A DNA stretch of 64,000 nt. It comes from Chthoniobacteraceae bacterium (GTDB taxonomy: Bacteria; Verrucomicrobiota; Verrucomicrobiia; Chthoniobacterales; Chthoniobacteraceae). The DNA lies in NCBI GenBank assembly GCA_028293625.1, contig JAQGOL010000024.1, forward strand, positions 124,001 through 188,000, given 5' to 3'. Of this stretch, positions 1 to 64,000 are shown one piece after another. The translations under genes and the position numbers were made by a program. A model generated the notes under the pieces. It saw only the letters and a program-made list of their open reading frames with translations. It searched no databases and was not told the DNA's origin. The number at the start of each line of letters is the position of its first letter. Position 1 is the stretch's first letter.

Positions 1-161
1 ACCGGCGGCTCGGCATTCAGGGTAATTGGAACGGGTTCACTGGCTGGGACCATTCCGGTCCGAAGCGGTCCACGCCATTGCGGCCAGTCGGCGGCAAACG
101 CGGAGGAGACCATGAGGATGGCGGCAAACGGAAAAATGCGGGGCGACATGTGGGCAGTCAT
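1..161 (-). CDS. PQQ-like beta-propeller protein, N-terminal fragment
   Basis: This is the start of a gene that runs off the left edge, so only about 53 residues are visible. The frame opens with a signal-peptide-like segment (MTAHMSPRIFPFAAILMVSS, cleavage likely after AFAA), followed at once by DWPQWRGPLRTG. That DWPQWRGP block is the typical mature N-terminus of secreted PQQ/BamB-like beta-propeller proteins, which are abundant in Planctomycetes and Verrucomicrobia (family knowledge). The function of the missing propeller cannot be judged. An alternative start is the ATG at 149. No Shine-Dalgarno motif precedes either start. It is divergent from the NHL-repeat gene at 234, so the two share a promoter region of about 70 bp. 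Confidence 0.7.
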   Translation of the reverse strand, partial: MTAHMSPRIFPFAAILMVSSAFAADWPQWRGPLRTGMVPASEPVPITLNAEPP

Positions 162-233
162 AAGGTTTCGAGGGCGGATGGCAGAAGAGAAAACGCGGTT
201 CGCATTCCAATCTTAGCCATGTAGAACTCCTGC

Positions 234-1310
234 ATGATCCGCTCCCTCCTCTTAGTGGCTCTTTTTTCCGGGCTCGCCATCCCCATGTTCGCCGCCCGGA
301 TTTCCACCGTGGCCGGGAGCGGGACAAAAGGGTTTTCGGGCGACAGCGGAGCTGCCACGCAGTCGCAAATCGCGGGGCCCGATGGGATATGCAGCGGCTC
401 CGACGGGGCGCTTTACATCTGCGATACGGAAAACCAACGGATACGCAAAGTCTCCCCCGACGGCACCATGACCACCGTCGCTGGAAATGGAACGCGCGGT
501 TACTCCGGTGATGGCGGCCCCGCCACAGCGGCGTCTTTAAATGAGCCTTATGAGGTGCGCCTCGACACGGCGGGCAATCTTTTCTTTGTGGAACGCCTCA
601 GTCACACTGTGCGCCGGGTGGATGCCAAAACGGGTTTCATCTCCACGGTCGCCGGCACAGGAAAAGCGGGATTTTCAGGCGATGGCGGACCGGGACAGAA
701 AGCAGAGATGAAAGAACCGCACAGCATTGGATTTGATCGTGCCGGCGACCTCTACATTTGCGATATCGGCAATCATCGAATCCGCAAAGTGGAGATGAAA
801 AGCGGGATCATTTCCACGTTTGCCGGGACTGGCGAAAAAAAGCCGACTCCGGATGGCGCCCCAATCGCAGCGACGCCATTGAATGGCCCGCGCGCGCTCG
901 ACTTTGATAAGGAGGGCAATCTCTGGCTGGCGTTGAGGGAAGGGAACGCCATCTACAAACTTGATCCGGTCACGGGCACCATCCATCACATGGCCGGCAC
1001 CGGGAAGCACGGTTTCACGGGCAACGGCGGGCCGGCCCGGGAAGCCGCGCTCTCAGGCCCCAAAGGGATTGCCGTCGGTTTGGATGGGAACGTTTATATT
1101 GCTGATACCGAGAGTCACTCAATTCGAATGCTCGATTTGAAAAAGAAGACCCTCGAATTGGTGGCCGGAACCGGGGTAAAGGGGAATGGTCCCGATGGCG
1201 ATCCGATTTTGTGCAAACTGCAACGGCCGCATGGGGTGTTTGTTGGCGCCGACGGCGCGCTCTATATCGGCGACACGGAGAATCACCAAGTGCGCAGGCT
1301 TCAGCCGTAG
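234..1310 (+). CDS. Secreted NHL-repeat beta-propeller protein
   Basis: A 358-residue protein with a signal peptide of about 20 residues (MIRSLLLVALFSGLAIPMFA). The rest is a run of NHL repeats, each built around a TVAG-G-GFSGDGGPA block followed by an LYICDTENQRIRKV-type strand; about six copies are visible, at roughly 60-residue intervals, which would close a six-bladed propeller. NHL propellers of this GFSGDGG type are extracytoplasmic binding or scaffold domains, and no catalytic residues can be named. The gene converges on the histidine kinase gene (36 bp gap) and diverges from the PQQ-like gene at the window edge. The substrate or partner is unknown. Confidence 0.85.
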   Translation: MIRSLLLVALFSGLAIPMFAARISTVAGSGTKGFSGDSGAATQSQIAGPDGICSGSDGALYICDTENQRIRKVSPDGTMTTVAGNGTRGYSGDGGPATAASLNEPYEVRLDTAGNLFFVERLSHTVRRVDAKTGFISTVAGTGKAGFSGDGGPGQKAEMKEPHSIGFDRAGDLYICDIGNHRIRKVEMKSGIISTFAGTGEKKPTPDGAPIAATPLNGPRALDFDKEGNLWLALREGNAIYKLDPVTGTIHHMAGTGKHGFTGNGGPAREAALSGPKGIAVGLDGNVYIADTESHSIRMLDLKKKTLELVAGTGVKGNGPDGDPILCKLQRPHGVFVGADGALYIGDTENHQVRRLQP

Positions 1311-1345
1311 AACATAGAAGAACCGTGAAGTGAACGGCGGGGTCT

Positions 1346-2755
1346 CTATCCAATGACCGTTTCCGCTGGTAAAAGGATGGTTGCTCTTGTGCCTCCATCC
1401 AACTCGCAGGAGACACTCGCCTTGCCTCCATGCGACTCCACAATCGCGCGCACAAAACTTAACCCAAGTCCCAGTCCGCGTTCAGAACGGCTCTTGTCGC
1501 CGCGAAACAGCCGATCCCAGATGCGCGGCAGATCCTCGGGCGAAATGCCACTGCCCGTGTCCGCGAAATGGATCGCGACGGACTGCTCGACGCGGTTTGC
1601 AGTGATGCGCACCCGGCCTCCGGCGGGCGTAAATTTGATCGCGTTATCCAGCAGATTGGCGAAAACGCGTCGGAGCGCGCCGGCATCGCCGCTGACTCGC
1701 AATCCGGACTGCACCTCGTCAGTGACGACGACTCCCTTTTCCTCGGCTACTTCGGAATAGGAATCGACAGCTGAGTGAACCAGTTCAACGAGGTCAACGG
1801 GAACGTGTTGGAACTGGATCAGCCCGGCCTCGGTTTCCGCGATGTCCATCAGCGTGTTCAGGAGCGTCATCACGCGCTCCGCTTCCTCCACGCAATCGGC
1901 GAGCGCATCCCGGGTGGTGTCGATATCTTCGGCGCTTTCAAGTGCGGTTTGTGCTTTTTGACGAAGCCGTGTCATTGGCGTGCGCAGATCGTGAGCGACG
2001 TTATCGAGCGAATCGCGCATTCCACGAACAAGGCGCTCAATACGGGCCAGCATCTTGTTAAAGAGCTGAACCAGGGCATCTAGTTCATCGTTGCTGCCAC
2101 TCGATTGCACACGCGCATCAAAGCTTGCCGTCGCCACGATCTGTTCAGCGACCGCGGTGAGGTGCTGTACCGGACGGAGCGCCCGCGAGGCGAGGAAGGC
2201 TCCGCCGCCGACACTGGCGGGCAGAAAGATCAGCAGCACCACAAAGGTGGCGGTGCGGAATCCCGCCAGCAGCTGCCGCATTTCATAGGTCGATCTGCCC
2301 ACTTCAATCAACGTGCCGTCGGGAAGCCTCGCGAATCGCAATAAAAGCTCGGTGCCCGCCGGCGAAACCAACGTCACCCAGCCCCCTGTCACCGAAGGGG
2401 CGGGCGCTTTTTCTGCCAGTTGGCCGGGTTCAAATTCGACCCAATCGTCCGCGTCCCGCAAAAAAATGGTGTGGTTGAGCGAATTGGCGACGCGGAGGAA
2501 AAAAGCCTTTTGTTCACGCCCTTTGCGAAGCGCGGCGCGCATCCGCACGGCTGGCAGGCCGCCTTCCTGAAATTCGGCAACGTATTGATTAAGCCGGAAC
2601 TGAATGGCGTCGCGCTCCTGCGTCAGGAGGCGTTCCTGCATAACCAGGTAGGTCAATCCGAGAACGGTGAGGGCGGCGGTGAGAAAAAGCAACGCGTGCC
2701 AGAAGGTCAGGCGGATGCTCAGCCTGCCGAGATGTTTACGAAGGACGGAAAACAT
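1346..2755 (-). CDS. Membrane sensor histidine kinase
   Basis: A 469-residue kinase with a short cytoplasmic N-terminus, a first membrane helix at about residues 18-40, a periplasmic sensor of about 120 residues, a second helix at about 168-190, and a HAMP linker (ASRALRPVQHLTAVAEQI). The HisKA domain carries the phosphorylatable His255 in VAHDLRTPMTRLR. The ATPase domain has the N box (NLLDNAIKF, about 367-375), G1 (DTGSGI, about 399) and G2 (GLGLGLS, about 427). The layout matches OmpR-partner kinases of the CusS/CopS/QseC kind, but the sensor has no motif that identifies the ligand. Its start lies inside the 3' end of the response regulator gene (20 bp overlap), so the two are translationally coupled. 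Confidence 0.93.
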   Translation of the reverse strand: MFSVLRKHLGRLSIRLTFWHALLFLTAALTVLGLTYLVMQERLLTQERDAIQFRLNQYVAEFQEGGLPAVRMRAALRKGREQKAFFLRVANSLNHTIFLRDADDWVEFEPGQLAEKAPAPSVTGGWVTLVSPAGTELLLRFARLPDGTLIEVGRSTYEMRQLLAGFRTATFVVLLIFLPASVGGGAFLASRALRPVQHLTAVAEQIVATASFDARVQSSGSNDELDALVQLFNKMLARIERLVRGMRDSLDNVAHDLRTPMTRLRQKAQTALESAEDIDTTRDALADCVEEAERVMTLLNTLMDIAETEAGLIQFQHVPVDLVELVHSAVDSYSEVAEEKGVVVTDEVQSGLRVSGDAGALRRVFANLLDNAIKFTPAGGRVRITANRVEQSVAIHFADTGSGISPEDLPRIWDRLFRGDKSRSERGLGLGLSFVRAIVESHGGKASVSCELDGGTRATILLPAETVIG

Positions 2756-3410
2756 AACCGATGGCGCGCACGGTATGGATGAGCTTTACCACGAAGTCGC
2801 GGTCCATACGATTGCGTAGCCGGCAGACGAGCACATCGACAAGATTGGTCTGCGGATCGAAGGAATAATCCCACAAACGTTCCAGCAAATACGACTTTGC
2901 AAGGGGGCTCCCGGCATTGCGCATGAGCAGTTCAAGCAAGGCAAACTCACGAGGTGGCAGATCAATGCGCTGTCCGTCGCGCCTGACCGTTCGTCCAACA
3001 AGATCAACGGTGACTCCCGAGTTTTCAAGGCGCTCCGATTCGGCGGTTTGCTGGGAGCGCCTCAGAACGGCTTCGACGCGCGCCAGGAGTTCACCAAGAT
3101 CAAAAGGCTTGGCAAGGTAATCGTCCGCACCGCTGCGCAGGCAGGTTACCTTATCGGAAAGCGATCGTTTGGCGCTGAGCACAATGATGGGCGTTTTTAC
3201 CTTCGCCCCGCGCAGGTGCTCAATAATCGTGAGACCGTCCTGGCCCGGAAGCATGAGATCGACGATTGCGGCATCGTAGTTTGTGGAGCGCGCCATCTGC
3301 TCCCCGATGCGCCCGTCGCCGGCGCAATCGACCGCATAGCCGGAACGTTGCAAACCGTGTGACACGAATGCCGCAATGTCGGCGTCGTCTTCGATCACCA
3401 GGATGTTCAT
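2736..3410 (-). CDS. OmpR-family response regulator
   Basis: A 224-residue regulator. The receiver domain begins MNILVIEDDADIAAF, with the acidic pair at 8-9, phospho-acceptor Asp51 (IVDLMLPGQDG), Ser79 and Lys101 (YLAKPF). The C-terminal winged helix (about 129-222) has the OmpR signature LPPREFALLELLMRNAG and ends RAIGYVFRPS. The open frame continues upstream to 3884, but the methionine at 3410 is where homology begins and gives the normal family length. It is the first gene of a two-gene operon with the kinase at 1346-2755 (20 bp overlap), and divergent from the gene at 3474 with only about 60 bp between. Targets are not evident; the heavy-metal-type organisation is suggestive only. Confidence 0.94.
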   Translation of the reverse strand: MNILVIEDDADIAAFVSHGLQRSGYAVDCAGDGRIGEQMARSTNYDAAIVDLMLPGQDGLTIIEHLRGAKVKTPIIVLSAKRSLSDKVTCLRSGADDYLAKPFDLGELLARVEAVLRRSQQTAESERLENSGVTVDLVGRTVRRDGQRIDLPPREFALLELLMRNAGSPLAKSYLLERLWDYSFDPQTNLVDVLVCRLRNRMDRDFVVKLIHTVRAIGYVFRPS

Positions 3411-3473
3411 GAGCCTGAAAATAACCGCGCCGTCAATGGGCGCCAGCGTGGAGCATGACATTGCGCGAATGTA

Positions 3474-4166
3474 ATGAACAAGACCGAGACATGCGCGCAC
3501 ACGGGTCTCAAATATCACGGCATGAGACGTTCCGCCGAAACGATAGACTCCTCGTCCGCGAACCATACACCGCGATGGCAACGTCAGCACGGTGATCTGT
3601 CCATCTCCGCCGAGTCGGGTGTGGCGTATTGGATGGAACATTGGAGCGAAATCGAGGCCCGCCTTGCGGCCCGTTCCCGGATGCTCCTGGCTCTTGATTT
3701 TGATGCCATGGTTTGTGCGGCGGGCACGAAGCCGGATCAGCTGGCATTTTCTGAAAGCATGGAATCGCTTTTGAAAAAACTCGGCGCATCGAACCGGATT
3801 ACCCTCGTGTTTCTCACAGAGCGCCCGTTGCAGGAAAGCCGGGCTCAAATTGGAATCAAGAACAGCTTTTATGCCGGAAACCACGGTGTCGAGGGCTTGC
3901 TTCCTGGTTTGACGGCCGGCCGGATCGCCTGGAGTAAAGGGAACGCGATTAGCCAGATTCTCGCAAAGCTCGATTTGACGCCTGCGGATACAATTTATGT
4001 CGGTGATGATGAGGAGGCTTTTAATCTGCTTTCAGAGGGGCTGACATTTTGCATCAGCAAGGAGGTGCCGGATTCGACCGCCCGATACCGCCTTTACAAC
4101 ATCTCAGAGGTGCCTGCCTTTCTTTTCTGTATTCTGTGCGACGTGAGCGGAATGCGGCTCACGTAG
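3474..4166 (+). CDS. Trehalose-phosphatase-like HAD protein with eroded motifs
   Basis: A 230-residue protein whose central and C-terminal parts follow the OtsB order: LALDFDAMV (HAD motif I), LVFLTERPL (motif II position), FYAGNHGVEGLLPG (the very typical trehalose-phosphatase AGNHGLE block), SKGNAISQIL, and IYVGDDEEAF (motif IV). The family normally has DFDGTL and GDDxTDEDAF. Here Gly-Thr after the second Asp is replaced by Ala-Met, and the metal loop is three residues shorter, so activity is doubtful. The first 50 residues resemble nothing known, and the real start could be the ATG at 3633 (MEHWSEIEARLAARSRMLL). No trehalose-phosphate synthase is adjacent. Assignment to the fold is fairly secure; assignment to the reaction is not. 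Confidence 0.65.
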   Translation: MNKTETCAHTGLKYHGMRRSAETIDSSSANHTPRWQRQHGDLSISAESGVAYWMEHWSEIEARLAARSRMLLALDFDAMVCAAGTKPDQLAFSESMESLLKKLGASNRITLVFLTERPLQESRAQIGIKNSFYAGNHGVEGLLPGLTAGRIAWSKGNAISQILAKLDLTPADTIYVGDDEEAFNLLSEGLTFCISKEVPDSTARYRLYNISEVPAFLFCILCDVSGMRLT

Positions 4167-4254
4167 AAAGGCGGTACAGCTGTAATTGGGGAATCCAAAG
4201 CTCCGGCCCGCTTGGTTGACGGCAATCCACGCCGCTGACAACCTTTTGCAAATC

Positions 4255-5778
4255 ATGAAATCAAGATCCCCCGGCCTGTTCGGTTTATTTGCGATCGTTT
4301 TTTTGCTGGCAATACTCCAGCCGGTGGCGGAAGGGGCGTATCTCCCATTTGATGGCGCGAAGAGCAGCTGGCATGAAGGATTCGAGCGGTATGACTATGT
4401 CATGGACGAGGAGACATTGGCGATTAAACCGTTTGAGGCTCCCGAAGGAGAAAGGTTTGGCGTCAAAGATCCTGTAAAAGGCCAGCGCCGCTGCATTGTC
4501 GTTGCGCCGAAAGTTGCGGCTCCCGGCAACCCATGGTCATGGCAGGGTTGTTACTGGGATCATCAGCCACAGACCGAAATCGAGTTGCTTCGGCAAGGTT
4601 TTCATGTGGCTTATATTTCCGCCAACGCCGTGCTAAAGCCCGGGCCGGAATGGGACGCGTGGTATACGTTTCTTACGGAGAAACATGGCCTGTCGATAAA
4701 GCCCGCTTTCGTAGGGATGAGCCGGGGCGGCGAATACGCTTACACGTGGGCTGTCGCGCACCCGGACAAGGTTTCATGTATTTACGCGGATAATCCGGGC
4801 GGAAACCGGGAGCTGCTGATGAAGATCGGCGGGTTGGCGATCAATGACGTGCCGCTGCTCCACGTCTGCGGAAGCATAGATCCTCTGCTTGAGAAATACT
4901 CCACTGCCATCGAAGCCATCTATCAGCAGATGGGGGGACGGATCTCCGTCATGATCAAGGATGGAGCGGCGCATCATCCGCATAGCCTTCGCGATCCGAA
5001 GCCGATCGCGGATTTCATTGTCCAAAGTATCCAGGCAGGTGGCGGCCTGGTACCCGATTATGTAAACGGCAAGTTCACCAGGAATTCATTTTATAGTATT
5101 GAGAATTCATACCGTGATTTTCCGAAGGAAGAAACGTTCATTACCTGCCGCGGACCGTGGTTTTCGGAGTGCTACGATCGCTACTCATTTGAATTGGACG
5201 GAGTAGAGGGTGCTATCACGGTCATCGCACCTAAAACGGTGGCTTCCGGAATGCCATGGGTATTCCGGGCCGGATTCGCCTCGCGCGATGCGGCGGTGGA
5301 CTTGGCCCTGTTAGCCAAAGGGTTTCACGTCGTCACAGGTCCGGTTTCATACAATACCGACGGACCGCTATTACAGCACTGGAATGCAGTCTACAAGCAC
5401 CTGACTGATCATCGATTCTCCAAAAAGCCGGTGATGGAAGGGGCGGGCCGCGCGGCGGGTGAAGTCTTTGCCTGGGCTGTTGAAAACCCGGACAAAGTTT
5501 CGTGCATTTACGGCGAGAATCCTGTTCTGCGCAGCTTCATGTCTAAGCTAACCCTGCTCGATAACCTGGCTTTGCTTGCAAAGGCGAACGTGCCGATTTT
5601 GTCCGTCTGCGGCGGTCTCGATCCCGCACTGAAAGATCAGACCCGTGTTCTTGAGAAGCGATACCAGGAGCTTGGCGGATCGATCACGGTCATCCTTAAA
5701 GAAGGCGAAGGGCATTATCCACTTGCTCCCAAAGATCCGCAGGCAGTCGTGGATTTCATTGCGAAAAAAGCACGCTGA
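4255..5778 (+). CDS. Secreted tandem alpha/beta-hydrolase-fold protein
   Basis: A 507-residue protein counted from the ATG at 4255, which opens a clean signal peptide (MKSRSPGLFGLFAIVFLLAI); the frame could start 23 codons earlier but that adds no plausible export signal. The mature part is an internal duplication. The first copy has nucleophile elbow GMSRGG (Ser156), acid Asp209 (GSIDP) and His240/241 (AAHHPH). The second copy repeats the same landmarks (NPDKVSCIYGENP, CGGLDP, GEGHYP), but its elbow reads GAGRAAG, with Gly398 where Ser is expected. One half is therefore probably an active esterase/hydrolase and the other an inactive, perhaps structural or substrate-binding, copy. It follows the OtsB-like gene by about 90 bp; the substrate is unknown. 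Confidence 0.78.
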   Translation: MKSRSPGLFGLFAIVFLLAILQPVAEGAYLPFDGAKSSWHEGFERYDYVMDEETLAIKPFEAPEGERFGVKDPVKGQRRCIVVAPKVAAPGNPWSWQGCYWDHQPQTEIELLRQGFHVAYISANAVLKPGPEWDAWYTFLTEKHGLSIKPAFVGMSRGGEYAYTWAVAHPDKVSCIYADNPGGNRELLMKIGGLAINDVPLLHVCGSIDPLLEKYSTAIEAIYQQMGGRISVMIKDGAAHHPHSLRDPKPIADFIVQSIQAGGGLVPDYVNGKFTRNSFYSIENSYRDFPKEETFITCRGPWFSECYDRYSFELDGVEGAITVIAPKTVASGMPWVFRAGFASRDAAVDLALLAKGFHVVTGPVSYNTDGPLLQHWNAVYKHLTDHRFSKKPVMEGAGRAAGEVFAWAVENPDKVSCIYGENPVLRSFMSKLTLLDNLALLAKANVPILSVCGGLDPALKDQTRVLEKRYQELGGSITVILKEGEGHYPLAPKDPQAVVDFIAKKAR

Positions 5779-5795
5779 GTGGTCATCGCAGACAC

Positions 5796-8700
5796 TCAAT
5801 CGCCAAGGAAACGTGCCTCCTCAGACTGCGCTCTAAGCAGCTGAGGCAAGTCCCTGGAATCAAGTTTGACGGCCAGCAGATGCGGGCCCGCGGAGATCGG
5901 GGCTATAAGGCGGCCGCCTGGATCGGTCTCAACGGATTTACCATCGAGCCAGGCGGTTTTTGCTCCCAATAAGACAAATGGTTTCTGCGATGCGGCGGGC
6001 ATTTCAAAGCGCGTGGTGGCATAGAAATCGCCTTGGGAGAGAATGCCCGCCAGCGGTGCAAGGAGTTCGCGCGGCAGACGGCCGTCGACCAGGGTCTGAA
6101 TGGGTTGACCAACCTGATCGCCTTTCAATGCGCTCGCCGCGTCAGGATAAAGCCACCAGACTCGCGCGACGCTTCCTTTGCTCGCATCGAATACGCCCGG
6201 TTTCCCGAGCTCGCCCAGGAAGGCAAAGAGGCTTCGCTTTTCAGTAAAATCGAGCGCATCGACCAATCCCGCCGGCATGATGCTGCCAACGTTTTCTTTC
6301 CTGACGAGGTTCGTCTTGATCAGGGCGATCTCCTGGCCGGGACCGGGTCGAAGAAACTGTTCGGTGGCAGTCTCTCGGGTGGGGATGCCTGTGATCTGGC
6401 TGCCGTCTTTCATGGTGAATGCGAAGGCGTGATAGCCTTCCTTCACCTTGCCTGCCGGATCGAGCACGCTTTCGATGATGTAATCAAGCGGCGCGCTTGC
6501 GCCGAGACTTGTAAGGTCGGGACCGAGCTTGCCGCCTGCTCCTCCGATCGCGTGGCATTGCACACAGCCAATCCGGCGGTAAACCATTTCGCCTTGGGAC
6601 GGATCGGAGCCGACTTTGACCTGAAAAACCATGCCTGAGATGGCACCGGCGAGTTCCTTCGGGGAAAGGACGATTTTTCCAGCCAGTGGCTCAATGACTT
6701 TTGCCAGGAGCGCCCCTTTGTAGCCGGTCTCGCGCGCGGCTTTTAATCCGGCGGCAAGAATGGGCTGGGAAAGGTTTTGCGGGAAGTTTTTCTCAAGCAA
6801 CTCCGCGGCGCCATCCACCCGCAGGATGCCACGCCAGAGTTCAAGTGCTTCCTGCTCGGAGATCGGTTCGGCAAAAAGGCCGGGCAGCCGCGCAAGAGCG
6901 GCGTCAAGCCGGGCAGGGGCGAGTGCCACGGTGGCAGCCCGACGCAGCGTGGAGGAAGGACCGGAGGCGGCCAGCGTAGAAAGGGCGTCAAACGCTTCCT
7001 GCTGGCCAAGAGAGCGGAGACTTTCAAGTGCGGCATTGCGTAGGGCTGCATCGTCGAGGAGGGCAAGTTCAGCGAGTTGCGGAACGATTCCTTCCAGTTT
7101 CCAAAAACCGGCAAGCCCGATGGCTGCCATGCGCAGATTGCGATCGGGATTTACAAAAAGACCGGTAACTGGCGATAGATCCCCTGTGGGCAGAACGGCG
7201 CGGTCGCGCGCCGCGGTGAGGAGCGCGTTGAAGGCGCGCTGTTGCGGCTGGGGATCGAGATTGCCGGCAAGCAGAGCGTCGAGCAGTTTGCGCAATTCAA
7301 CCGGGCCGCCCGCTTTTCCAATGAGCTCGATCCATGGGCCGCCGCCATCGCGCGCGATTGGACGTTCGCTGAGCACAAGGGCAAGGATTGGGGCGGCCGC
7401 TGCCGGTGGAACTGCGTTGAGGGCATATTCAAGTTGGGCCTCGTGGTTTTCAATTTTCCATGCGCCGGTGATCACAGCGTCGACCCATGGCCACGCCAGA
7501 TCATTGACGCTCTGCCAGGTCGCGAAATCGAGGAAATCGTCGGAAGCGAATTTTCCGGAAACCGCGGCATCAAGCACCATGGCAACGCTGTTTGGAGTCT
7601 GGATGCGAGCCAAAGCGCGGACCGCTTCAAGACGGACCCGGGGGTTCTCAGAGGCGAGGCGTTTTTCAAAGAGCGCCCGCAATGGTAAAAATTCGTGGAT
7701 GGGCGAGTTCCTGGAGTTGAAGCCAAAGCCCACCGGATCAAATTCGGGCAGAGCACCCGGCATCGGCTGGATGCGGTTCATTTCGCCCATATGCCGGGCG
7801 GTGTGGATCAGGCAGGACGGGTCCGGGTTGTTGTAAACGATGCTGATGTAGAGGGAAGGGGGCGTGGTGAATAAATCAACCACTCTTGCGTTCCGCACAT
7901 AGGTGAGAGGACGGGAGTTTGGCTGCGACCAAAGATAAGCCTGAATACTTTTTAAATTAAAAGTGAACAAGGCTTGGGTCGCCTGTGCCAGAGCCCAGGA
8001 ATTCTCTGAGAAATAGAGTTGCTTGAGTACATCGTTTGCGTCTTTGGCGCGCATCGGTTCCCATTTCGCCAGAGGCCGCTCCTTGCAGGTTATTCGCCAG
8101 ATGCGGCCACAATGTTTGTCACGGCGGGGATCGCGAAAATCGACTTCGCCGTGATTGATCACTGGATTGGACCAGTCCGCAACATAGAGCGCGCCGTCGG
8201 GCCCGAGTTTTACGTCGATAGGCCGAAATGACATGTCGCTGGTGCGGACCACATCAGGCAGCTCGCTGGTTGAATACCCGGAGGAGAGCGCCGCGGGAGG
8301 GGTCGCCGCGTTGCCACCCAGAGCCAGATCGTTAATGCCGAAGCGGACAATGCGGTGGGCGCGGAAATCGCACGTGATCGCGTTGTCCTGCCAGTCGTTT
8401 GGAAAATGAGGGCTTCGAATGAGTTCAAGTCCGGAAAACTTGGGGTATGCGCCAGGGCTGATAGTGGCAATACTGCGCCGCGCTCCTTCTGCCGCAGTGA
8501 AAACGGCGCCGGGAAAAGCCCAGCTCAAACCCGCGTAACCCGCTCCATCAGAAAGAAAGGTCTGTCCGAAGCGATCCTCCTGCTGGCCCCAGGAGTTCCA
8601 CATGCCGCGGGCAAAAACCTCAAGGCGCTCAGTGCGTGGATCGTAGGCAAAGACGGCGCCTGAGTTGGCGCGCACCACGCCCCATGGGGTCTCGACATGG

Positions 8701-10226
8701 CTGTGGATGTAGATGCTCTGGTGAAAATAGAGCAGACCATCGGGCGCCCAGTGCAGGGTATGGATAAGATGATGCGTATCCTCGGTGCCGAATCCGCTGA
8801 GCACAACTTTGCGCTCAGTGGCTTTGCCATCCGGGCCAGGCTTGCCGAAGTGGAGCAGTTCAGTGCTTGCAGCCACGTAACACGAGGCGACATCGCCACC
8901 GGCCGCGGGCAGTATTCCATCTGGAATCACGCCCGTGGGAATCAGCAGCCCATCGGCGAACACGGTCGATTTGTCAGCTTTACCGTCGTGGTCGGTATCC
9001 TCAAGCACGATGATCTTATCGCGAGCTTCCGCTCCCGGCTCGATCTGCGGGTAGACACTGGAACTTGCCACCCAAAGCCGGCCTTGCGCATCCCAGTTCA
9101 TCTGGACAGGCTTTTCAAGAAGCGGGTTTTCGGCAAAAAGCGAAATCTCCAGGCCTTCGGCTACAGTGAACTCGGGGTGCGGCTGCGGGATGAATCGGAT
9201 CGCCGGAGCAGATTCTGACAATGGAGCGCTGATGATCCGGCCGGAGGCGATAGCAGCGATTTCGTTATCGGCTTTTTCAGTTAACGGATCGAACTTTGGG
9301 AGTTCAGCGGCGTTCCGGCCTTGTTCGTTTTTTCGAAACCCGAGGAGATAGGTCTCATTCGATGGGCGCCACCGGTAAAAGAAGAGCGCGTTCCTTCGCA
9401 AAATGGCGGCGTGAATAGGGGATGCGTTTGCCACTTCTGCCTTCTGCGTTTCAAGAGGCCGCCAGGAGCTTTTCCATCCCAGTTGTGATCCGATCCGGGA
9501 GCTCAGCTCGCTCCATCCCAACGACGTTGGATGAATGCCATTTTCGGTCAATCGAATGACTTGCGGAGCGGCTGGATCGCCCCAGCCGAGCGGTTTCATT
9601 TGTAAGTCAAGAAACCGGGCGCTGCGTTCGTTAGCCAGCTCTTTAATGGCGTCCGAATACGGCTCAAGGCACTGCCGAAGCTTAGCCGGATCGGGAAGGG
9701 TGGGCCGGCTCTCTCGCAAATCTTCAGGTCGAAGTGGGTTGAGCAGAACAAAGCGCACCTGCTTCTCCGGGCTCGACGTTGCGATCAATTCCATGAGCCG
9801 GCCAAGATCGCGTTTGAATTTGGCTGCCGAGTGCTCGGTGCCGTACCGGACCGGATCGGGATTAAGCGTGGGATCGTTGGAACGATAGGTAAGTTCTTCC
9901 AGGGCCGCCGCCATGCCATACCCAAGGATCGCCACGGTTGGTTTCACCAAAGCCAACTGTTCCTTGATCCGATCGATCCCTTTTTCGACCGGCTCAAAGC
10001 TGGCCCGGGAAGCTCCCAGCGGCGTGTCGGCGCTCATGGCGAGATTGCGCACGATGAACTTCGCGTTTGGAAACTGCTCGCGCATCCGCAGTTCAAGCCA
10101 GCCGTTCTCGCGTTCAAGCAACGTGTCGCCCATGAGCAGCACCCGGTCGCCATCCTTGAGCTCAAACGGTTCGGCCGCGAAAGTGGCTTGAATTAGGAAA
10201 AGAAAAACAACCAGGGCAAGTTTCAT
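5796..10226 (-). CDS. Giant secreted SGNH / PVC-propeller / HEAT / cytochrome c protein
   Basis: A 1476-residue exported protein (signal peptide MKLALVVFLFLIQATFA). Domains in order: an SGNH-hydrolase-like domain (about 20-255), a PVC-type dehydrogenase propeller (about 350-715; EGLEISLFAENPLLEKPVQM opening, GRIWRIT ending), HEAT-like repeats (about 840-1155), a class I cytochrome c with one haem motif CVQCH (Cys1221, Cys1224, His1225), and a C-terminal domain. The SGNH block I reads MGDTLLE, with Thr35 in place of the catalytic Ser, and the last block is NGIHP (Asp replaced by Asn, His232 kept), so hydrolase activity is unlikely. Such proteins are a hallmark of Planctomycetes-Verrucomicrobia and are thought to oxidise sugars or similar compounds in the periplasm (family inference). 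It converges on the hydrolase gene with a 17 bp gap. Confidence 0.88.
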   Translation of the reverse strand: MKLALVVFLFLIQATFAAEPFELKDGDRVLLMGDTLLERENGWLELRMREQFPNAKFIVRNLAMSADTPLGASRASFEPVEKGIDRIKEQLALVKPTVAILGYGMAAALEELTYRSNDPTLNPDPVRYGTEHSAAKFKRDLGRLMELIATSSPEKQVRFVLLNPLRPEDLRESRPTLPDPAKLRQCLEPYSDAIKELANERSARFLDLQMKPLGWGDPAAPQVIRLTENGIHPTSLGWSELSSRIGSQLGWKSSWRPLETQKAEVANASPIHAAILRRNALFFYRWRPSNETYLLGFRKNEQGRNAAELPKFDPLTEKADNEIAAIASGRIISAPLSESAPAIRFIPQPHPEFTVAEGLEISLFAENPLLEKPVQMNWDAQGRLWVASSSVYPQIEPGAEARDKIIVLEDTDHDGKADKSTVFADGLLIPTGVIPDGILPAAGGDVASCYVAASTELLHFGKPGPDGKATERKVVLSGFGTEDTHHLIHTLHWAPDGLLYFHQSIYIHSHVETPWGVVRANSGAVFAYDPRTERLEVFARGMWNSWGQQEDRFGQTFLSDGAGYAGLSWAFPGAVFTAAEGARRSIATISPGAYPKFSGLELIRSPHFPNDWQDNAITCDFRAHRIVRFGINDLALGGNAATPPAALSSGYSTSELPDVVRTSDMSFRPIDVKLGPDGALYVADWSNPVINHGEVDFRDPRRDKHCGRIWRITCKERPLAKWEPMRAKDANDVLKQLYFSENSWALAQATQALFTFNLKSIQAYLWSQPNSRPLTYVRNARVVDLFTTPPSLYISIVYNNPDPSCLIHTARHMGEMNRIQPMPGALPEFDPVGFGFNSRNSPIHEFLPLRALFEKRLASENPRVRLEAVRALARIQTPNSVAMVLDAAVSGKFASDDFLDFATWQSVNDLAWPWVDAVITGAWKIENHEAQLEYALNAVPPAAAAPILALVLSERPIARDGGGPWIELIGKAGGPVELRKLLDALLAGNLDPQPQQRAFNALLTAARDRAVLPTGDLSPVTGLFVNPDRNLRMAAIGLAGFWKLEGIVPQLAELALLDDAALRNAALESLRSLGQQEAFDALSTLAASGPSSTLRRAATVALAPARLDAALARLPGLFAEPISEQEALELWRGILRVDGAAELLEKNFPQNLSQPILAAGLKAARETGYKGALLAKVIEPLAGKIVLSPKELAGAISGMVFQVKVGSDPSQGEMVYRRIGCVQCHAIGGAGGKLGPDLTSLGASAPLDYIIESVLDPAGKVKEGYHAFAFTMKDGSQITGIPTRETATEQFLRPGPGQEIALIKTNLVRKENVGSIMPAGLVDALDFTEKRSLFAFLGELGKPGVFDASKGSVARVWWLYPDAASALKGDQVGQPIQTLVDGRLPRELLAPLAGILSQGDFYATTRFEMPAASQKPFVLLGAKTAWLDGKSVETDPGGRLIAPISAGPHLLAVKLDSRDLPQLLRAQSEEARFLGD

Positions 10227-10397
10227 AGGGCGAAAAAAATCGTCTGGATCTGGTAAAACCGGGCGGGCAAATCAACAGGATGTTTAATGTTCTGAAAGAC
10301 AGAGATTTTCCAGGCGCGGTTTCATTTTGAAGAAGCAAATCGCGATTGCCAGGCAGGTCTTTGTCAACCGAGCCTGGCAAGGCGCGAGGGGAACAAA

Positions 10398-10427
10398 AAA
10401 AAGCCGCACTTTTCAGTGCGGCTTTTT
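10398..10427 (-). terminator. Intrinsic terminator of the dksA-like/rpmG/rpsR operon
   Basis: A perfect 13-bp inverted repeat (AAAAAGCCGCACT, loop of four, AGTGCGGCTTTTT). Read on the minus strand it lies 27 bp past the rpsR stop and has a GC core with a U-run. Its A-run and T-run flanks make it usable in both directions, though nothing on the plus strand reads into it. Confidence 0.9.
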
Positions 10428-10453
10428 AAAAGAAGAACTCTCTCCGGGAGACT

Positions 10454-10693
10454 TTAGTGCATCAGCAGCACCGAACGGGCGCGCTTGATCTCACGGTTGA
10501 TTTTGCGATGGAACTGGGCAGGCATCCCGGTGATACGCCGTGGAAGGATTTTGCCAGCTTCAGTGACGAACTTGCGGAGGATGTCCGGGTTCTTGTAATC
10601 AATCGCTTCAAGGGCGATATCGATGCGCCGCCGCGGCATCGAGCGGTTGTGTCGGCGGAAATTGGTGCGGCGTTGCGGAGTTTTGGGCTGCAT
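10454..10693 (-). CDS. rpsR: 30S ribosomal protein S18
   Basis: A 79-residue basic protein with the conserved S18 core [20 protein letters not shown] followed by [29 protein letters not shown]18 sits on the platform of the small subunit next to S6. There is no cysteine at all, so it is the zinc-free type. It is the last gene of the operon dksA-like > rpmG > rpsR: rpmG ends 9 bp upstream, and a strong terminator follows. rpsF and rplI, its usual neighbours, are not here. No Shine-Dalgarno motif precedes the ATG. Confidence 0.97.
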
Positions 10694-10702
10694 GTTCTTG
10701 GA

Positions 10703-10876
10703 TTACTTGGTTTCGCGGTGAAGCGTGTGGCGCTTCAAAAACCAGTTGTATTTCTTTTTCTCCAACCGGGTTGGCGTGTTGGGGCTCTTCTTGTTACGGG
10801 ATGAGATGTAACGGGAAGCGGGTTTGCCTTCAGCTTTCGCCTCAGTGCATTCGAGTGTGATAAAATCGCGGGCCAT
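10703..10876 (-). CDS. rpmG: 50S ribosomal protein L33
   Basis: A 57-residue protein, [20 protein letters not shown]..., with the L33 features [22 protein letters not shown] and the C-terminal [12 protein letters not shown]. It is a component of the large subunit near the E site. Only one cysteine (Cys10) is present, so the four-cysteine zinc knuckle of zinc-binding L33 is missing. An AAGGAG motif lies 11 nt upstream of the ATG, one of the few good Shine-Dalgarno sequences in this window. It lies between the dksA-like gene (15 bp gap) and rpsR (9 bp gap) and must be co-transcribed with them. Confidence 0.95.
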
Positions 10877-10891
10877 AATGGTTCGGGCTCC

Positions 10892-11545
10892 TTATTCCTT
10901 GGTGTCGGTGACGGGTTCTTCTTCTTCGTTCTCGGCGGATTCCTCTCCTTCGGTCAGACCGAAAAGGGAAGTGACGGGAACTCTGCTGCGGGAAACTTTA
11001 TTTTGCTTTTCGAGCTGCGCCTGGCACTCGACGGTGTAACGCGTAAAAGGGATCGCTTCAAGACGGGCATGGGCGATTGGCTTTCCGCTCATCTCGCAAT
11101 TGCCATACGTGCCCACATCGATGCGCTTGATGGCTTCCTCGATCTCGTAAAGGGCGTCCTGTTCCTGGGAAAGCAGGCTGAGCGCAAAATCGCGGTCGTA
11201 TGCATCGCTGCCGGCATCGGCCTGGTGCATTCCAAAAGCGCTCGCTTCACTCCCTTCGGCTCGTGAACGAAGCGTGTCCTTGGCCACACCCGTCATCGAA
11301 TCAAGCATGTTGTCGCGCAGTTGAATGAGACGCTCTTTTTGGCGGCGCAGGAAGGGAGTCAGTTTCGCGTCCGCGGCGGCAGCCTTGCCGTCGTCGGTCA
11401 TCGTGAAAATTCCGTCGTGAGTCGCTTGCGTCTCTTGATTCTTCTTATCGCCGTTTGCTTTCTCCGCGGCGGCCGGTTTGGGAGCCTTCACAGATTCAGC
11501 TTTGGCTGGCTTATCGGAAGAATTTGATAATTGGGACTTGGGCAT
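10892..11545 (-). CDS. DksA/TraR-family protein with half of the zinc ligands replaced
   Basis: A 217-residue protein. Residues 1-60 are a low-complexity Lys/Ala/Pro tail. Residues 62-145 form the predicted coiled coil (FLRRQKERLIQLRDNML ... FALSLLSQEQDALYEIEEA), and 146-180 form the DksA finger (GTYGNCEMSGKPIAHARLEA, then ECQAQ). The family finger is C-x2-C-x17-C-x2-C; here positions read Cys150, Ser153, Thr171, Cys174, so the spacing is exact but only two ligands remain. DksA proteins bind RNA polymerase through the secondary channel and modulate stable-RNA promoters, often with ppGpp. An acidic tail (EGEESAENEEEEP) ends the protein. It heads the operon with rpmG and rpsR. The name dksA is withheld because the tip residues cannot be matched with confidence. 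Confidence 0.85.
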   Translation of the reverse strand: MPKSQLSNSSDKPAKAESVKAPKPAAAEKANGDKKNQETQATHDGIFTMTDDGKAAAADAKLTPFLRRQKERLIQLRDNMLDSMTGVAKDTLRSRAEGSEASAFGMHQADAGSDAYDRDFALSLLSQEQDALYEIEEAIKRIDVGTYGNCEMSGKPIAHARLEAIPFTRYTVECQAQLEKQNKVSRSRVPVTSLFGLTEGEESAENEEEEPVTDTKE

Positions 11546-11555
11546 ATCAATCGGG

Positions 11556-11580
11556 GAAAACGAATTTTCGTCTGGAAAAT
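11556..11580. promoter_or_regulatory. Overlapping inverted repeats just upstream of the dksA-like start
   Basis: GAAAA-CGAA-TTTTC at 11556-11569, with a second arm GAAAA at 11575-11579, gives two overlapping short inverted repeats only about 10 bp before the ATG of the dksA-like gene. The position suits an operator or a leader hairpin. The match is short and AT-rich, so chance is a serious alternative. Confidence 0.25.
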
Positions 11581-11679
11581 TGAGGGGCGTTATCTAATGG
11601 CTTTGAAAAGGATGCGCAAGGGGATTCCAAGGTTTTTCCCGGACCTTGAAACCGTAGGCGGGCGAATCGCTGAATTTTC

Positions 11680-12474
11680 CTATGAACTGGCGCTCGAATA
11701 ACGCCGCAACGCGCAGGTCCAAAACAGCCGGCTTGCCGCCAGAACACAAAAAGAGACCACCGCCATCTGCGCAAGTCTTTGAAAGGGGGATTCGAGCGCC
11801 CGGGTCAGTATTCGGGAGGGGACGTTGGCGACGATGATGACCGGGATCACGTAGCTGAAGATGATTTTGAAAGCGCCTCGGAAAATCACATCCGGGTACC
11901 GGCCGATATTAAAAAAGTTAAAATAGCCGTAGATAAGCCCCTGGGCGCGCACGATCCAAAAACTGAGCGTCGCGAGTGTGAACATGATCGCATAATGAAT
12001 CGTGACACCAAATCCAAGCGCCACCGCATAGAGCGCGATCTGGTGCGGAAGCGGCAGGATGGAAAGCCGCGCCAGGGAAAAGCTGACGATGGCCACCCCA
12101 ACCAGTGCATTCACGAGGTTATCGAGTCCGAATTGCCGGGTGGAGACGGCAAACTGCGCGTCAACAGGGAGAACCAGCATCAGATCAAGCCGGCCGGTGC
12201 GCACCAGTTCGGGAAGATTGGCGACATTGACGTAAAAAAACGCCTGGTAGATCTGCGCGATGATCTGGTGGGTGCCGATAAGCAAAATGACCTCCCATTT
12301 CGACCAGTCGCCAATCCGCTCGACGTATTGAAAAACGACCTGGATAAAGCCGATCTGGCCGACAAACCAAAGCAACTCCACCACCATCCAAAGGATGAAA
12401 TTCGCTTTGAAATTCATCTCGCGGATCAGCGAGTTGCGGATCATCAGCCAATAGATTTCAAGGTAGCGGCGCAA
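11680..12474 (-). CDS. ABC-2 family transporter permease (DUF990-type)
   Basis: A 264-residue integral membrane protein with about six predicted helices. It starts MRRYLEIYWLMIRNSLIREM, with the amphipathic IRNSLIREM-NFK segment typical of the uncharacterised ABC-2 permeases of the COG3694/DUF990 type. Such permeases normally work as a pair with a sister permease and a dedicated ATPase; neither is in the window on this side, so the partners must lie elsewhere or this is an orphan. It lies between the dksA-like operon (downstream, about 135 bp away) and the divergently transcribed O-antigen-ligase gene. The cargo is unknown. Confidence 0.75.
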   Translation of the reverse strand: MRRYLEIYWLMIRNSLIREMNFKANFILWMVVELLWFVGQIGFIQVVFQYVERIGDWSKWEVILLIGTHQIIAQIYQAFFYVNVANLPELVRTGRLDLMLVLPVDAQFAVSTRQFGLDNLVNALVGVAIVSFSLARLSILPLPHQIALYAVALGFGVTIHYAIMFTLATLSFWIVRAQGLIYGYFNFFNIGRYPDVIFRGAFKIIFSYVIPVIIVANVPSRILTRALESPFQRLAQMAVVSFCVLAASRLFWTCALRRYSSASS

Positions 12475-12650
12475 AATAATCGGGCTCGAGTAAACGGCGT
12501 CTTAATTGGTGCGCCACCGGAGCCCGCTTCACTTTGAACCAGTTTGCGCGGCGGGAGCAAACCAGATTCCGCCGTTGAAATGCCCTGCCACTCGTGCGTT
12601 TGCAATGGCTCTGAGTGACCCTCACCCATACTGATGGCCACCTCCTCCCC

Positions 12651-15002
12651 ATGATTACCGCGTCCATCGAGCCGTCTCGCATATCGAAACGAAGCCGCCG
12701 CCCCGTTTTTTTAATCGGATCGATCGCTGGCATTGTCCTCCTGGCGCCGGTGCTCGGAGGCTGCACCGAGCGCTGGAGCCAGGGGACGATTTTTGTCTTA
12801 ATCGGCCTGTTGCTGGCCATAAGGCCGCCCCGGCAAGCACCGCCGCGTGGTTTTTTGATCGCCCTGGCCGGGTTGCTGGCGCTGATCCTGACCGGATTCC
12901 TGCCGGTCGGTTGGTTTGGAACCGCCCAGTGGCGCGAGGCCCTGGCCGGGATCGGCATCGTGTTTCCTCAAACCCTCTCCGCCCAGCCGTGGGTGACATT
13001 TGAGTCGCTGCTCCTTTTTATCGGTGGCGCCGCATGGATGAGCTGGATGGCTGCACACCGTTGGACGCCCGCCGATCGGCTTTCGCTTGTCCGGTTTTAT
13101 AGCGCTGGCGTTGGCCTCTTTGCCCTCATTGCGTTGCTCTTCTATTTTTACAAGAGCGCTCCTTCATTCTGGCTGACGGAAAAAGGGTTCGGCCCGTTTC
13201 CCAATCGCAATCAGACCAGCGATTTTCTGGCCCTGGGCGGAATCATGACCCTGGCATGCGCTCATTCGAGCTGGCGGAATAACAAAAAGCATTGGCCGCT
13301 CTGGCTAATCGGGTTTGCCACGATTCTTACCGCCTTGATTGTGAACGAATCGCGCGCAGGTATTCTTCTTCTCTTTGGCGGAACGGCGCTCTGGACCGGT
13401 GTCCTCTGTTATTTTTCCCGATCGTTCAAAGGCTTCGCCGTGGGCGTCTCGGGCATTGTTCTCCTGGTTTCAGTGTTCCTGCTTTTCGGGGGCCCCTTAC
13501 TTGTCCGTTTAAAAACGCAGTTCATGCCTGTCCCAAATGAGCTCTCCGATGCACGCATTCTGATCTTTCAGGACACACTTCAGATGATTTCCGCGAATCC
13601 GTGGAACGGGGTCGGGCTCGGTAATTTCCAATTCGTCTCTCCTTTTTTTCACCAATTTTGGCATTCGAAAAATGTGACGCTCCATCCCGAGAGCGACTGG
13701 CTCTGGGCCGCGGCGGAGTTGGGATGGGGCGCGGTGATCCTGATTGTTGCAATGGTGGGATTCCTCCTGAGCCGCGTATTTCCGCTGAAGGTCGATCGCC
13801 GCTTGCGTTCCGCTCTCCTGGTGGCGGTCTTCGCGTTTGCCTGCCATGGCCTGGTCGATGTCTCCGGTCATCGGCTCGGCACGCTCATTCCCGCCCTTTT
13901 TCTTCTTGGCCTCTCGATGGCGCCGGCTGAAAAGCAGCATCCCCATCGTGCCGTGCCGTTGCTTTTTCGCGGCGCCGGTCTCCTGGTCATCCTGATCGGG
14001 ATGTTATGGCTGGCGGAGAGCTGGAGGGGCGGATTGGCGCCGGGTAAAGTGGCGCTCATTGCCGCCAAAAAGGAGGCGTTTGAATTAAAAAAAAGCCGCC
14101 GGTTCGACGCTTCCATTCAAACCATGACCACGGCGCTCCCATGGGCTCCGCTTGATTGGGAACTCTATTTCAGCCGTGCTTCGGCCCGCGCTTTTGCCGG
14201 CCAATGGATTGCCGCCTTGGGAGACTTCAGGCGCGCCCGCCGCCTCCAACCCAATCAGCTCGAACTGGCGGTGATGGAGGGGAAAACGTGGCTGGAATTG
14301 ATGCCTGATTTCGCCTTGCCGGTCTGGCGGGAAGCGCTCACGCAACTTCCCGCCGATCAGCGGCCTGATTTTTTTTGGAGCGTAACGGAGCCGGCTCCGC
14401 GAGACCCGGATTTTCGTAAAGAGCTCGGGAAATTGGCTGCCGGACAACCATCTTTGCAACTTGTTCTCCTGCGGCGTGCTGGACCGGCTGAGGCCCTCGA
14501 TTTGATTCAATCCATCCTCGTCGCCGATCCCGCTTTGAAAAAATTCGAGGCGAGCCAAAAAGCGATGTTCTTTGATGTATGGTCCCGGCTTGGCGACGCG
14601 GCTTTGCTCGAAGAAAAGTTGACCGGGGATCCTATCTGGATGGAAGCCGGGTGGCGGGTATTGGCAGTTCAATATGCCAGACAGGAGAAATTTCAGAACG
14701 CGTGCGAGCTGGCTTTTGACCATTTAACGCCGCCGCCCGTCCCTTCAAATCTTGCCACCGTTTTGACTCTTCAACGGCAGGTTTATACAGATCCAAGCGA
14801 TTTTGCCGCTCTGTACTCGCTTTACCACGCGCAAAAGAACCTTGGCAATGAGCGGGAAACTTTCCCCGCGCTGGAGCAAGCTTCGCGTGATCCGAATTGT
14901 CCCCGGTCCATCTATTATTGCAAAGCGCTCCTTCACGCCGAGCAATCGGAATGGCGCGAGGCATGGTCGACCCTGGAAAAAGGGAGCCTGCTTCAACCGT
15001 AA
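12651..15002 (+). CDS. O-antigen ligase/polymerase-like membrane protein with TPR-like C-terminus
   Basis: A 783-residue protein counted from the ATG at 12651; a GTG 36 bp upstream is possible but less likely. The N-terminal 470 residues form about 10-12 membrane helices with the Wzy_C landmarks: the NESRAGILLLF helix, a periplasmic loop containing DARILIFQDTLQMISANPWN then GVGLGNFQ, and HPESDWLWAAAELG, as in O-antigen ligases and polymerases that move undecaprenyl-linked glycans. From about residue 480 the protein is soluble and rich in TPR-like helical pairs (RFDASIQTMTTALPWAPLDW, WIAALGDFRRARRLQPNQ). It would act at the periplasmic face of the inner membrane. No glycan cluster adjoins it, so the substrate is open. 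Confidence 0.82.
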   Translation: MITASIEPSRISKRSRRPVFLIGSIAGIVLLAPVLGGCTERWSQGTIFVLIGLLLAIRPPRQAPPRGFLIALAGLLALILTGFLPVGWFGTAQWREALAGIGIVFPQTLSAQPWVTFESLLLFIGGAAWMSWMAAHRWTPADRLSLVRFYSAGVGLFALIALLFYFYKSAPSFWLTEKGFGPFPNRNQTSDFLALGGIMTLACAHSSWRNNKKHWPLWLIGFATILTALIVNESRAGILLLFGGTALWTGVLCYFSRSFKGFAVGVSGIVLLVSVFLLFGGPLLVRLKTQFMPVPNELSDARILIFQDTLQMISANPWNGVGLGNFQFVSPFFHQFWHSKNVTLHPESDWLWAAAELGWGAVILIVAMVGFLLSRVFPLKVDRRLRSALLVAVFAFACHGLVDVSGHRLGTLIPALFLLGLSMAPAEKQHPHRAVPLLFRGAGLLVILIGMLWLAESWRGGLAPGKVALIAAKKEAFELKKSRRFDASIQTMTTALPWAPLDWELYFSRASARAFAGQWIAALGDFRRARRLQPNQLELAVMEGKTWLELMPDFALPVWREALTQLPADQRPDFFWSVTEPAPRDPDFRKELGKLAAGQPSLQLVLLRRAGPAEALDLIQSILVADPALKKFEASQKAMFFDVWSRLGDAALLEEKLTGDPIWMEAGWRVLAVQYARQEKFQNACELAFDHLTPPPVPSNLATVLTLQRQVYTDPSDFAALYSLYHAQKNLGNERETFPALEQASRDPNCPRSIYYCKALLHAEQSEWREAWSTLEKGSLLQP

Positions 15003-15074
15003 AGTCAGCTCGCAAGGGTGAGTAACTCATCTGCAAATCGAGAGTCGCTGTGATCTCGTTGTTCTCCAAAACAA

Positions 15075-15148
15075 TCGGGCCGGCGAGATTCGAACTCGCG
15101 ACCTCTTGAACCCCATTCAAGCGCACTACCAAGCTGTGCTACGGCCCG
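15075..15148 (-). tRNA. tRNA-Pro(GGG)
   Basis: Read on the minus strand, the 74 nt fold into a full cloverleaf: acceptor CGGGCCG/CGGCCCG, D stem GCAC/GTGC around AGCTTGGTA, anticodon stem CTTGA/TCAAG with loop ATGGGGT (anticodon GGG, T33, G37), T stem GCGAG/CTCGC with loop TTCGAAT, and discriminator A. CCA is not encoded. It reads proline CCC and CCU codons. It stands alone between the convergent O-antigen-ligase gene and the PBP2 gene. Confidence 0.96.
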
Positions 15149-15265
15149 TTTTTTTGAGAGGGGCTACTCTTGGCGTTCGCCCGCGGCTTGGCAAGCGCTT
15201 TTGCAGCTTTGTTGCTTGTGGCTTGAAGAAAGGCGGACGACCCGGGAATCGGCGCCCTTTTTTAT

Positions 15266-17581
15266 TCAATGCAGATTAGGGCGCATCGACTGCGGACGCG
15301 AAGTTTCGCTCGGTTTGCGGATTCCGAAAAAGCGCTGGAAAATCGTGCGCCGGTCAACGGGCGGGGGGAGGGGAATGGCAGCGCGCCTCTGCAGCTGGCC
15401 GCGTTGATCGGGTTCCGGCCGGATCGTCGGACGACGGCTGGCGCGGTTACTTGAAAGTTGTGCCCTTGGTCTGGAGGGCCCGTTTGGTTCGGTTGTCTCT
15501 TCCCGAGGGGCGGCGGCGATCTGGGTGGCGGCCGTCTCGGGAGCCGCTTTGAAAGTTGGGTTATCTGTAAAGGCGAGTGCTTCGATGCGTTGGAATGGAT
15601 GGCTGTTCCGGGCCGGTTTCATCGGTTGAAGCGCTACTTTGTAGGTTTTTTTCTCCATCCCGATGCATTGTTCGAGAATCCGGGAGGCGATCGGCGCCGC
15701 GACGCTGCCGCCATGGGCGCCGCTTTGCACCATGGTGACAATGACGTAGCGAGGGCGATCATACGGGGCAAAACAGCAAAACCACGCCACGTAATCCTCT
15801 TTTCCGCGATCGGTGGCTTGAGCCGTGCCCGTTTTGCCTCCCACCGCGATTCCTTCCACCCGCCCTTTCGCGCCGGTGCCACCGTCCTCGTTGACCACTT
15901 CCCAGAACCCATGGCGCACCAGTTCAATCTGCTGGGCGGTGACTTCGGTTCGCAAATCGGCCCGAATCAACGGCCGATCCGGCACAACCGGATCACCATT
16001 TTCATTGAGCAGTGGGGTGCCGACGGGATTGATGACGGTTCTTACCAAACGCGGCTCGTAGACAATGCCGCCATTGGCGACAGCCGCATAAGCAATCGCC
16101 ATTTGCAGCGGGCTGGCCAGGACGTATCCCTGGCCAATGGAAACGTTGGCGGTATGAGCCGAAGTCCATTTCTCCTGGGCGGGGCGCAGCTTCATCCATT
16201 CCGGCCCAGGCATGCAGCCAGCCTTTTCATCGGAAAGCCCGATTTCATACGTTTTGCCAATGCCAAGAATCGCGCCGATCCGGTCCATGGTGTCGATCCC
16301 GGCGGCGTTGCCGAGTTGATAAAAGTAGCAGTCGCAGGAAACTTTGATTGCGTCGGAAAGCCCAAGCACGCCGTGCGTGCGGTGTTTATCGGAAATCCAG
16401 CAATGGAAATAGTGGTTCCCGTATTGGATCCCCCCGGGACAATCATAGCGCGCATTTTCCAGTTTTTTCTCCAGCCCGGCCAGCGCCGTGACGATCTTGA
16501 AAGTTGAGCCGGGCGGAAATGCGCTAACCGCCCGGTTTACCAGCGGAACAGTCTCATCCTGCATCAGACTTTTCCATCCGCCTTCGGTGATACTGGGAAT
16601 AAAAACGTTGGGATCAAAAGAGGGAACGGATGCCATCGCGAGGATGTCGCCGTTGTTGGGATTAAGCACGACAGCCGCCGCGCGGCCAAGAGCCGGGTGC
16701 CGCAACGCCTGCTCGGCAATGAACTGGATGCGGGCATCAATGGTGAGATAAACGCTGTTTCCGGGAGTGGGCGGGATGCTCTCAATCTGCGATTGAATGA
16801 TCCCTTTGGAGTCGCGCTCGAGAATGCGGGTCCCGGGTTTGCCGCGCAGATACGGTTCCATGCTCTGTTCGATCTGCGCTTTGCCCTCCACGTCGGGCTG
16901 ATAAAAGGTGTAATCGTTGACATCGGCCAGTTTTTCAATCTCCACCGGCGCGCCGACATAACCGAGGAGATGCGCCGCCAGCGCCCCGTAAATGTAATAA
17001 CGCACCGGCCGCAAACTGACCTGCACCCCGGGCAATGCATCCTCGTGCTCGGCAAGTTTTGCGACCGTGGAAAAATCGAGCGCTTCCTGATACGCGAAAG
17101 GGACTTCGGCGTTGGTGCGGTAATGTTTTTGAAGCCGTTCGGCGTTGTAATCGCGTGCGAGGCTGAGCTCCTGGAGCCGCGGCATAATCCCGGTGTTCAC
17201 GATTTCCACGACGTCAGCTTCGGATTTCTCGGTGAGCATCTGATGCACCGGCGCTTTAAAACGGGTAAGTGGAATATAACCGTTTTGTTTCTTAAAACCG
17301 CGCACCATGTCGGAGAGATGAAAATCGACCCCGTAGCTTGAACGATTTGTCACCAGGATGATTCCGTTGCGGTCCCGGATCTCACCGCGCACAGAGGGAA
17401 CACGAACCGTTACCCTGCTGGGCCCGGGCATCTGTTCGGTCCAATGCGCGTGCTGGACAACTTGAACAATCCAGAGTTTCCATCCCAAAGCCACAAACCC
17501 GCATCCCATGACGATTCCAAAAAACAGGAGCCGCATTTCAATCTGGTCTCCGCGCAGGAGCCGGTAGAGCACCTTTCCCAT
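15266..17581 (-). CDS. mrdA: Penicillin-binding protein 2, elongasome transpeptidase
   Basis: A 771-residue class B penicillin-binding protein. One membrane helix (about 17-38) anchors it in the inner membrane, followed by the dimerisation/pedestal domain (VRGEIRDRNGIILVTNRSSY) and the transpeptidase. The active-site motifs are SxxK at Ser359-Lys362 (PPGSTFK), SxN as Ser415-Cys-Asp417 (the SxD form usual in PBP2), and KTG at Lys583 (GGKTGTAQA). PBP2 cross-links peptidoglycan with RodA and MreBCD during elongation. After the catalytic domain ends near residue 640 there is an unusual tail of about 130 residues, rich in Pro, Arg, Ala and Thr, that E. coli PBP2 lacks. mreC, mreD and rodA are not adjacent. 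The gene diverges from argC. Confidence 0.93.
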   Translation of the reverse strand: MGKVLYRLLRGDQIEMRLLFFGIVMGCGFVALGWKLWIVQVVQHAHWTEQMPGPSRVTVRVPSVRGEIRDRNGIILVTNRSSYGVDFHLSDMVRGFKKQNGYIPLTRFKAPVHQMLTEKSEADVVEIVNTGIMPRLQELSLARDYNAERLQKHYRTNAEVPFAYQEALDFSTVAKLAEHEDALPGVQVSLRPVRYYIYGALAAHLLGYVGAPVEIEKLADVNDYTFYQPDVEGKAQIEQSMEPYLRGKPGTRILERDSKGIIQSQIESIPPTPGNSVYLTIDARIQFIAEQALRHPALGRAAAVVLNPNNGDILAMASVPSFDPNVFIPSITEGGWKSLMQDETVPLVNRAVSAFPPGSTFKIVTALAGLEKKLENARYDCPGGIQYGNHYFHCWISDKHRTHGVLGLSDAIKVSCDCYFYQLGNAAGIDTMDRIGAILGIGKTYEIGLSDEKAGCMPGPEWMKLRPAQEKWTSAHTANVSIGQGYVLASPLQMAIAYAAVANGGIVYEPRLVRTVINPVGTPLLNENGDPVVPDRPLIRADLRTEVTAQQIELVRHGFWEVVNEDGGTGAKGRVEGIAVGGKTGTAQATDRGKEDYVAWFCCFAPYDRPRYVIVTMVQSGAHGGSVAAPIASRILEQCIGMEKKTYKVALQPMKPARNSHPFQRIEALAFTDNPTFKAAPETAATQIAAAPREETTEPNGPSRPRAQLSSNRASRRPTIRPEPDQRGQLQRRAAIPLPPPVDRRTIFQRFFGIRKPSETSRPQSMRPNLH

Positions 17582-17733
17582 ATCTGATCTATCGAAAAAC
17601 CGGGCGCGTTGTGGCTGGGAACATTCAGCGCGGCGTGAGGATTAGATTTTTACGGCCGGCACGCCATTTTTGTTCTAATCCCGCTCGCTTTGCGGCTTCC
17701 GCCGTTCCCAATCCGCCACTATGGTCCGCCGCT

Positions 17734-18771
17734 ATGAATAGTGAAAAAGTCGCCGTCGTGGGCGCCAGCGGATATTCGGGCGAGGAACTCGTCCGCCTTT
17801 TGATACGCCATGAGAGGGTGGAATTGGTGGCGCTTACCTCGCGCCAGCATGCCGGCCTGAGGCTTGATGCCGTTTATCCGAAGTTCGCCGGCCAGCGGTA
17901 CGCGGGCCTTCCATTTATCGAGTCGAGCGTCGATGCGATAACCGGTTCGGGCGCGCGGGTGGTCTTTTTGGCATTGCCTCATGGAGTGGCGGCCGAGTTT
18001 GCACGTCCATTGGTTGCCGCCGGGTTGCGGGTGATCGACTTGAGCGCCGATTTTCGCATCAAAGAGACCGCTATTTACGAAGAATTTTACGGGGAAGTGC
18101 ATCACGCGCCGGAGCTGGCGGCGCTGAGTGTTTATGGAATGCCCGAAATTTATCGGGAGTCGATTCGCTCCAGCCAGCTGGTGGCTTCGCCCGGCTGTTA
18201 TCCAACCAGCATCATCCTGCCGCTTTATCCGCTCCTTAAGCGCGGGCTGATTGATCCAAAGACAATCGTGATCAGCAGCATGAGCGGGGTGAGCGGCGCG
18301 GGCCGGACGCTCAAAACCGACTATCTTTTCGCCGAGTGCAACGAGAGCGTGCGGGCTTATGGGGTTCCCAAGCACCGGCATCTGGCTGAGGTTGAGCAGG
18401 AGTTAAGCAATGCGGCCGGCATTCCAGTCACCGTGAGTTTCACGCCGCATTTGATTCCGGTAAACCGCGGCATCCATACGACCACCTTCGCGTCCCTGGC
18501 GCCAGGCGTCCTGGCGGCACAGATTGGCGAGGCGCTGGAGGCAGCTTATTCCAAAGAACCTTTCGTGCGCTTGCTTGGCGGGACGCTTCTGCCTGATACA
18601 AAGCATGTGACATTCACCAATTTTTGCGACATCGCGTGGCGTTTTGATTCCCGCACCGGCCGGATCATCCTTCTTAGCGCGGAGGATAATCTGGTGAAAG
18701 GAGCGGCAGGCCAGGCCATTCAATCGCTCAACGTCATGTGCGGCTGGCCCGAAGGCACCGGGCTTTTATAA
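17734..18771 (+). CDS. argC: N-acetyl-gamma-glutamyl-phosphate reductase
   Basis: A 345-residue enzyme of arginine biosynthesis that reduces N-acetylglutamyl phosphate to the semialdehyde with NADPH in the cytoplasm. The N-terminal Rossmann motif is VAVVGASGYSGEELVRLL; the catalytic cysteine is Cys155 in VASPGCYPTS; the later blocks VSGAGRTLKTDYLFAE and FTPHLIPVNRGI are those of ArgC. The ATG at 17734 is chosen because homology begins there, although the frame is open for 41 more codons. It is the first gene of argC > argJ > argB, all on the plus strand, with a 144 bp gap to argJ. No clear Shine-Dalgarno sequence is present. Confidence 0.96.
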   Translation: MNSEKVAVVGASGYSGEELVRLLIRHERVELVALTSRQHAGLRLDAVYPKFAGQRYAGLPFIESSVDAITGSGARVVFLALPHGVAAEFARPLVAAGLRVIDLSADFRIKETAIYEEFYGEVHHAPELAALSVYGMPEIYRESIRSSQLVASPGCYPTSIILPLYPLLKRGLIDPKTIVISSMSGVSGAGRTLKTDYLFAECNESVRAYGVPKHRHLAEVEQELSNAAGIPVTVSFTPHLIPVNRGIHTTTFASLAPGVLAAQIGEALEAAYSKEPFVRLLGGTLLPDTKHVTFTNFCDIAWRFDSRTGRIILLSAEDNLVKGAAGQAIQSLNVMCGWPEGTGLL

Positions 18772-18915
18772 TTGATGTTAAATTCCCGCAAGCGTGGCTG
18801 AGGATTTATTTTAAACCGGCGATTCAAACGGCTTTAAAGTTTTCAGCAAACGTTCTCGTCCTCGCGCGGGGAATTGGTTCTGATTTTCGCACTATTTTTT
18901 CTTTCCCAGAGTTCC

Positions 18916-20124
18916 ATGTCCCACACTGAGATCCCAGGCGGTATCACCGCACCCTTAGGCTTTATTGCCGGAAGCGCGTATTGCGGCATTAAAGCCACCA
19001 ACGCCGATCGCCCCGATATTGCGCTGATTTACTCCCCGCAACCGACGGTCGCGGCCGGAACTTTCACCACCAACAAAGTCAAAGCCGCCCCGGTACGGAT
19101 CTCGGCAATCAATCTTCGCTCGCCCGATGTGCGCGCCATCATCGCCAATGCCGGCAACGCGAACGCCTGCACCGGCATCGGCGGCATCGAGAACGCCAAA
19201 AGGATGACACGGGCGGCCGCCGCGGCGCTCGGCCTTAAGGACAAGCAGGTGATGGTCTGTTCAACCGGGCGCATCGGGGTGCCGTTGCCCATTGAGAAAA
19301 TGGAGGCCACGATCGCCACCATGCCCGGCCGGCTCAATCGCGAGGGGAGTCAGGCGGCCGCCGAGGCGATCATGACCAGCGACACGTTTGCCAAATCGGT
19401 CGCGCTCGAGATCGAAATAGGAGGGCATAAGGTGCGCCTCGGAGGCATCGCAAAAGGGGCGGGCATGATCGATCCGAACATGGCGACGATGCTCTGTTTT
19501 TTGACCACCGACGCCGTCATTGATAAACAGCTTTTGCAGCAGGCCTTAAGCGTCTCGGTTGAGCAATCGTTTAACCGGATCACAATCGATGGCGACATGA
19601 GCACCAATGACACGGTCATCATGCTCGCCAATGGGCTCGCGGGAAATCCACCGCTGCGCTCGTCCACCCCGGAGCTTGAAGATTTTCAACGCGCCCTCGA
19701 CCGGATCACCCGGAACCTGGCGCGGCTCATCGTCGAAGATGGCGAGGGCGTCACCAAGTTTGTGGAAGTGCACGTAAACGGAGCGGCCAGCTTCAGCGAC
19801 GGACGCCGGGCGGCGGAATCGGTCGCCAAATCGACTCTCACCAAGTGCGCCTGGTTTGGCGGCGATCCCAACTGGGGCCGGATCATGGACGCGATCGGCT
19901 ATTCCGGCGTCAAGATGCGGGAGGAGCTTGTCGATATCTATTACGACGGCGTCATCGCGGTGAAAGGCGGCATGGCAAGCGGCACGCCGATTCAAAAGCT
20001 CCAGGAAATTGTCGCCTCCAAACGCTTCACAATCACCATCGATCTGCATCTTGGCGCCGCCGAGTATACGGTTTATACGACTGATTTAAGTACCGATTAC
20101 GTCAAGTTAAACATGGGCGAATAA
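18916..20124 (+). CDS. argJ: Bifunctional ornithine acetyltransferase / N-acetylglutamate synthase
   Basis: A 402-residue ArgJ. It begins MSHTEIPGGITAPLGFIAGS, and the self-cleavage site is intact: KGAGMIDPNMATMLCF, with Thr191 as the nucleophile that becomes the N-terminus of the beta chain. Other family blocks are NAGNANACTG near residue 76-85, CSTGRIGVPLP, TIDGDMSTNDT and FGGDPNWGRI. The enzyme transfers acetyl from N-acetylornithine to glutamate, making the arginine pathway cyclic, and may also use acetyl-CoA. The ATG at 18916 is preferred over one 42 bp upstream because the extra residues look like read-through. It lies between argC and argB. Confidence 0.96.
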   Translation: MSHTEIPGGITAPLGFIAGSAYCGIKATNADRPDIALIYSPQPTVAAGTFTTNKVKAAPVRISAINLRSPDVRAIIANAGNANACTGIGGIENAKRMTRAAAAALGLKDKQVMVCSTGRIGVPLPIEKMEATIATMPGRLNREGSQAAAEAIMTSDTFAKSVALEIEIGGHKVRLGGIAKGAGMIDPNMATMLCFLTTDAVIDKQLLQQALSVSVEQSFNRITIDGDMSTNDTVIMLANGLAGNPPLRSSTPELEDFQRALDRITRNLARLIVEDGEGVTKFVEVHVNGAASFSDGRRAAESVAKSTLTKCAWFGGDPNWGRIMDAIGYSGVKMREELVDIYYDGVIAVKGGMASGTPIQKLQEIVASKRFTITIDLHLGAAEYTVYTTDLSTDYVKLNMGE

Positions 20125-20195
20125 TCAAATAGGCGCTCCCCTTATCCCGCGCCGCGCCCGCTTCCTGCTCGTTCCCACTCCTTTCCTTTTCCTTC

Positions 20196-21071
20196 ATGGC
20201 CCAATCACCCACCTTACGCGCTGAAGCCCTTATTGAAGCGCTTCCTTTTATCCAAAAGTTCCGTGGTCAGCTGTTTGTCATCAAATATGGCGGCAGCGCG
20301 ATGGAAGATGACAATGTTGTTGAGCGATTCCTGCGGGATGTCGTTTTTCTGGAAGCGGTAGGGATCAATCCGGTCCTTATCCATGGTGGCGGCAAATCGA
20401 TTACAAGCCGGATGCGAGAGGCGGGATTAAAGCCGAAGTTTGTGAACGGGCTGCGCGTGACCGATGCGCAGTCCATTGGAATTGTGGAGGACGAACTCGA
20501 CAACGTGATCAATCCCGGCATCGCCAAAATGCTCAATGAGTTCGGCGGCAAAGCGGTTGGCATCCATGGAAAAACCTTTTTGCGTGGTAAAAAGCTTCCG
20601 CTGCAGACCGAAGGGAAGGCGACGAGCATCGACCTTGGATTTGTAGGCGAGGTTATCGACATGGACCTGGCCTCGATCGAGCGTGCGCTTGCCGAGGAGA
20701 GCGTGCCGGTGATTTCGCCGCTGGCCCGGGATGATGCGGGAGTCGTGTTGAACATTAACGCGGACGTTGTTGCCGGCACGATTGCTGGCCGGCTCAAGGC
20801 TGCGAAATTCATTTATCTAAGTGATGTGCCCGGGATCATGCGCGATCCTACCGATAAAGAGTCACTGATCCCTTCCGTCAATCGAGAGAAGATCGAGCAA
20901 CTCCTTGAAGAGGAGGTCATTACCGGCGGAATGATTCCCAAAGTCGAATCGGCCGTCCATGCGCTCGAACAAGGGGTCAAAAAGGTCCACTTCATTGATG
21001 GACGCCTGCCGCATTCGCTGCTTCTTGAGATTTTCACCAACGCTGGCATCGGCACGGAAATTATCGGGTAA
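20196..21071 (+). CDS. argB: Acetylglutamate kinase
   Basis: A 291-residue amino-acid kinase that phosphorylates N-acetylglutamate. Seen motifs: FVIKYGGSAM (ATP-phosphate lysine), PVLIHGGGKSITSRM, FVNGLRVTD, LNINADVVAG, KFIYLSDVPGIMRDP and the C-terminal GGMIPKVESAV. The N-terminal helix RAEALIEALPFIQKFRG resembles that of arginine-sensitive hexameric enzymes, so feedback control by arginine is plausible (inference from family). It is the third gene of the argCJB run, 71 bp after argJ; this gap is strongly pyrimidine-rich and has no Shine-Dalgarno motif. It is followed by a long hairpin and then by the convergent giant lamin-tail gene. Confidence 0.96.
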   Translation: MAQSPTLRAEALIEALPFIQKFRGQLFVIKYGGSAMEDDNVVERFLRDVVFLEAVGINPVLIHGGGKSITSRMREAGLKPKFVNGLRVTDAQSIGIVEDELDNVINPGIAKMLNEFGGKAVGIHGKTFLRGKKLPLQTEGKATSIDLGFVGEVIDMDLASIERALAEESVPVISPLARDDAGVVLNINADVVAGTIAGRLKAAKFIYLSDVPGIMRDPTDKESLIPSVNREKIEQLLEEEVITGGMIPKVESAVHALEQGVKKVHFIDGRLPHSLLLEIFTNAGIGTEIIG

Positions 21072-21108
21072 GAGCCCAAACCTCGCATAATAAAAGGCAC
21101 GAGGCAGG

Positions 21109-21147
21109 GAGTCGCAGGCGGTTGCCTTAAAGGCATCGCGGCGACTC
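21109..21147. terminator. Long intergenic hairpin between argB and the lamin-tail gene
   Basis: GAGTCGC at 21109-21115 pairs with GCGACTC at 21141-21147. Inside are further pairs (GCGGT with ATCGC, and TGCCT with AGGCA around TAA), so nearly all of the 39 bases are paired. It lies between two convergent genes (argB ends at 21071, the other at 21153) and can terminate both, though no U-run follows on either strand. Confidence 0.55.
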
Positions 21148-21152
21148 GCAAA

Positions 21153-24100
21153 TCAAGGCTGTTGCGGGGTGACAACCCGGTAAAAGCGACGGGAGATCCC
21201 CGCCGTATTATCGGGCACGTCAACGGCGCGGGCCGCGGACTGGGCGGGGACATCGGAAAGCTTGGTCCAAAACGCGTCAGTCAGTGCGCTCTTATATTGG
21301 ACGCTGTAGCCTTTGTTAGGCTGCGCGACGAATTGGATATGCGTCTGTCCGGTGGCCTGACCAGTCAGGCTTAAAGTAAACTTGCTCGCGGAGGAGAATG
21401 GATCGGTGCCTGCGTTGTATTCAGTGAGGTTGGATTGACTGTCACTATCGGCATCCTGATCGGCATCGGCGGGGTTATTCCAATCCAATCCATGGGTGGC
21501 CTCCCATTCGCTGGGAAGTCCGTCATTATCGCTGTCGGTGCTGAACAGATTCATGGCGCCAGGAGTCGGCGTTCCAAAGAAGGATAGGATCGTGTTCGAG
21601 CCATCCGCAAATCGGCCGGCGCTGACTCCGGGATACTGCGGAGTATAGGTGATCACGTCGATCTGGACTTGGTTGCCGCTGTAAATCGCCAGTGATTCGC
21701 CGCCTCTATCAAGGGTGAAGTTCACGTGCCCGCTATTGCCGATCGCGTTATCGGCGATCAATGTGGCCCAGGCGTTGGGTCCGCTGCCGATGTAGGTGAG
21801 CGGCGGAATCAGATACTTGGTACGGTTGCCTGCGGTGAGATTGTCAGTCAGATAGTTGCCGCTCAAAAGGACTGGCAGCGAGGCTGAATTATAAAGCTCA
21901 AACCAGCCGGGCTGCGCCACCGGGCCGGGCAATGGAGCCGGATTCGACATCCATTCATTAAGCTTCACCGAGCCAGTGATGCTGGCGGTGCCGGCGACAT
22001 GCAGGATATCGTTGAGCGCGCCGCGTGTCGGCTGGCTTAAAACAAATGGTCCGGTCCCGTTGGGTACCCGGCCAATGGAGAAATTCGGCACTTGAAGGCC
22101 ATATACAACGGAGTCATGCAGGTTGCCGCCGTCCGCGATCTTCTTAAACAGATAAACCGCGTCTCCGGAGCCATTAAGCCCGAACCCGGTGTTTGGAGCG
22201 GGAACATTCGTGGTGCTGCGGGGAAGAAGCGAATTGCAATAGACTGCAAGATAACCATCCGCCGGAATGGTTGAACCCGCTGGGAAAACCCATTTGCGCG
22301 GCATATCAACCTCATCGGTGAGGCTCATGTCGGAGAGATCGTAACTGGTTGTGGCCGAGTTATAGAGTTCGATCCAGCCGGAGGTGGAACCGTCGGGGTT
22401 GGCGGCAATGTTGCGGGCAAGCACTTCATTGATGACGACCGGCGTGGACGCCGCTGCGCTCACGATGGTTTCCGCATCAAGTTTCATGCCCCAAACGATA
22501 TCCGAGCTGCCACTGGTCAGCGTCTGGGTGTTGGCTTGATGCACTTCCACTGCAATCACGTTATCGCCGACAACAAGTTGGTCTGCGGGAAAGGTAAAAG
22601 TCTCTATCACCGCTTCATTGGTGCGGTTGGCCTGTGTGGCATACGTAAACGCGCCGGCTGCCATTCCGATGCGAGCACCGGTGATGGGGACGATTTCCTG
22701 CCCGTTGAGATAAACGATGCAACCGTCATCAACCATGATCTTTGCCGCCAGAGTAAGATTGGCGAGCGAACCGCTATAGGTGAAGTGGGTGCGGAAGTAG
22801 TAAGTCTGATACGGACGCGTCGCGGTATAACCCGTTAGCAATGTTCCGTTCGTTTTCGAAAATCCCTCCGCATTGGTGAGGCCGGAGTCCTCGATATATA
22901 ACAACTGCGCGCCGCTGCTCCAGGCTGTGTCAATGTAAGCTGTGTCACTAAACGCACGGTTTTGGGCATCCAGCGGAGGCGCCGCGGTTGCGCCGGGGTA
23001 ATACTTCCATGATTGCGTGACCGGAATGACATTGACCGATGTGGTCGTTGTGCCGCCTGTAACCGCCCCGCCGGGGTTGCCGGCGCCCGGGGTCGGTTGG
23101 TTGAATGTAACGATGATGGCGCTTCCATTTGGGGAGCGCCCCTGGGAGACATCGGTCGATTGCGAGCCGTAAACAATGCTGTCTATAAGCTGCTGGTCGG
23201 CGGTGAAGAGTCCGATCTCCCCTTCGGTTGGTGAGAGCTTAAAGGAAAGATGATCTGCGCCCGAATCGGTATTGCCATCCGCTTTGAAGACGGAGAATCC
23301 GCCCGGTGGCAGGAACGTCAGCTGGCGGATTTGATGCCGGGTAATCCATTCGACGGGATTATCGGTCAGATAACCGCCACCGATATTTACCGGGAGTGAG
23401 GAAGGATTAAACAACTCAATAAAATCGTCCGCAAAGAGCGTGCGGGCTTCGGTCAGCCATTCGTTAATCTTCAAAGCTTTTGGACTGCCTTGGGCCGCCA
23501 CCACGTTTGGCGATCCAAACGTCGGCACGCAGAGGTCCCACACGCCGTCGGAACGGCGGCCGCTGGAATAATCGGAGAGTTGGTTTCCAAAAGATACGGA
23601 GTCCTGGACCCCTCCACCTTGCGCGGCAGATTTGGTTAGGGTAAGCGTGTCGCCGCTTTGCTTTAAGCTAAAACCGGTTCGCGGCTGCGGGACTGAACTA
23701 CTGCTCTCGGCATAAACAATAAGATAAGCGCCGGGAGCAAGTGTTGTTGCTGGGAACGTATACTTATAGGGAATTGTCGTGTTATCGGTAAGCCCCCACC
23801 CAGTCAGCGTCGCTGTTGCGCCGCCTGCGTTGTATAGCTCGATCATGTCCGGAAAAACTCCGCTGAAACCCTGGGTTTCGCTGTTTTTGGCGAGCACTTC
23901 ATTGATCCTGACATTTGGCTGGGCGGCGGGCGGCACATAAGCGGTATTGACCGTCCAGGTCCTGGAGACGGTGGCCGCGCCCGGGGTGCCCGAAGTAAGC
24001 GGATAGATCAGGGTATCATCCTGATAGAAACCCGCGTCGGATTTGCCAATGACTGAGACAGTGTGGGTTCCGTTAGCGAGTCCGGTTAAGCTAATGGTCG

Positions 24101-27100
24101 GCAATGCCGTGAAAGGCGAGTTATTGGTAATCGGGATTTCCTCACTATACGCGCCGTTGTCGAGCTTCCATTTATAGGCGGTCCAGCCCCAGGGTTGGGC
24201 GGTGATTGTGCCCCAGTTAAACGTTCCGCCGGGACCGATAGTCAGTGTGGCGGTGGTGGCATTGGTCGTGCCAATGGGCTCGCCGTCTATGGCGATTCCA
24301 TGCGCGCCAAGGCCGCCGATATTGCGACCGCCAAACCCGGCGCCGAGGGCCGGTGAACCAGGCAATAACTGGTAAGCCTTCCGCAACTGGTCGGCAGTGA
24401 CATTCGCCACGGCTGTGCCATTGAGAACACCGAGATTGAGCCTTGGATCAATCACCTTGTTTCCGCTGCCGGCGCCTGTCCACGGAACGGAAAGAATATT
24501 ATTGTCCATGATGACCGTGTGGTTGGCCGGATCATAGAACTTATGCAATACCGCGCAGTCATAGATAATGTTGTGCGCTGCATATAAGCCTGAACCGAGG
24601 CTGGCGGCGGGCAACGCAACACCATCGTCAGACCAGATAAACGCGGCGATGTCGCTTAGCGGACTGCCGCTCCCTTCCCGCGCCACGTGAGCCACTGTGT
24701 TGTAAAGAAACGCAACGCGCCCGCCTCCGTCGCCCGGCGCCGTCGTGGTTTTTCCTTTGTTAAGAAAAACATGATCCACGTCGTAGAAGAGATTGTTAAT
24801 GACGGTCCAATCAGGAAGTTGATTGGCAAAATCGACGCCGCCCGAGATGGCGCTTCCGGTATCGCGCGCGTCGTCGGTGCGATTCGGATCGCGATGCACA
24901 TGCATAAAAACGTTGCCTTCAATCCAGGCATCGGCGCTATCGAGATCAAGGCAGTCATCGGTGGCACCGTCGAAAACGTTGTTGATTACCTGAAGGATAG
25001 GTCCCGCGCCGGTTCCCAGCCGCTGGCCTCCTGTGAAATCGATCGTGTCGTTGAATCCCCAGGTGTGCCCAAAGTAGTTGTCTCGAAATACCCCGTGGCC
25101 GCCGGCCATGATGCCGTTGATGCCATGCAGGCTTTCCTGGGCGGTCCCTTCCGGGTAAGTGGGAAAAATGGAATTCTGGACAATAAAGGAAGCCGCGTCA
25201 AAGGACATGTATTCAATCGCGGGCGTCGGTGGGAAGGTGAAGTGATCAAAGAACACGATCGCATTGTTGGAATGGATCTGCGCCTCGTGTCCGCCGATGG
25301 TTGAGCCGCCGCAATACTCAAAGCTCACGTAGGAAAGTTTGCTTTCAACCGTCGTGTTAATGAAATCGAGGCTGGTCCAGTTTACCGTCGATCCTGGAGC
25401 GCGCGTAAATACGATGCGCTTTGTCTCAGTTCCCGTTGCCAGAATTTTACCGGTCCCATTGACCGTGATGGAGTATGCACTTGTTCCATTGGCGCAATAG
25501 ACGTTCGTGCCGGGTTGAATGGTGAGTGTTCTTCCGGCGGGCACCACGAGATTGGATGTCAGCCGGTAAGGCCCTGCGGCGGCAGTCCAGATAGTATCAG
25601 CAGCAAGTGTCCCGCCGGCTGAAGCAACCGTGGCGTCATCATACCAAATATCGTAGGTGAATCGTTCCAGTTCGGTGTTGTTGTCATCGAAGCTCTGAAT
25701 CAGCACCTTATTAATGCCAGGCAGGAGCGCCACGGAAGGCGCGCTCCAGCTTGCCGTCCAGGCCGTCCAGGCAGCGGCCACTCCGTTTACTTTGACGCTG
25801 CGTGTATCAATCGCGTTGGCTGTGCCGGTCAGCGCGGTAGTGGCAGTCGTGGTGTGTGGATAGCCGCTAAGGAGAGCAGGTCCCGAGGTTACCGATATGT
25901 TCAGCGGAATGAGTGAAGCAATATAAGCCGTGCGTCCACCGCTCCTTGGATCGGCAGGATTGGTTGGCAGCTTGGATTGGAATGTTTTGATACTCTCAAT
26001 CCGCACCTGCGGAACGACTCCGGTAAGAACCGAGTCAACCAAGGCATCGAAGTTAGCCTTGGCAAAAGGTCCATCAATCAGCTCCTTTAACTGCTTGTAA
26101 TAGATCGGCGCAAAGGAGGGATTCTTAATAAACGCATTCATCGGCGTCGGGCCGACCGGGCCTCCGCCCGTATTGTCGTCCTTGTTGATCATCCGGAAGA
26201 GATCATGCTGGGTTGGGGATGGCCGGGTATCGCCCTGGCCGCAAATCGTGTCTAAATCATACGGAACCAGCTTTGCGCGCGGATCATGGGGAGCGAGTCC
26301 GGGAGTGCCGAAGTAAAGGCAATAGTCGTCGCCGTAGCCGGACCATATATTACTTTCGCTATTATCGACGAGAGCTTCGGCGGCAAAGAATCGCATCCAT
26401 TCCTCGACATCGGTTACGGTTTGCACGGAGGCAACGTAATCGGCGTCGTAGGTGGTGTTATAGGTTGCATCCGAGTGTCCTTTATCGAGGGCCCGGGTAA
26501 GGCCGATCAAGTCGCTCCAATCGTCTTCACTCGAATTTGTATTCTTGAAATAGACCGTTCGGTACGGGTCGGCTGGCTGCTGGCCGGCCGCCGGCGCCTG
26601 ATACTCCAGATAAGCGTCAGCCATGGTATTCGGAGGAGGTGTGCCATCATAGCGCTGCGCGCGGTAAACATTGCCGCCGCTGTCGAGCGGAAAGTGGTGC
26701 GCGGCAAACTCGCTGTCCTGAACTTCGTTTGCCACGTAAAAGCCAAAGCTCGGCGAGCCGGGCAAACTCTCATCCAGACCATTCCAGCGAACCTGAACCT
26801 GGCGCGAGCTTGGTGCAGGAAGGCCGATTTTACGCATGAGCGCGCTCCCAAAGAGCTGCGCATAGGTCTGTTGAGTATTGAGATTAAGTGTCCGCACCCC
26901 TTTCCAAGGCCGTTCGTTGGTGAAGGTAATATTAAGACCCTGGGGATTGGCCGTTGCACTTCCATGACCACGATTTCGACTTCCCGCAAGGTAACGCACC
27001 TCGCTGCTTGTCCCATCGAGCGTGATCCAGGTTGTGTTGAATTTGGCATGGCTTGCCGACCCGCCGTGGATCTGAACGAGTGTATCCTTGTCGATTTGCC

Positions 27101-28115
27101 GCATGATAAGCCGGTAAATCGGCATTGCGCCTGCATAGACCGTATCGTCGACCTGGTAGAGAGCGTTGCAAAACTGGTCAGTGATGCCGTTTGCGTCGAT
27201 GGATGGAGCGGGCCAGGTGCGCGATCTCCCGCCGGAATCCTGTGCCTGCACATAAAATTCGACGATGGTGCCGTTGGCCTGCGGCGGGATCACCGCGCCG
27301 TAGATGCGATCGTTTGCGAGGGCGTCTCCGTGCAGGCCGTCATCGAACATTGGAGCCGAAGTGAACGCCGCCACGCCATCGTTGCGGTATTGCAATGTAA
27401 CCGTCACGCCCGAGGTCTGCTCATCGAGAACCTGCGCAGTGATAGTAACCGGACTGTCATGCGCGGGCACGAGCGGGAAATGGACGACATCGAGGATGAC
27501 AGGTGCGATCTCATTTTTTGCAACGCTATTAGCAACGCCGGGCGTGCCGCCGGCTGGAGTGCTGGCGGCCCAGTTTTGTCCAAGGTTATTGTCGGCGGCC
27601 ACGCTGATAAGTTCAAGGGAACTACCTAAACCATCGGCATTGCTCTCCCAGCTCCAGCCCTTGTATCCGAAATCCGCAACGACATCCTGTTTTCGAACGC
27701 CCCAATCGCCGTCATCCGAGTAAGAGACGGTATCCCGGGTGACGTTTAAACTATCCTCGAGAACGATCTTGTTGGAGCTGTTGCTAAGCTGTCCGACCCA
27801 TCCGGCCTGGCTCACGTATCGGGTTACACTCGGATACTTTGCGTGAAAAACCGCGGGATCGGCCGCGATGACCAGGTAACCGCCCGCCGCAATGCTGGTG
27901 GCATTGGGAAAGGTAAACTGCACCCCGCTGGTTAGTTTCCACCCGCTCAGATCAACACTGCTTACGCCTGAGTTATAAATTTCAATCCATTCATCCGCCG
28001 CCAGCTCGCTCTGTGGATGATACATGAGCTCATCGATTAAGACGTCAGCTCGGGCGCCAAACCCAAAAGTCAGCAGGGCAACGGCAAATAGGAGAGGGGA
28101 TGAGAAAACTCGCAT
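21153..28115 (-). CDS. Giant secreted protein: CotH kinase, beta-helix and five lamin-tail domains
   Basis: A 2320-residue exported protein (signal peptide ending FGFGARA). Order: lamin-tail domain 1 (about 25-190, VLIDELMYHP ... DEWIEIYNS), a CotH-type kinase domain (about 330-760, with the metal motif PYDLDTICG near 623), a right-handed beta-helix region (about 830-1290, GRTLTIQPGTNVYC ... DDCLDLDSADAWIEGN), lamin-tail domains near 1402, 1547, 1893 and 2047, a calcium-binding-type DSDNDGLPSEWE segment near 2192, and a C-terminal strand-rich domain that may serve as an export or anchoring tag. CotH kinases phosphorylate protein in other bacteria (family knowledge); the target here is unknown. 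A 1237-residue relative is encoded at 42594-46307. It is probably a cell-surface or released protein. Confidence 0.88.
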   Translation of the reverse strand: MRVFSSPLLFAVALLTFGFGARADVLIDELMYHPQSELAADEWIEIYNSGVSSVDLSGWKLTSGVQFTFPNATSIAAGGYLVIAADPAVFHAKYPSVTRYVSQAGWVGQLSNSSNKIVLEDSLNVTRDTVSYSDDGDWGVRKQDVVADFGYKGWSWESNADGLGSSLELISVAADNNLGQNWAASTPAGGTPGVANSVAKNEIAPVILDVVHFPLVPAHDSPVTITAQVLDEQTSGVTVTLQYRNDGVAAFTSAPMFDDGLHGDALANDRIYGAVIPPQANGTIVEFYVQAQDSGGRSRTWPAPSIDANGITDQFCNALYQVDDTVYAGAMPIYRLIMRQIDKDTLVQIHGGSASHAKFNTTWITLDGTSSEVRYLAGSRNRGHGSATANPQGLNITFTNERPWKGVRTLNLNTQQTYAQLFGSALMRKIGLPAPSSRQVQVRWNGLDESLPGSPSFGFYVANEVQDSEFAAHHFPLDSGGNVYRAQRYDGTPPPNTMADAYLEYQAPAAGQQPADPYRTVYFKNTNSSEDDWSDLIGLTRALDKGHSDATYNTTYDADYVASVQTVTDVEEWMRFFAAEALVDNSESNIWSGYGDDYCLYFGTPGLAPHDPRAKLVPYDLDTICGQGDTRPSPTQHDLFRMINKDDNTGGGPVGPTPMNAFIKNPSFAPIYYKQLKELIDGPFAKANFDALVDSVLTGVVPQVRIESIKTFQSKLPTNPADPRSGGRTAYIASLIPLNISVTSGPALLSGYPHTTTATTALTGTANAIDTRSVKVNGVAAAWTAWTASWSAPSVALLPGINKVLIQSFDDNNTELERFTYDIWYDDATVASAGGTLAADTIWTAAAGPYRLTSNLVVPAGRTLTIQPGTNVYCANGTSAYSITVNGTGKILATGTETKRIVFTRAPGSTVNWTSLDFINTTVESKLSYVSFEYCGGSTIGGHEAQIHSNNAIVFFDHFTFPPTPAIEYMSFDAASFIVQNSIFPTYPEGTAQESLHGINGIMAGGHGVFRDNYFGHTWGFNDTIDFTGGQRLGTGAGPILQVINNVFDGATDDCLDLDSADAWIEGNVFMHVHRDPNRTDDARDTGSAISGGVDFANQLPDWTVINNLFYDVDHVFLNKGKTTTAPGDGGGRVAFLYNTVAHVAREGSGSPLSDIAAFIWSDDGVALPAASLGSGLYAAHNIIYDCAVLHKFYDPANHTVIMDNNILSVPWTGAGSGNKVIDPRLNLGVLNGTAVANVTADQLRKAYQLLPGSPALGAGFGGRNIGGLGAHGIAIDGEPIGTTNATTATLTIGPGGTFNWGTITAQPWGWTAYKWKLDNGAYSEEIPITNNSPFTALPTISLTGLANGTHTVSVIGKSDAGFYQDDTLIYPLTSGTPGAATVSRTWTVNTAYVPPAAQPNVRINEVLAKNSETQGFSGVFPDMIELYNAGGATATLTGWGLTDNTTIPYKYTFPATTLAPGAYLIVYAESSSSVPQPRTGFSLKQSGDTLTLTKSAAQGGGVQDSVSFGNQLSDYSSGRRSDGVWDLCVPTFGSPNVVAAQGSPKALKINEWLTEARTLFADDFIELFNPSSLPVNIGGGYLTDNPVEWITRHQIRQLTFLPPGGFSVFKADGNTDSGADHLSFKLSPTEGEIGLFTADQQLIDSIVYGSQSTDVSQGRSPNGSAIIVTFNQPTPGAGNPGGAVTGGTTTTSVNVIPVTQSWKYYPGATAAPPLDAQNRAFSDTAYIDTAWSSGAQLLYIEDSGLTNAEGFSKTNGTLLTGYTATRPYQTYYFRTHFTYSGSLANLTLAAKIMVDDGCIVYLNGQEIVPITGARIGMAAGAFTYATQANRTNEAVIETFTFPADQLVVGDNVIAVEVHQANTQTLTSGSSDIVWGMKLDAETIVSAAASTPVVINEVLARNIAANPDGSTSGWIELYNSATTSYDLSDMSLTDEVDMPRKWVFPAGSTIPADGYLAVYCNSLLPRSTTNVPAPNTGFGLNGSGDAVYLFKKIADGGNLHDSVVYGLQVPNFSIGRVPNGTGPFVLSQPTRGALNDILHVAGTASITGSVKLNEWMSNPAPLPGPVAQPGWFELYNSASLPVLLSGNYLTDNLTAGNRTKYLIPPLTYIGSGPNAWATLIADNAIGNSGHVNFTLDRGGESLAIYSGNQVQIDVITYTPQYPGVSAGRFADGSNTILSFFGTPTPGAMNLFSTDSDNDGLPSEWEATHGLDWNNPADADQDADSDSQSNLTEYNAGTDPFSSASKFTLSLTGQATGQTHIQFVAQPNKGYSVQYKSALTDAFWTKLSDVPAQSAARAVDVPDNTAGISRRFYRVVTPQQP

Positions 28116-28189
28116 GGAAAGGGGGGGCGACAGATTTTACGATACTGTCACGGAACTGAAACCGACTATAAGCATTTTGCGTTCAGAAA

Positions 28190-28216
28190 ACACCTTTCAC
28201 ATAATGACAAAGGTGT
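28190..28216. promoter_or_regulatory. Perfect 8-bp inverted repeat upstream of the giant lamin-tail gene
   Basis: ACACCTTT and AAAGGTGT, separated by 11 bp, lie about 75-100 bp upstream of the start of the 2320-aa gene and about 70 bp past the manA stop. The dyad could be an operator or a weak manA terminator; no U-run follows. Chance cannot be excluded. Confidence 0.3.
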
Positions 28217-28286
28217 CAGTCTCGACTGGAAGTCGCCGGCTGGAAGGATGAAATCCTGTATGAAAACGGAAGTTCATCCACCGATT

Positions 28287-29225
28287 TTAACTCCGTGGGA
28301 TAGTTGTTCGAAGCACGGTAGCTGCCCCGTTGCGCGGCTTGAGTTCCCGATCGCTCAGGCTGGCCGGAGTTAGAAAAAATTCACCGGGCTTAAACGGGCG
28401 TCCGATGCATTCCACTTCCCCTTCGAGCACTATAAATGCCGCAAAACCGCTTTCATGGCTGTTCCGGGGCTTGGTGAGCGTCCATTTTTCAACCCGAAAA
28501 TCGGCGCATTCCACCACAACTTCGCCGTGAGGTTCAGTCATCGTGGGCTCAGGATCCTCAAAATTGATTGATTCAAGCGATTTGCTCACGTGAAGTTCGC
28601 GAGGGACGCCGTCAAGCCCGAGCCGCAGCCAGTCAAAAACCCGATAAGTGGTATCGCTGTTTTGTTGCACTTCGAAAATCAGATTGCCCGCTCCAATGGC
28701 ATGGATGCGTCCGCTGGGAATAAAAAGGGCATCGCCGGCCCTGGCCGGAATTTGATGGATAAGATCGGCAACGCGTCCTTCGGCAAGGGCTTCTTCAAAC
28801 TGCTGACGGGTCACGCCGGCTTTAAGTCCGGCATAAAGATCCGAGTCCAGCAATGTATCAAGCAGATACCACATTTCTGTTTTCGGCTCGCCTCCGAGTC
28901 GTGCGGCGACCGTCGCCGGAGGATGGACCTGGACGGAGAGCCGCTCCTGGGCATCAAGAATCTTAAAGAGCAGCGGGAACCGTTCTGTATCCGGCAAGTC
29001 GGCTCCGAACACTGCGTCGCGATGTTTAGTCCAGAGCTCATGGAGGGTGGCTCCGCGAAGATCGCCTTCGTGCACGACGCTCTGGGCCTCCTCGCGATCA
29101 ACCAGTTCCCATGATTCACCGATTCGATCGCCGGGAGGAAGCCGCTTGCCGTAAAGCGTCTCCATGCGTCGGCCGCCCCAGACACGCTCCTTGAAGAGCG
29201 GTTCGAAAACAAGTGGTTGATTCAT
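28287..29225 (-). CDS. manA: Class I mannose-6-phosphate isomerase
   Basis: A 312-residue cupin enzyme that interconverts mannose 6-phosphate and fructose 6-phosphate. Zinc-site elements are visible in order: LSVQVHPP (Gln and His), KTEMWYLL (Glu) and SGRIHAIGAGNLIFEVQQNS (His). The opening LVFEPLFKERVWGGRRMETLYG is typical of the short type I family. The start at 29225 is used because homology begins there; the frame is open a further 54 codons. The product feeds GDP-mannose and hence glycan synthesis. It lies upstream of the giant lamin-tail gene on the same strand (170 bp gap) and diverges from ftsK. Confidence 0.93.
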   Translation of the reverse strand: MNQPLVFEPLFKERVWGGRRMETLYGKRLPPGDRIGESWELVDREEAQSVVHEGDLRGATLHELWTKHRDAVFGADLPDTERFPLLFKILDAQERLSVQVHPPATVAARLGGEPKTEMWYLLDTLLDSDLYAGLKAGVTRQQFEEALAEGRVADLIHQIPARAGDALFIPSGRIHAIGAGNLIFEVQQNSDTTYRVFDWLRLGLDGVPRELHVSKSLESINFEDPEPTMTEPHGEVVVECADFRVEKWTLTKPRNSHESGFAAFIVLEGEVECIGRPFKPGEFFLTPASLSDRELKPRNGAATVLRTTIPRS

Positions 29226-29445
29226 TGGAAAAGAAGTTGTCAGAGCTGACAGGCCGGTGGGTGGAACCGCGATCACGAGTGCTCTCTTATTAAGGTTCTG
29301 GGGCGGAGATTTCTTATGCGGCTTGAACTGCCGCCAGCTTTTCTCGGTACTCACATCGCGCGATTTGAGCAAATGATGAAAGCGCATTTTATCTGCATGC
29401 CTCGCGGCGCATTTCTTCCGTGAATCCCGTCAACTTTGATCTACC

Positions 29446-32007
29446 ATGCGCCTTCACATGCCGCGCGCGAAGGAGCAGAACCATAATTTCCACGAAGCCA
29501 TAGGCCTTGCTCTGCTTGGGCTGGGAACCTTGATTTTCCTTGCTCTGATCTCTTATACGCCGCGTGACGTCCCCTCCTGGTTCCCGCTCCATTCCTTTGC
29601 CACTCCCAACCGGCACACGCTTAATTTTATCGGACCTTTCGGGGCGATCGTGGCGTGCACCTGTTATTCGTTCTTTGGCGCGGCCGCTTATTTATTTCCC
29701 GCAATGCTCCTTGGCTGCGGCGGACTCAAACTGCTCACTCCCTCGCTTTATCTCACGCGGCGTTCCGCCTGGGCCGTGGCGTTTTTGTTTTCGGCGGCGG
29801 CGCTGGCTCATCTTTTGCCGTTTAAAATGGTCGATGCGGTTCGACTCAATATCTCCGGCGCGGGGGAAGGGGGCTGGATCGGCAAGTGGCTGGGACAATA
29901 TTTGTTCGGAGCGGTTTTTGGTCCTGTCGGCGCCGGGATCGTGCTGGGCGTGATTTATCTCAGCAGCCTGCTTTCAATGGTCGGGATTCCTCCGATGCAA
30001 TTGGTGCGCAAAGTTGTCGCGCTTCCTTCCCTTCTCAACGAAAAACTCGCCGGCTGGCGCGCGGCCTCGGCCCGGGCTGCGGCGCAACGCCGACTCGATG
30101 AACCTGCGCGCCAGGAACGCCGCGCGCCGCCCGCCTCGTTTGAACCCTCGGAACCGGCCGCGCTTAAAGAACGCCGTCGAAACGAACGCGCGCTCCCGAA
30201 AAAGCTTCCGCTTTCCGAGCCTGATTTTGATGACACAAGAGCGCCGGTGGAGGAGGAAGCGCCGCGCCCCGCGCCGAAGATCATCGATGGAACCGCGCCG
30301 CCGCCCAACAAGGAGCGACAGGAAAAAGCGGCTAAAAAGGCGTCGGAACCGTTGCAGGCGATGGCGACAGTCTCCTGCGAGAATTACGAGCTTCCCTCCT
30401 TCGATTTGCTCGATCCGATTGACATTTCAAGCCGGGAAGCTGCTGATCCCGGCGAGCTGCTCCGGATACAGGATGTCATTATCGAGACGCTGGCCCAGTT
30501 CAGCATCGTGGTTTCAAGAGGTGATATCACACGCGGGCCAACGATCACCCGGTATGAGGTTTATCCGGCAAAAGGCGTGCGGGTCGATCGCATCGTGAGC
30601 CTGGAACGCGATATCGCACGCGCCACGAGCGCGGAGCGGATCAATATCCTCGCCCCCATTCCAGGCAAGGACACTGTCGGCATCGAGATCGCCAATTCGA
30701 AAAAGCAGAAAGTGACCCTGCGCGAGTTGATTGAGAGCGACGATTTTCTTCATTCAAAAGCCCGGATCCCCATCGCCCTGGGCAAGGATGTTTACGGCAA
30801 AACTGTCATCGCGGATCTTGCGGCCATGCCTCACGGGCTCGTGGCCGGAACCACCGGCTCGGGCAAAAGTGTCTGCATCAACGCCATCATCGCCAGCATT
30901 CTCTACCGGTTTACGCCGGAAGACCTGCGCCTGATCATGATTGATCCGAAGGTGGTTGAAATGCAGATGTACAACGCCTTGCCGCATCTCGTTGTCCCCG
31001 TGGTGACCGATCCCAAAAAAGTGCTTCTCGCCTTGCGCTGGGCCGTTGACGAAATGGAACGGCGTTACGCCATCTTCGCCAAAACCAACGTGCGCAATAT
31101 CGGCGGCTTTAATTCCCGGATCCTGCCAAAAAGCCAGAAGCAGCTCGATGAAGAGGAGGCGCTCAAACAATCCGAGTCCGATAATTTAGATGGGATTGCC
31201 GACGCCGCTCCAGCGGATCTGGCGCTTCTGCCCAATTCTGAAGCGGACCCGGAGGAGATTGACTTCAGCGACATGTCCGATGACGAAGTCTTTAAGGTGG
31301 CGCCCAAACCGAAAATCTCGGTGCCGCGCGACAGTGAGGAGCTGATTATTCCGGATAGGATGCCGTATATTGTGATCATCGTCGATGAGCTCGCGGATTT
31401 GATGCAAACGGCGCCCGCCGATGTGGAAAGCGCGATCGCGCGCATTACCCAGAAGGCGCGGGCCGCCGGGCTCCATATGATTATCGCCACGCAGACGCCG
31501 CGGGCCGATGTCATCACTGGTGTGATCAAGGCGAATGTGCCTTGCCGAATCGCTTTCCAGGTTTCTTCCCCGTTGGATTCGCGCGTGATTCTGGATGAGA
31601 ACGGCGCGGAACGGCTCCTTGGCCAGGGCGACATGCTTTACCGGCCGCCGGGCACTTCACGGATGATCCGTGCCCAGGGGGTTTTGGTGACCGATGAAGA
31701 GGTCCAGCGCGTGGTCGATCATGCTTCGGCCCAGAGTGTGCCTGCTTTTGAGAGTTCCATTCATCAACGCCTCCAGTCCAACGCCGTTGAGGAGGAGGAA
31801 GTCAGCGCCGAGGACGAGGAATTGGTTGAGAAATGCATCGAAGTCATGCGCCAGGAAAAAAAGGCGTCCACTTCGCTCTTTCAACGCCGGTTGCGTCTCG
31901 GCTATACACGGGCCGCCCGCATCCTCGACATCCTTGAAGCCCGGGGATATGTGGCGGCGGGCGAGGGCGCCAAACCTCGTGAGATCCTCAAAGATCTCGA
32001 TGCCTGA
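29446..32007 (+). CDS. ftsK: DNA translocase FtsK/SpoIIIE
   Basis: An 853-residue translocase that clears chromosomal DNA from the division septum. Four to five N-terminal membrane helices span about residues 18-190; a charged Arg/Glu/Pro linker follows to about 300; then the alpha/beta motor, with Walker A GTTGSGKS (Lys474), Walker B IIVDELADLM (Asp647-Glu648) and IIATQTPRADVITG; and a C-terminal winged-helix gamma domain (LFQRRLRLGYTRAARILDIL) for KOPS reading. Between Walker A and B there is an acidic insert (about 557-640, rich in Asp, Glu and Ser, including DPEEIDFSDMSDDEVF) much longer than in E. coli. It heads a co-directional run with the rodZ-like gene and rimO. Confidence 0.96.
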   Translation: MRLHMPRAKEQNHNFHEAIGLALLGLGTLIFLALISYTPRDVPSWFPLHSFATPNRHTLNFIGPFGAIVACTCYSFFGAAAYLFPAMLLGCGGLKLLTPSLYLTRRSAWAVAFLFSAAALAHLLPFKMVDAVRLNISGAGEGGWIGKWLGQYLFGAVFGPVGAGIVLGVIYLSSLLSMVGIPPMQLVRKVVALPSLLNEKLAGWRAASARAAAQRRLDEPARQERRAPPASFEPSEPAALKERRRNERALPKKLPLSEPDFDDTRAPVEEEAPRPAPKIIDGTAPPPNKERQEKAAKKASEPLQAMATVSCENYELPSFDLLDPIDISSREAADPGELLRIQDVIIETLAQFSIVVSRGDITRGPTITRYEVYPAKGVRVDRIVSLERDIARATSAERINILAPIPGKDTVGIEIANSKKQKVTLRELIESDDFLHSKARIPIALGKDVYGKTVIADLAAMPHGLVAGTTGSGKSVCINAIIASILYRFTPEDLRLIMIDPKVVEMQMYNALPHLVVPVVTDPKKVLLALRWAVDEMERRYAIFAKTNVRNIGGFNSRILPKSQKQLDEEEALKQSESDNLDGIADAAPADLALLPNSEADPEEIDFSDMSDDEVFKVAPKPKISVPRDSEELIIPDRMPYIVIIVDELADLMQTAPADVESAIARITQKARAAGLHMIIATQTPRADVITGVIKANVPCRIAFQVSSPLDSRVILDENGAERLLGQGDMLYRPPGTSRMIRAQGVLVTDEEVQRVVDHASAQSVPAFESSIHQRLQSNAVEEEEVSAEDEELVEKCIEVMRQEKKASTSLFQRRLRLGYTRAARILDILEARGYVAAGEGAKPREILKDLDA

Positions 32008-32104
32008 AACTTGTTGAATCTCTTAGGAGCGCCGCGCCCAATTTGGTGCTAATATCGCCGCCCGCCTCGGATGCACATGGTTTTTTGTCAAACCACGCTT
32101 TCCG

Positions 32105-32998
32105 ATGCGACCCAAACTTATGCAGGACACAGTAGGTAAACGACTTTGCAGTGCGCGACTCGCTCGCGGTCTCACCATCGATGAGGCCGCGCACGAGACC
32201 CGGATGCGCCCCGACAAAATTCTTGCCCTGGAAAACGATGACTTCAGCCGGTTTGGCAGCAATGCCTACGCCAAGGGCTTCCTGCTCATCTACAGCCGGC
32301 TCCTGAATGTCGATGTCACCGAGGAAGCGCGCCTGCTCGATACTCCCCATGATATCCGGGTTCGCGATTACCAGTATTTAAATAACGCCGAAGCGCCTGC
32401 GCCCCAACGGTTTTCGCGTTTTACCCAGCGCCAGAACAAGCCTTCCATCGCCCCGCTCATTGTTTTCCTGGTGATAGTGCTTGTTAGTGCTTTTGTTTTT
32501 TACCTCGTCAAGAATTTCCAGCGCCTCGATTCGTCCGGCCAAAAACCGCCTCTCAGCCAGGCCCCTCCCGGTGAGGTCCAGACGCCCGCCGAGCCGGTGG
32601 TCTCCAATACCGCGGTTCCCGATTCCACTCCGGCTGAGCCCGCGCCCGAGGCTCCAAAAGTGGCCGAAGTTGGATCGGAACCGGCCCCTGCCATCAAATT
32701 GGAAGGTGAGCCGGTTCCGGCAACCGATCCTGTGCCTGTTGCGGCAACGGCCGATGCCGCGGTGGAGCCTGCTCCCGAAACGGAAATTACGGTTGGGGTT
32801 AAAAAGAAAACAAAAGTCACCATCCGGGAGGACGATCCGAAGGCGACTCCGAAGTTCTCTGATTACATCTATCCCAAGGACCCGCCTTTGAAATTTCGCG
32901 GCGTGCGCCTTTTTATCGAAATAAAAAACCCTGAGCTGCTCGAGGTCCGCCGTAATGGCGAACCCGTTGCCTACAAGCCAGGCACTCCCATTCAATGA
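32105..32998 (+). CDS. RodZ-like helix-turn-helix membrane protein
   Basis: A 297-residue protein with a RodZ-type HTH_25 domain (about 8-75: VGKRLCSARLARGLTIDEAA, RMRPDKILALENDDFSRF, AYAKGFLLIYSRLL), one membrane helix at about 115-137, and a long Pro/Ala/Glu/Val-rich periplasmic linker (about 145-240). RodZ links MreB filaments to the elongasome. The usual C-terminal beta domain is only about 60 residues here and stops abruptly at KPGTPIQ, so it may be truncated. The TGA stop overlaps the rimO ATG by 4 bp, indicating translational coupling. The ATG at 32120 is a possible alternative start. Confidence 0.85.
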   Translation: MRPKLMQDTVGKRLCSARLARGLTIDEAAHETRMRPDKILALENDDFSRFGSNAYAKGFLLIYSRLLNVDVTEEARLLDTPHDIRVRDYQYLNNAEAPAPQRFSRFTQRQNKPSIAPLIVFLVIVLVSAFVFYLVKNFQRLDSSGQKPPLSQAPPGEVQTPAEPVVSNTAVPDSTPAEPAPEAPKVAEVGSEPAPAIKLEGEPVPATDPVPVAATADAAVEPAPETEITVGVKKKTKVTIREDDPKATPKFSDYIYPKDPPLKFRGVRLFIEIKNPELLEVRRNGEPVAYKPGTPIQ

Positions 32999-34458
32999 CC
33001 GCTATTACTGGCGCCGAACCGGCGCAATTTGCCATCCAACCACCGCAATCCGTGCCCAAGAAAAAGGTCGGCATGATCAGCCTTGGTTGCGCCAAGAATC
33101 TTATCGACGCGGAAATCATGCTGGGTGGCGTGCTGGCAGGCGGCATGGAAATCACCAGCGACGCCGAGGAGGCCGATGTGTTGATTGTCAATACGTGTGC
33201 GTTTATCGACTCGGCCAAGGAAGAGTCAATCGAGGCGATTCTTGAGGCGCATCAAGGGCGTGGTCTGCGTAAAAGACCGGGCCAGAAGTTGATTGTAAGC
33301 GGTTGCATGGCGCAACGGTTTTCCAGGGAGCTGATGAGCGATCTGCCTGAAGTAGACGCATTCATTGGCCTTGATCAGGTGGCTGGCGCCGCTTCGATTG
33401 TCGAACAGGTGCTTGCCCGGCCCAGCGCGGGGGAACTTGTTAATCCTCTTACCGACGAAAAATGGGAGCCGTTGAATCTGGTGACTCGCAAGCCAGTCTA
33501 TATTCCCGACTACGATACGCCGCGTTTCCGGCTTACTCCGGCCCACACGACTTACACAAAGATCGCCGAGGGATGTAACCATCCGTGCAGCTTTTGTGTG
33601 ATCCCGCAGATGCGGGGCAGGCATCGTTCCCGCACGATCGAGAGCGTGGTTGCCGAAGTCCGCGGCCTGGTGGCTGAAGGAGTCAAGGAGATCAACCTGA
33701 TCAGTCAGGACACGACTTATTTCGGGATGGATCTTTGGGAGGAAAAAGCAGGTCCCCGGGCTCTGGTTGATTCTTCCCGCGGTCCGACATTGACCAAGCT
33801 CATCCGGGAGCTGAACAAAATTGAAGGCGAATTCTGGATCCGGCTTCTTTATACCCATCCCGCCCATTGGAGCGACGAGCTGATTGCCTGTATCGCCGAA
33901 TGCGACAAAGTGGTGCGTTATATCGACATACCGCTTCAGCATATTCATCCCCGCATGCTTGAGCTGATGCGCCGGGAAACCAGCAGCGACCATATCGAAA
34001 CGCTCATTGCCCGAATCCGGGCCGGTATTCCGGGAATCGCAATCCGGACCACGTTCATTGTCGGGTTCCCGGGCGAAACGGAAGAAGAGTTTGAATACTT
34101 GCTCGATTTCATCCGGCGCACCCGTTTTGAGCGGCTCGGTGTTTTTACCTACTCGCAGGAGGAAGGCTCGCGTGCCGCCAAAATGGAAGGGCAGTTGCCG
34201 GCCAAGGTAAAAGCTGTCCGATATAAAAAGGCGATGAAGCTCCAGCAGCGCATCGCGCGCGAGGTATCCGAAAGCCAGGTCGGCAAACGGCTCCGTGTTC
34301 TGGTTGATCAGCCACTTGTCGCGCGCGCGTGCGCCGATGCGCCCGATATCGACGGACGCATCCTCTTGAGTCAGCCCGCGCCGGTCGGCCAATTCATCGA
34401 CGTGGAAATTACCGGGACACAAGTCTACGATTTGCTCGCCACCCCTTTGCTTAGCTAA
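32995..34458 (+). CDS. rimO: Ribosomal protein S12 methylthiotransferase
   Basis: A 487-residue radical-SAM enzyme that adds a methylthio group to an Asp of ribosomal protein S12. The N-terminal MTTase domain has MISLGCAKNLIDAEIM, ADVLIVNTCAFIDSAKEESI and IVSGCMAQR, supplying three cysteines of one [4Fe-4S] cluster. The radical-SAM triad is Cys194, Cys198 and Cys201 (EGCNHPCSFC), followed by PQMRGRHRSR, and a TRAM-like domain ends the protein. An insert rich in charged residues around GPRALVDSSRGPT is slightly unusual. It starts inside the stop codon of the rodZ-like gene and is 30 bp upstream of the DUF2071 gene. Confidence 0.95.
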   Translation: MTAITGAEPAQFAIQPPQSVPKKKVGMISLGCAKNLIDAEIMLGGVLAGGMEITSDAEEADVLIVNTCAFIDSAKEESIEAILEAHQGRGLRKRPGQKLIVSGCMAQRFSRELMSDLPEVDAFIGLDQVAGAASIVEQVLARPSAGELVNPLTDEKWEPLNLVTRKPVYIPDYDTPRFRLTPAHTTYTKIAEGCNHPCSFCVIPQMRGRHRSRTIESVVAEVRGLVAEGVKEINLISQDTTYFGMDLWEEKAGPRALVDSSRGPTLTKLIRELNKIEGEFWIRLLYTHPAHWSDELIACIAECDKVVRYIDIPLQHIHPRMLELMRRETSSDHIETLIARIRAGIPGIAIRTTFIVGFPGETEEEFEYLLDFIRRTRFERLGVFTYSQEEGSRAAKMEGQLPAKVKAVRYKKAMKLQQRIAREVSESQVGKRLRVLVDQPLVARACADAPDIDGRILLSQPAPVGQFIDVEITGTQVYDLLATPLLS

Positions 34459-34488
34459 AGAGCAGGGCTTGCCGGTGCGCCATTTCCT

Positions 34489-35208
34489 GTGAATCGCCCC
34501 TTTCTCACAGCGGACTGGCGTTATCTTGCGATGCTTAACTTCGCAACCGATCCGGCTCTGTTGCAACCGCTGGTGCCGCCCGGCACTGAACTCGATTTCT
34601 TTGAGGGCTCTACCTATCTGAGTGTGGTCGGGTTCCGCTTTCTTCAAACCCGCGTCCTTGGGATCGGCTTCCCGTTCCATCGCGATTTTGACGAGGTTAA
34701 TTTGCGTTTTTATGTGCGGCGAAAAAGCGGTGTAGGATGGCGGCGCGGCGTGGTCTTCGTGCGCGAAATGGTTCCTCGGCAAGCGATTGCCTTTATCGCC
34801 CGCACGGTCTACGGCGAACCTTACATAGCGCGTCCGATGCGCCATTCCCTCCAATTATCCGAGTCGCGCATCTGCGTGAGTTACTCCTGGAAAAGGGCGG
34901 GCCGTTGGGAGTCGCTTGAAATAAAAGCCGCCGGCCAGCCGCAACCGATTGCTGCCGGGTCGGAGGAAGAGTTCATCACTGAACATTATTGGGGTTATAC
35001 CGGCCGCCGCGGCGTGACCAGCGAGTTTGCGGTGGAACATCCGCGCTGGAATGTATGGAAAGGCGAAGAATCGCGGCTCGATGCCGATGTCGCGGCCCTC
35101 TATGGCGGGCAATTTGTAGAAAGCCTCTCCGCCCCGCCCAGCTCAGCCTTTATAGCTGAAGGTTCCTCCATCCTTGTGCGGCAAAGATCGCTGCTTCTTA
35201 GTTCATGA
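34489..35208 (+). CDS. DUF2071 (YqjF-type) protein
   Basis: A 239-residue soluble protein that starts with GTG. The sequence follows the DUF2071 pattern: FLTADWRYLAMLNFATDPAL, then LLQPLVPPGTELDFFEGSTY, LSVVGFRFLQTRVLGIGFPF, EVNLRFYVRR, VVFVREMVPRQAIAFIAR and ITEHYWGYT near the C-terminus. The family has the acetoacetate-decarboxylase-like fold but no established reaction. It follows rimO by 30 bp and may be read as the last gene of the ftsK-rodZ-rimO run. The 240 bp after it, up to the convergent deacetylase gene, contain no recognisable gene. Confidence 0.88.
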   Translation: MNRPFLTADWRYLAMLNFATDPALLQPLVPPGTELDFFEGSTYLSVVGFRFLQTRVLGIGFPFHRDFDEVNLRFYVRRKSGVGWRRGVVFVREMVPRQAIAFIARTVYGEPYIARPMRHSLQLSESRICVSYSWKRAGRWESLEIKAAGQPQPIAAGSEEEFITEHYWGYTGRRGVTSEFAVEHPRWNVWKGEESRLDADVAALYGGQFVESLSAPPSSAFIAEGSSILVRQRSLLLSS

Positions 35209-35448
35209 CACTCCGATCAGCCCGGTGCTTGCGACAATGACAAAGCTTGTGGCATCGGCGGCAATCGGCAGACCAAGTCCGCGGGTTCTTACTCAGCCAC
35301 CCAGTGCCAGCCCGTAAATTCAGCGAGGACCGCGCCGGAGATTCCGGATGGATAGCCTCGCAAATGACTGTCAAAATAGAGAATGCCGTGCAGCGCCCGC
35401 CAGTCCGGGGATCGCGTTATTTGAGTCATGATGGCAGCGAGTGGATAT

Positions 35449-38400
35449 TCAAGGCTTGCGCAGATAGCCAAGAAGATCAGCGACATCCTGTGGCTTGAGA
35501 ACGGACTCGAGTCCTTCGGGCATCAGCGAGCGGCCCAATGGTTTGATACTGCGCAGCTCCGAGCGGAGCACCGCCTGCTCGACCCCTTCAGGAGTGCGGA
35601 GCGTGATGTTGTTGCCGGTCTCGCCCACAAGCAATCCGACTAGTTCATTGCCGTTATTTAATATGAGATGCTGTGCAATGTAACGCGCTTCGATGGCCTG
35701 GTTGGGATCGAAGAGCGCGGTGAGTATCCAGTCGTCAGGTTTGCCAACGATTGTCCCGAGGTCGGGTCCAAGCTCGCGGCCTTCGCCATGAAGCCGATGG
35801 CAGGTCGCGCAGATCTGCGTATAAAACGTCCGGCCGCGCGATGGATCTGCGCGCAGTTTTTCCACGCCCGAATAAGAGGCGACAACCCGTGCCCGGTCGG
35901 GGCTGCTTGGCGCGAGTTTGGGAACGGGTGAAGCCGGCGTGGTGCCGGGCTTTTTTCCTTCAGTCAATTCTGCCATCAACGAGTTATCGGGACCGATCGA
36001 AGAGAGAACCGCAACGCGCATTCGCGGATCACCACCTTCACGTTGGGCCAGCCGCTTGAGAGCTTCCGTGGCAGAGGCTGTTTTCGATTCACCCAAAGTA
36101 AATGCGAGCTGAAGGCGGACCGCGAAATTCGCGTCATTCTCAAGTGCGATCGCTGCTGCCAGCAATGTCTCGGATTTATTCTTTTCGCTTATTCGCAATG
36201 CCTGTATCCGAACCTCCGGTTCCTGATCGCGCAATGCGGCTACAATTGCGTCGGTTTTCGCCGAGTGGAGTAGTTCGAGCGTTGCGAGCGCCTGTAGCCG
36301 CACTTTGGCGAGGGACGAACCGGATGCGAGCTTTGCCAGGGGTTCAGCCGCGGCGGAGTCGGCGCGCTCGTAAAGAAGACGCTGAACTGTGTCACGCTGC
36401 CAGCCGTTGGCGCTTTCCATCGCTCTGACAAGCTGTGCCGTGTTAAGCTTGGCAAGATTTGGCACAGGCTTTAGAAGCGCTTTCTCCGGCAAAACACGGT
36501 AGATGCGTCCTTTGTCCTGACCGGCGCGCAGATCAAGCCGTGCCTGCGTTTCCGGTGCAATCCACTCGGGATGCTCCAATACAAAGCGATACATGTCGGC
36601 GATGTAGAGAGCGCCATCGGGTCCCGTTTTTACCATGGCCGGGCGAAACCAGACGTCGCTGCTGGCAAGGAATTCGCGGTCTTGTTCGTCGTCGGCTCGG
36701 CGGCTGGTGAATGTCGCGCCTTCAGCTTTAAGAACCTCGCGGTGGACGCTATTGTGCACCGGTTCGCTAATGAAGACGCTGGTTAGAAAATCGGGTCCGA
36801 AAAGATCGTCCCGATACGGCGCCGCACTGCAGGCGGAAGTAACATGGCCAAGTGACTGCGGCTGGTTGAATCGAATCGGCTGCTCGCTGATTGGGAAGAC
36901 GCGGGTTGATTCCTCGTAGTTGGCAAGCAACTCGCGCACGGACTTCACCGCAAGCTTCGGATTTCTTCGAAGGTAATGTTCTTCCAGCGTGTAATGCCAA
37001 AGCCATGTGCTGTTGTTGTTCCCGAACCAATGGCCCCAATCATCGCGGCGTCTGCCAAATTGCGTGGAGCCGGAAACGGCTTCAAACTCGCCGGTATCGG
37101 GTCGGAACCGAAAATCGCGTCCGCTGATCGAGACCGGAGTGCTCTGTTTATCCGGTTTGGTTTGCAAAGAGCCGACACATTGAACTTCGCCGCCGCTATC
37201 ACCGTTTGCGCCGTAAATCCAGCCGTCGAGCCCCCATTCAAATCCGTTTAATCGATGCTGTTGGTTGCCCTGTTTGAATCCGGTGAAGAGGACCCGGCGC
37301 ACATCGGCGTGTCCGTCGCCATCGGTATCTTCCGCGTAAAGTATGTCGGGCGCGGCGCAGATCAGGAGGCCGTTTCGGTAAGGCATCACGCCGGACGGAA
37401 AGGGGAGCCCTTCCATAAACGGCGTGGCTTTGTCGTAAATGCCGTCGCCATTGGTATCTTCGAGCAGCTTGATCACGCCTCCGGCTTTTCCTTTGCCATC
37501 CATGCCAAGTGGATAATCGCGCATCTCGACAACCCAAAGCCGGCCGATAGAGTCCCACTCGAAAGCGATCGGATCGATAACAAGCGGCTCGGCGGCGACC
37601 AGCTCCACCTTAAATCCGGCACGGACCCGGATCGCGGCAAGGGAATCCCCAGGTGACTTCGGCGCTGGCACATCAAAGGCGATCAGTTCCTGAAAAGAGC
37701 GGCGATCCACCACTCCATCCAGCTTTACGGTCTCCTCATTTTGCACGACCAGATGACCGTCCTTAAACCAAGCGCCATTGTTGCGATGCCGCCCGTCGCG
37801 GACAATCGGCGGCGGCTCATTGGCCATTCCCTGGCGAAGCCCGGCGCGCACCATCTGCGACCAGCCCGATGTCCAGCCCAGGTTCGGTTTCACCTCCTTG
37901 CTCCAGAGGTGAATGGCAAATCGCGACGTGTTGGAAAGGAGCAGATCGTCCGCGCCATCCGCGTTCAAATCGACAAAACGGAGACCGGCATCGGCGCCAT
38001 CTTTATCGAGTGCGGCGATTCCTTCAGGGAGGGCGAACTCTGCCCGCTCCCAACGTTTCGCGGCTGCCGACCAGGTTTGGATAACCGTGAGTTCTGGTTC
38101 ATTGGCGAGCAGTTCACAGGAAGCATCGCCATTAAAATCGCGCAGTCTCAGCGAGCTGTGCGATGGAATCCCAACGGCCAGTTCGGGCGCCGCGATCCAG
38201 TGACTTTCGTGAAAACGCCAGCCTTGCGCCGGCGCGCCTGCGCGCAACGCGACAGGCTCGCCGTCGATCACGCCGAAGTTCAGGTCCGGAGAGGCTTTGA
38301 AGGGCGCCGGGCTGTCTACCCAGCGAGTTTCCTGAGGCGACCAAAGCCGCGCGACCTGACCGGCCAGCACATCCATGAAGCCGTCGCCATTGAAGTCGAG

Positions 38401-39489
38401 GAGCCGCACGCTGCCCGGACCGCCATCGCGCGCCCGCAAGGAATGCCCGGCGAGTGCGTGTTTCTCAAGCCGCCCGAGCGCTTCGGTAAAGTTGAGAAAC
38501 TTCACTCGCCGCCCGTATTTTGCGACCGCGTGCTCAATCAATGCGACGATCTGTTGTGGATCGCTCCATCCATGAGGATGCACCAGAATCGTCATCACGC
38601 CTTGTTTAAGTACCACGGCATCGAGCGCGGCTTTCCAGTCTTCAGTTGTGCGCTGATTTTTCGCCCCATGCGTATTGAATGCCTCCCAGTCGCTCGGAGC
38701 CATTGGAGGAAACTCCCAGCAGCCGCCTCCAATTACATACGGATACGGGTAATTCTCAATATAGCCGGCAAACCGCTCGAACGTGACCTTGCGCGGAGGC
38801 ACGAGATCCATCGGGAAGTATTTACGGAAACGGTCCGCGCCGCTCGCATCAACAACCAGCTCGTGCGGGAGCGTGGTATCGCCTGACGTGAGCAGGCACA
38901 TGACCGAGGAATCAATCTGCAGGTGGCGACCTTCCGGACTGCGGCCCGAAAAGATCTCGGAAAAAAAGCGCGGACTTGCCGAGTTCATGGAATCGCAGCA
39001 AGGCATGCGAAACGCCAGCGGGAGATTGCCCGGAATGCTGGCGAGCTGGTCAATGCCGCCAAAGACGGTTTGTTGCGCGGCTGAAAAGCCTGTTTTCCCA
39101 AGCAACGGACACGGATGCGTTAGAGTATGCACTTCAAGGGAGACGCCTTCCTTAAGCCAGCTCTGAAATTGGGGATCGGTGGGCACCAGCTGATTGCAAA
39201 AAATGCTGGTCGGGGCGCGCCCATCAATCTGCTGAAGCCGCTGGAGAATGGGCCGCAGGTAAGCTTCGTATTTTGGCGTTTCGCGCAAGTCATCAATCGA
39301 GATGATTACGGCGGCATCGACGCCAGGCTCTCCGATCCATTGCGGTGTTGTAAATCGCGCCAGCCCGGCATGGGGATAAAAAGGATTGTCATCGTCAAGG
39401 TAAGCGAGCCGGTTGGCGGGATGCTCGGCAGAACGAAGGGGCGCCGTAAGAAAGATCAGGGTGAAGACAAGGAGAGTCGTGCGGATCAT
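35449..39489 (-). CDS. Secreted polysaccharide-deacetylase-like / VCBS / PVC-propeller / HEAT / cytochrome c protein
   Basis: A 1346-residue exported protein; the ATG at 39489 begins the signal peptide MIRTTLLVFTLIFLTAPLRS, so the 13 codons upstream are left out. Domains: a NodB-like deacetylase (about 55-340) with the SIDD pair (Asp66-Asp67) and HTLTH (His121, His125), which matches the Asp-His-His metal site; an FG-GAP/VCBS region (about 355-560; LLDFNGDGFMDVL, LRDFNGDASCELL, FVDLNADGADDLL); a PVC-type propeller (about 620-1000; AGFKVELVAAEPL opening); HEAT-like repeats (about 1030-1190); and a cytochrome c with CATCH (Cys1227, Cys1230, His1231). This joins a carbohydrate de-N/O-acetylase fold to a periplasmic oxidoreductase. 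A role in polysaccharide breakdown is inferred. It diverges from the ceramidase-like gene. Confidence 0.87.
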   Translation of the reverse strand: MIRTTLLVFTLIFLTAPLRSAEHPANRLAYLDDDNPFYPHAGLARFTTPQWIGEPGVDAAVIISIDDLRETPKYEAYLRPILQRLQQIDGRAPTSIFCNQLVPTDPQFQSWLKEGVSLEVHTLTHPCPLLGKTGFSAAQQTVFGGIDQLASIPGNLPLAFRMPCCDSMNSASPRFFSEIFSGRSPEGRHLQIDSSVMCLLTSGDTTLPHELVVDASGADRFRKYFPMDLVPPRKVTFERFAGYIENYPYPYVIGGGCWEFPPMAPSDWEAFNTHGAKNQRTTEDWKAALDAVVLKQGVMTILVHPHGWSDPQQIVALIEHAVAKYGRRVKFLNFTEALGRLEKHALAGHSLRARDGGPGSVRLLDFNGDGFMDVLAGQVARLWSPQETRWVDSPAPFKASPDLNFGVIDGEPVALRAGAPAQGWRFHESHWIAAPELAVGIPSHSSLRLRDFNGDASCELLANEPELTVIQTWSAAAKRWERAEFALPEGIAALDKDGADAGLRFVDLNADGADDLLLSNTSRFAIHLWSKEVKPNLGWTSGWSQMVRAGLRQGMANEPPPIVRDGRHRNNGAWFKDGHLVVQNEETVKLDGVVDRRSFQELIAFDVPAPKSPGDSLAAIRVRAGFKVELVAAEPLVIDPIAFEWDSIGRLWVVEMRDYPLGMDGKGKAGGVIKLLEDTNGDGIYDKATPFMEGLPFPSGVMPYRNGLLICAAPDILYAEDTDGDGHADVRRVLFTGFKQGNQQHRLNGFEWGLDGWIYGANGDSGGEVQCVGSLQTKPDKQSTPVSISGRDFRFRPDTGEFEAVSGSTQFGRRRDDWGHWFGNNNSTWLWHYTLEEHYLRRNPKLAVKSVRELLANYEESTRVFPISEQPIRFNQPQSLGHVTSACSAAPYRDDLFGPDFLTSVFISEPVHNSVHREVLKAEGATFTSRRADDEQDREFLASSDVWFRPAMVKTGPDGALYIADMYRFVLEHPEWIAPETQARLDLRAGQDKGRIYRVLPEKALLKPVPNLAKLNTAQLVRAMESANGWQRDTVQRLLYERADSAAAEPLAKLASGSSLAKVRLQALATLELLHSAKTDAIVAALRDQEPEVRIQALRISEKNKSETLLAAAIALENDANFAVRLQLAFTLGESKTASATEALKRLAQREGGDPRMRVAVLSSIGPDNSLMAELTEGKKPGTTPASPVPKLAPSSPDRARVVASYSGVEKLRADPSRGRTFYTQICATCHRLHGEGRELGPDLGTIVGKPDDWILTALFDPNQAIEARYIAQHLILNNGNELVGLLVGETGNNITLRTPEGVEQAVLRSELRSIKPLGRSLMPEGLESVLKPQDVADLLGYLRKP

Positions 39490-39688
39490 GGGGGGAAATA
39501 GCACCGGGGCGTCGGCTTGAATCGCCAACGCAAGCTATGAGCAGCAGCGCGATGATTGTCGGCAGGAAGCGGGGTGCATGACTTCTATAATCCACCTGGT
39601 CGCGGTTTCTTCATTGAAATCCGCAGTCACAGTCATCGGTGTCATATTAGCTTCAACCTGGCTGACGTACGCTGTAATTTCCGCGTCC

Positions 39689-41176
39689 ATGATACGAGCC
39701 GCCCTTTTTGTCGTCTTCGCTTTTCCTTTGATTGCCCAAGCCGGATTGAAGGCCGGATTCGCCGAGCGCGATATTACTCCTGAGATTGGAATGGAGGTAT
39801 TTGGCAATTACGGGAAGAACTTCGCCAAACGCATCCATGATCCGTGCAAAGCCCGCGCCGCTGTGTTCGAGAATGGAACGCAACGCGTCGCCCTCGTTGG
39901 ATTGGATACTTTGGTCGTGCCCCGGCAACTCGTCCTTGAAGCCCGCCTGCTTGTCCAAAAGCGATGCGGTATTTCCCCGGACGCCATTTTAATAGGGGCA
40001 TCGCATTCCCATTCGTCGGGCCCGCTCGGAAGCCTCGGCGATTTTGATCACGCTTCGGACTTTGTAAAAGATCTGGCCAATAATAAGTCGCCCAGCGCCG
40101 ATCCCAAGTATTACGCCATGGTGCGGGATGCTATCGTGGAAGCAATCGTGGCCGCGGATGCTGCGCGGGTCGATGCAACGGCCGGATTCGGGACCGGCAA
40201 TGAGCCAACTGTGGCATTCAATCGTCGTATCCGGATGAAGAACGGGGTTTCAGCCAGCCATCCCGGAAAAGGGAACCCGGACAATATTGAATACGCCGGC
40301 CCGACGGACCCGCAAGTCGGTGTGATTGGGATTTGGGACGCAGACGGCAAGCTGATGGGAACGGTGGTCAATTTTTCCTGTCATGCGACAGCCAATGGTC
40401 CATGGATCTCGGCCAACTGGATCTATTACATGGAACGCGCGATTCAGGGATACTTCGGCGCCAACGCAAAAGTAGTCTACCTTCAAGGGGCGTGTGGCGA
40501 TGTAACCCAGGTGGATAACATGAATCCCGCGGCGTGGCTTGAAGGTGACGCCTGGTCTCAGCTGGTCGGTGGACGTGTGGGAGCCGAGGCGGTCAAGGTG
40601 TTGCTTGGGATGTCGCAAACGCGAATCAATGAGGTGCCGCTTGCCGTCAGGCAGACCGCTTGGGAAATTCCAAGGCGCGCGCCATCGCCGGAGCGTGTTG
40701 CCGCCGCATTTGAGCTGGCTAAAAAGGAGCCGGCGCAGGCCGGGCCCGACTGGGTATGGGCCAAAGAGACTGTCATGCTTGACGCGTTGATTGCCAGGTA
40801 TCCGAAGGTGGAGGTGGAAGTCCAGGCGATCCAGATCGGGCCTGTTGTTTGCATCACCAATCCGTCGGAATATTTCTGCCAGTTCGGACTTGAACTGAAG
40901 GCCGGCAGCGGTTTCCCGATGACTTTCCCGGTCGAGCTTGCAAATGGCTGTGTGGGATATGTGCCGACAGAAGAAGCGTTTGGCCCGGGCGGGGGAGGCT
41001 ATGAGACTCGACTTACGAGCTATAGCAATCTGGAGATCAGCGCGGGCAGGCAGTTCCGCGATGCGGGGCTAAAACTTGTAAAGGAGCTGATGCCATTGCC
41101 ATTGCCAACCGCGCCGCTTGCGCCCCCATTCAAAGAACCATGGGATTACGGGCGCGTGGCACCCCAATTAAAGTAA
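39689..41176 (+). CDS. Neutral/alkaline ceramidase-family secreted protein
   Basis: A 495-residue protein counted from the ATG at 39689, which opens the signal peptide MIRAALFVVFAFPLIAQA; the frame continues 37 codons upstream without support. The mature protein starts KAGFAERDITPEIG, the family's N-terminal strand, and has SHSHSSGPLG (zinc His pair), VNFSCHATA and QGACGDVTQ blocks typical of neutral ceramidase-like amidohydrolases. In Verrucomicrobia such proteins are common and need not act on ceramide; the substrate is not predictable. The region between this start and the divergent deacetylase giant is 200 bp. Confidence 0.85.
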   Translation: MIRAALFVVFAFPLIAQAGLKAGFAERDITPEIGMEVFGNYGKNFAKRIHDPCKARAAVFENGTQRVALVGLDTLVVPRQLVLEARLLVQKRCGISPDAILIGASHSHSSGPLGSLGDFDHASDFVKDLANNKSPSADPKYYAMVRDAIVEAIVAADAARVDATAGFGTGNEPTVAFNRRIRMKNGVSASHPGKGNPDNIEYAGPTDPQVGVIGIWDADGKLMGTVVNFSCHATANGPWISANWIYYMERAIQGYFGANAKVVYLQGACGDVTQVDNMNPAAWLEGDAWSQLVGGRVGAEAVKVLLGMSQTRINEVPLAVRQTAWEIPRRAPSPERVAAAFELAKKEPAQAGPDWVWAKETVMLDALIARYPKVEVEVQAIQIGPVVCITNPSEYFCQFGLELKAGSGFPMTFPVELANGCVGYVPTEEAFGPGGGGYETRLTSYSNLEISAGRQFRDAGLKLVKELMPLPLPTAPLAPPFKEPWDYGRVAPQLK

Positions 41177-41253
41177 TCAATGCTTCAAGCCGGGCCGCCG
41201 GTTTATGGCATCGACCGGACTATTCTGGCTGAGGCAGCGTGCGAATTGGACGA

Positions 41254-41985
41254 ATGAGGCTCTTATTCATTGCTGATCTGCACTACACGCTCAAGCAGTT
41301 TGACTGGGTGGCCGCCAACGCGGGCAGCTATGACCTTGTCATCATCGGCGGCGACCTGCTTGATCTCGCTTCGCCGCTTGATCTGGATGTGCAGATTGTG
41401 GTGATTGAGAAATACCTTAATCGCATTCGGCAAAAGACGGCGCTGCTGGTTAGTTCCGGCAATCACGACGGCGATAGTCGTAACGCGGCCAATGAATCGG
41501 TGGCCGGATGGCTTCAACAAGCCAGGGCGGAAGGCCTTTCCGTGGATGGCGACAGTCTTCTCTTCGAGGAAACGGTTGTCACTGCCTGCCCCTGGTGGGA
41601 CGGACCGGCCTCGCGCGCCGGGCTTGAAGCGCTGCTCACGGCCGAGGCGCAAAAGCGTGCCCGAAGATGGATCTGGAGTCATCACTCGCCGCCATCCTCT
41701 TCGCCAATTAGTTGGTCGGGAAAACAATCCGCGGGTGACGCATTTCTGCGGGAATGGATTGTGCGATTTGAACCTGACATAGTCCTTTGCGGCCACATTC
41801 ATAATGCGCCTTTTTACCCGCAAGGTTCCTGGATCGACCGAATCGGGAAGACCTGGATCTTTAATCCGGGCCGGCAGCCCGGACAAACTCCCACACACAT
41901 CAATCTTGATCTGGATGCAATGACGGCTGAATGGATTTCGGCCGAAGGAGAATCAATTCGGCATCTTGTCCTGCCCGGTATTTGA
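41254..41985 (+). CDS. Calcineurin-like metallophosphoesterase
   Basis: A 243-residue enzyme with the complete two-metal site: Asp8-x-His10 (FIADLHY), Asp34 (IGGDLLD), Asn70-His71-Asp72 (SSGNHDGD), His143/144 (WSHHSPP) and His181-x-His183 (CGHIHNAP). This is the class III phosphodiesterase fold that includes CpdA, but also many enzymes acting on other phosphoesters. The ATG at 41254 is preferred to a GTG 15 bp upstream. Its last 33 bp overlap the 3' end of the convergent cyclic-nucleotide-binding gene. That neighbourhood makes a cyclic-nucleotide substrate a reasonable but untested guess. Confidence 0.88.
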   Translation: MRLLFIADLHYTLKQFDWVAANAGSYDLVIIGGDLLDLASPLDLDVQIVVIEKYLNRIRQKTALLVSSGNHDGDSRNAANESVAGWLQQARAEGLSVDGDSLLFEETVVTACPWWDGPASRAGLEALLTAEAQKRARRWIWSHHSPPSSSPISWSGKQSAGDAFLREWIVRFEPDIVLCGHIHNAPFYPQGSWIDRIGKTWIFNPGRQPGQTPTHINLDLDAMTAEWISAEGESIRHLVLPGI

Positions 41986-42444
41986 TTGTGCTGGACGGAT
42001 GCGTTGCAACGGGTGGCGATGCATCAAAGTCCTAAGCACTCCGTCCACCATGCCAATATGGTCGTCTCCTTTGAACTGCTCCTGCACGTCAACCAGATAT
42101 TTGTTAAGCCCATCGAGCCGTCGTGCCACCAGTTCGCAAACGTGCAGGCAAACCAGCGGAGAGGCTGCCAGGAACTCCCGGGGATTTTCAACCGCCCGAA
42201 AAGCGCATGGGTGAAGCGCGCGGACTGTGGCTGTGTGATTGCAGTCCAGCAAAGCCGATAATTCTCCGAAAACCGCGCCTGCTTGCGAAACGGTGGCAAG
42301 CCGCACACCATCTTTGACTACTTCCACTGAACCTTCGATCAGGAACCAAAGGCGGCCCGTATTGGCATCCTGTTCCATAACGACTTCGCCTGGTTGAAAA
42401 TACCGCACGTCGCCGTTTGGAATAAGATCAAGGATGGAAGGCAT
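41953..42444 (-). CDS. Single-domain cyclic-nucleotide-binding protein
   Basis: A 163-residue protein made of one CRP-type cyclic-nucleotide-binding domain (about 8-125): VRYFQPGEVVMEQDANTGRL, then LWFLIEGSVEVVKDG and the phosphate cassette AVFGELSALLDCNHTATV. The Gly-Glu of the cassette is present, but the Arg that normally contacts the cyclic phosphate is replaced (HTATV rather than RTATV), so ligand binding may be altered. There is no DNA-binding domain; the C-terminal 40 residues are a basic tail. It is convergent with, and overlaps by 33 bp, the metallophosphoesterase gene, and diverges from the CotH/lamin-tail gene at 42594. Confidence 0.88.
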   Translation of the reverse strand: MPSILDLIPNGDVRYFQPGEVVMEQDANTGRLWFLIEGSVEVVKDGVRLATVSQAGAVFGELSALLDCNHTATVRALHPCAFRAVENPREFLAASPLVCLHVCELVARRLDGLNKYLVDVQEQFKGDDHIGMVDGVLRTLMHRHPLQRIRPAQSNTGQDKMPN

Positions 42445-42593
42445 CGGAACGCTAAAACAATAATCTTTCGGTGAGAGCCGGTAAAGTTTTACGTTCGGCG
42501 CCGAGCGTGAGGGGACCGTGCGGAAAAGGGCTTACCGCAAAAATTGATGCAGGAACGGTTTTGCATTTCAGGAGTTGAATATAAGATCTGTGG

Positions 42594-45500
42594 ATGTTGC
42601 CTCCCCCTGTCAACGCCCTGCGCGCCCTCGGAGCGTTTTGTCTTATATGGCTAAGCGTTATCAATTTAAATGCGCAGGTTGTTATTAATGAGATCCATTA
42701 CAAGCCACTGGATCCAACAAAATCGATCGAGTTTATAGAGCTCTATAATGCAGGCACTGCGGCCGCCGACATTGGGCTCTGGCGTTTGGAAGATGCCGTT
42801 ACGCTCATTTTCCCGAGTGCGTTGACGATTCCCGCCGGTGGTTACCTTGTTGTCGCAGGCAACGCGCCCGCGTTCCAAACCCAATACGGGTTTGCGCCGG
42901 CGGCAGTTTATTCGGGCTCATTGAATTCTTCGGGCGAACGCATTCAACTGCGCAACGCCTCCGGGCAAATTGTTGATAAGGTTGATTACAGCTCCGGATT
43001 TCCGTGGCCTACTTCTGCCCGGGGCGGCGGTTTTTCCATCGAGCTGATCAATCCGCTGCTGGATAACGAACTGGGCGGTTCCTGGCGCAGTTCCACCGTT
43101 TCAAACGGCACTCCACGCGCAAAAAACTCCGTACTCGCAGCCAACGCGCCGCCCGCCATCCGGCAAGTTGATCATTTTCCTCTCCAACCGCCAAGTGGCG
43201 CGGTGGTGACCATTACGGCGAAAGTGAGCGATCCGGATGGAGTCGCTTCAGTCAATCTTGAATACCAGATTGTCTCGCCGGGCACCTATATTCGCAAAAC
43301 TGACGCCGCCTTTACAACCTCGTGGGTGGCGACGCCGATGCATGACGATGGCCTCAATGGCGATACTGCTGCAAGCGATGGAATCTACTCGGTGCAAATT
43401 CCGGCTACGGTGCAGACGCATCGCCGTCTGATTCGTTACAGGATTGCTGTAGCCGATAGCCTTGGGCTTTCCGTGCGAGTGCCATACGCAGACGACGAGC
43501 AACCTAACTTTGCTTACTACGTCTACGATGGCGTGCCTGCCTGGAGTGGTGCCGTGTTGCCCGGAGGAACCGGCACGCGCGCTCTGGTTCAGACCTTTTC
43601 TCCCGCGTTGCTGAACTCCATCCAGACATGGCAGCTCATTTCTAATTCGGCGGATGTGATTAATTCCCAGTACTCAAGCGGGTCCGATAGCGTCCGTTTT
43701 TTAGGAACGCTAATCTACGAGGGGAAAGTCTACGATCATATCCAATATCATAACCGCGGCATCGGTTCGACTTATGTGAGCGGTAAGAATAAATGGGTCT
43801 TTTTCTTCAACCGTGCTCGCGACATCCGTGTGCGGGATAACTGGGGCAATTACTACAAGGAATCATGGAACTCGATGCCGATGGATGCATGCGCGTCGCC
43901 TTGGGCGGCGGTGCATCGCGGAATGGCCGGAGTCGAGGAGGCATTCGCTTACCGGCTCTATGAGCTTGCTGGAATGGCCTCGCTGCGCACCCATTACATG
44001 CATTTCAGGGTGGTAAGCGGCGCAACCGAGACTGGCGCAACCCAGTATGACGGCGATTTCTGGGGCTTGTATATGGGACTCGAGCCGACCGAGGGCAACT
44101 TCCTTGATGAACGCGGCCTGGCAGACGGCAATATCTATGCGGTGGAGGGCGGCGGTGGCGACAAGAAGCATCAGGGGCCCACGCAGGTTGTTTCCGCCGC
44201 TGACTTTGCCGCCTTCAATTCCAGCGCGAAACAGGTTGGTCAAACTGAGGCGTGGTATCGCGCCAACATGGACCTTAACGCGCTCTATACCTTTCACGCC
44301 CTCAACCGTCTATGCGGCAATGTTGATGTGCGGGGCGGCGACAATTATCGTTTCTATCATCGGCCCACGGATGATCGTTGGGCTATTATCCCGTACGATC
44401 TCGATATGATGGCGCTGCCCGCCTATCATTGGGGCACGGTAATTGAGGGCGTTAATTTCGCCGGGGTCCCCGACCAGATCCGAGCCATCACGCGCAACGC
44501 GGCAATTGCGATCGAGTTTCGGAACCGGGCGCGCGAACTGCTTGACTTGGTTGCATCGGATAACACGGCCAATGGAGGGCAAATTGGCCAGTTGCTCGAT
44601 GAATACGCGCGCATGGTGAACCCAACCGGAGTGAATCCAAGCTGGGTCAATGTCGATGAGGCGCGCTGGAGCAATAGTCCAAGAACGACCGGCAACGGTG
44701 CCAACAACGGCCAGACCAACCATAAGAACAATTTCTATCGGGCAATCTTCACTGACACTCGAGGAGGTTTGAACGGCACTCCTTCGACAACCTGGACGCG
44801 GACCCTTATTAATGCCGATGCCAATGGATACAGCAACTTCGCGGGTTCGATGAACTATCTTTTGAAGTTCACGACCAATACATGGCCCGGTGGAACGTGG
44901 TTGCGCAGCAACGGCAACCCGCTCGGAAACGGCTACAAATATCTGGAATGGGAATCGCTCTATGGCGGATACGGAAATGTGAACGCGGCACCGACGGGCC
45001 CGGGGGATCTTTCCTTCCCCGGCACACCGGCCATTGCTTATTCGGGTGCGGCCGGTTTCCCTGCGGACGCGCTTGATTTTACGAGCAGCGCGTTTACCCC
45101 TTCAACCACGGGCGGGACGACATTTGCCGCGATGCAATGGCGGATCGGCGAGATCTACGCGCCGGGTGTTGCCGGCTACCTGCCTGGAGAGCAGCGTATC
45201 TATGAAGTTGAACAAGCCTGGACTTCCCCTGAAGTGGCTTCGTTTAGCGCTACGGCACGTGTCCCATTTGGCTCGGTCAAGCCTGGCCATACCTATCGTG
45301 CACGGGTCCGTCATAAGGATGCAAATGGGCGATGGAGCCATTGGTCCGCCCCGGTGCAGTTCAGCGCAGGCATACCGAGTGTGACTGCCTATCAGCAGGC
45401 GCTTGTAATCAGTGAGGTGATGTATCAGCCATCGCCCGCCACCGCCTCGGAGCTGTCGCAGGGTTGGACCGATGATGATTTCGAATTTATCGAGATCCGC

Positions 45501-46307
45501 AATGTTGGCGGCGCGGTCCTTGATATGAGCGGACTGCGACTGACCAAAGGTGTCGACTTCGATTTTCCTTCGCCCTTTTTACTTCAACCCGGTGCGAGCA
45601 CCCTCATTGTTCACAACGCTGCTGCATTCAACTCACGTTACGGCGGAGGCAAGCCGATTGCCGGTGTCTGGCAAGCAGGCAACAAGCTTAGCGATGATGG
45701 CGAACAAATAAAACTGAGCTATGGCGCCGGTGCTGAAGTGATCAGCTTTACCTATTCCAATGTTTCCCCGTGGCCGCTTAACACTGTCGGATATAGCCTT
45801 GTGCTAAGCCGGCCCGAAACAAATCTCGGTTCGATAGCGCAAGACGATCCTGTCAACTGGCGTATCAGCCGCCTGGCTGGCGGCAGCCCGGGATCGGACG
45901 ATCGCCCGCTCTTTGCGTCGTGGTTGGCGGCAAGCGGGGCAGGAGGCGACGAGCTATCCGATCCGCAGGGAGACGGCGTGGTAAATTTGCTTGAATATGC
46001 GTTTGCGGGCGGACCAGCGGTTCCAAGCCAATCGCTGCTTCCTCTCTCCGGGACGCAAAGGTTTCTGGTGAATGGAATAAGCAGCGATTACCTGACCCTG
46101 ACATTCCAGAGGCAGTTCGGCGCGGAGGATATTGAGTTCCATGTCGAATTTACGAACGACATTGGTGGCGGCGCCTGGCTGCAAAATGGTTTGCTTGTCA
46201 GCTCCACGCCAACGCCGGATGGCAGCCGTATTGAGGTGTGGCGCGCAAATGAGCCGCTGTCGGCCGGAGCCGTCCAGTTTGGACGTGTCCGCGTGGTCAA
46301 ACCGTAG
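42594..46307 (+). CDS. Secreted CotH-kinase / lamin-tail protein
   Basis: A 1237-residue exported protein (signal peptide ending SVINLNA). It has a first lamin-tail domain (about 28-180, VVINEIHYKPLDP ... EFIELYNAG), a linker domain with a DDGLNGDTAASDGIYS turn (about 245-270), a CotH kinase domain (about 330-700; QYHNRGIGSTYVSGKNKW, WGLYMGLEPTEGNFLDER, metal motif PYDLDMMAL near 600), a fibronectin-like segment near 850-925 (HTYRARVRHKDANGRWSHWS), a second lamin-tail domain (about 935-1110, ALVISEVMYQP), and a C-terminal strand-rich region. It is a smaller relative of the 2320-residue protein at 21153-28115. The substrate of the kinase-like domain is unknown, and its location is surface or extracellular. 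Confidence 0.87.
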   Translation: MLPPPVNALRALGAFCLIWLSVINLNAQVVINEIHYKPLDPTKSIEFIELYNAGTAAADIGLWRLEDAVTLIFPSALTIPAGGYLVVAGNAPAFQTQYGFAPAAVYSGSLNSSGERIQLRNASGQIVDKVDYSSGFPWPTSARGGGFSIELINPLLDNELGGSWRSSTVSNGTPRAKNSVLAANAPPAIRQVDHFPLQPPSGAVVTITAKVSDPDGVASVNLEYQIVSPGTYIRKTDAAFTTSWVATPMHDDGLNGDTAASDGIYSVQIPATVQTHRRLIRYRIAVADSLGLSVRVPYADDEQPNFAYYVYDGVPAWSGAVLPGGTGTRALVQTFSPALLNSIQTWQLISNSADVINSQYSSGSDSVRFLGTLIYEGKVYDHIQYHNRGIGSTYVSGKNKWVFFFNRARDIRVRDNWGNYYKESWNSMPMDACASPWAAVHRGMAGVEEAFAYRLYELAGMASLRTHYMHFRVVSGATETGATQYDGDFWGLYMGLEPTEGNFLDERGLADGNIYAVEGGGGDKKHQGPTQVVSAADFAAFNSSAKQVGQTEAWYRANMDLNALYTFHALNRLCGNVDVRGGDNYRFYHRPTDDRWAIIPYDLDMMALPAYHWGTVIEGVNFAGVPDQIRAITRNAAIAIEFRNRARELLDLVASDNTANGGQIGQLLDEYARMVNPTGVNPSWVNVDEARWSNSPRTTGNGANNGQTNHKNNFYRAIFTDTRGGLNGTPSTTWTRTLINADANGYSNFAGSMNYLLKFTTNTWPGGTWLRSNGNPLGNGYKYLEWESLYGGYGNVNAAPTGPGDLSFPGTPAIAYSGAAGFPADALDFTSSAFTPSTTGGTTFAAMQWRIGEIYAPGVAGYLPGEQRIYEVEQAWTSPEVASFSATARVPFGSVKPGHTYRARVRHKDANGRWSHWSAPVQFSAGIPSVTAYQQALVISEVMYQPSPATASELSQGWTDDDFEFIEIRNVGGAVLDMSGLRLTKGVDFDFPSPFLLQPGASTLIVHNAAAFNSRYGGGKPIAGVWQAGNKLSDDGEQIKLSYGAGAEVISFTYSNVSPWPLNTVGYSLVLSRPETNLGSIAQDDPVNWRISRLAGGSPGSDDRPLFASWLAASGAGGDELSDPQGDGVVNLLEYAFAGGPAVPSQSLLPLSGTQRFLVNGISSDYLTLTFQRQFGAEDIEFHVEFTNDIGGGAWLQNGLLVSSTPTPDGSRIEVWRANEPLSAGAVQFGRVRVVKP

Positions 46308-46327
46308 CGTGTTCCAAACAGTCTGGA

Positions 46328-46359
46328 AACGTCGTGCCGGTTTTAGCCGGCACGACGTT
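46328..46359. terminator. Perfect 13-bp hairpin between convergent genes
   Basis: AACGTCGTGCCGG and CCGGCACGACGTT around a six-base loop form a perfect 13-bp stem. It sits between the CotH gene (ends 46307) and the Fe-S gene (ends 46375), so it can stop both transcripts. Neither side has a long T-run. Confidence 0.7.
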
Positions 46360-46374
46360 GAAGGGTGTTTCGTC

Positions 46375-48867
46375 CTACCAACGATCCATGACGAGCTGAA
46401 GCAGTTCGTCGCCGCTTTTTCTGGAGGCAGCACCGTGGGGACAGGCGGCAACACAGCGCGGTTCAGGCGTCGACTTGTGTCCGCCTGCGTCGCACAGATC
46501 GCACGTGACAGCTTTAGGCTGGGCGATTTTGATCGTCTGGCCGGCAAATTCCGGGTGCGGCACCTCAATACGGCGGCGCTCATTCGGCATCATGGAGATA
46601 CTGCCGTATGGGCAGTTGGAGGCGCAGAGGCCGCATCCGATGCAATGATCCTCGATGACGATCTGGAGATGTTTTCCACGGTGGATCGCGTCGACCGGAC
46701 AACCGACCATGCAATGGGCGTCGGTGCAGGAGCGGCACGAGGTGGCCACCATGAACTTGTCGAAACGCAAGCCATCCCGGAGCATCCGCGCGATCGGGAC
46801 GCCATGCGATTCGCTGCCGTGCTGATCGATACACCCCTTGGTGCATTCATCGCAGCGGACGCAAAGATCCATATCGAGCACCAGGATGCTTTGCCCTTCA
46901 TACATGCCCTGGTTGACGAACTCCTGAAGCACCGGATGTCCCAGCGTGCTCCGAAGCCGGGCAAAGGATTGCTCCACGAGCCGTCTTCTGAGCACGCGGA
47001 ACTTTTTAATCATTTGCAGGAAATCGCTCCGGCTCAGGCGCGCCAGTTCGAGGTATCCAAGGGCTGAACAAGTGGCTGTGCTGGTGCCCCAGGGGAAGCT
47101 GTTTTCAACATCGTCGCCGGCAAGGTCGAGCGCGGCTTTGATCTCGTCGTCAACCGCCTCGATCGTTTTATTAAGATCACTTGGGGAAAGGGCCATCAGA
47201 CCGATTTCTCCGAGCATCGTTCCCGGTCCGGAGGAGATCACCTTTGCCTCTTTGCCATAACGCCGGGTCCCGATTCGGACGTGTCCAAGGCGGACCATAT
47301 AGAGATCGGTCACGCGATCGCCCTGTTGAAAGAGATCCTGTCCCGGTTTGACCCGCACAAAAGTGAGGCGATCCCGGAGGTAATCGACGATTTCGCGATA
47401 CTCCTGTGGGCGCATTTCCCTGAAGAGATCACTTCCCTGCAGCACCAGATCCAATGAGCGCTTCCGGTAGGCCGCCTCGAATTTCTGGCGCTGTTTTGGA
47501 AGACGCATCAGCCGGTCGAGCACGTTTCGGCGGACCTCCCAAACTTCGCCATCTTCGAGCGCGGTGACGGTTCCCGAACGCGGCGAGCCGCTCATGCATG
47601 CCATTTCACCAACGATGGTGTCAGCGGGTGTCAGGTTGATGCGGAGCAACGGTTCACCTTTGACCCCGAAAAGACCGAGCAATCCGCCGGATCCAATCGC
47701 CGTATTGTGGACTGTTACCTCGAGCTTGCCCTTTTTGATGATGAAAGCCGTGTTGCCCGCATCGCCTTGATTACAAAGCACTTCTCCGGCTTTAAAGCGG
47801 CGGCGGACGACCAGGCCTTGTTGCCAGAGGAGAAACTTCGGCGGGACTCCTGAGAAAATCGGGTCAACGGTCAGTTCCTTGGCGGGCAATACTTCGATTG
47901 CACGAGCCTGAGGCGGGAGCTTGATCTGGGCGATTGGTTTGAACGTAATGGCGCTGGTCGGGCAGGAAACCATGCACTCGCCGCATTGGACGCAGCTCGA
48001 GGAGCCCATCGGATCGTTCAGATCAAAACCGATCCCGGCGTTGGATCCTTTGCCCGTGCGGCCGATCACGTTGTTTTCCATCACCTCGTTGCAGGCGCGC
48101 ACGCAACGATCGCAAAGAATACAGGCGCTATGATCAACCAGGAACACCGGCGAAGAGGCGTCAAACGGACGGCGGCCAGCCAGCTCTTTGGCCGGCAAGG
48201 GCGGATTCGATAAAACGTCGAGCTTGTAGCGGTTCGGATCGGCGCCGCAACGGGTTGTCATCTGGCCAAGCTCATTGAACGGAGCAAGGTCTTTTGCCGG
48301 GGAAGCGTTTTCGGCCGGCTTAAGATGATTGGAACCAAGCAACTCGGTCATCACTTTGACCGTCTGCCGGACCCGATCACCGTCGGCCCCCTCCGCTTTC
48401 ATTGTAAAGACTTCCATCCCGTCCTTTACCTGATGCTGGCAGGCTGGGAGGAGTTTGCGTTCGGCCGCGCGTTTGCCGCGTTTCTGGCCGTAAATCTGCA
48501 CCACGCACAAGCGGCAGACCGCGACCGGGGTCATGTGCGGCTGATGACAGAGAACCGGGATAGGGATCTTGGCTTCATCCCCGGGCTCCAGGACATAGAG
48601 CTTGGTGGCCGCGTCGAGGATCGTCGTATAGCGCGGGGTGGTGCGTCCTTCGAGATCGACGATGATGTTGCCATCGGCATCACTCAAAGGCTCGGCCAAC
48701 GGCACAGTCACTGATTGGCCATCGATCTGAAGAGTGACCTGCTTGTCGTAATCGGATTCGGTAGGGGAATCGAGGCGGACAAGCTGTCCATTGATATCGC
48801 GACTAAACAGGCCTTCATCGTCATCACGAATGAGCGGCCCTGGGATCAGATCGGGAATGATTGCCAT
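46375..48867 (-). CDS. Fused NuoG-type iron-sulfur / double cyclic-nucleotide-binding / four-cluster ferredoxin protein
   Basis: An 830-residue cytoplasmic protein with no signal peptide or membrane helix. Residues 43-145 form a NuoG/HoxU-like [2Fe-2S] domain (Cys107, Cys118, Cys121, Cys143). The next NuoG element, the His-Cys3 cluster, is lost: only His181 and one cysteine (Cys207) remain. Residues 245-310 bind two [4Fe-4S] clusters (Cys249/252/255/259 and Cys292/295/298/302). A cyclic-nucleotide-binding domain at about 345-475 has Gly420-Glu421 and Arg430 (GEMACMSGSPRSGTV). A second at about 490-640 keeps Gly553-Glu554 but lacks the Arg. Residues 662-815 form a ferredoxin of the four-cluster type (Cys669/672/675/679, 711/714/719/723, 742/745/748/752, 789/792/805/809). 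Its partner is the NuoEF fusion 21 bp upstream. A cyclic-nucleotide-controlled electron relay is inferred; the terminal acceptor is unknown. Confidence 0.85.
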   Translation of the reverse strand: MAIIPDLIPGPLIRDDDEGLFSRDINGQLVRLDSPTESDYDKQVTLQIDGQSVTVPLAEPLSDADGNIIVDLEGRTTPRYTTILDAATKLYVLEPGDEAKIPIPVLCHQPHMTPVAVCRLCVVQIYGQKRGKRAAERKLLPACQHQVKDGMEVFTMKAEGADGDRVRQTVKVMTELLGSNHLKPAENASPAKDLAPFNELGQMTTRCGADPNRYKLDVLSNPPLPAKELAGRRPFDASSPVFLVDHSACILCDRCVRACNEVMENNVIGRTGKGSNAGIGFDLNDPMGSSSCVQCGECMVSCPTSAITFKPIAQIKLPPQARAIEVLPAKELTVDPIFSGVPPKFLLWQQGLVVRRRFKAGEVLCNQGDAGNTAFIIKKGKLEVTVHNTAIGSGGLLGLFGVKGEPLLRINLTPADTIVGEMACMSGSPRSGTVTALEDGEVWEVRRNVLDRLMRLPKQRQKFEAAYRKRSLDLVLQGSDLFREMRPQEYREIVDYLRDRLTFVRVKPGQDLFQQGDRVTDLYMVRLGHVRIGTRRYGKEAKVISSGPGTMLGEIGLMALSPSDLNKTIEAVDDEIKAALDLAGDDVENSFPWGTSTATCSALGYLELARLSRSDFLQMIKKFRVLRRRLVEQSFARLRSTLGHPVLQEFVNQGMYEGQSILVLDMDLCVRCDECTKGCIDQHGSESHGVPIARMLRDGLRFDKFMVATSCRSCTDAHCMVGCPVDAIHRGKHLQIVIEDHCIGCGLCASNCPYGSISMMPNERRRIEVPHPEFAGQTIKIAQPKAVTCDLCDAGGHKSTPEPRCVAACPHGAASRKSGDELLQLVMDRW

Positions 48868-48888
48868 AAATTAGTCTCTGTTTTTAGT

Positions 48889-50928
48889 TCACTTCCCGAC
48901 TTTGGGTTGAAGGTGCTTGAGAACATCTTCCTCAAAATAACTGACGAGCGTGCGCAACGGTGCCGGCACCGAGCGGCCCAGACCGCAGATGGAGGCCAGC
49001 TCAATCGCTCTTCCGAGCTCCTTGAAGAGCGGCATCAATTCATTATCCCACCTTTCAGCGCTGATCTTTCCATCGATCAGATTTTCCATCAGCGAAGCCA
49101 GCTTCTGTGATCCCAGCCGGCACGGCACGCATTTGCCGCACGATTCGTTCCGGTAAAACTCGAGCGAATTGACGGTCTGTTCGGCCATGTCGCGGTCATC
49201 GGCGTAAATGACCATGCCCGCTCCCAATGCCTGGGTGGGGCTCAGCGATCGGAAAAGATTGAGTTCCAGTTCCAGGTCAAGGATATCGAGTTCGGTCGCC
49301 GCCGGATCGGTCCCGCGCCGTCCTGCCAATGCCTGCCACGCTTTATTGTTGGTATGATCCCTGGGAAGGCCGCGTTCGACAGTAAGTCTGGCCGGCAGAA
49401 ATCCGCCTGAAGGTCCCGAAGGCGCCACGCCCTTGAGTTTGCGGCCGCCGCTGATGCCTCCGCAGTATTGTTCGCCATGCACGAGTTCGCGCAAAGTCAT
49501 GCCCATCGGCACTTCATAAACGCCGGGGCGCACCACATCGCCGGAGATTGAAAAATAACGCCGGCCTTGCCAGCCATTGACTCCTTCCGCGGAGTAACGC
49601 TTCCCGGAATTGACCAGGATATAGGGCACCCAGGCGAATGTCTCCACGTTGCTGACCAGGGTGGGAAGATCCTGGAGCCCGTTGGTTTCCAGCTTGGGCG
49701 GCATGTTGCGCGGTTCACCCCGGCGATCCGACATCGCTTCAATCAGCGCGCTCTGTTCTCCACAGATATAACCGCCCGGACTTACAAACACCGAGATCGG
49801 GAATGAGCGTCCAAGCACCGTCGCGTTCTCGCCGCAAAAGCCAAGCGACGCCGCCCGTTCAATTTCCGCGCGGCATGCTTCGATCTGTTCGCCATATTCG
49901 TGGCGGATATAAATGAATCCCTGGGTGGCTTCCGTGATGAGTCCCGCCAGGATGACCGCTTCAATAATCAGGTGCGGAGTGCGCAGCAGCAGCTCGCGAT
50001 CTTTAAATGTGCCGGGCTCGCTTTCATCGCCGTTGACCACGATAAACGCGCTGTCATCGGTCTGCCGCAGGCGCGCGGTTCGAACCGCATCACGCACGTC
50101 GCGCCATTTCTGGATCACAGGAATGCCGGCGCCGCCCAGGCCGCGCAGATCGGCATCCTTGATCTCGTTTAAAAGCGTATCGGACCAGCCACCAAGGGTT
50201 GGCCCTTTTGCCCAATCGCCTTCGGTCTGCCAGTTGCGGACTGCTTGCTCAACCAATGGATTGATTGAAACCTCGCCCTGCAATTGGCGCACGGCGCCGC
50301 GCCGGAACTGTTCGATCAGATCCGCGCCCCATTCAAACCGTTCCCTGAGAATAGTGGTGGCGATGCCCAAAGAAGTATCGCGTGCAGCTACCGCATGGCG
50401 GACCGCGATATAATCCGGCGTCCTGCCACTGTATAAATTAACAGGCGCATCGCTTAGCGTGTCAGGGAGATCGGCATCATGATCGGCCGGCGGATGCTCG
50501 TCAGCCAGGCAGGCGGCTACGATCTCTTTCAGCTCCGCTGCCGAGCGGCCCAGATAATAGGCTTCATGCTCGGAGCCCTGCACCGTCACGCACGCCGCCA
50601 TCGCCCTGTCGCACCGGCCGAGGCATGAGACGCCTTCAACACCGACATCTTCACCGACGATCGATTGAAGCTCTTTGACCGTCTTTCCGCCGCCTGCGAG
50701 ATTGCAGGCCATATCCCGGCAGACCCGCAAGACCACCTTCTTTGGCGGAACCAGTTGGAAATGGGGAAAGAAGCTGGCGACAGCCTGCAGCTTTTGCTGA
50801 GGGACACCAGATTCCTTGGAAAATTCTTCGAGTGCGTTCCTGTTGAGATAGCCGAATTGTTTTTGGATTCGGTGCAATGCAGGAACGAGCACGGCACCAT
50901 AGGTCGGGAGTCTCGGCGGGGTACTCAT
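48889..50928 (-). CDS. NuoE-NuoF fusion, NADH-oxidising diaphorase subunit
   Basis: A 679-residue protein. Residues 5-145 are NuoE-like with a [2Fe-2S] site (Cys70, Cys75, Cys102, Cys106). A linker to about 240 leads to NuoF, with the NAD/FMN-binding blocks RGLGGAGIP (about 262-270), NGDESEPGTFKDREL (about 299-313), YICGEQSALIEAMSDRRGEP and SNVET, and the N3-type [4Fe-4S] site Cys597, Cys600, Cys603, Cys648 (ESCGKCVPCR, ICGLG). An insert of about 35 residues near 515-550 (VERGLPRDHTNNKAWQALAG) interrupts the usual NuoF sequence. Proteins of this kind oxidise NADH and pass electrons to a partner in complex I, NAD-linked hydrogenases or formate dehydrogenases. Here the only partner gene is the fused Fe-S protein downstream. 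Confidence 0.93.
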   Translation of the reverse strand: MSTPPRLPTYGAVLVPALHRIQKQFGYLNRNALEEFSKESGVPQQKLQAVASFFPHFQLVPPKKVVLRVCRDMACNLAGGGKTVKELQSIVGEDVGVEGVSCLGRCDRAMAACVTVQGSEHEAYYLGRSAAELKEIVAACLADEHPPADHDADLPDTLSDAPVNLYSGRTPDYIAVRHAVAARDTSLGIATTILRERFEWGADLIEQFRRGAVRQLQGEVSINPLVEQAVRNWQTEGDWAKGPTLGGWSDTLLNEIKDADLRGLGGAGIPVIQKWRDVRDAVRTARLRQTDDSAFIVVNGDESEPGTFKDRELLLRTPHLIIEAVILAGLITEATQGFIYIRHEYGEQIEACRAEIERAASLGFCGENATVLGRSFPISVFVSPGGYICGEQSALIEAMSDRRGEPRNMPPKLETNGLQDLPTLVSNVETFAWVPYILVNSGKRYSAEGVNGWQGRRYFSISGDVVRPGVYEVPMGMTLRELVHGEQYCGGISGGRKLKGVAPSGPSGGFLPARLTVERGLPRDHTNNKAWQALAGRRGTDPAATELDILDLELELNLFRSLSPTQALGAGMVIYADDRDMAEQTVNSLEFYRNESCGKCVPCRLGSQKLASLMENLIDGKISAERWDNELMPLFKELGRAIELASICGLGRSVPAPLRTLVSYFEEDVLKHLQPKVGK

Positions 50929-50939
50929 TATTCGGAACC

Positions 50940-50969
50940 TCTACTGGCGATCCGACCTCCAATTGTCAA
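50940..50969 (-). promoter_or_regulatory. Candidate promoter of the diaphorase/Fe-S operon
   Basis: On the minus strand, a perfect TTGACA (50969-50964) is followed after 17-18 bp by CAGTAG/AGTAGA, which is a poor -10 match. The start codon is only about 12 bp further on, so the leader would be very short. The -35 match is good; the -10 is weak. Confidence 0.3.
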
Positions 50970-51171
50970 TCCTGCTTCGGCAAAAATCGATGATGCGAGC
51001 GTCCGTATCGATTGAATCCGGCAGGTCCGCCTGGCCATGCGTTTCGCCCGCTATTTGCAACCCGGAAACCTGGGGCGGCAGAGGGTCTCGCATCGGGAAT
51101 TGGATGCGGAGCGGCAGACAATCAAATTGCGGTCTTGTGAGGGAAGGCGCGGCCCTTTATTTAAGCATTTC

Positions 51172-52173
51172 ATGATCGTCACCACCGCCGACTTTTACAA
51201 AGTGGCTTACGGCAAGTTCGCCGTGGGCGCATACAATATTAACAACGCAGAACAGACCATGGGCCTGTTCCGCGGGTGCATCGACAGCCAGGCACCTTTC
51301 ATTATCCAGATCTCCAAGGGTGCCCGCAAATACACCGACAAACGGATGCTGGAGGCGATCATTCGAACCGCCAGCGAGATTTTCCCCGATGCGATTTTCG
51401 CCGTGCATCTCGATCATGGCGATGAGGCGACCTGCTACGACTGCATCGACTCGGGATTTTATTCTTCGGTGATGATCGACGCGTCCCACGAGAGTTTTGA
51501 GGAGAACATCGCCATCACCCGCCGTGTCGCGGATCGGGCGCATGCCAAGGGAATCAGTGTTGAGGCGGAACTCGGGATGCTCGGCGGCGTGGAGGAAGAT
51601 ATCGCGGTCGATGAAGGCAACGCCTGCCTGACTAATCCCGATGAAGCGGTTGAATTTATTGTTCGCAGCGGATGCGATGCTTTGGCGGCGGCCATCGGCA
51701 CCAGCCATGGCGCTTACAAATTCAAAGGACAGCAATCGCTTCACTTCGAAGTGATTGAAGCCATCCGTGAAAAAATCGCGGCGGCGGGTCTGCCTCCGAC
51801 TCCGATTGTCATGCACGGCAGCTCGAGCGTGCCAAAGGAGGAAGTGGCACGGATCAACGCAGCGGGCGGGACACTTGATCCAAGCGCGTGCGGCGTAAAC
51901 GAAGAAGAATATCTGCCAGCCGCCAAGCTCGGCGTTACCAAGGTCAATATCGATACCGATGGACGCCTGGTCTGGACGCGCGTCCACCGCGAATTTTTCC
52001 GGGACAAGCCTGGCGAATTCGATTTCCGTCCTCCAGGCATCACCTTCCAGAATGAATACGCGAAGTTCATTGCGGCCAAGAACGTGAAGCTCGGTTCGGC
52101 AGGCCAGTTGCCCGCAATCCGGGAATGGCTCGCGAGCCGCGCCCAGGAAGCGGTTGCCGGGACGATCCGATGA
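51172..52173 (+). CDS. fba: Class II fructose-bisphosphate aldolase
   Basis: A 333-residue zinc aldolase that splits fructose 1,6-bisphosphate into triose phosphates. Seen blocks: FAVGAYNINNAEQTMGLFRG (start of the barrel), AVHLDHGDE (zinc His in the HLDHG motif), MIDASHESFEEN, VEAELGMLGG, AAAIGTSHGAYKF (zinc His), IVMHGSSSVP (zinc His) and VNIDTDGRL (phosphate-binding). The ATG at 51172 is chosen because homology begins there; the frame is open 45 codons upstream. The stop overlaps the start of the next small gene (ATGA), which ties the two together. The 240 bp upstream is shared with the divergent diaphorase operon. Confidence 0.94.
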   Translation: MIVTTADFYKVAYGKFAVGAYNINNAEQTMGLFRGCIDSQAPFIIQISKGARKYTDKRMLEAIIRTASEIFPDAIFAVHLDHGDEATCYDCIDSGFYSSVMIDASHESFEENIAITRRVADRAHAKGISVEAELGMLGGVEEDIAVDEGNACLTNPDEAVEFIVRSGCDALAAAIGTSHGAYKFKGQQSLHFEVIEAIREKIAAAGLPPTPIVMHGSSSVPKEEVARINAAGGTLDPSACGVNEEEYLPAAKLGVTKVNIDTDGRLVWTRVHREFFRDKPGEFDFRPPGITFQNEYAKFIAAKNVKLGSAGQLPAIREWLASRAQEAVAGTIR

Positions 52174-52469
52174 AAGCAGCCATCGCGCTGATTGCCCTGA
52201 TGTCGAGCCTGGTGGCAGAAGCCGCTCCGCCGACGTTGCCGATTGAGCAGGCGGTGAAGATTGCGTCCGATTATCTTCGCGAGCAGGGGCTCGCCAAGCA
52301 GCACTCCATTACCTCGCTTGTGCTTGAGCCTTCCTCAATGCTTCGCAAGGAATACCATTGGATCGCACTCTGGACTCCGGCTGTCGATCTTGGCAACCGG
52401 CGCGAAATCGGTTTGCAGATCTCCATGGACGGCACCGCGGCGCGCGTGGTCAATAAGCCCGGGAAGTAA
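52170..52469 (+). CDS. Small secreted protein, PepSY-like
   Basis: A 99-residue protein with a clear signal peptide (MKAAIALIALMSSLVAEA, cleavage before APP). The mature 80 residues begin with an amphipathic helix (PIEQAVKIASDYLREQGLAK), followed by beta-strand-like segments (YHWIALWTPAV, EIGLQISMDGTAARVVNKPG). The helix-then-sheet order resembles PepSY-type domains, but no diagnostic motif is complete, so the family call is tentative. It overlaps the aldolase stop by 4 bp and ends 6 bp before ispE, so it must be translated in the same transcript. Confidence 0.75.
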   Translation: MKAAIALIALMSSLVAEAAPPTLPIEQAVKIASDYLREQGLAKQHSITSLVLEPSSMLRKEYHWIALWTPAVDLGNRREIGLQISMDGTAARVVNKPGK

Positions 52470-52475
52470 GCTGAC

Positions 52476-53333
52476 ATGGAGTTTCTCGCCCCGGCGAAAA
52501 TAAATCTGTCGCTTGCGATCAAAGCGCGCCGGGAAGATGGCTTCCACGAGATCGAAACCCTGATGTGCCCGATCTCGGTGTTTGACCGGCTCGAAATCAC
52601 GGCGCGCGATGAGGGCGGTCTGGAGTTTGTCTGTGACGATCCCTCCATTCCCTCCGATGACGGCAACCTGGTAGTCCGCGCCGCCAAGCTCTTTTGTGGC
52701 GAGATCGGGATTGAGCCGCACATGCGGATCGCCCTTTCAAAGCAGATCCCGCACGGCGCCGGCCTTGGTGGCGGGAGCAGCGATGCCGCCACCGTTTTGC
52801 TTGCTTTAAACGGGATCTTCGAGACGCTGCTTTCGCGCGAGACCCTCTCGGCGATGGCCGCGGATCTTGGCTCGGACATTCCGTTCTTTATCTATCAGTC
52901 GGCCGCGATTTGCCGCGGCCGCGGGGAGCAGGTGACTCCGGTCTCTTTTTCTCAACGGCTCCCATTGCTTTTGATCAAGCCACCTTTCGGGGTGCCGACC
53001 CCGTGGGCTTACAAGCAGTGGCGCGATTCAAGCGAGATCCCAGGGGTTCCATACGAGCCACAGATTTTGGAGTGGGGCACATTGAGCAACGACCTTGAGC
53101 GGCCTGTCTTTGAGAAATATCTTTTCCTTGCGGAACTCAAACGCTGGCTTCTAAAGCAGCCCGAAGTATCCGGCGCATTGATGTCGGGTTCTGGTTCCAC
53201 GATGATCGCCGTGTTAAATGAGACCGCCGGTGGAATGCCGCTCGGTGAGAAGATCGCGCTGGAGTTCGGTACAGACCTTTGGGTCTACCTTTGCGAGACA
53301 GTCGCCACAGAGCTGCCACCGCGCGGGAAGTAG
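52476..53333 (+). CDS. ispE: 4-diphosphocytidyl-2-C-methyl-D-erythritol kinase
   Basis: A 285-residue GHMP kinase of the MEP isoprenoid pathway that phosphorylates CDP-methylerythritol. Diagnostic blocks: the N-terminal FLAPAKINLSLAIKARREDG with Lys in PAKINL, FHEIETLM, the ATP loop PHGAGLGGGSSDAATVLLAL (about 91-110), DIPFFI, and the C-terminal SGALMSGSGSTMIAV. It follows the small secreted-protein gene by 6 bp, giving the co-directional run fba > small protein > ispE. A hexamer-repeat hairpin follows, then the convergent glycosyltransferase gene. Confidence 0.95.
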   Translation: MEFLAPAKINLSLAIKARREDGFHEIETLMCPISVFDRLEITARDEGGLEFVCDDPSIPSDDGNLVVRAAKLFCGEIGIEPHMRIALSKQIPHGAGLGGGSSDAATVLLALNGIFETLLSRETLSAMAADLGSDIPFFIYQSAAICRGRGEQVTPVSFSQRLPLLLIKPPFGVPTPWAYKQWRDSSEIPGVPYEPQILEWGTLSNDLERPVFEKYLFLAELKRWLLKQPEVSGALMSGSGSTMIAVLNETAGGMPLGEKIALEFGTDLWVYLCETVATELPPRGK

Positions 53334-53384
53334 ATTCATCTCCGGGGCAGTATGGTGCGCCAAAACATCGGGCCGCCTTCCATT

Positions 53385-53440
53385 CCTTAGTCTTACTCGT
53401 AATCTTAATCCTCCGGGCATATGGAGATTAAGATTAAGAG
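53385..53440. repeat. Hexamer-periodic inverted repeat (GATTAA-type)
   Basis: Between convergent ispE and the glycosyltransferase gene, 53396-53414 is nearly complementary to 53423-53440, with one mismatch, one bulge and an eight-base loop. Both arms are built from degenerate hexamers: on the minus strand the left arm reads GATTAA, GATTAC, GAGTAA, GACTAA in sequence, and on the plus strand the right arm reads GATTAA twice then GAG. It looks like two outward-facing copies of a short tandem repeat that form a hairpin, and it may act as a bidirectional terminator. Confidence 0.7.
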
Positions 53441-53450
53441 TTTCCGCCGA

Positions 53451-54620
53451 TTAAATACCTGCGCGGTCGAGCAAAGCTGCCAGAACCTTGGTCGCTTCAA
53501 AGTATTCCGCCGCTACTTCAAATGCGACGCGGGAATGTTTGGCGTAGTCGGCGTTGATCTCGCGGACGGCTTCGGCGATTTCTTCCATTGTTCTAAAAGC
53601 AAACAGGCCGCCGTGGCCGCCGTAGTGCTGGGTAAAACCGGTTTCCTGGGTAATTACCGGGCGGCCGGCGGCGAGGTAGCAGGCGCTGCGGTCACTGAAC
53701 CAGCCGGTGTTAAGGCGCACATACTGATCCTTGGCGACGGTGAATTCGCCTTTGGAGTTCTGAAGATAGCTCAGGTAGCGATCGTGATGAATGCTCTGCT
53801 GATCAGGGTTGGTAAGACGCCACTGGTTAAGGGCAAATCGTTCGTTGATTTCTGCATCGCGAATCGTGGTCGCCAACTCGAAGTTTTCGCCCGCATGTTT
53901 TGGCGCCTCGATAAACCGCAGGAACTCGAGCGATTTGCTCCATAGAAATTTGTCGCCCCGCCATTCGATATCCTTGCCGTTGGTGTTCCAATTGGCGACG
54001 GAGGTAAAAAGTGCGCCGGCGGGAGGCGGCGTCGCGGTTTTCCAGAAATCGGTCACCACCGGCTGGCGCGTCGGGAACCACTTGAACTGATGCAGCGGCA
54101 CGGGAAACCCGGGCCGGCCGATGTTTTCGCCAAACGTGAAAAGGGTGTGATGCCGTGAAAGGTATTCGATCGGCTTCGGATCAGCTTTATCGACAAGGAT
54201 CTGTTCCACGCCCGGATCGCTTTCCACGTAAATGATCCGCTCGCTCTGAAGCAGGTCGTCGTTGAGTTCCTGCGAACCGCAAATGTTCAGGATGGCGTCG
54301 GCGGTCCGGTAAAGGTCGCTGATTTTTTCCCGGGAAAGGCCGATGCACGGTTCTTCGGGAAGATAACGGGCGCAAAAAGCCCAGCGTTCTTCAAAGCCAA
54401 ACTGCCGCGCCAGCTCGGCCAGCTTTTGGATCGCATAGGAATAATCGTTGGTGATCTCCTGCGCGACAGGATCGTAAGGCAGCCGCGCCGAATCCTCGAT
54501 ATAATAGACTTCGTGGCCGAGCCGTTGGAGCCCGACAATGTAATGGATATGCTGCCAGACAACGCCCGCGATCGGGCAGTTGACCATGAACCCCATGACA
54601 ACGATGCGTTTGCGTTTCAT
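53451..54620 (-). CDS. Glycosyltransferase-like protein
   Basis: A 389-residue protein counted from the ATG at 54620 (a GTG one codon upstream is possible). The N-terminal MKRKRIVVMGFMVNCPIAGV, with VVWQHIHYIVGLQRLGHEVY, and the late blocks RSACYLAAGRPVITQETGF and FRTMEEIAEAVREINADY are those of a GT-B fold glycosyltransferase, although the EX7E acid pair is not evident. The substrate is not predictable. It is followed upstream on the same strand by an acetyltransferase gene (60 bp) and an ABC exporter gene, which suggests a small glycan- or glycolipid-modifying operon. Confidence 0.7.
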   Translation of the reverse strand: MKRKRIVVMGFMVNCPIAGVVWQHIHYIVGLQRLGHEVYYIEDSARLPYDPVAQEITNDYSYAIQKLAELARQFGFEERWAFCARYLPEEPCIGLSREKISDLYRTADAILNICGSQELNDDLLQSERIIYVESDPGVEQILVDKADPKPIEYLSRHHTLFTFGENIGRPGFPVPLHQFKWFPTRQPVVTDFWKTATPPPAGALFTSVANWNTNGKDIEWRGDKFLWSKSLEFLRFIEAPKHAGENFELATTIRDAEINERFALNQWRLTNPDQQSIHHDRYLSYLQNSKGEFTVAKDQYVRLNTGWFSDRSACYLAAGRPVITQETGFTQHYGGHGGLFAFRTMEEIAEAVREINADYAKHSRVAFEVAAEYFEATKVLAALLDRAGI

Positions 54621-54680
54621 CACGTTTTAACCGGCTTTACGCGGCACAGGTTCCCTGACCGGCCGGCGGCTGAGTTTCCT

Positions 54681-55268
54681 TTACGCAAGTTGTTTGACGA
54701 TCACGGCCGGGTTGCCCGCCACGACGACGTTGGCTGGCACATTGCGGCTGACGACGGCGCCCGCGGCGACAATGGCGTTCTCCCCGATGGTCACCCCTTT
54801 TAAAACGATCGCATTCATCCCGATCCAGACATTGTCGTGGATGATGACCGGCGCCGTTTTAAGCGGGGGCCGGGCCGGGCGATCCTTATAAAACGGGGCG
54901 AGCGCCATGGTGTCCTGGCGGCGCTGGGCAGCGTCGATGGGATGAAAATCGCTGTCGGCAATCCCGACATTCCATGAAATCAGGCAATGCGATCCGATCT
55001 CGATCCGTTCATCGGCCATGATCAGGGCGCCGTTGAGCAAAGAAAAATCGCCGATCTTGCACGAGCCATTGACGCCAAGCGCAAAGGAGACGCCTGCATA
55101 ACAGGAGACGTGAACGCCCATTTCCACGGCGCGCTCGCGTTTGCTGCGCATAAATCGGAAGATCTGCGAGGTCTCAAGGTAAAGGCCTTCTCCCCAAAAG
55201 ACATTTTCGGGGATGGGATGTTGCCACCAGTCACTCTCTACGCGGCGTTCAGCGGTGATGTTGCTCAT
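54681..55268 (-). CDS. Left-handed beta-helix acyltransferase
   Basis: A 195-residue protein with the hexapeptide-repeat pattern of the LbH family: [40 protein letters not shown] (His in DSDFHP matches the catalytic position of this family), [40 protein letters not shown] and [12 protein letters not shown]. Such enzymes transfer acetyl or other acyl groups to sugars and form trimers. It lies between the ABC exporter (32 bp) and the glycosyltransferase (60 bp) on the same strand, consistent with O- or N-acylation of an exported sugar compound. Confidence 0.9.
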
Positions 55269-55300
55269 GATGAATTTCGATTAAAAAAGGGAACGGAGGC

Positions 55301-57067
55301 CTAGGAACCGAGGTTGGCGGAGCGGTAGAGTTTGGCGTAGGTGCCGCCGCGTGCGACGAGGTCGCTCCCGGTGCCTTCTTCCACCACGCCGCCCGGACCG
55401 AGCACGACGATTTTTTCAACGCCATGGACCGTTGCGATCCGGTGGGTGATGATCAGGGTGGTCCGGCCGCGCATCAGTTCTTCCATGGTGCGCATGATGG
55501 AAGCCTCGGTGGTGGGATCAAGCGCGCTGGTCGGTTCGTCCAACAACAGAATGGGTGCGTTCTTTAGAAAAGCGCGCGCGATCCCGATCCGTTGTCGCTG
55601 GCCAACACTCAGATGGTTGCCGCGTTCGCCCACCTGCGAGGAGTACCCATCGTGCATCGCGGTAATGAAATCATGCGCCTGCGCGCGTTGGGCGGCTTCG
55701 ACAATTTCTTCCTCCGTGGCGCCGGGCCGGCCGTAAGCGATGTTCTCGCGCACGGTGGTGGAAAAAAGAAGGGTATCCTGAAGCACGATGCTTATCTGGT
55801 TGCGCAGCGATTTTTTGCTCAATGCACGCAGATCGTGGCCATCGAGCAATACACGGCCGACATTGGGATCGTAAAACCGCGGGACAAGGCTCAGGAGCGT
55901 GCTTTTACCTGCGCCAGTGCCACCGACGAACGCGACAGTTTGACCCGGTGCGACACGCACATTGACGCCACCCAGGATCATCCGCTCGGGCGTGTAACCA
56001 AAGCTGACGTTTTCAAAGACGATTTCTCCCGTGCAACGATCGATCGTAATGGCGTCCGGCGCATCCGGAACATCATCGGCACGTTCAAGCACTTCAAAGC
56101 AGCGCTGGGCGGCCGCTGCGGCGCCTTCCAAAGCCCAGGCAAGGTGGGTGAGCGCTTCGAGCGGGGAATAGAGCATCACCACATAAGTCGAAATCGCGAT
56201 GAGCGAGCCGAGGGAAAGGCGTCCTTCGAGCACGTGCTGCGAGCCGACTAAAAAGATCGCCGCGGTGCTCACCGCCATGAGCGTGCCAACGATAAGTGAG
56301 CTCTTCATCGAAGTCCCCGTGAGCCGCAGATTGGCTTCCAGGCTTCCTTTCGCGTGCCAGTGAAATTGCTCGATCTCGTGTTCCTCTCGTCCAAACGCCT
56401 GGACCATCTTAATGGAGCTCAATCCTTCCTGCGCCTGCGTAAGGACGGCGCTCTCACGTTCCTGGATGTCGGTCGACTCGGTGCGGATTCTTTTCGCGTA
56501 AAAATAGATGGCCGCCACCATGAACGGCACGATGGAAAGCGAGAGCAACGCGAGCATCGGATCGAGCCGCCAGATAATCAGGAACGTGCTGCCAATCGTG
56601 ATGGTGGCGCTGAAGATGAAGGTCGCCTTGCTATAAAATCCCTGGATCGATTGTGAGTCGTATGCGACGCGAAAAGTGGAATCGGAACTGCGGCGGGTGT
56701 CGTGGAACTTGAGCGGAAGCGAATGAAGATAGGCGTAAAGTTCCGTGCGCAGCCGTAGCAGCGCCCGAAGCCCCACCTTCACATAAATCATGCTCGTGAG
56801 AAGGTTGAGGAGCCCGCCGAGAAGATGGAACACGACCAGCGCCACGCAGAGATAAAGGATGGCCTGACCTACGGGAAAGGTGGCGCCTCTCCATTCAATG
56901 GTCTGCGCCCCCTTCATAGCCGGAGGGAGCACATCGTCGACGATCCGGGCGAACGGCCACGGTTTTAGAAGGTTAAACCCGATTGAAACAAGGGAAAGTA
57001 TGGTCGCGAGGATCGTCGGAGCCAGAAACGGTCGGTAATAGGCAAGGACGCGGCGGTAAATCGACAT
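55301..57067 (-). CDS. ABC exporter (fused membrane and ATPase domains)
   Basis: A 588-residue half-transporter of the MsbA/type IV exporter kind, counted from the ATG at 57067 (the frame is open 13 codons upstream). Six membrane helices occupy about residues 1-310. The ATPase has Walker A GGTGAGKST (about 387), signature LSVGQRQR (about 487), Walker B ILLLDEPTS (about 505) and the switch His in LIITHR. Homologues flip lipids or export glycolipids and peptides. It is the first gene of a three-gene set with the acyltransferase and the glycosyltransferase, so a modified glycolipid cargo is a fair inference. It diverges from the 59-residue gene at 57325. Confidence 0.93.
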   Translation of the reverse strand: MSIYRRVLAYYRPFLAPTILATILSLVSIGFNLLKPWPFARIVDDVLPPAMKGAQTIEWRGATFPVGQAILYLCVALVVFHLLGGLLNLLTSMIYVKVGLRALLRLRTELYAYLHSLPLKFHDTRRSSDSTFRVAYDSQSIQGFYSKATFIFSATITIGSTFLIIWRLDPMLALLSLSIVPFMVAAIYFYAKRIRTESTDIQERESAVLTQAQEGLSSIKMVQAFGREEHEIEQFHWHAKGSLEANLRLTGTSMKSSLIVGTLMAVSTAAIFLVGSQHVLEGRLSLGSLIAISTYVVMLYSPLEALTHLAWALEGAAAAAQRCFEVLERADDVPDAPDAITIDRCTGEIVFENVSFGYTPERMILGGVNVRVAPGQTVAFVGGTGAGKSTLLSLVPRFYDPNVGRVLLDGHDLRALSKKSLRNQISIVLQDTLLFSTTVRENIAYGRPGATEEEIVEAAQRAQAHDFITAMHDGYSSQVGERGNHLSVGQRQRIGIARAFLKNAPILLLDEPTSALDPTTEASIMRTMEELMRGRTTLIITHRIATVHGVEKIVVLGPGGVVEEGTGSDLVARGGTYAKLYRSANLGS

Positions 57068-57186
57068 GGGGGTGGCAAGCAATAGCGGATGCGCCATTCT
57101 TCGCAACGCTTCTTCAAGTCCGGAATCGGGTTGGCAAACGTCTTCGGGAGGGGCGGGGTGCTGGTAATTTATTTTATCAGAATAAT

Positions 57187-57216
57187 TTGAACCGTTTTGA
57201 ACCCGCGCCGTCTAAT
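57187..57216 (+). promoter_or_regulatory. Candidate sigma-70-type promoter of the 59-residue gene
   Basis: TTGAAC at 57187-57192 and TCTAAT at 57211-57216 are separated by 18 bp. They lie about 110 bp upstream of the small gene at 57325, in the divergent region shared with the ABC exporter. Both hexamers match the consensus at four or five positions. Confidence 0.35.
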
Positions 57217-57324
57217 TTTGCGTGACCCTCCTGAAGACCTCCCAACGCTTGGCATCAGTGATGCTATAGGTCGGCTCATCCGTTAGTTCTCCTCACATTC
57301 ACCTCAGTCACATTCCTTAACCCT

Positions 57325-57504
57325 ATGAAAAAGACACTCAAGAAAGCAGCACGTGCCAACTACAGCCTGGGTGATTTGATCCTCGCCGTAAGCACTTCAA
57401 GCAAGAGCAACCGCGAGACGATCGCCGCCGTGGCTGATCTGCTTGAAAGCGGAAAGGTTCGCCTTGCCAGCCAGGGACATAAAGTGCGCGCCCGTCTCTG
57501 CTAG
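57325..57504 (+). CDS. Small basic protein of 59 residues, unknown function
   Basis: The frame starts MKKTLKKAARANYSLGDLIL, continues with AVSTSSKSNRETIAAVADLL and ends ESGKVRLASQGHKVRARLC. It is predicted to be mostly helical, with a basic start and end and a hydrophobic-acidic middle. The pattern (a short helix, SLGDLI, then ETIAAVADLLESGKVRL) looks like a small winged or three-helix DNA/RNA-binding protein, but I cannot name the family. Support for a real gene comes from its own candidate promoter, a strong hairpin about 70 bp after the stop, and codon use like its neighbours. No Shine-Dalgarno motif is present. Confidence 0.7.
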   Translation: MKKTLKKAARANYSLGDLILAVSTSSKSNRETIAAVADLLESGKVRLASQGHKVRARLC

Positions 57505-57573
57505 GCGCTCGGGCGGGTTTTCCGCCAAGCCAGACGCCTGACGGCGTTTTGCTTCCATCCTAACAATTCAAAA

Positions 57574-57606
57574 ACCCCGCCGACGGCTTTAACGCCGCGG
57601 CGGGGT
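57574..57606 (+). terminator. Hairpin downstream of the 59-residue gene
   Basis: ACCCCGCCG (57574-57582) pairs with CGGCGGGGT (57598-57606), and the inner CGGC pairs with GCCG around a TTTAAC loop with one bulged A. It is a very stable stem. Downstream there is only a short T-run (CATTTTAAGG). Confidence 0.6.
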
Positions 57607-57865
57607 AAGTCATTTTAAGGGGGTGATGCAAATGGAATCGCGTTTTGCGCAGGCATTTGCATCGTGGCGCGCATGGCAGGCCGGCTCATCCACATGTGTC
57701 GGGATTTCGGACAGACGTGACGTGGAACCTTTCACGCTTCGTTATGGATCTGGCACAGGGCGAAACCGGCCATGAAAAAATGGCGGTTTTCCCGTGGATA
57801 ATGAAAGAAGGCAAAAAGTGAAAAGAGTTTGCCATTCCAAAGCGGCTCGCTACTTTGCCCGCCCC
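57607..57865 (+). other. Structured intergenic leader upstream of rpmI
   Basis: This 259-bp stretch has no convincing gene. It holds a perfect 10-bp inverted repeat, GATGCAAATG (57625-57634) and CATTTGCATC (57654-57663), around a 19-base loop. A second hairpin is at 57763-57789 (AAACCG-G-CCAT pairing with ATGG-CGGTTT, one bulged G, loop GAAAAA), followed by TCCCG. Both lie in what would be the 5' leader of the rpmI-rplT transcript, where other bacteria have an L20-binding leader. Autoregulation is an inference from position only. Confidence 0.45.
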
Positions 57866-58075
57866 ATGCCCAAGTCGATCGCACGTCGTAAGACGAAAAA
57901 AGCAGCTTCTAAACGGTTCAAAATCACCGGCACGGGCAAGATCCTTCGCCGCAAAGCGGGCCTGCGTCATCTAGCTTCTTCCAAGAGCTCGAAGCGCAAG
58001 CGCAATCTCGGCAAGGTCGGCCAAGTGCACGAGACGATGGTTGCACGCATTAAAGAGTGCATGCCATTCGCGTAA
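57866..58075 (+). CDS. rpmI: 50S ribosomal protein L35
   Basis: A 69-residue very basic protein, [60 protein letters not shown], ending KECMPFA. The ATG at 57866 is chosen because L35 begins MPK; a longer frame from 57794 is open but unsupported. It is first in rpmI > rplT > pheS > pheT. infC, its usual upstream neighbour, is not in the window. Confidence 0.97.
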
Positions 58076-58192
58076 GCTAATTACGCGCTCTGATTCGCCC
58101 GCCTGTTCGGCAAAACGCCGGATAACTCGGGACGCGAGGCAGCGAATCAAATGAACCAAACAACAGCGGACCGTAAGAAAAGATAAAAACAG

Positions 58193-58594
58193 ATGCCAAG
58201 AGCCACTAATGCCCCCGCGAGCCGGGAGCGCCGCAAAAAAGTCGTAGACGCCGCCCGCGGATTCCGCGGTCGCCGTTCCAAACTGTTCCGTTACGCGAAG
58301 AACGCGGTGATGAAAGCCCAGGTCTGGGCTTACCGCGATCGCAAGACCCGGAAACGCAATTTTCGCATGCTCTGGCAGCAGCGTATCAACGCCGCCTCGC
58401 GTGCATACGGTCTGACCTACAGCCGTTTCATGGAAGGAATCAAAGCCGCCGGGATCACTCTTGATCGCAAGGTGCTCGCTGAGATCGTTGTCACTGACGA
58501 GCCCGCTTTCAAGGCGATCTTCGACAAGGCCAGCGCCGCTCTTGATGCCAAGCGCAAAACCATCGCCGAGGCCCAAGCCAAAGCAGCGGCCTAA
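58193..58594 (+). CDS. rplT: 50S ribosomal protein L20
   Basis: A 133-residue protein that binds 23S rRNA early in 50S assembly. The landmarks are SRERRKKVVDAARGFRGRRS, KLFRYAKNAVMKAQVWAYRD, RKTRKRNFRMLWQQRINAAS, RAYGLTYSRFMEGIKAAGIT and LDRKVLAEIVVTDEPAFKAI, and the C-terminus is an Ala/Lys-rich tail (DAKRKTIAEAQAKAAA) slightly longer than in E. coli. The 117-bp gap after rpmI has no gene. In many bacteria L20 represses its own operon by binding the leader; the structured region at 57607-57865 is the place to look. Confidence 0.97.
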   Translation: MPRATNAPASRERRKKVVDAARGFRGRRSKLFRYAKNAVMKAQVWAYRDRKTRKRNFRMLWQQRINAASRAYGLTYSRFMEGIKAAGITLDRKVLAEIVVTDEPAFKAIFDKASAALDAKRKTIAEAQAKAAA

Positions 58595-58684
58595 ACAGTC
58601 ACCGCTTCACGAAATTTTCAGACGGCCTCGAATGCGCGCACCGCGTGTTCGGGGCTGTTTGTTTTTCACCCGTCCTGATTTCCC

Positions 58685-59701
58685 ATGATCGATCAATCTC
58701 TAGAACAACTTCGCGCCGATGCGCTTGCCGAGATCGCCACTGCCGGCGACGAAGGCGCGCTTGAACTGGTGCGAGTCAAATATCTCGGCCGCAGCGGAGG
58801 CATCGCAGCCATCAGCGACGGGATGAAATCGTTGAGCAAGGACGACAAGCCGCGCATCGGCAAGTTGCTCAACGAAGTGCGCAACGCCGTTTCCGCCGCG
58901 CTTGATGCCGGGAAATCGGCCCTCCTTGCCGACGCGGACAAAGCCGCCTTTGCCGGAGTCGACGCCACGTTGCCGGGCATCACCCAGCGCCTCGGCACGC
59001 TTCACCCGATCACGCAGCTCCAGGACCGCGCGATTCAGATTTTTCGCCGAATGGGATTTGCGCTGGCCGACGGACCCGACATCGAGACCGAGTTCCATTG
59101 TTTTGATGCGCTCAACACGCCTGCTGACCATCCCGCCCGCAACGAGCAGGACACATTTTATTTTGGCGATGGCCGGCTTCTGCGCACGCACACGAGCACC
59201 GTTCAGGTTCGGACCATGGAAAAATCGGCGCCGCCCATTCGCATCATTGCCCCGGGCGCCGCGTATCGGCGTGATGAAATCGACGCGACGCATCTCGCGC
59301 AGTTTACCCAGATGGAAGGGCTATACGTTGATGAAGGCGTCAGCGTGGCCGACTTGAAAGGAACGCTGGAGTTTTTCTTTCGCGAACTCTTCGGCAAAGA
59401 CGCCAAGTTCCGGTTTCGGCCGCATTTTTTCCCGTTCACGGAGCCAAGTTACGAGGTTGATATCAAAGCGACCGCCCTTGGGAGCGCGGATCGCTGGCTG
59501 GAAATCGCCGGCTGCGGAATGGTCGATCCGGCGGTATTCGAGTCGATCAATGCGCGCCGCAACGATCACGCGTTTGACCCTGAGAAATACACGGGGTTTG
59601 CGTTTGGGTTCGGCCTGGACCGGCTCGCGATGATCATGTCCGGGGTCACTGACATCCGTGCATTTACCGATAACGACCAGCGCTTTCTCGCGCAGTTTTA
59701 G
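58685..59701 (+). CDS. pheS: Phenylalanyl-tRNA synthetase alpha subunit
   Basis: A 338-residue class II synthetase subunit. The N-terminal coiled coil spans about 1-85 (IDQSLEQLRADALAEIATAG ... VKYLGRSGGIAAI); class II motif 1 is near GFALADGPDIETEFHCFDAL; then the block HPARNEQDTFYF, motif 2 in RIIAPGAAYRRDEIDATH, and motif 3 in GFAFGFGLDRLAMI, followed by DNDQRFLAQF, its usual end. It charges tRNA-Phe as an alpha2beta2 tetramer with PheT, whose gene begins 12 bp after the pheS stop. Confidence 0.97.
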   Translation: MIDQSLEQLRADALAEIATAGDEGALELVRVKYLGRSGGIAAISDGMKSLSKDDKPRIGKLLNEVRNAVSAALDAGKSALLADADKAAFAGVDATLPGITQRLGTLHPITQLQDRAIQIFRRMGFALADGPDIETEFHCFDALNTPADHPARNEQDTFYFGDGRLLRTHTSTVQVRTMEKSAPPIRIIAPGAAYRRDEIDATHLAQFTQMEGLYVDEGVSVADLKGTLEFFFRELFGKDAKFRFRPHFFPFTEPSYEVDIKATALGSADRWLEIAGCGMVDPAVFESINARRNDHAFDPEKYTGFAFGFGLDRLAMIMSGVTDIRAFTDNDQRFLAQF

Positions 59702-59713
59702 CCTTTTGAATTT

Positions 59714-62074
59714 ATGAAAGTCTCTTTGAATTGGCTCCGCGAACTGGTGGAGCTGCCAGCCACCGTCGACGCGCTTGTCGAGCTGCTTACGCTTGCCGGG
59801 GTCGAGGTGGAAGGCATTGAAACCCACGGCGTCGCGATCCCCAACGTGGTGGTCGGACAGATCTTGGAAAGCGTGCAGCATCCAAATGCCGACCGGCTCA
59901 GTGTCTGCCAGGTGGACGATGGGAGCGGCGCGCCGCGGCAGATTGTTTGCGGGGCGAAGAATTACAAGGTCGGCGACAAGGTTCCCGTGGCGCTTCCCGG
60001 AGCCGTGTTGCCGGGTGATTTCAAAATCAAGGTTGGCAAACTGCGCGGCGTCGAGAGTCAGGGAATGATGTGCAGCGCGGATGAACTCGGTTTGCCCAAA
60101 GGCGAGGATGGCCTCCTGATCCTGCCCGCGGAGCTTAATACCGGCACGCCGATTGCAGATCTTTATCCCGGGGATACCATTCTCGATCTGGAGATCACGC
60201 CGAATCGTCCCGATCTGCTCAGTGTCAATGGGATCGCCCGTGAGATCGGCGCCCTAACGGCAAAACCCATCGCTTTGACCGTGCCTGAATTGGCCGCCGC
60301 GCCGGTTTCTGAAAACGTCATTGAAGTGGAAGACATTGAACTCTGCCCGCTTTATTCAGCCCGCACCATTCGCGGGGTAAAGGTGGGGCCAAGTCCGGCG
60401 TGGCTTTGTAAAAAGCTGGAATCGGTCGGCCTGCGCCCCATCAACAATATCGTCGACATCACCAATCTGGTGATGCTGGAGCTTGGACAGCCGCTGCATG
60501 CGTTCGACGCCGCGAAGCTGACCGGCCCGGTGCAGGTGCGGCTTGCGCAGGAAGGCGAGCAGTTCCTTGCCTTGAATGCGAAAACGTATCCGCTTAATCC
60601 GCGGCATCTTGTTATTGCCGACTCGAAACGTGTTCTGGCGATTGCCGGCGTGATGGGCGGAGAAGAGAGCGGGGTTACGGAATCGACGGAAACGATCGTT
60701 CTGGAGAGCGCGTATTTTCAGCCGAGGAATATCCGGCGCACTTCGCGTGAATTGAGCCTTTCGAGCGACTCAAGCTATCGCTTTGAACGCGGGGTCGATC
60801 CGGGCGGGGTGCTTGTTGCAAGCCAGCGTGCCACCGAGCTCATCCGGCAACTGGCCGGCGGAGAAGCCGGGCCGATCGAGACGGGCGCGCCTGTTGCCGT
60901 CTTGGAAACGCCGCCGATTGGTTTGCGCCAGGAGCGCATCACACGGCTGCTTGGAGTCGAAGTGTCGCCGGATCGCGTGAATCAGATCCTGACCGGGTTT
61001 GGTTTAACGAAAAGCGGGACGGGATGGAGCGCCCCGAGTTTCCGTTCGGATCTGACTCGCGAGGTCGATCTGATTGAAGAAATCGCGCGGGTGATCGGGA
61101 TGGAAATCATTCCGGCGCGCACTCAGGCGCGGTTTGCGGCGGCAAGCGCGACGGATCGCGCTTATGATCGGGCAATGACATTGCGCGCGGCCGCGGTGGC
61201 CCAGGGATTACACGAGGCGCGCAGTTTGACGCTGGTCCCTGCGATCCCGCTGGGCGTTGCCTTTACACAAATCGCCGAGGCGAATCTTCAGCGGGTCAAA
61301 AATCCGATGATTGACGATCAGGTGGTGCTTCGGCCCAACCTGCTTCATGGCCTGCTTAAAGCCGTGCGCGACAATATCCGTGCGGGTGCCAAATCGATCC
61401 GTTTGTTTGAGATTGGACGGGTTTTCTCAAATCGCGCGCCGGAAGAGTTCTCGCATTTTGCGGCCGTGGTGAGCGGTCCGATTTCCGAGCGTTCATGGCG
61501 TGGCGGGGAGGGGAGCGATGCGGATCTTTATTTTCTAAAAGGCTTGGTAACTTCCGTGCTTGGAAAAGAGACGACGTTTGAACCTGATTCAAATCCGGCG
61601 TTGGCGCTGGCGTTGAAGGTGAATGTGGCAGGCAAGCCCGTCGGGTTTCTGGGCCAGCTCTGGCCGGCCGATGCGCGCAATCTCGATGCGACGGCGCCGG
61701 TTCTTTTTGCCGAGGTCGATCTGGGGGCGTTTGAAAAAGCGCTTCAGGGTGGCGGCATAAAACGCTTCCGCGAGGTGGCGCGGTTTCCGGCGGTAACCCG
61801 CGACATTGCACTGGTGGCGCCGCTGGATGTGAAGCACGCCGCGATTGAAGAAGTCTTGCGGGCAGCGAACGAGCCACTGCTTACCCATATTGAGTTGTTT
61901 GATATCTTCACCGATCCGAGCGGAGTAAAACTGGCGGTGGAAAGAAAATCGCTGGCTTACTCGTTGACATACCGCTCAAGCGAAAAGACACTGACTGCAG
62001 ATGAAGTGAACGCGGCTCATGGTCGCTTAAAAGAGCGACTCCAACGGGAGCTGAAGCTGTCGCTTCGCGAATAG
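59714..62074 (+). CDS. pheT: Phenylalanyl-tRNA synthetase beta subunit
   Basis: A 786-residue beta subunit. It has an N-terminal EMAP/tRNA-binding domain (about 38-150; HPNADRLSVCQVDDG, QIVCGAKNYKVGDKVPVALP, GMMCSADELGL), the B3/B4 editing domain (about 205-385), the B5 domain (about 395-470), a class-II-like core (about 480-680) and a C-terminal anticodon-binding ferredoxin-fold domain (about 690-786; FREVARFPAVTRDIALVAPL). The start MKVSLNWLRELVELP is the family's usual one. It is the last gene of the rpmI-rplT-pheS-pheT run. Confidence 0.97.
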   Translation: MKVSLNWLRELVELPATVDALVELLTLAGVEVEGIETHGVAIPNVVVGQILESVQHPNADRLSVCQVDDGSGAPRQIVCGAKNYKVGDKVPVALPGAVLPGDFKIKVGKLRGVESQGMMCSADELGLPKGEDGLLILPAELNTGTPIADLYPGDTILDLEITPNRPDLLSVNGIAREIGALTAKPIALTVPELAAAPVSENVIEVEDIELCPLYSARTIRGVKVGPSPAWLCKKLESVGLRPINNIVDITNLVMLELGQPLHAFDAAKLTGPVQVRLAQEGEQFLALNAKTYPLNPRHLVIADSKRVLAIAGVMGGEESGVTESTETIVLESAYFQPRNIRRTSRELSLSSDSSYRFERGVDPGGVLVASQRATELIRQLAGGEAGPIETGAPVAVLETPPIGLRQERITRLLGVEVSPDRVNQILTGFGLTKSGTGWSAPSFRSDLTREVDLIEEIARVIGMEIIPARTQARFAAASATDRAYDRAMTLRAAAVAQGLHEARSLTLVPAIPLGVAFTQIAEANLQRVKNPMIDDQVVLRPNLLHGLLKAVRDNIRAGAKSIRLFEIGRVFSNRAPEEFSHFAAVVSGPISERSWRGGEGSDADLYFLKGLVTSVLGKETTFEPDSNPALALALKVNVAGKPVGFLGQLWPADARNLDATAPVLFAEVDLGAFEKALQGGGIKRFREVARFPAVTRDIALVAPLDVKHAAIEEVLRAANEPLLTHIELFDIFTDPSGVKLAVERKSLAYSLTYRSSEKTLTADEVNAAHGRLKERLQRELKLSLRE

Positions 62075-62192
62075 TTCTTTCAATATTTTCAGGGTCGGGG
62101 ATTCGCCTCTTTCGACCTGCCAGATTTGCCCTGCGTTGTTCGACCAATCGGTAGAAATCCCGAACCGATATTTAACATCAATCCAGGAGGCC

Positions 62193-62361
62193 GGGGTGGG
62201 CGAGTGTATGTCATGCCTTCATTGGAAGACAGAACCCCGTCCCAGGTCACCGCCCGTTAACCTAGTGGGGGAACGGGAACTCTGCCGCGACGGCAATCGC
62301 GGGGCAAAAAAGGCGTCTCGGATTGCGACTGCTGTGTCGCTCCGAGGCGCCTTCTTTTTTT
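62193..62361 (+). ncRNA. Candidate structured RNA between pheT and carA
   Basis: The 464 bp between pheT and carA contain no gene, but hairpins follow one another closely. GGGGTGGG (62193-62200) pairs with CCCGTCCC (62236-62243) with two G-U pairs and encloses CTTC-ATTG-GAAG; CCCGTT (62253-62258) pairs with AACGGG (62272-62277); CCGCGA (62285-62290) pairs with TCGCGG (62297-62302); last is the terminator at 62310-62361. This tight order ending in an intrinsic terminator is what small RNAs and riboswitch-type leaders look like. It matches no RNA family that I recognise. It could also be only the 3' end of the pheT transcript, or a carA attenuator 177 bp before the carA start. Confidence 0.45.
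62310..62361 (+). terminator. Intrinsic terminator downstream of pheT
   Basis: A 13-bp stem (AAGGCGTCTCGGA with TCCGAGGCGCCTT, one G-U pair) and an inner GCGAC/GTCGC extension are followed by C and then seven T at 62355-62361, and preceded by an A-run. It ends the pheST transcript and could also be an attenuator before carA. Confidence 0.85.
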
Positions 62362-62538
62362 GTACAGCGAACCGGTTAAGGCCGGCCCGGAATCTTGCCC
62401 GCCTGAAAGCGCGGCGGGTCGGATGCTCCTCCAATCGACGCCAATTCCCAGGCGTGAGCGCTCAAATGCGCCCTTCTGAATTTTTCGCGCATTTTGCAAT
62501 TTTACTCGCGCCCCGGTTGCGCTTAATTGCCGGCCCAC

Positions 62539-63717
62539 ATGCGCGCAATCCTGGCCCTTGAAGACGGGCGACATTTTATTGGTGAAAGCTTCGGCGCCAT
62601 CGGCTCTACGGTCGGCGAAGTCTGTTTTAACACGTCGATGACCGGCTATCAGGAGGTTCTTACCGATCCTTCTTATCGCGGGCAAATCGTCGCGATGACT
62701 TACCCGGAGATCGGCAATTACGGCGTCAATGCGCTCGACCAGGAGAGTGTCGAACCGCACGTGCGCGGTTTTGTCATTGAAGAGCTGAGTCCGATTTCAA
62801 GCAACTGGCGTTCGCACGGCACGCTCGACGATTACCTTAAGCGTTTTAAAATCCCCGGAGTTCAAGGGATCGATACGCGCGCGTTGACCCGTCATTTGCG
62901 GGATAAAGGCGCCATGAAGGGGTGCCTGACGAGCGACGACATTTCCGTGGAGGAAGCCGTGCGCCGGGCCGTTGAAGGCGAGGGGGTGATCGGGATGGAT
63001 TACGTAAAGGAAGTCACGCCGGCCGCCGCTTTTGACTGGGATCCTGAGGACAAGTTGAGCCGCAAATGGACGATCGTTAAAGGCGATGGCGAAAACGTGG
63101 AGATCACCGAGGAGGGCGAGGTATTTGAGAAGCTCGCTCCGACCCGCCATTTCATCGTGGCGTATGATTACGGGATGAAACTGAACATCCTGCGCAGGCT
63201 GCGCCAGGAAGGGTTTAAAGTGCGTGTGGTTCCTGCGGACACCTCGGCGGCTGAGGTGCTTGCCATGAAACCCGAAGGCGTTTTTCTTTCCAACGGTCCC
63301 GGCGATCCGTCCGCTCTCGGTTACGTCCATGAAAGCCTGCGAGGGCTGATCGGACAGACGCCGATCTTCGGGATCTGTCTCGGACACCAGATGCTCAGTT
63401 ACGCTTTTGGAGGCAAGACCTTCAAGTTAAAGTTCGGACATCGGGGCGGCAATCAGCCGGTCAAAGATTTGCGGACAGGCAAGGTGACGATTACCTCGCA
63501 AAATCACGGTTTTGCAGTCGATCCGGAGTCGCTTCCGCCGGAGGTGGAAGTCACCCACATCAACCTCAACGATGGGACTGTCGAAGGGATGCGGCACAAG
63601 GAGCTGCCGATCTTCAGCGTGCAATATCATCCCGAGGCGGCGCCGGGGCCAAATGACGCGAGTTACTTTTTCCAACAGTTCGCCAATCTCATTGAAGAAT
63701 CCCATCGCAAGCCCTAA
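62539..63717 (+). CDS. carA: Carbamoyl-phosphate synthase small subunit
   Basis: A 392-residue glutaminase subunit that delivers ammonia to CarB for arginine and pyrimidine synthesis. The N-terminal half begins MRAILALEDGRHFIGESFGA and has FNTSMTGYQEVLTDPSYRGQ. The class I amidotransferase half carries the triad Cys280 (FGICLGHQ), His364 and Glu366 (QYHPEAAPGP), plus the SQNHGFAV block. The ATG at 62539 is used; a TTG 12 bp upstream is also in frame. A 33-residue Asp/Glu-rich segment (DWDPEDKLSRKWTIVKGDGE, then NVEITEEGEVFEK) before the glutaminase domain is somewhat longer than in E. coli. carB is not in the window, and the next gene is an FHA-domain gene. Confidence 0.96.
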   Translation: MRAILALEDGRHFIGESFGAIGSTVGEVCFNTSMTGYQEVLTDPSYRGQIVAMTYPEIGNYGVNALDQESVEPHVRGFVIEELSPISSNWRSHGTLDDYLKRFKIPGVQGIDTRALTRHLRDKGAMKGCLTSDDISVEEAVRRAVEGEGVIGMDYVKEVTPAAAFDWDPEDKLSRKWTIVKGDGENVEITEEGEVFEKLAPTRHFIVAYDYGMKLNILRRLRQEGFKVRVVPADTSAAEVLAMKPEGVFLSNGPGDPSALGYVHESLRGLIGQTPIFGICLGHQMLSYAFGGKTFKLKFGHRGGNQPVKDLRTGKVTITSQNHGFAVDPESLPPEVEVTHINLNDGTVEGMRHKELPIFSVQYHPEAAPGPNDASYFFQQFANLIEESHRKP

Positions 63718-63740
63718 GGTTTGCGCCACCTCATTCCCCC

Positions 63741-64000
63741 ATGCCTAAGTTCCAGATTACTTTCCCGGATTCCACTGAATATTCCTTCGACCTGACTGAA
63801 GACTTGGTCACGATTGGCCGAATTTCAGAAAACATGATCGAGCTGCAGGATATCTCGGTTTCGAGTCATCACGCCGAGCTAAGCGCCAATGGTGGCGATT
63901 ATATTCTAAAAGACATCGGCTCCACCAACGGCACACGTCTTAATGGCAAGTCCGTTGCGCCGGATGAAGAGCATCCGCTTCGCGATGGCGATACCGTCAT
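63741..64000 (+). CDS. FHA-domain protein, N-terminal fragment
   Basis: The gene runs off the right edge after 86 codons. The frame MPKFQITFPDSTEYSFDLTE, then DLVTIGRISENMIELQDISV, SSHHAELSANGGDYILKDIG and STNGTRLNGKSVAPDEEHPL, is a complete FHA phosphothreonine-binding fold, with the GRISEN, SSHHAEL and GSTNGTRLNG signature blocks (Arg, Ser-His and Asn positions kept). FHA proteins read phosphorylated partners of Ser/Thr kinases. What follows the domain is outside the window. It lies 23 bp after carA, so co-transcription is likely. Confidence 0.9.
   Translation, partial: MPKFQITFPDSTEYSFDLTEDLVTIGRISENMIELQDISVSSHHAELSANGGDYILKDIGSTNGTRLNGKSVAPDEEHPLRDGDTV

Follow-up and report, generated by a model that had tools for sequence, protein, structure and literature searches.

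Diaphorase modules in which NuoE and NuoF domains accompany a NuoG/HydA-like head are common to NuoEFG of complex I, HydABC-type hydrogenases and NAD-dependent formate dehydrogenases. Tails with four [4Fe-4S] clusters are known from HydN/HycB/DmsB-type subunits, and tandem cyclic-nucleotide-binding (CNB) domains with a Glu and an Arg in the cassette from PKA and PKG regulatory subunits. The Hmc and Tmc complexes form a link between the cytoplasmic membrane and multihaem cytochromes c of the periplasm, and the Hmc, Tmc and Nhc transmembrane complexes have a membrane subunit of the NrfD or NarI type. CymA, CbcL and ImcH, which also couple the cytoplasmic membrane to periplasmic multihaem cytochromes c, are described in the cited sections as actual or proposed quinol oxidases (PMC6295460). 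For Verrucomicrobia, clusters of porin and multihaem cytochrome genes have been proposed to perform extracellular electron transfer, with the inner-membrane step given in the sections cited just as "ET in IM" (PMC5615132).

We analyzed a window of 64,000 nucleotides, meaning by this the whole stretch of DNA, from a Chthoniobacteraceae bacterium, in which a gene pair shares features with several of these systems. Both open reading frames are uninterrupted and are separated by 21 nt, with the gene for an 830-aa protein (here the G gene) downstream of a NuoE-NuoF fusion gene. The features are as follows:

48889..50928, minus strand: NuoE-NuoF fusion gene, 679 aa, NAD(P)H/FMN diaphorase subunit (Pfam 2Fe-2S_thioredx, Complex1_51K, SLBB, NADH_4Fe-4S)
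50584..50895, minus strand: NuoE-like [2Fe-2S] thioredoxin-fold domain, aa 12-115 (PF01257)
49624..50163, minus strand: NuoF FMN/NADH domain, aa 256-435 (PF01512, E 3.9e-35)
48913..49170, minus strand: NuoF C-terminal [4Fe-4S] domain, aa 587-672 (PF10589)
46375..48867, minus strand: gene for the head/CNB/CNB/tail iron-sulfur protein, 830 aa
48403..48744, minus strand: NuoG/HydA-type [2Fe-2S] head domain, aa 42-155 (PF13510, Fer2_4)
47938..48138, minus strand: head ferredoxin domain with two [4Fe-4S] clusters, aa 244-310 (Fer4 matches)
47503..47805, minus strand: CNB1, aa 355-455 (PF00027), cassette GEMACMSGSPRSG with both Glu and Arg present
46993..47379, minus strand: CNB2, about aa 497-625, cassette Glu kept, Arg position occupied by S596
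46414..46884, minus strand: HydN/HycB-like tail with four [4Fe-4S] clusters, aa 662-818 (Pfam/NCBIfam)

In an alignment of 23 NuoE-NuoF sequences, the ligands of the NuoE cluster (C70, C75, C102, C106) and of the NuoF [4Fe-4S] cluster (C597, C600, C603, C648) are invariant, and the NuoF motifs GxGGAG and NGDESEPxTFKDRE are invariant or almost so. Wherever a named locus contains a G homologue preceded by 200 nt or more of sequence, a NuoE-NuoF homologue is present too (42/42). The 830-aa protein has 28 Cys for one [2Fe-2S] and six [4Fe-4S] clusters, each position being conserved in 37/37 head-bearing homologues: the four head [2Fe-2S] ligands (C107, C118, C121, C143), the eight Cys of the head [4Fe-4S] pair and the 16 Cys of the tail, the last of which are also kept in the 8/8 headless homologues of the aligned set. 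A preliminary description of this locus, made from the letters alone, had proposed the gene pair and its spacing, the cluster complement of both proteins, the FMN domain, and two CNB domains placed between a NuoG-type head and the tail of an NADH-linked iron-sulfur module; the reading frames, the Pfam domains, the invariant residues and the conserved cassette Glu and Arg agree with it on all of these points.

Full-length homologues of the 830-aa protein occur in Verrucomicrobia (62-69% identity), a Riflebacteria MAG (57%), Planctomycetes (38-41%) and one unplaced "Bacterium" (locus L040, 35%), and their presence in several phyla places the gene architecture far beyond chance. The predicted structure of the protein is weak (pTM 0.47), and distances between clusters cannot be judged from such a model.

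Matches of the gene pair in the PDB include formate dehydrogenase, HydA/HydB, NfnB and complex I subunits; NCBIfam scores were far under the family cut-offs (124.9 against 765 and 104.7 against 333). In contrast to complex I, HydABC and formate dehydrogenases, the head is here fused to CNB-CNB-tail, the conserved gene set has no catalytic or pumping subunit, and the His-Cys3 cluster of NuoG is absent from the 830-aa protein: the sole Cys between positions 143 and 249 is C207, conserved in 15/37 head-bearing homologues, and the Pfam search gave no match to PF10588 (NADH-G_4Fe-4S_3), which the other NuoG of the genome does match. A complex I is encoded separately in the source genome, whose only NuoH match lies on another contig (C19), beside another NuoEF, a NuoG and two antiporter-type subunits (Proton_antipo_M proteins). 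A complex I fragment is thus ruled out by the missing His-Cys3 cluster, the lack of linkage to NuoH or antiporter genes and the separate complex I. Linkage to a hydrogenase or formate dehydrogenase, which the preliminary description had itself set against its reading, was found neither among the annotated window neighbours nor among the conserved neighbour families (single-locus neighbours are annotated in part), and a module of either enzyme is ruled out by the missing partners.

The preliminary description had also stated that no partner is adjacent. This is correct for the window, where no cytochrome b, decahaem or c554-like partner gene lies beside the gene pair, but not in general, as relatives keep a cytochrome set there, consisting of a membrane protein with two His pairs, a cytochrome with ten CxxCH motifs and c554-like cytochromes. 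Of the 30 named loci whose sequence extends 5.6 kb or more upstream of the G gene, 25 contain both cytochrome b and decahaem genes; in the other five (L007, L008, L009, L016, L019), cytochrome b is encoded elsewhere in the genome. In the source genome, too, the genes for cytochrome b, a decahaem cytochrome (10 CxxCH) and c554-like cytochromes lie together on a different contig (C34). Neighbour tables were built from profile searches over all open reading frames, because antisense frames confound these high-GC loci, and the loci were sampled from a single class of Verrucomicrobia and a single planctomycete phylum. Strains named in the titles of homologue-bearing sequences include Gemmata sp. 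IIL30, Zavarzinella formosa and Limnoglobus roseus. Five loci (L049-L053) were excluded from the counts for this system. Three of them, from Cloacimonadota (L049-L051), match via the head and NuoEF only, with no cytochrome b or decahaem match, and the L049 genome gave no cytochrome b match.

The membrane protein has H98, H112, H275 and H289 in 103/103 sequences, a count that leaves out one 191-aa fragment. The members of each His pair are 14 residues apart, and in a model of the L006 protein (pLDDT 88.9) H98/H112 lie in helix 91-113 and H275/H289 in helix 239-299. This protein is a putative dihaem cytochrome b of FRD/b561-like arrangement, in which two haems b would be stacked. Comparison of the model with PDB folds gave no clear match and no evidence of a new fold, a PDB sequence search gave no match, and the representatives searched match no Pfam family above cut-off, with NrfD/NarI-type or other remote kinship still possible. 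Ten CxxCH motifs were counted in 98/101 decahaem sequences; by score or length, this count left out L020 (partial, 5), L045 (partial, 4), L144 (12), L167 (7) and L171 (23).

Among 40 genomes of the family, which are mutually related and some of which also supply named loci, cytochrome b was found in 22/23 with the core and 0/17 without it, the decahaem cytochrome in 23/23 and 1/17, an outer-membrane-type barrel in 22/23 and 1/17, and an LVIVD protein in 21/23 and 1/17. The sets overlap: by coordinates, the genomes of L009, L019 and L008 (G318, G320, G321) resemble G025, G027 and G026 of the family set, respectively. Three further sets (20 genomes and 40 regions) were selected by a cytochrome b match, so that cytochrome b is present in them by construction; the core was found in 19/20, 17/20 and 17/20 and the decahaem cytochrome in 20/20, 20/20 and 19/20, with at most eight candidates scored per genome in those genome searches. 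Linkage in two phyla and co-occurrence rule out chance neighbours.

The core of CNB domains, tail, cytochrome b and decahaem cytochrome was also found without the head. A deep headless clade makes up 31 of the 108 tree rows, and 24 of its 31 loci carry a gene for a TM-anchored FAD/NAD/[2Fe-2S] reductase, an FNR-type NAD(P)H flavoprotein as annotated from two representatives. Different NAD(P)H modules thus go with one core. The loci searched from a middle group of headless cores contain no recognizable gene for NAD(P)H input. Locus L150 carries the head and NuoEF and is labelled headless in the tree because its tail is a separate open reading frame; the head/headless label changes twice on the tree as labelled, three times with L150 taken as head-bearing, and twice when L150 and L151 are removed.

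Gene content, conservation, linkage, co-occurrence and invariant residues are computational observations, and they give good support to a pathway linked to NAD(P)H that carries electrons through the inner membrane; beyond this we infer that the membrane protein holds haem b, that electrons move in the order given below and outward, that their flow is gated and that the acceptor is extracellular. We consider it fairly probable that the gene pair encodes the cytoplasmic NADH-oxidizing arm of a trans-membrane electron pathway in which a cyclic nucleotide sets the flow and which may reach the outer membrane. NADH would reduce FMN in NuoF, and electrons would pass via the NuoF [4Fe-4S] cluster to the head [2Fe-2S] cluster and the two head [4Fe-4S] clusters, then traverse the region with two PKA-type CNB domains to the four-[4Fe-4S] tail. 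From the tail they would enter the putative membrane cytochrome b with its two invariant His pairs, and proceed to the membrane-anchored periplasmic decahaem cytochrome c and the c554-like cytochromes, and in many relatives perhaps onward to the outer membrane by way of a β-barrel and an exported decahaem LVIVD-propeller protein. The product of a class III cyclase may alter the CNB pair, and with it head/tail docking or distance, and so set the level of flow.

The outer-membrane step is indicated by linkage in some genomes and by co-occurrence in others, and the route perhaps extends that far. Core, cytochrome b, decahaem, barrel and LVIVD genes are consecutive on one strand in L113, L126 and L127, and the barrel and LVIVD decahaem genes are adjacent in several genomes; in the source genome they are apart, on contigs C24 (barrel) and C38 (LVIVD protein, 10 CxxCH). 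Neighbour clusters 26, 27 and 37, which appear to be barrel or LVIVD genes read antisense or out of frame, were left out. The aligned barrels end in F or Y in 11/11 cases, and a Pfam search of the barrels tested gave no match. Alternatively, the route may end at a periplasmic reductase or oxidase branch, with the barrel and LVIVD proteins serving an unrelated function of the same lineages. We regard this as a real possibility, if a somewhat doubtful one: the two source-genome genes are on contigs other than that of the decahaem gene, and several LVIVD proteins have no evident N-terminal lipobox, but the same-strand runs from core to LVIVD genes, the barrel C-termini and the co-occurrence across the 40 genomes argue against a periplasmic end.

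In CNB domains, the Gly-Glu and the Arg of the cassette contact the ligand, the Arg being the phosphate-binding residue. CNB1 keeps both E421 and R430 in 45/45 aligned homologues. CNB2, in which about 33 residues are inserted between the cassette Glu and the Arg position, keeps the Glu (E554) in 45/45 and the Arg in 44/45, the sole exception being the window protein. In this copy, probably only CNB1 can bind nucleotide. A Foldseek search with the 830-aa model placed PKA/PKG regulatory tandem CNBs in the top rows, with TM-scores by target of at most 0.44 and large rmsd from the weak query model described above. Unlike in PKA and PKG, these CNB domains are located inside an iron-sulfur electron carrier and not beside a kinase, and unlike in HydN/HycB/DmsB-type subunits, the tail is fused behind tandem CNBs and linked to a cytochrome b outside Pfam families at cut-off. 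Of 106 loci, 15 have a class III cyclase gene close to the system; these linked cyclases occur in several gene orders and with varying partner domains, namely CHASE2 (L011, L012), FHA (L152, L164) and TPR (L144). No cyclase gene lies beside the gene pair in the window, and none was found in 20 class-level Verrucomicrobia regions or in a second set of 20, save for two regions that repeat named loci; the cyclase link is therefore not general.

On these sequence grounds it appears likely that electron flow is gated by a cyclic nucleotide. The CNB pair could instead be a structural spacer or assembly module in a constitutive pathway, as the Arg lost from CNB2 of the window, the small share of loci with a cyclase and a pattern search finding two Glu/Arg cassettes in just 74/108 core sequences might suggest. 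However, the same pattern search found at least one cassette in 107/108, and this, the near-invariant residues and the linked cyclases with their differing partner domains and gene orders make a spacer rather unlikely.

The same trans-membrane complex could also be run inward, so that a donor in the periplasm or outside the cell would supply the electrons for NAD+ reduction. NuoEF-type modules can work in either direction, which the sequence does not fix, and some c554-like partners match Pfam Cytochrome_C554, a name that covers cytochromes fed by periplasmic enzymes. However, no donor-oxidizing enzyme was recognized among the annotated conserved neighbour families, and, with no ion-driven subunit to push electrons uphill from haems to NAD+, the donors would presumably have to be of very low potential; we consider inward flow unlikely. 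A soluble cytoplasmic NADH hub without a known or fixed membrane partner, as first proposed for this locus, would fit the window and the five loci that lack adjoining cytochrome b and decahaem genes, but is made very improbable by the cytochromes adjoining the pair in relatives, the cytochrome b encoded elsewhere in those five genomes and on another contig of the window's own, and the near-complete co-occurrence in 40 genomes.

In contrast to CymA, CbcL and ImcH, the pathway proposed here has NAD(P)H modules with its core, and general annotation brought up no quinone-site subunit. Compared with the verrucomicrobial porin-cytochrome clusters, it shares the phylum and, in outline, a porin or barrel together with multihaem cytochromes, whereas the periplasmic cytochrome of those clusters has eight haem sites against ten here, and the cited sections mention neither an NADH module nor a CNB protein (PMC5615132). 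Among the matches listed in a search of the open-access literature, no paper announces this gene set. We tentatively propose a quinone-bypassing respiration in Verrucomicrobiota and Planctomycetota in which the iron-sulfur relay may itself be the cyclic-nucleotide receptor, its PKA-like CNB domains switching the wire to a cytochrome b/decahaem/outer-membrane conduit, with interchangeable NuoEF-head or FNR-type modules.

If this is true, a respiratory enzyme would be under the direct control of a signal molecule, through a sensor like that of the cAMP-controlled kinase, and a second messenger would directly switch respiration to outside acceptors. Known entry points to extracellular electron transfer are, in the sections cited, actual or proposed quinol oxidases (PMC6295460), and the system described here would be a candidate for the inner-membrane step left undefined in the verrucomicrobial porin-cytochrome hypothesis, as far as the cited sections present it (PMC5615132). 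A core that combines NAD(P)H modules with a built-in second-messenger receptor would represent a new way of joining metabolism and signalling.

The preliminary description of the two genes in the window proved accurate, since coordinates, the 21-nt gap, Pfam domains and cluster cysteines all agreed with our analysis. Both open reading frames, annotated with Pfam, lie on the same strand:

48889-50928, minus strand: NuoE-NuoF (NuoEF) fusion, 679 aa
46375-48867, minus strand: 830-aa protein

The fusion has NuoE, FMN, SLBB and [4Fe-4S] domains, and the 830-aa protein combines a [2Fe-2S] head of NuoG type with Fer4 domains in head and tail and two cyclic-nucleotide-binding domains (CNB1 and CNB2). 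All 28 cluster cysteines of the latter are kept in 37 of 37 aligned head-bearing homologues, and the His-Cys3 cluster of NuoG is absent from it by Pfam, cysteine positions and homologue alignment. The nearest sequences of the core (the CNB/tail part), according to the tree and the named-genome scan, belong to a Chthoniobacter MAG, another Chthoniobacter genome and a Chthoniobacterales MAG, which makes the window's genome verrucomicrobial and probably a member of Chthoniobacterales. The window also encodes two large DUF7133/HEAT proteins (5796-10226 and 35449-39528, the latter also containing a cytochrome c domain) and two large lamin-tail-domain/CotH proteins (21153-28115 and 42594-46307).

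The pair had been thought to lack a known catalytic partner. This did not hold, as genes for a putative cytochrome b (a membrane protein of ~300 aa), a decahaem protein (ten CxxCH) and c554-like cytochromes adjoin it in relatives, and in the window's genome (6.83 Mb in 43 contigs) they are grouped on contig C34. Named genomes yielded 51 loci, and 46 of these (L003-L048) contain all or part of a head-bearing homologue. NuoEF was present in all 42 named loci having at least 200 nt upstream, and both the membrane protein and ten-CxxCH genes in 25 of the 30 with at least 5.6 kb. Among the 26 with at least 7 kb, these two genes were found in 21 and a c554-like gene also in 21. One frequent arrangement has the genes for cytochrome b, decahaem protein, NuoEF and 830-aa type in this order; it differs in L018 (Riflebacteria) and in L133, L141, L147 and L149 (planctomycetes). 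Five loci are without these neighbours (L007, L008, L009, L016 and L019), and their genomes have the cytochrome b elsewhere. A cytochrome b match was present in 14 of the 16 genomes tested (three being partial) and absent from those of L003 and Cloacimonadota locus L049. In planctomycete locus L150 (15018-18340) the 830-aa-type protein is split, one ORF encoding the head and CNB domains and the next the four-cluster tail. The possibility that the window pair is the input arm of the complex I on contig C19 was ruled out because that complex has its own set there: a second NuoEF fusion adjoining a NuoG that has a His-Cys3 domain, two antiporter-type proteins and the only NuoH match in the genome. 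The C19 NuoE and NuoF are likewise fused, in a single 672-aa protein (L054:9234-11252).

Representatives of the ~300-aa membrane protein matched no Pfam family above cut-off, no PDB relative by sequence and no clear PDB fold. Five hydropathy peaks were seen in two members and six in a distant third, and the model of the L006 protein was confident (pLDDT 88.9). All 103 sequences share four histidines, which form two pairs whose members are 14 positions apart; given parallel helices, this would be the classical geometry in which two haems b are stacked. Of the 101 decahaem members counted, after five partial or low-scoring rows had been set aside, 98 have ten CxxCH, two have nine and one has fourteen. 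The copy in the window's genome has ten, and a single hydrophobic segment close to its start.

Cores without the head (headless) occur in both Verrucomicrobia and Planctomycetes, with the same cytochrome b and decahaem genes beside them. With an E-value cut-off of 0.001, the cytochrome b was matched in 43 of 286 genomes sampled from the verrucomicrobial class and in 81 of 294 from the planctomycete phylum, many of the latter weak. In a quick-method tree of 108 cores with long branches flagged, the head-bearing form accounted for two label changes (one clade of 50 and the separate pair L141 and L147), or three when L150, which is split and long-branched, is taken as head-bearing. In 24 of the 31 loci that make up a deep headless clade, a gene was found for a TM-anchored FAD/NAD reductase that has a [2Fe-2S] domain at its C-terminus. 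The gene is directly beside the core or separated from it by a single c554-like gene, except in L125; it was not found in L123, L152, L153, L154, L159, L160 and L164. Outside this clade the only strong reductase match was L167, a locus in which no core was found. Two different NAD(P)H modules thus occur on one core, which argues that NAD(P)H is its cytoplasmic partner. No such input module was recognised near the remaining headless cores, e.g., L090, L101, L119, L129 and L130, where the core, cytochrome b and decahaem genes are present. Reverse electron flow through the same components is a main alternative to flow from NAD(P)H outward. Beside headless cores, 12 loci have another conserved pair, a pentahaem c554-like protein and a barrel-like protein (e.g., planctomycete L169:17462-19390 and L157:3379-5007).

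When the 830-aa model was compared with the PDB, tandem CNB domains from PKA and PKG ranked first, at modest TM-scores. Both cassette residues of CNB1, Glu and Arg, are kept in 45 of 45 aligned sequences, as is the Glu of CNB2, while the CNB2 Arg is kept in 44; the exception is the window protein (S596). Because Ser replaces this phosphate-binding Arg in CNB2 (46993-47379), the window copy may, judging from its sequence, have one working nucleotide site left. A simple cassette pattern detected one cassette in 107 of the 108 cores and two in 74. Class III cyclase genes were found in 15 of 106 loci of varying length, a few of which share a genome (named, 8/46; class-level, 0/20; planctomycete regions, 2/20 and 5/20), and in a further 20 regions only in the two repeating L012 and L013. 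The linked cyclases carry the following partner domains:

L011, L012: CHASE2
L152, L164: FHA
L144: TPR
L030, L132, L156: catalytic domain alone at the threshold used

The linked cyclase genes stand in several orientations. Per genome, Guanylate_cyc matches total 2-5 in the ten planctomycetes tested and 4-24 in six Verrucomicrobia that have a linked cyclase, and CHASE2 matches total 1-3 in ten genomes. On these grounds cyclase adjacency is above chance in several lineages, with the reservation that related genomes are not independent. Of the ten Guanylate_cyc matches in the window's genome, none is on C9 or C34. In L012, L013, L015, L020 and L026, three genes come after the 830-aa-type gene in a constant order: one with a FecR domain, one matching no Pfam family and one for a CHASE2 cyclase. 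A main alternative to gating by a nucleotide is that the CNB pair is a spacer.

Two further genes recur as neighbours. One, in 19 loci, encodes a protein resembling an outer-membrane barrel, and all 11 aligned sequences end in F or Y; the other, in 16 loci, encodes an apparently exported LVIVD-repeat protein of ~1,300 aa, and all 10 aligned sequences have nine or ten CxxCH. Of 40 family genomes, 23 have the core (14 head-bearing and 9 headless), and its presence was compared with that of the other components.

Co-occurrence with the core in family genomes (with core; without core), weak matches left out (decahaem in G010 and G021; LVIVD in G016 and G024)
Cytochrome b: 22/23; 0/17
Decahaem: 23/23; 1/17
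Barrel: 22/23; 1/17
LVIVD protein: 21/23; 1/17

G030, which is 76% complete, is the sole genome with decahaem, barrel and LVIVD protein that lacks core and cytochrome b. The window's genome has the barrel gene on C24, adjoining an HbpS-like gene, and on C38 the gene for the LVIVD protein, which has ten CxxCH there. In 16 loci an HbpS-like protein is encoded close to the system (e.g., L173:9591-11324 and L018:13495-15165). Because barrel and LVIVD genes recur as neighbours of the system, co-occur with the core and are present in the window's genome, an extracellular end of the pathway is plausible; an end point within the periplasm is a main alternative.

Among the open-access papers listed by literature searches, none announces this gene set. 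In PMC5615132 (2017), a porin-multihaem system with an eight-haem periplasmic cytochrome was proposed for Verrucomicrobia, the inner-membrane step being left undefined there, and in PMC6295460 (2018) quinol oxidation is the actual or proposed role of CymA, CbcL and ImcH. The individual parts are of known kinds; the assembly, the NAD(P)H input and the receptor domain are, as far as could be found, undescribed. The set of components of the pathway is well supported, and we infer the order of transfer, its direction and its gating. Electrons from NADH would pass through FMN to the head clusters of the 830-aa protein, past the CNB pair to the four-cluster tail, and from there through the two haems b of the cytochrome b to the decahaem protein and further outward. 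Ligand would shift the CNB pair, which lies between head and tail, and so alter docking or distance.
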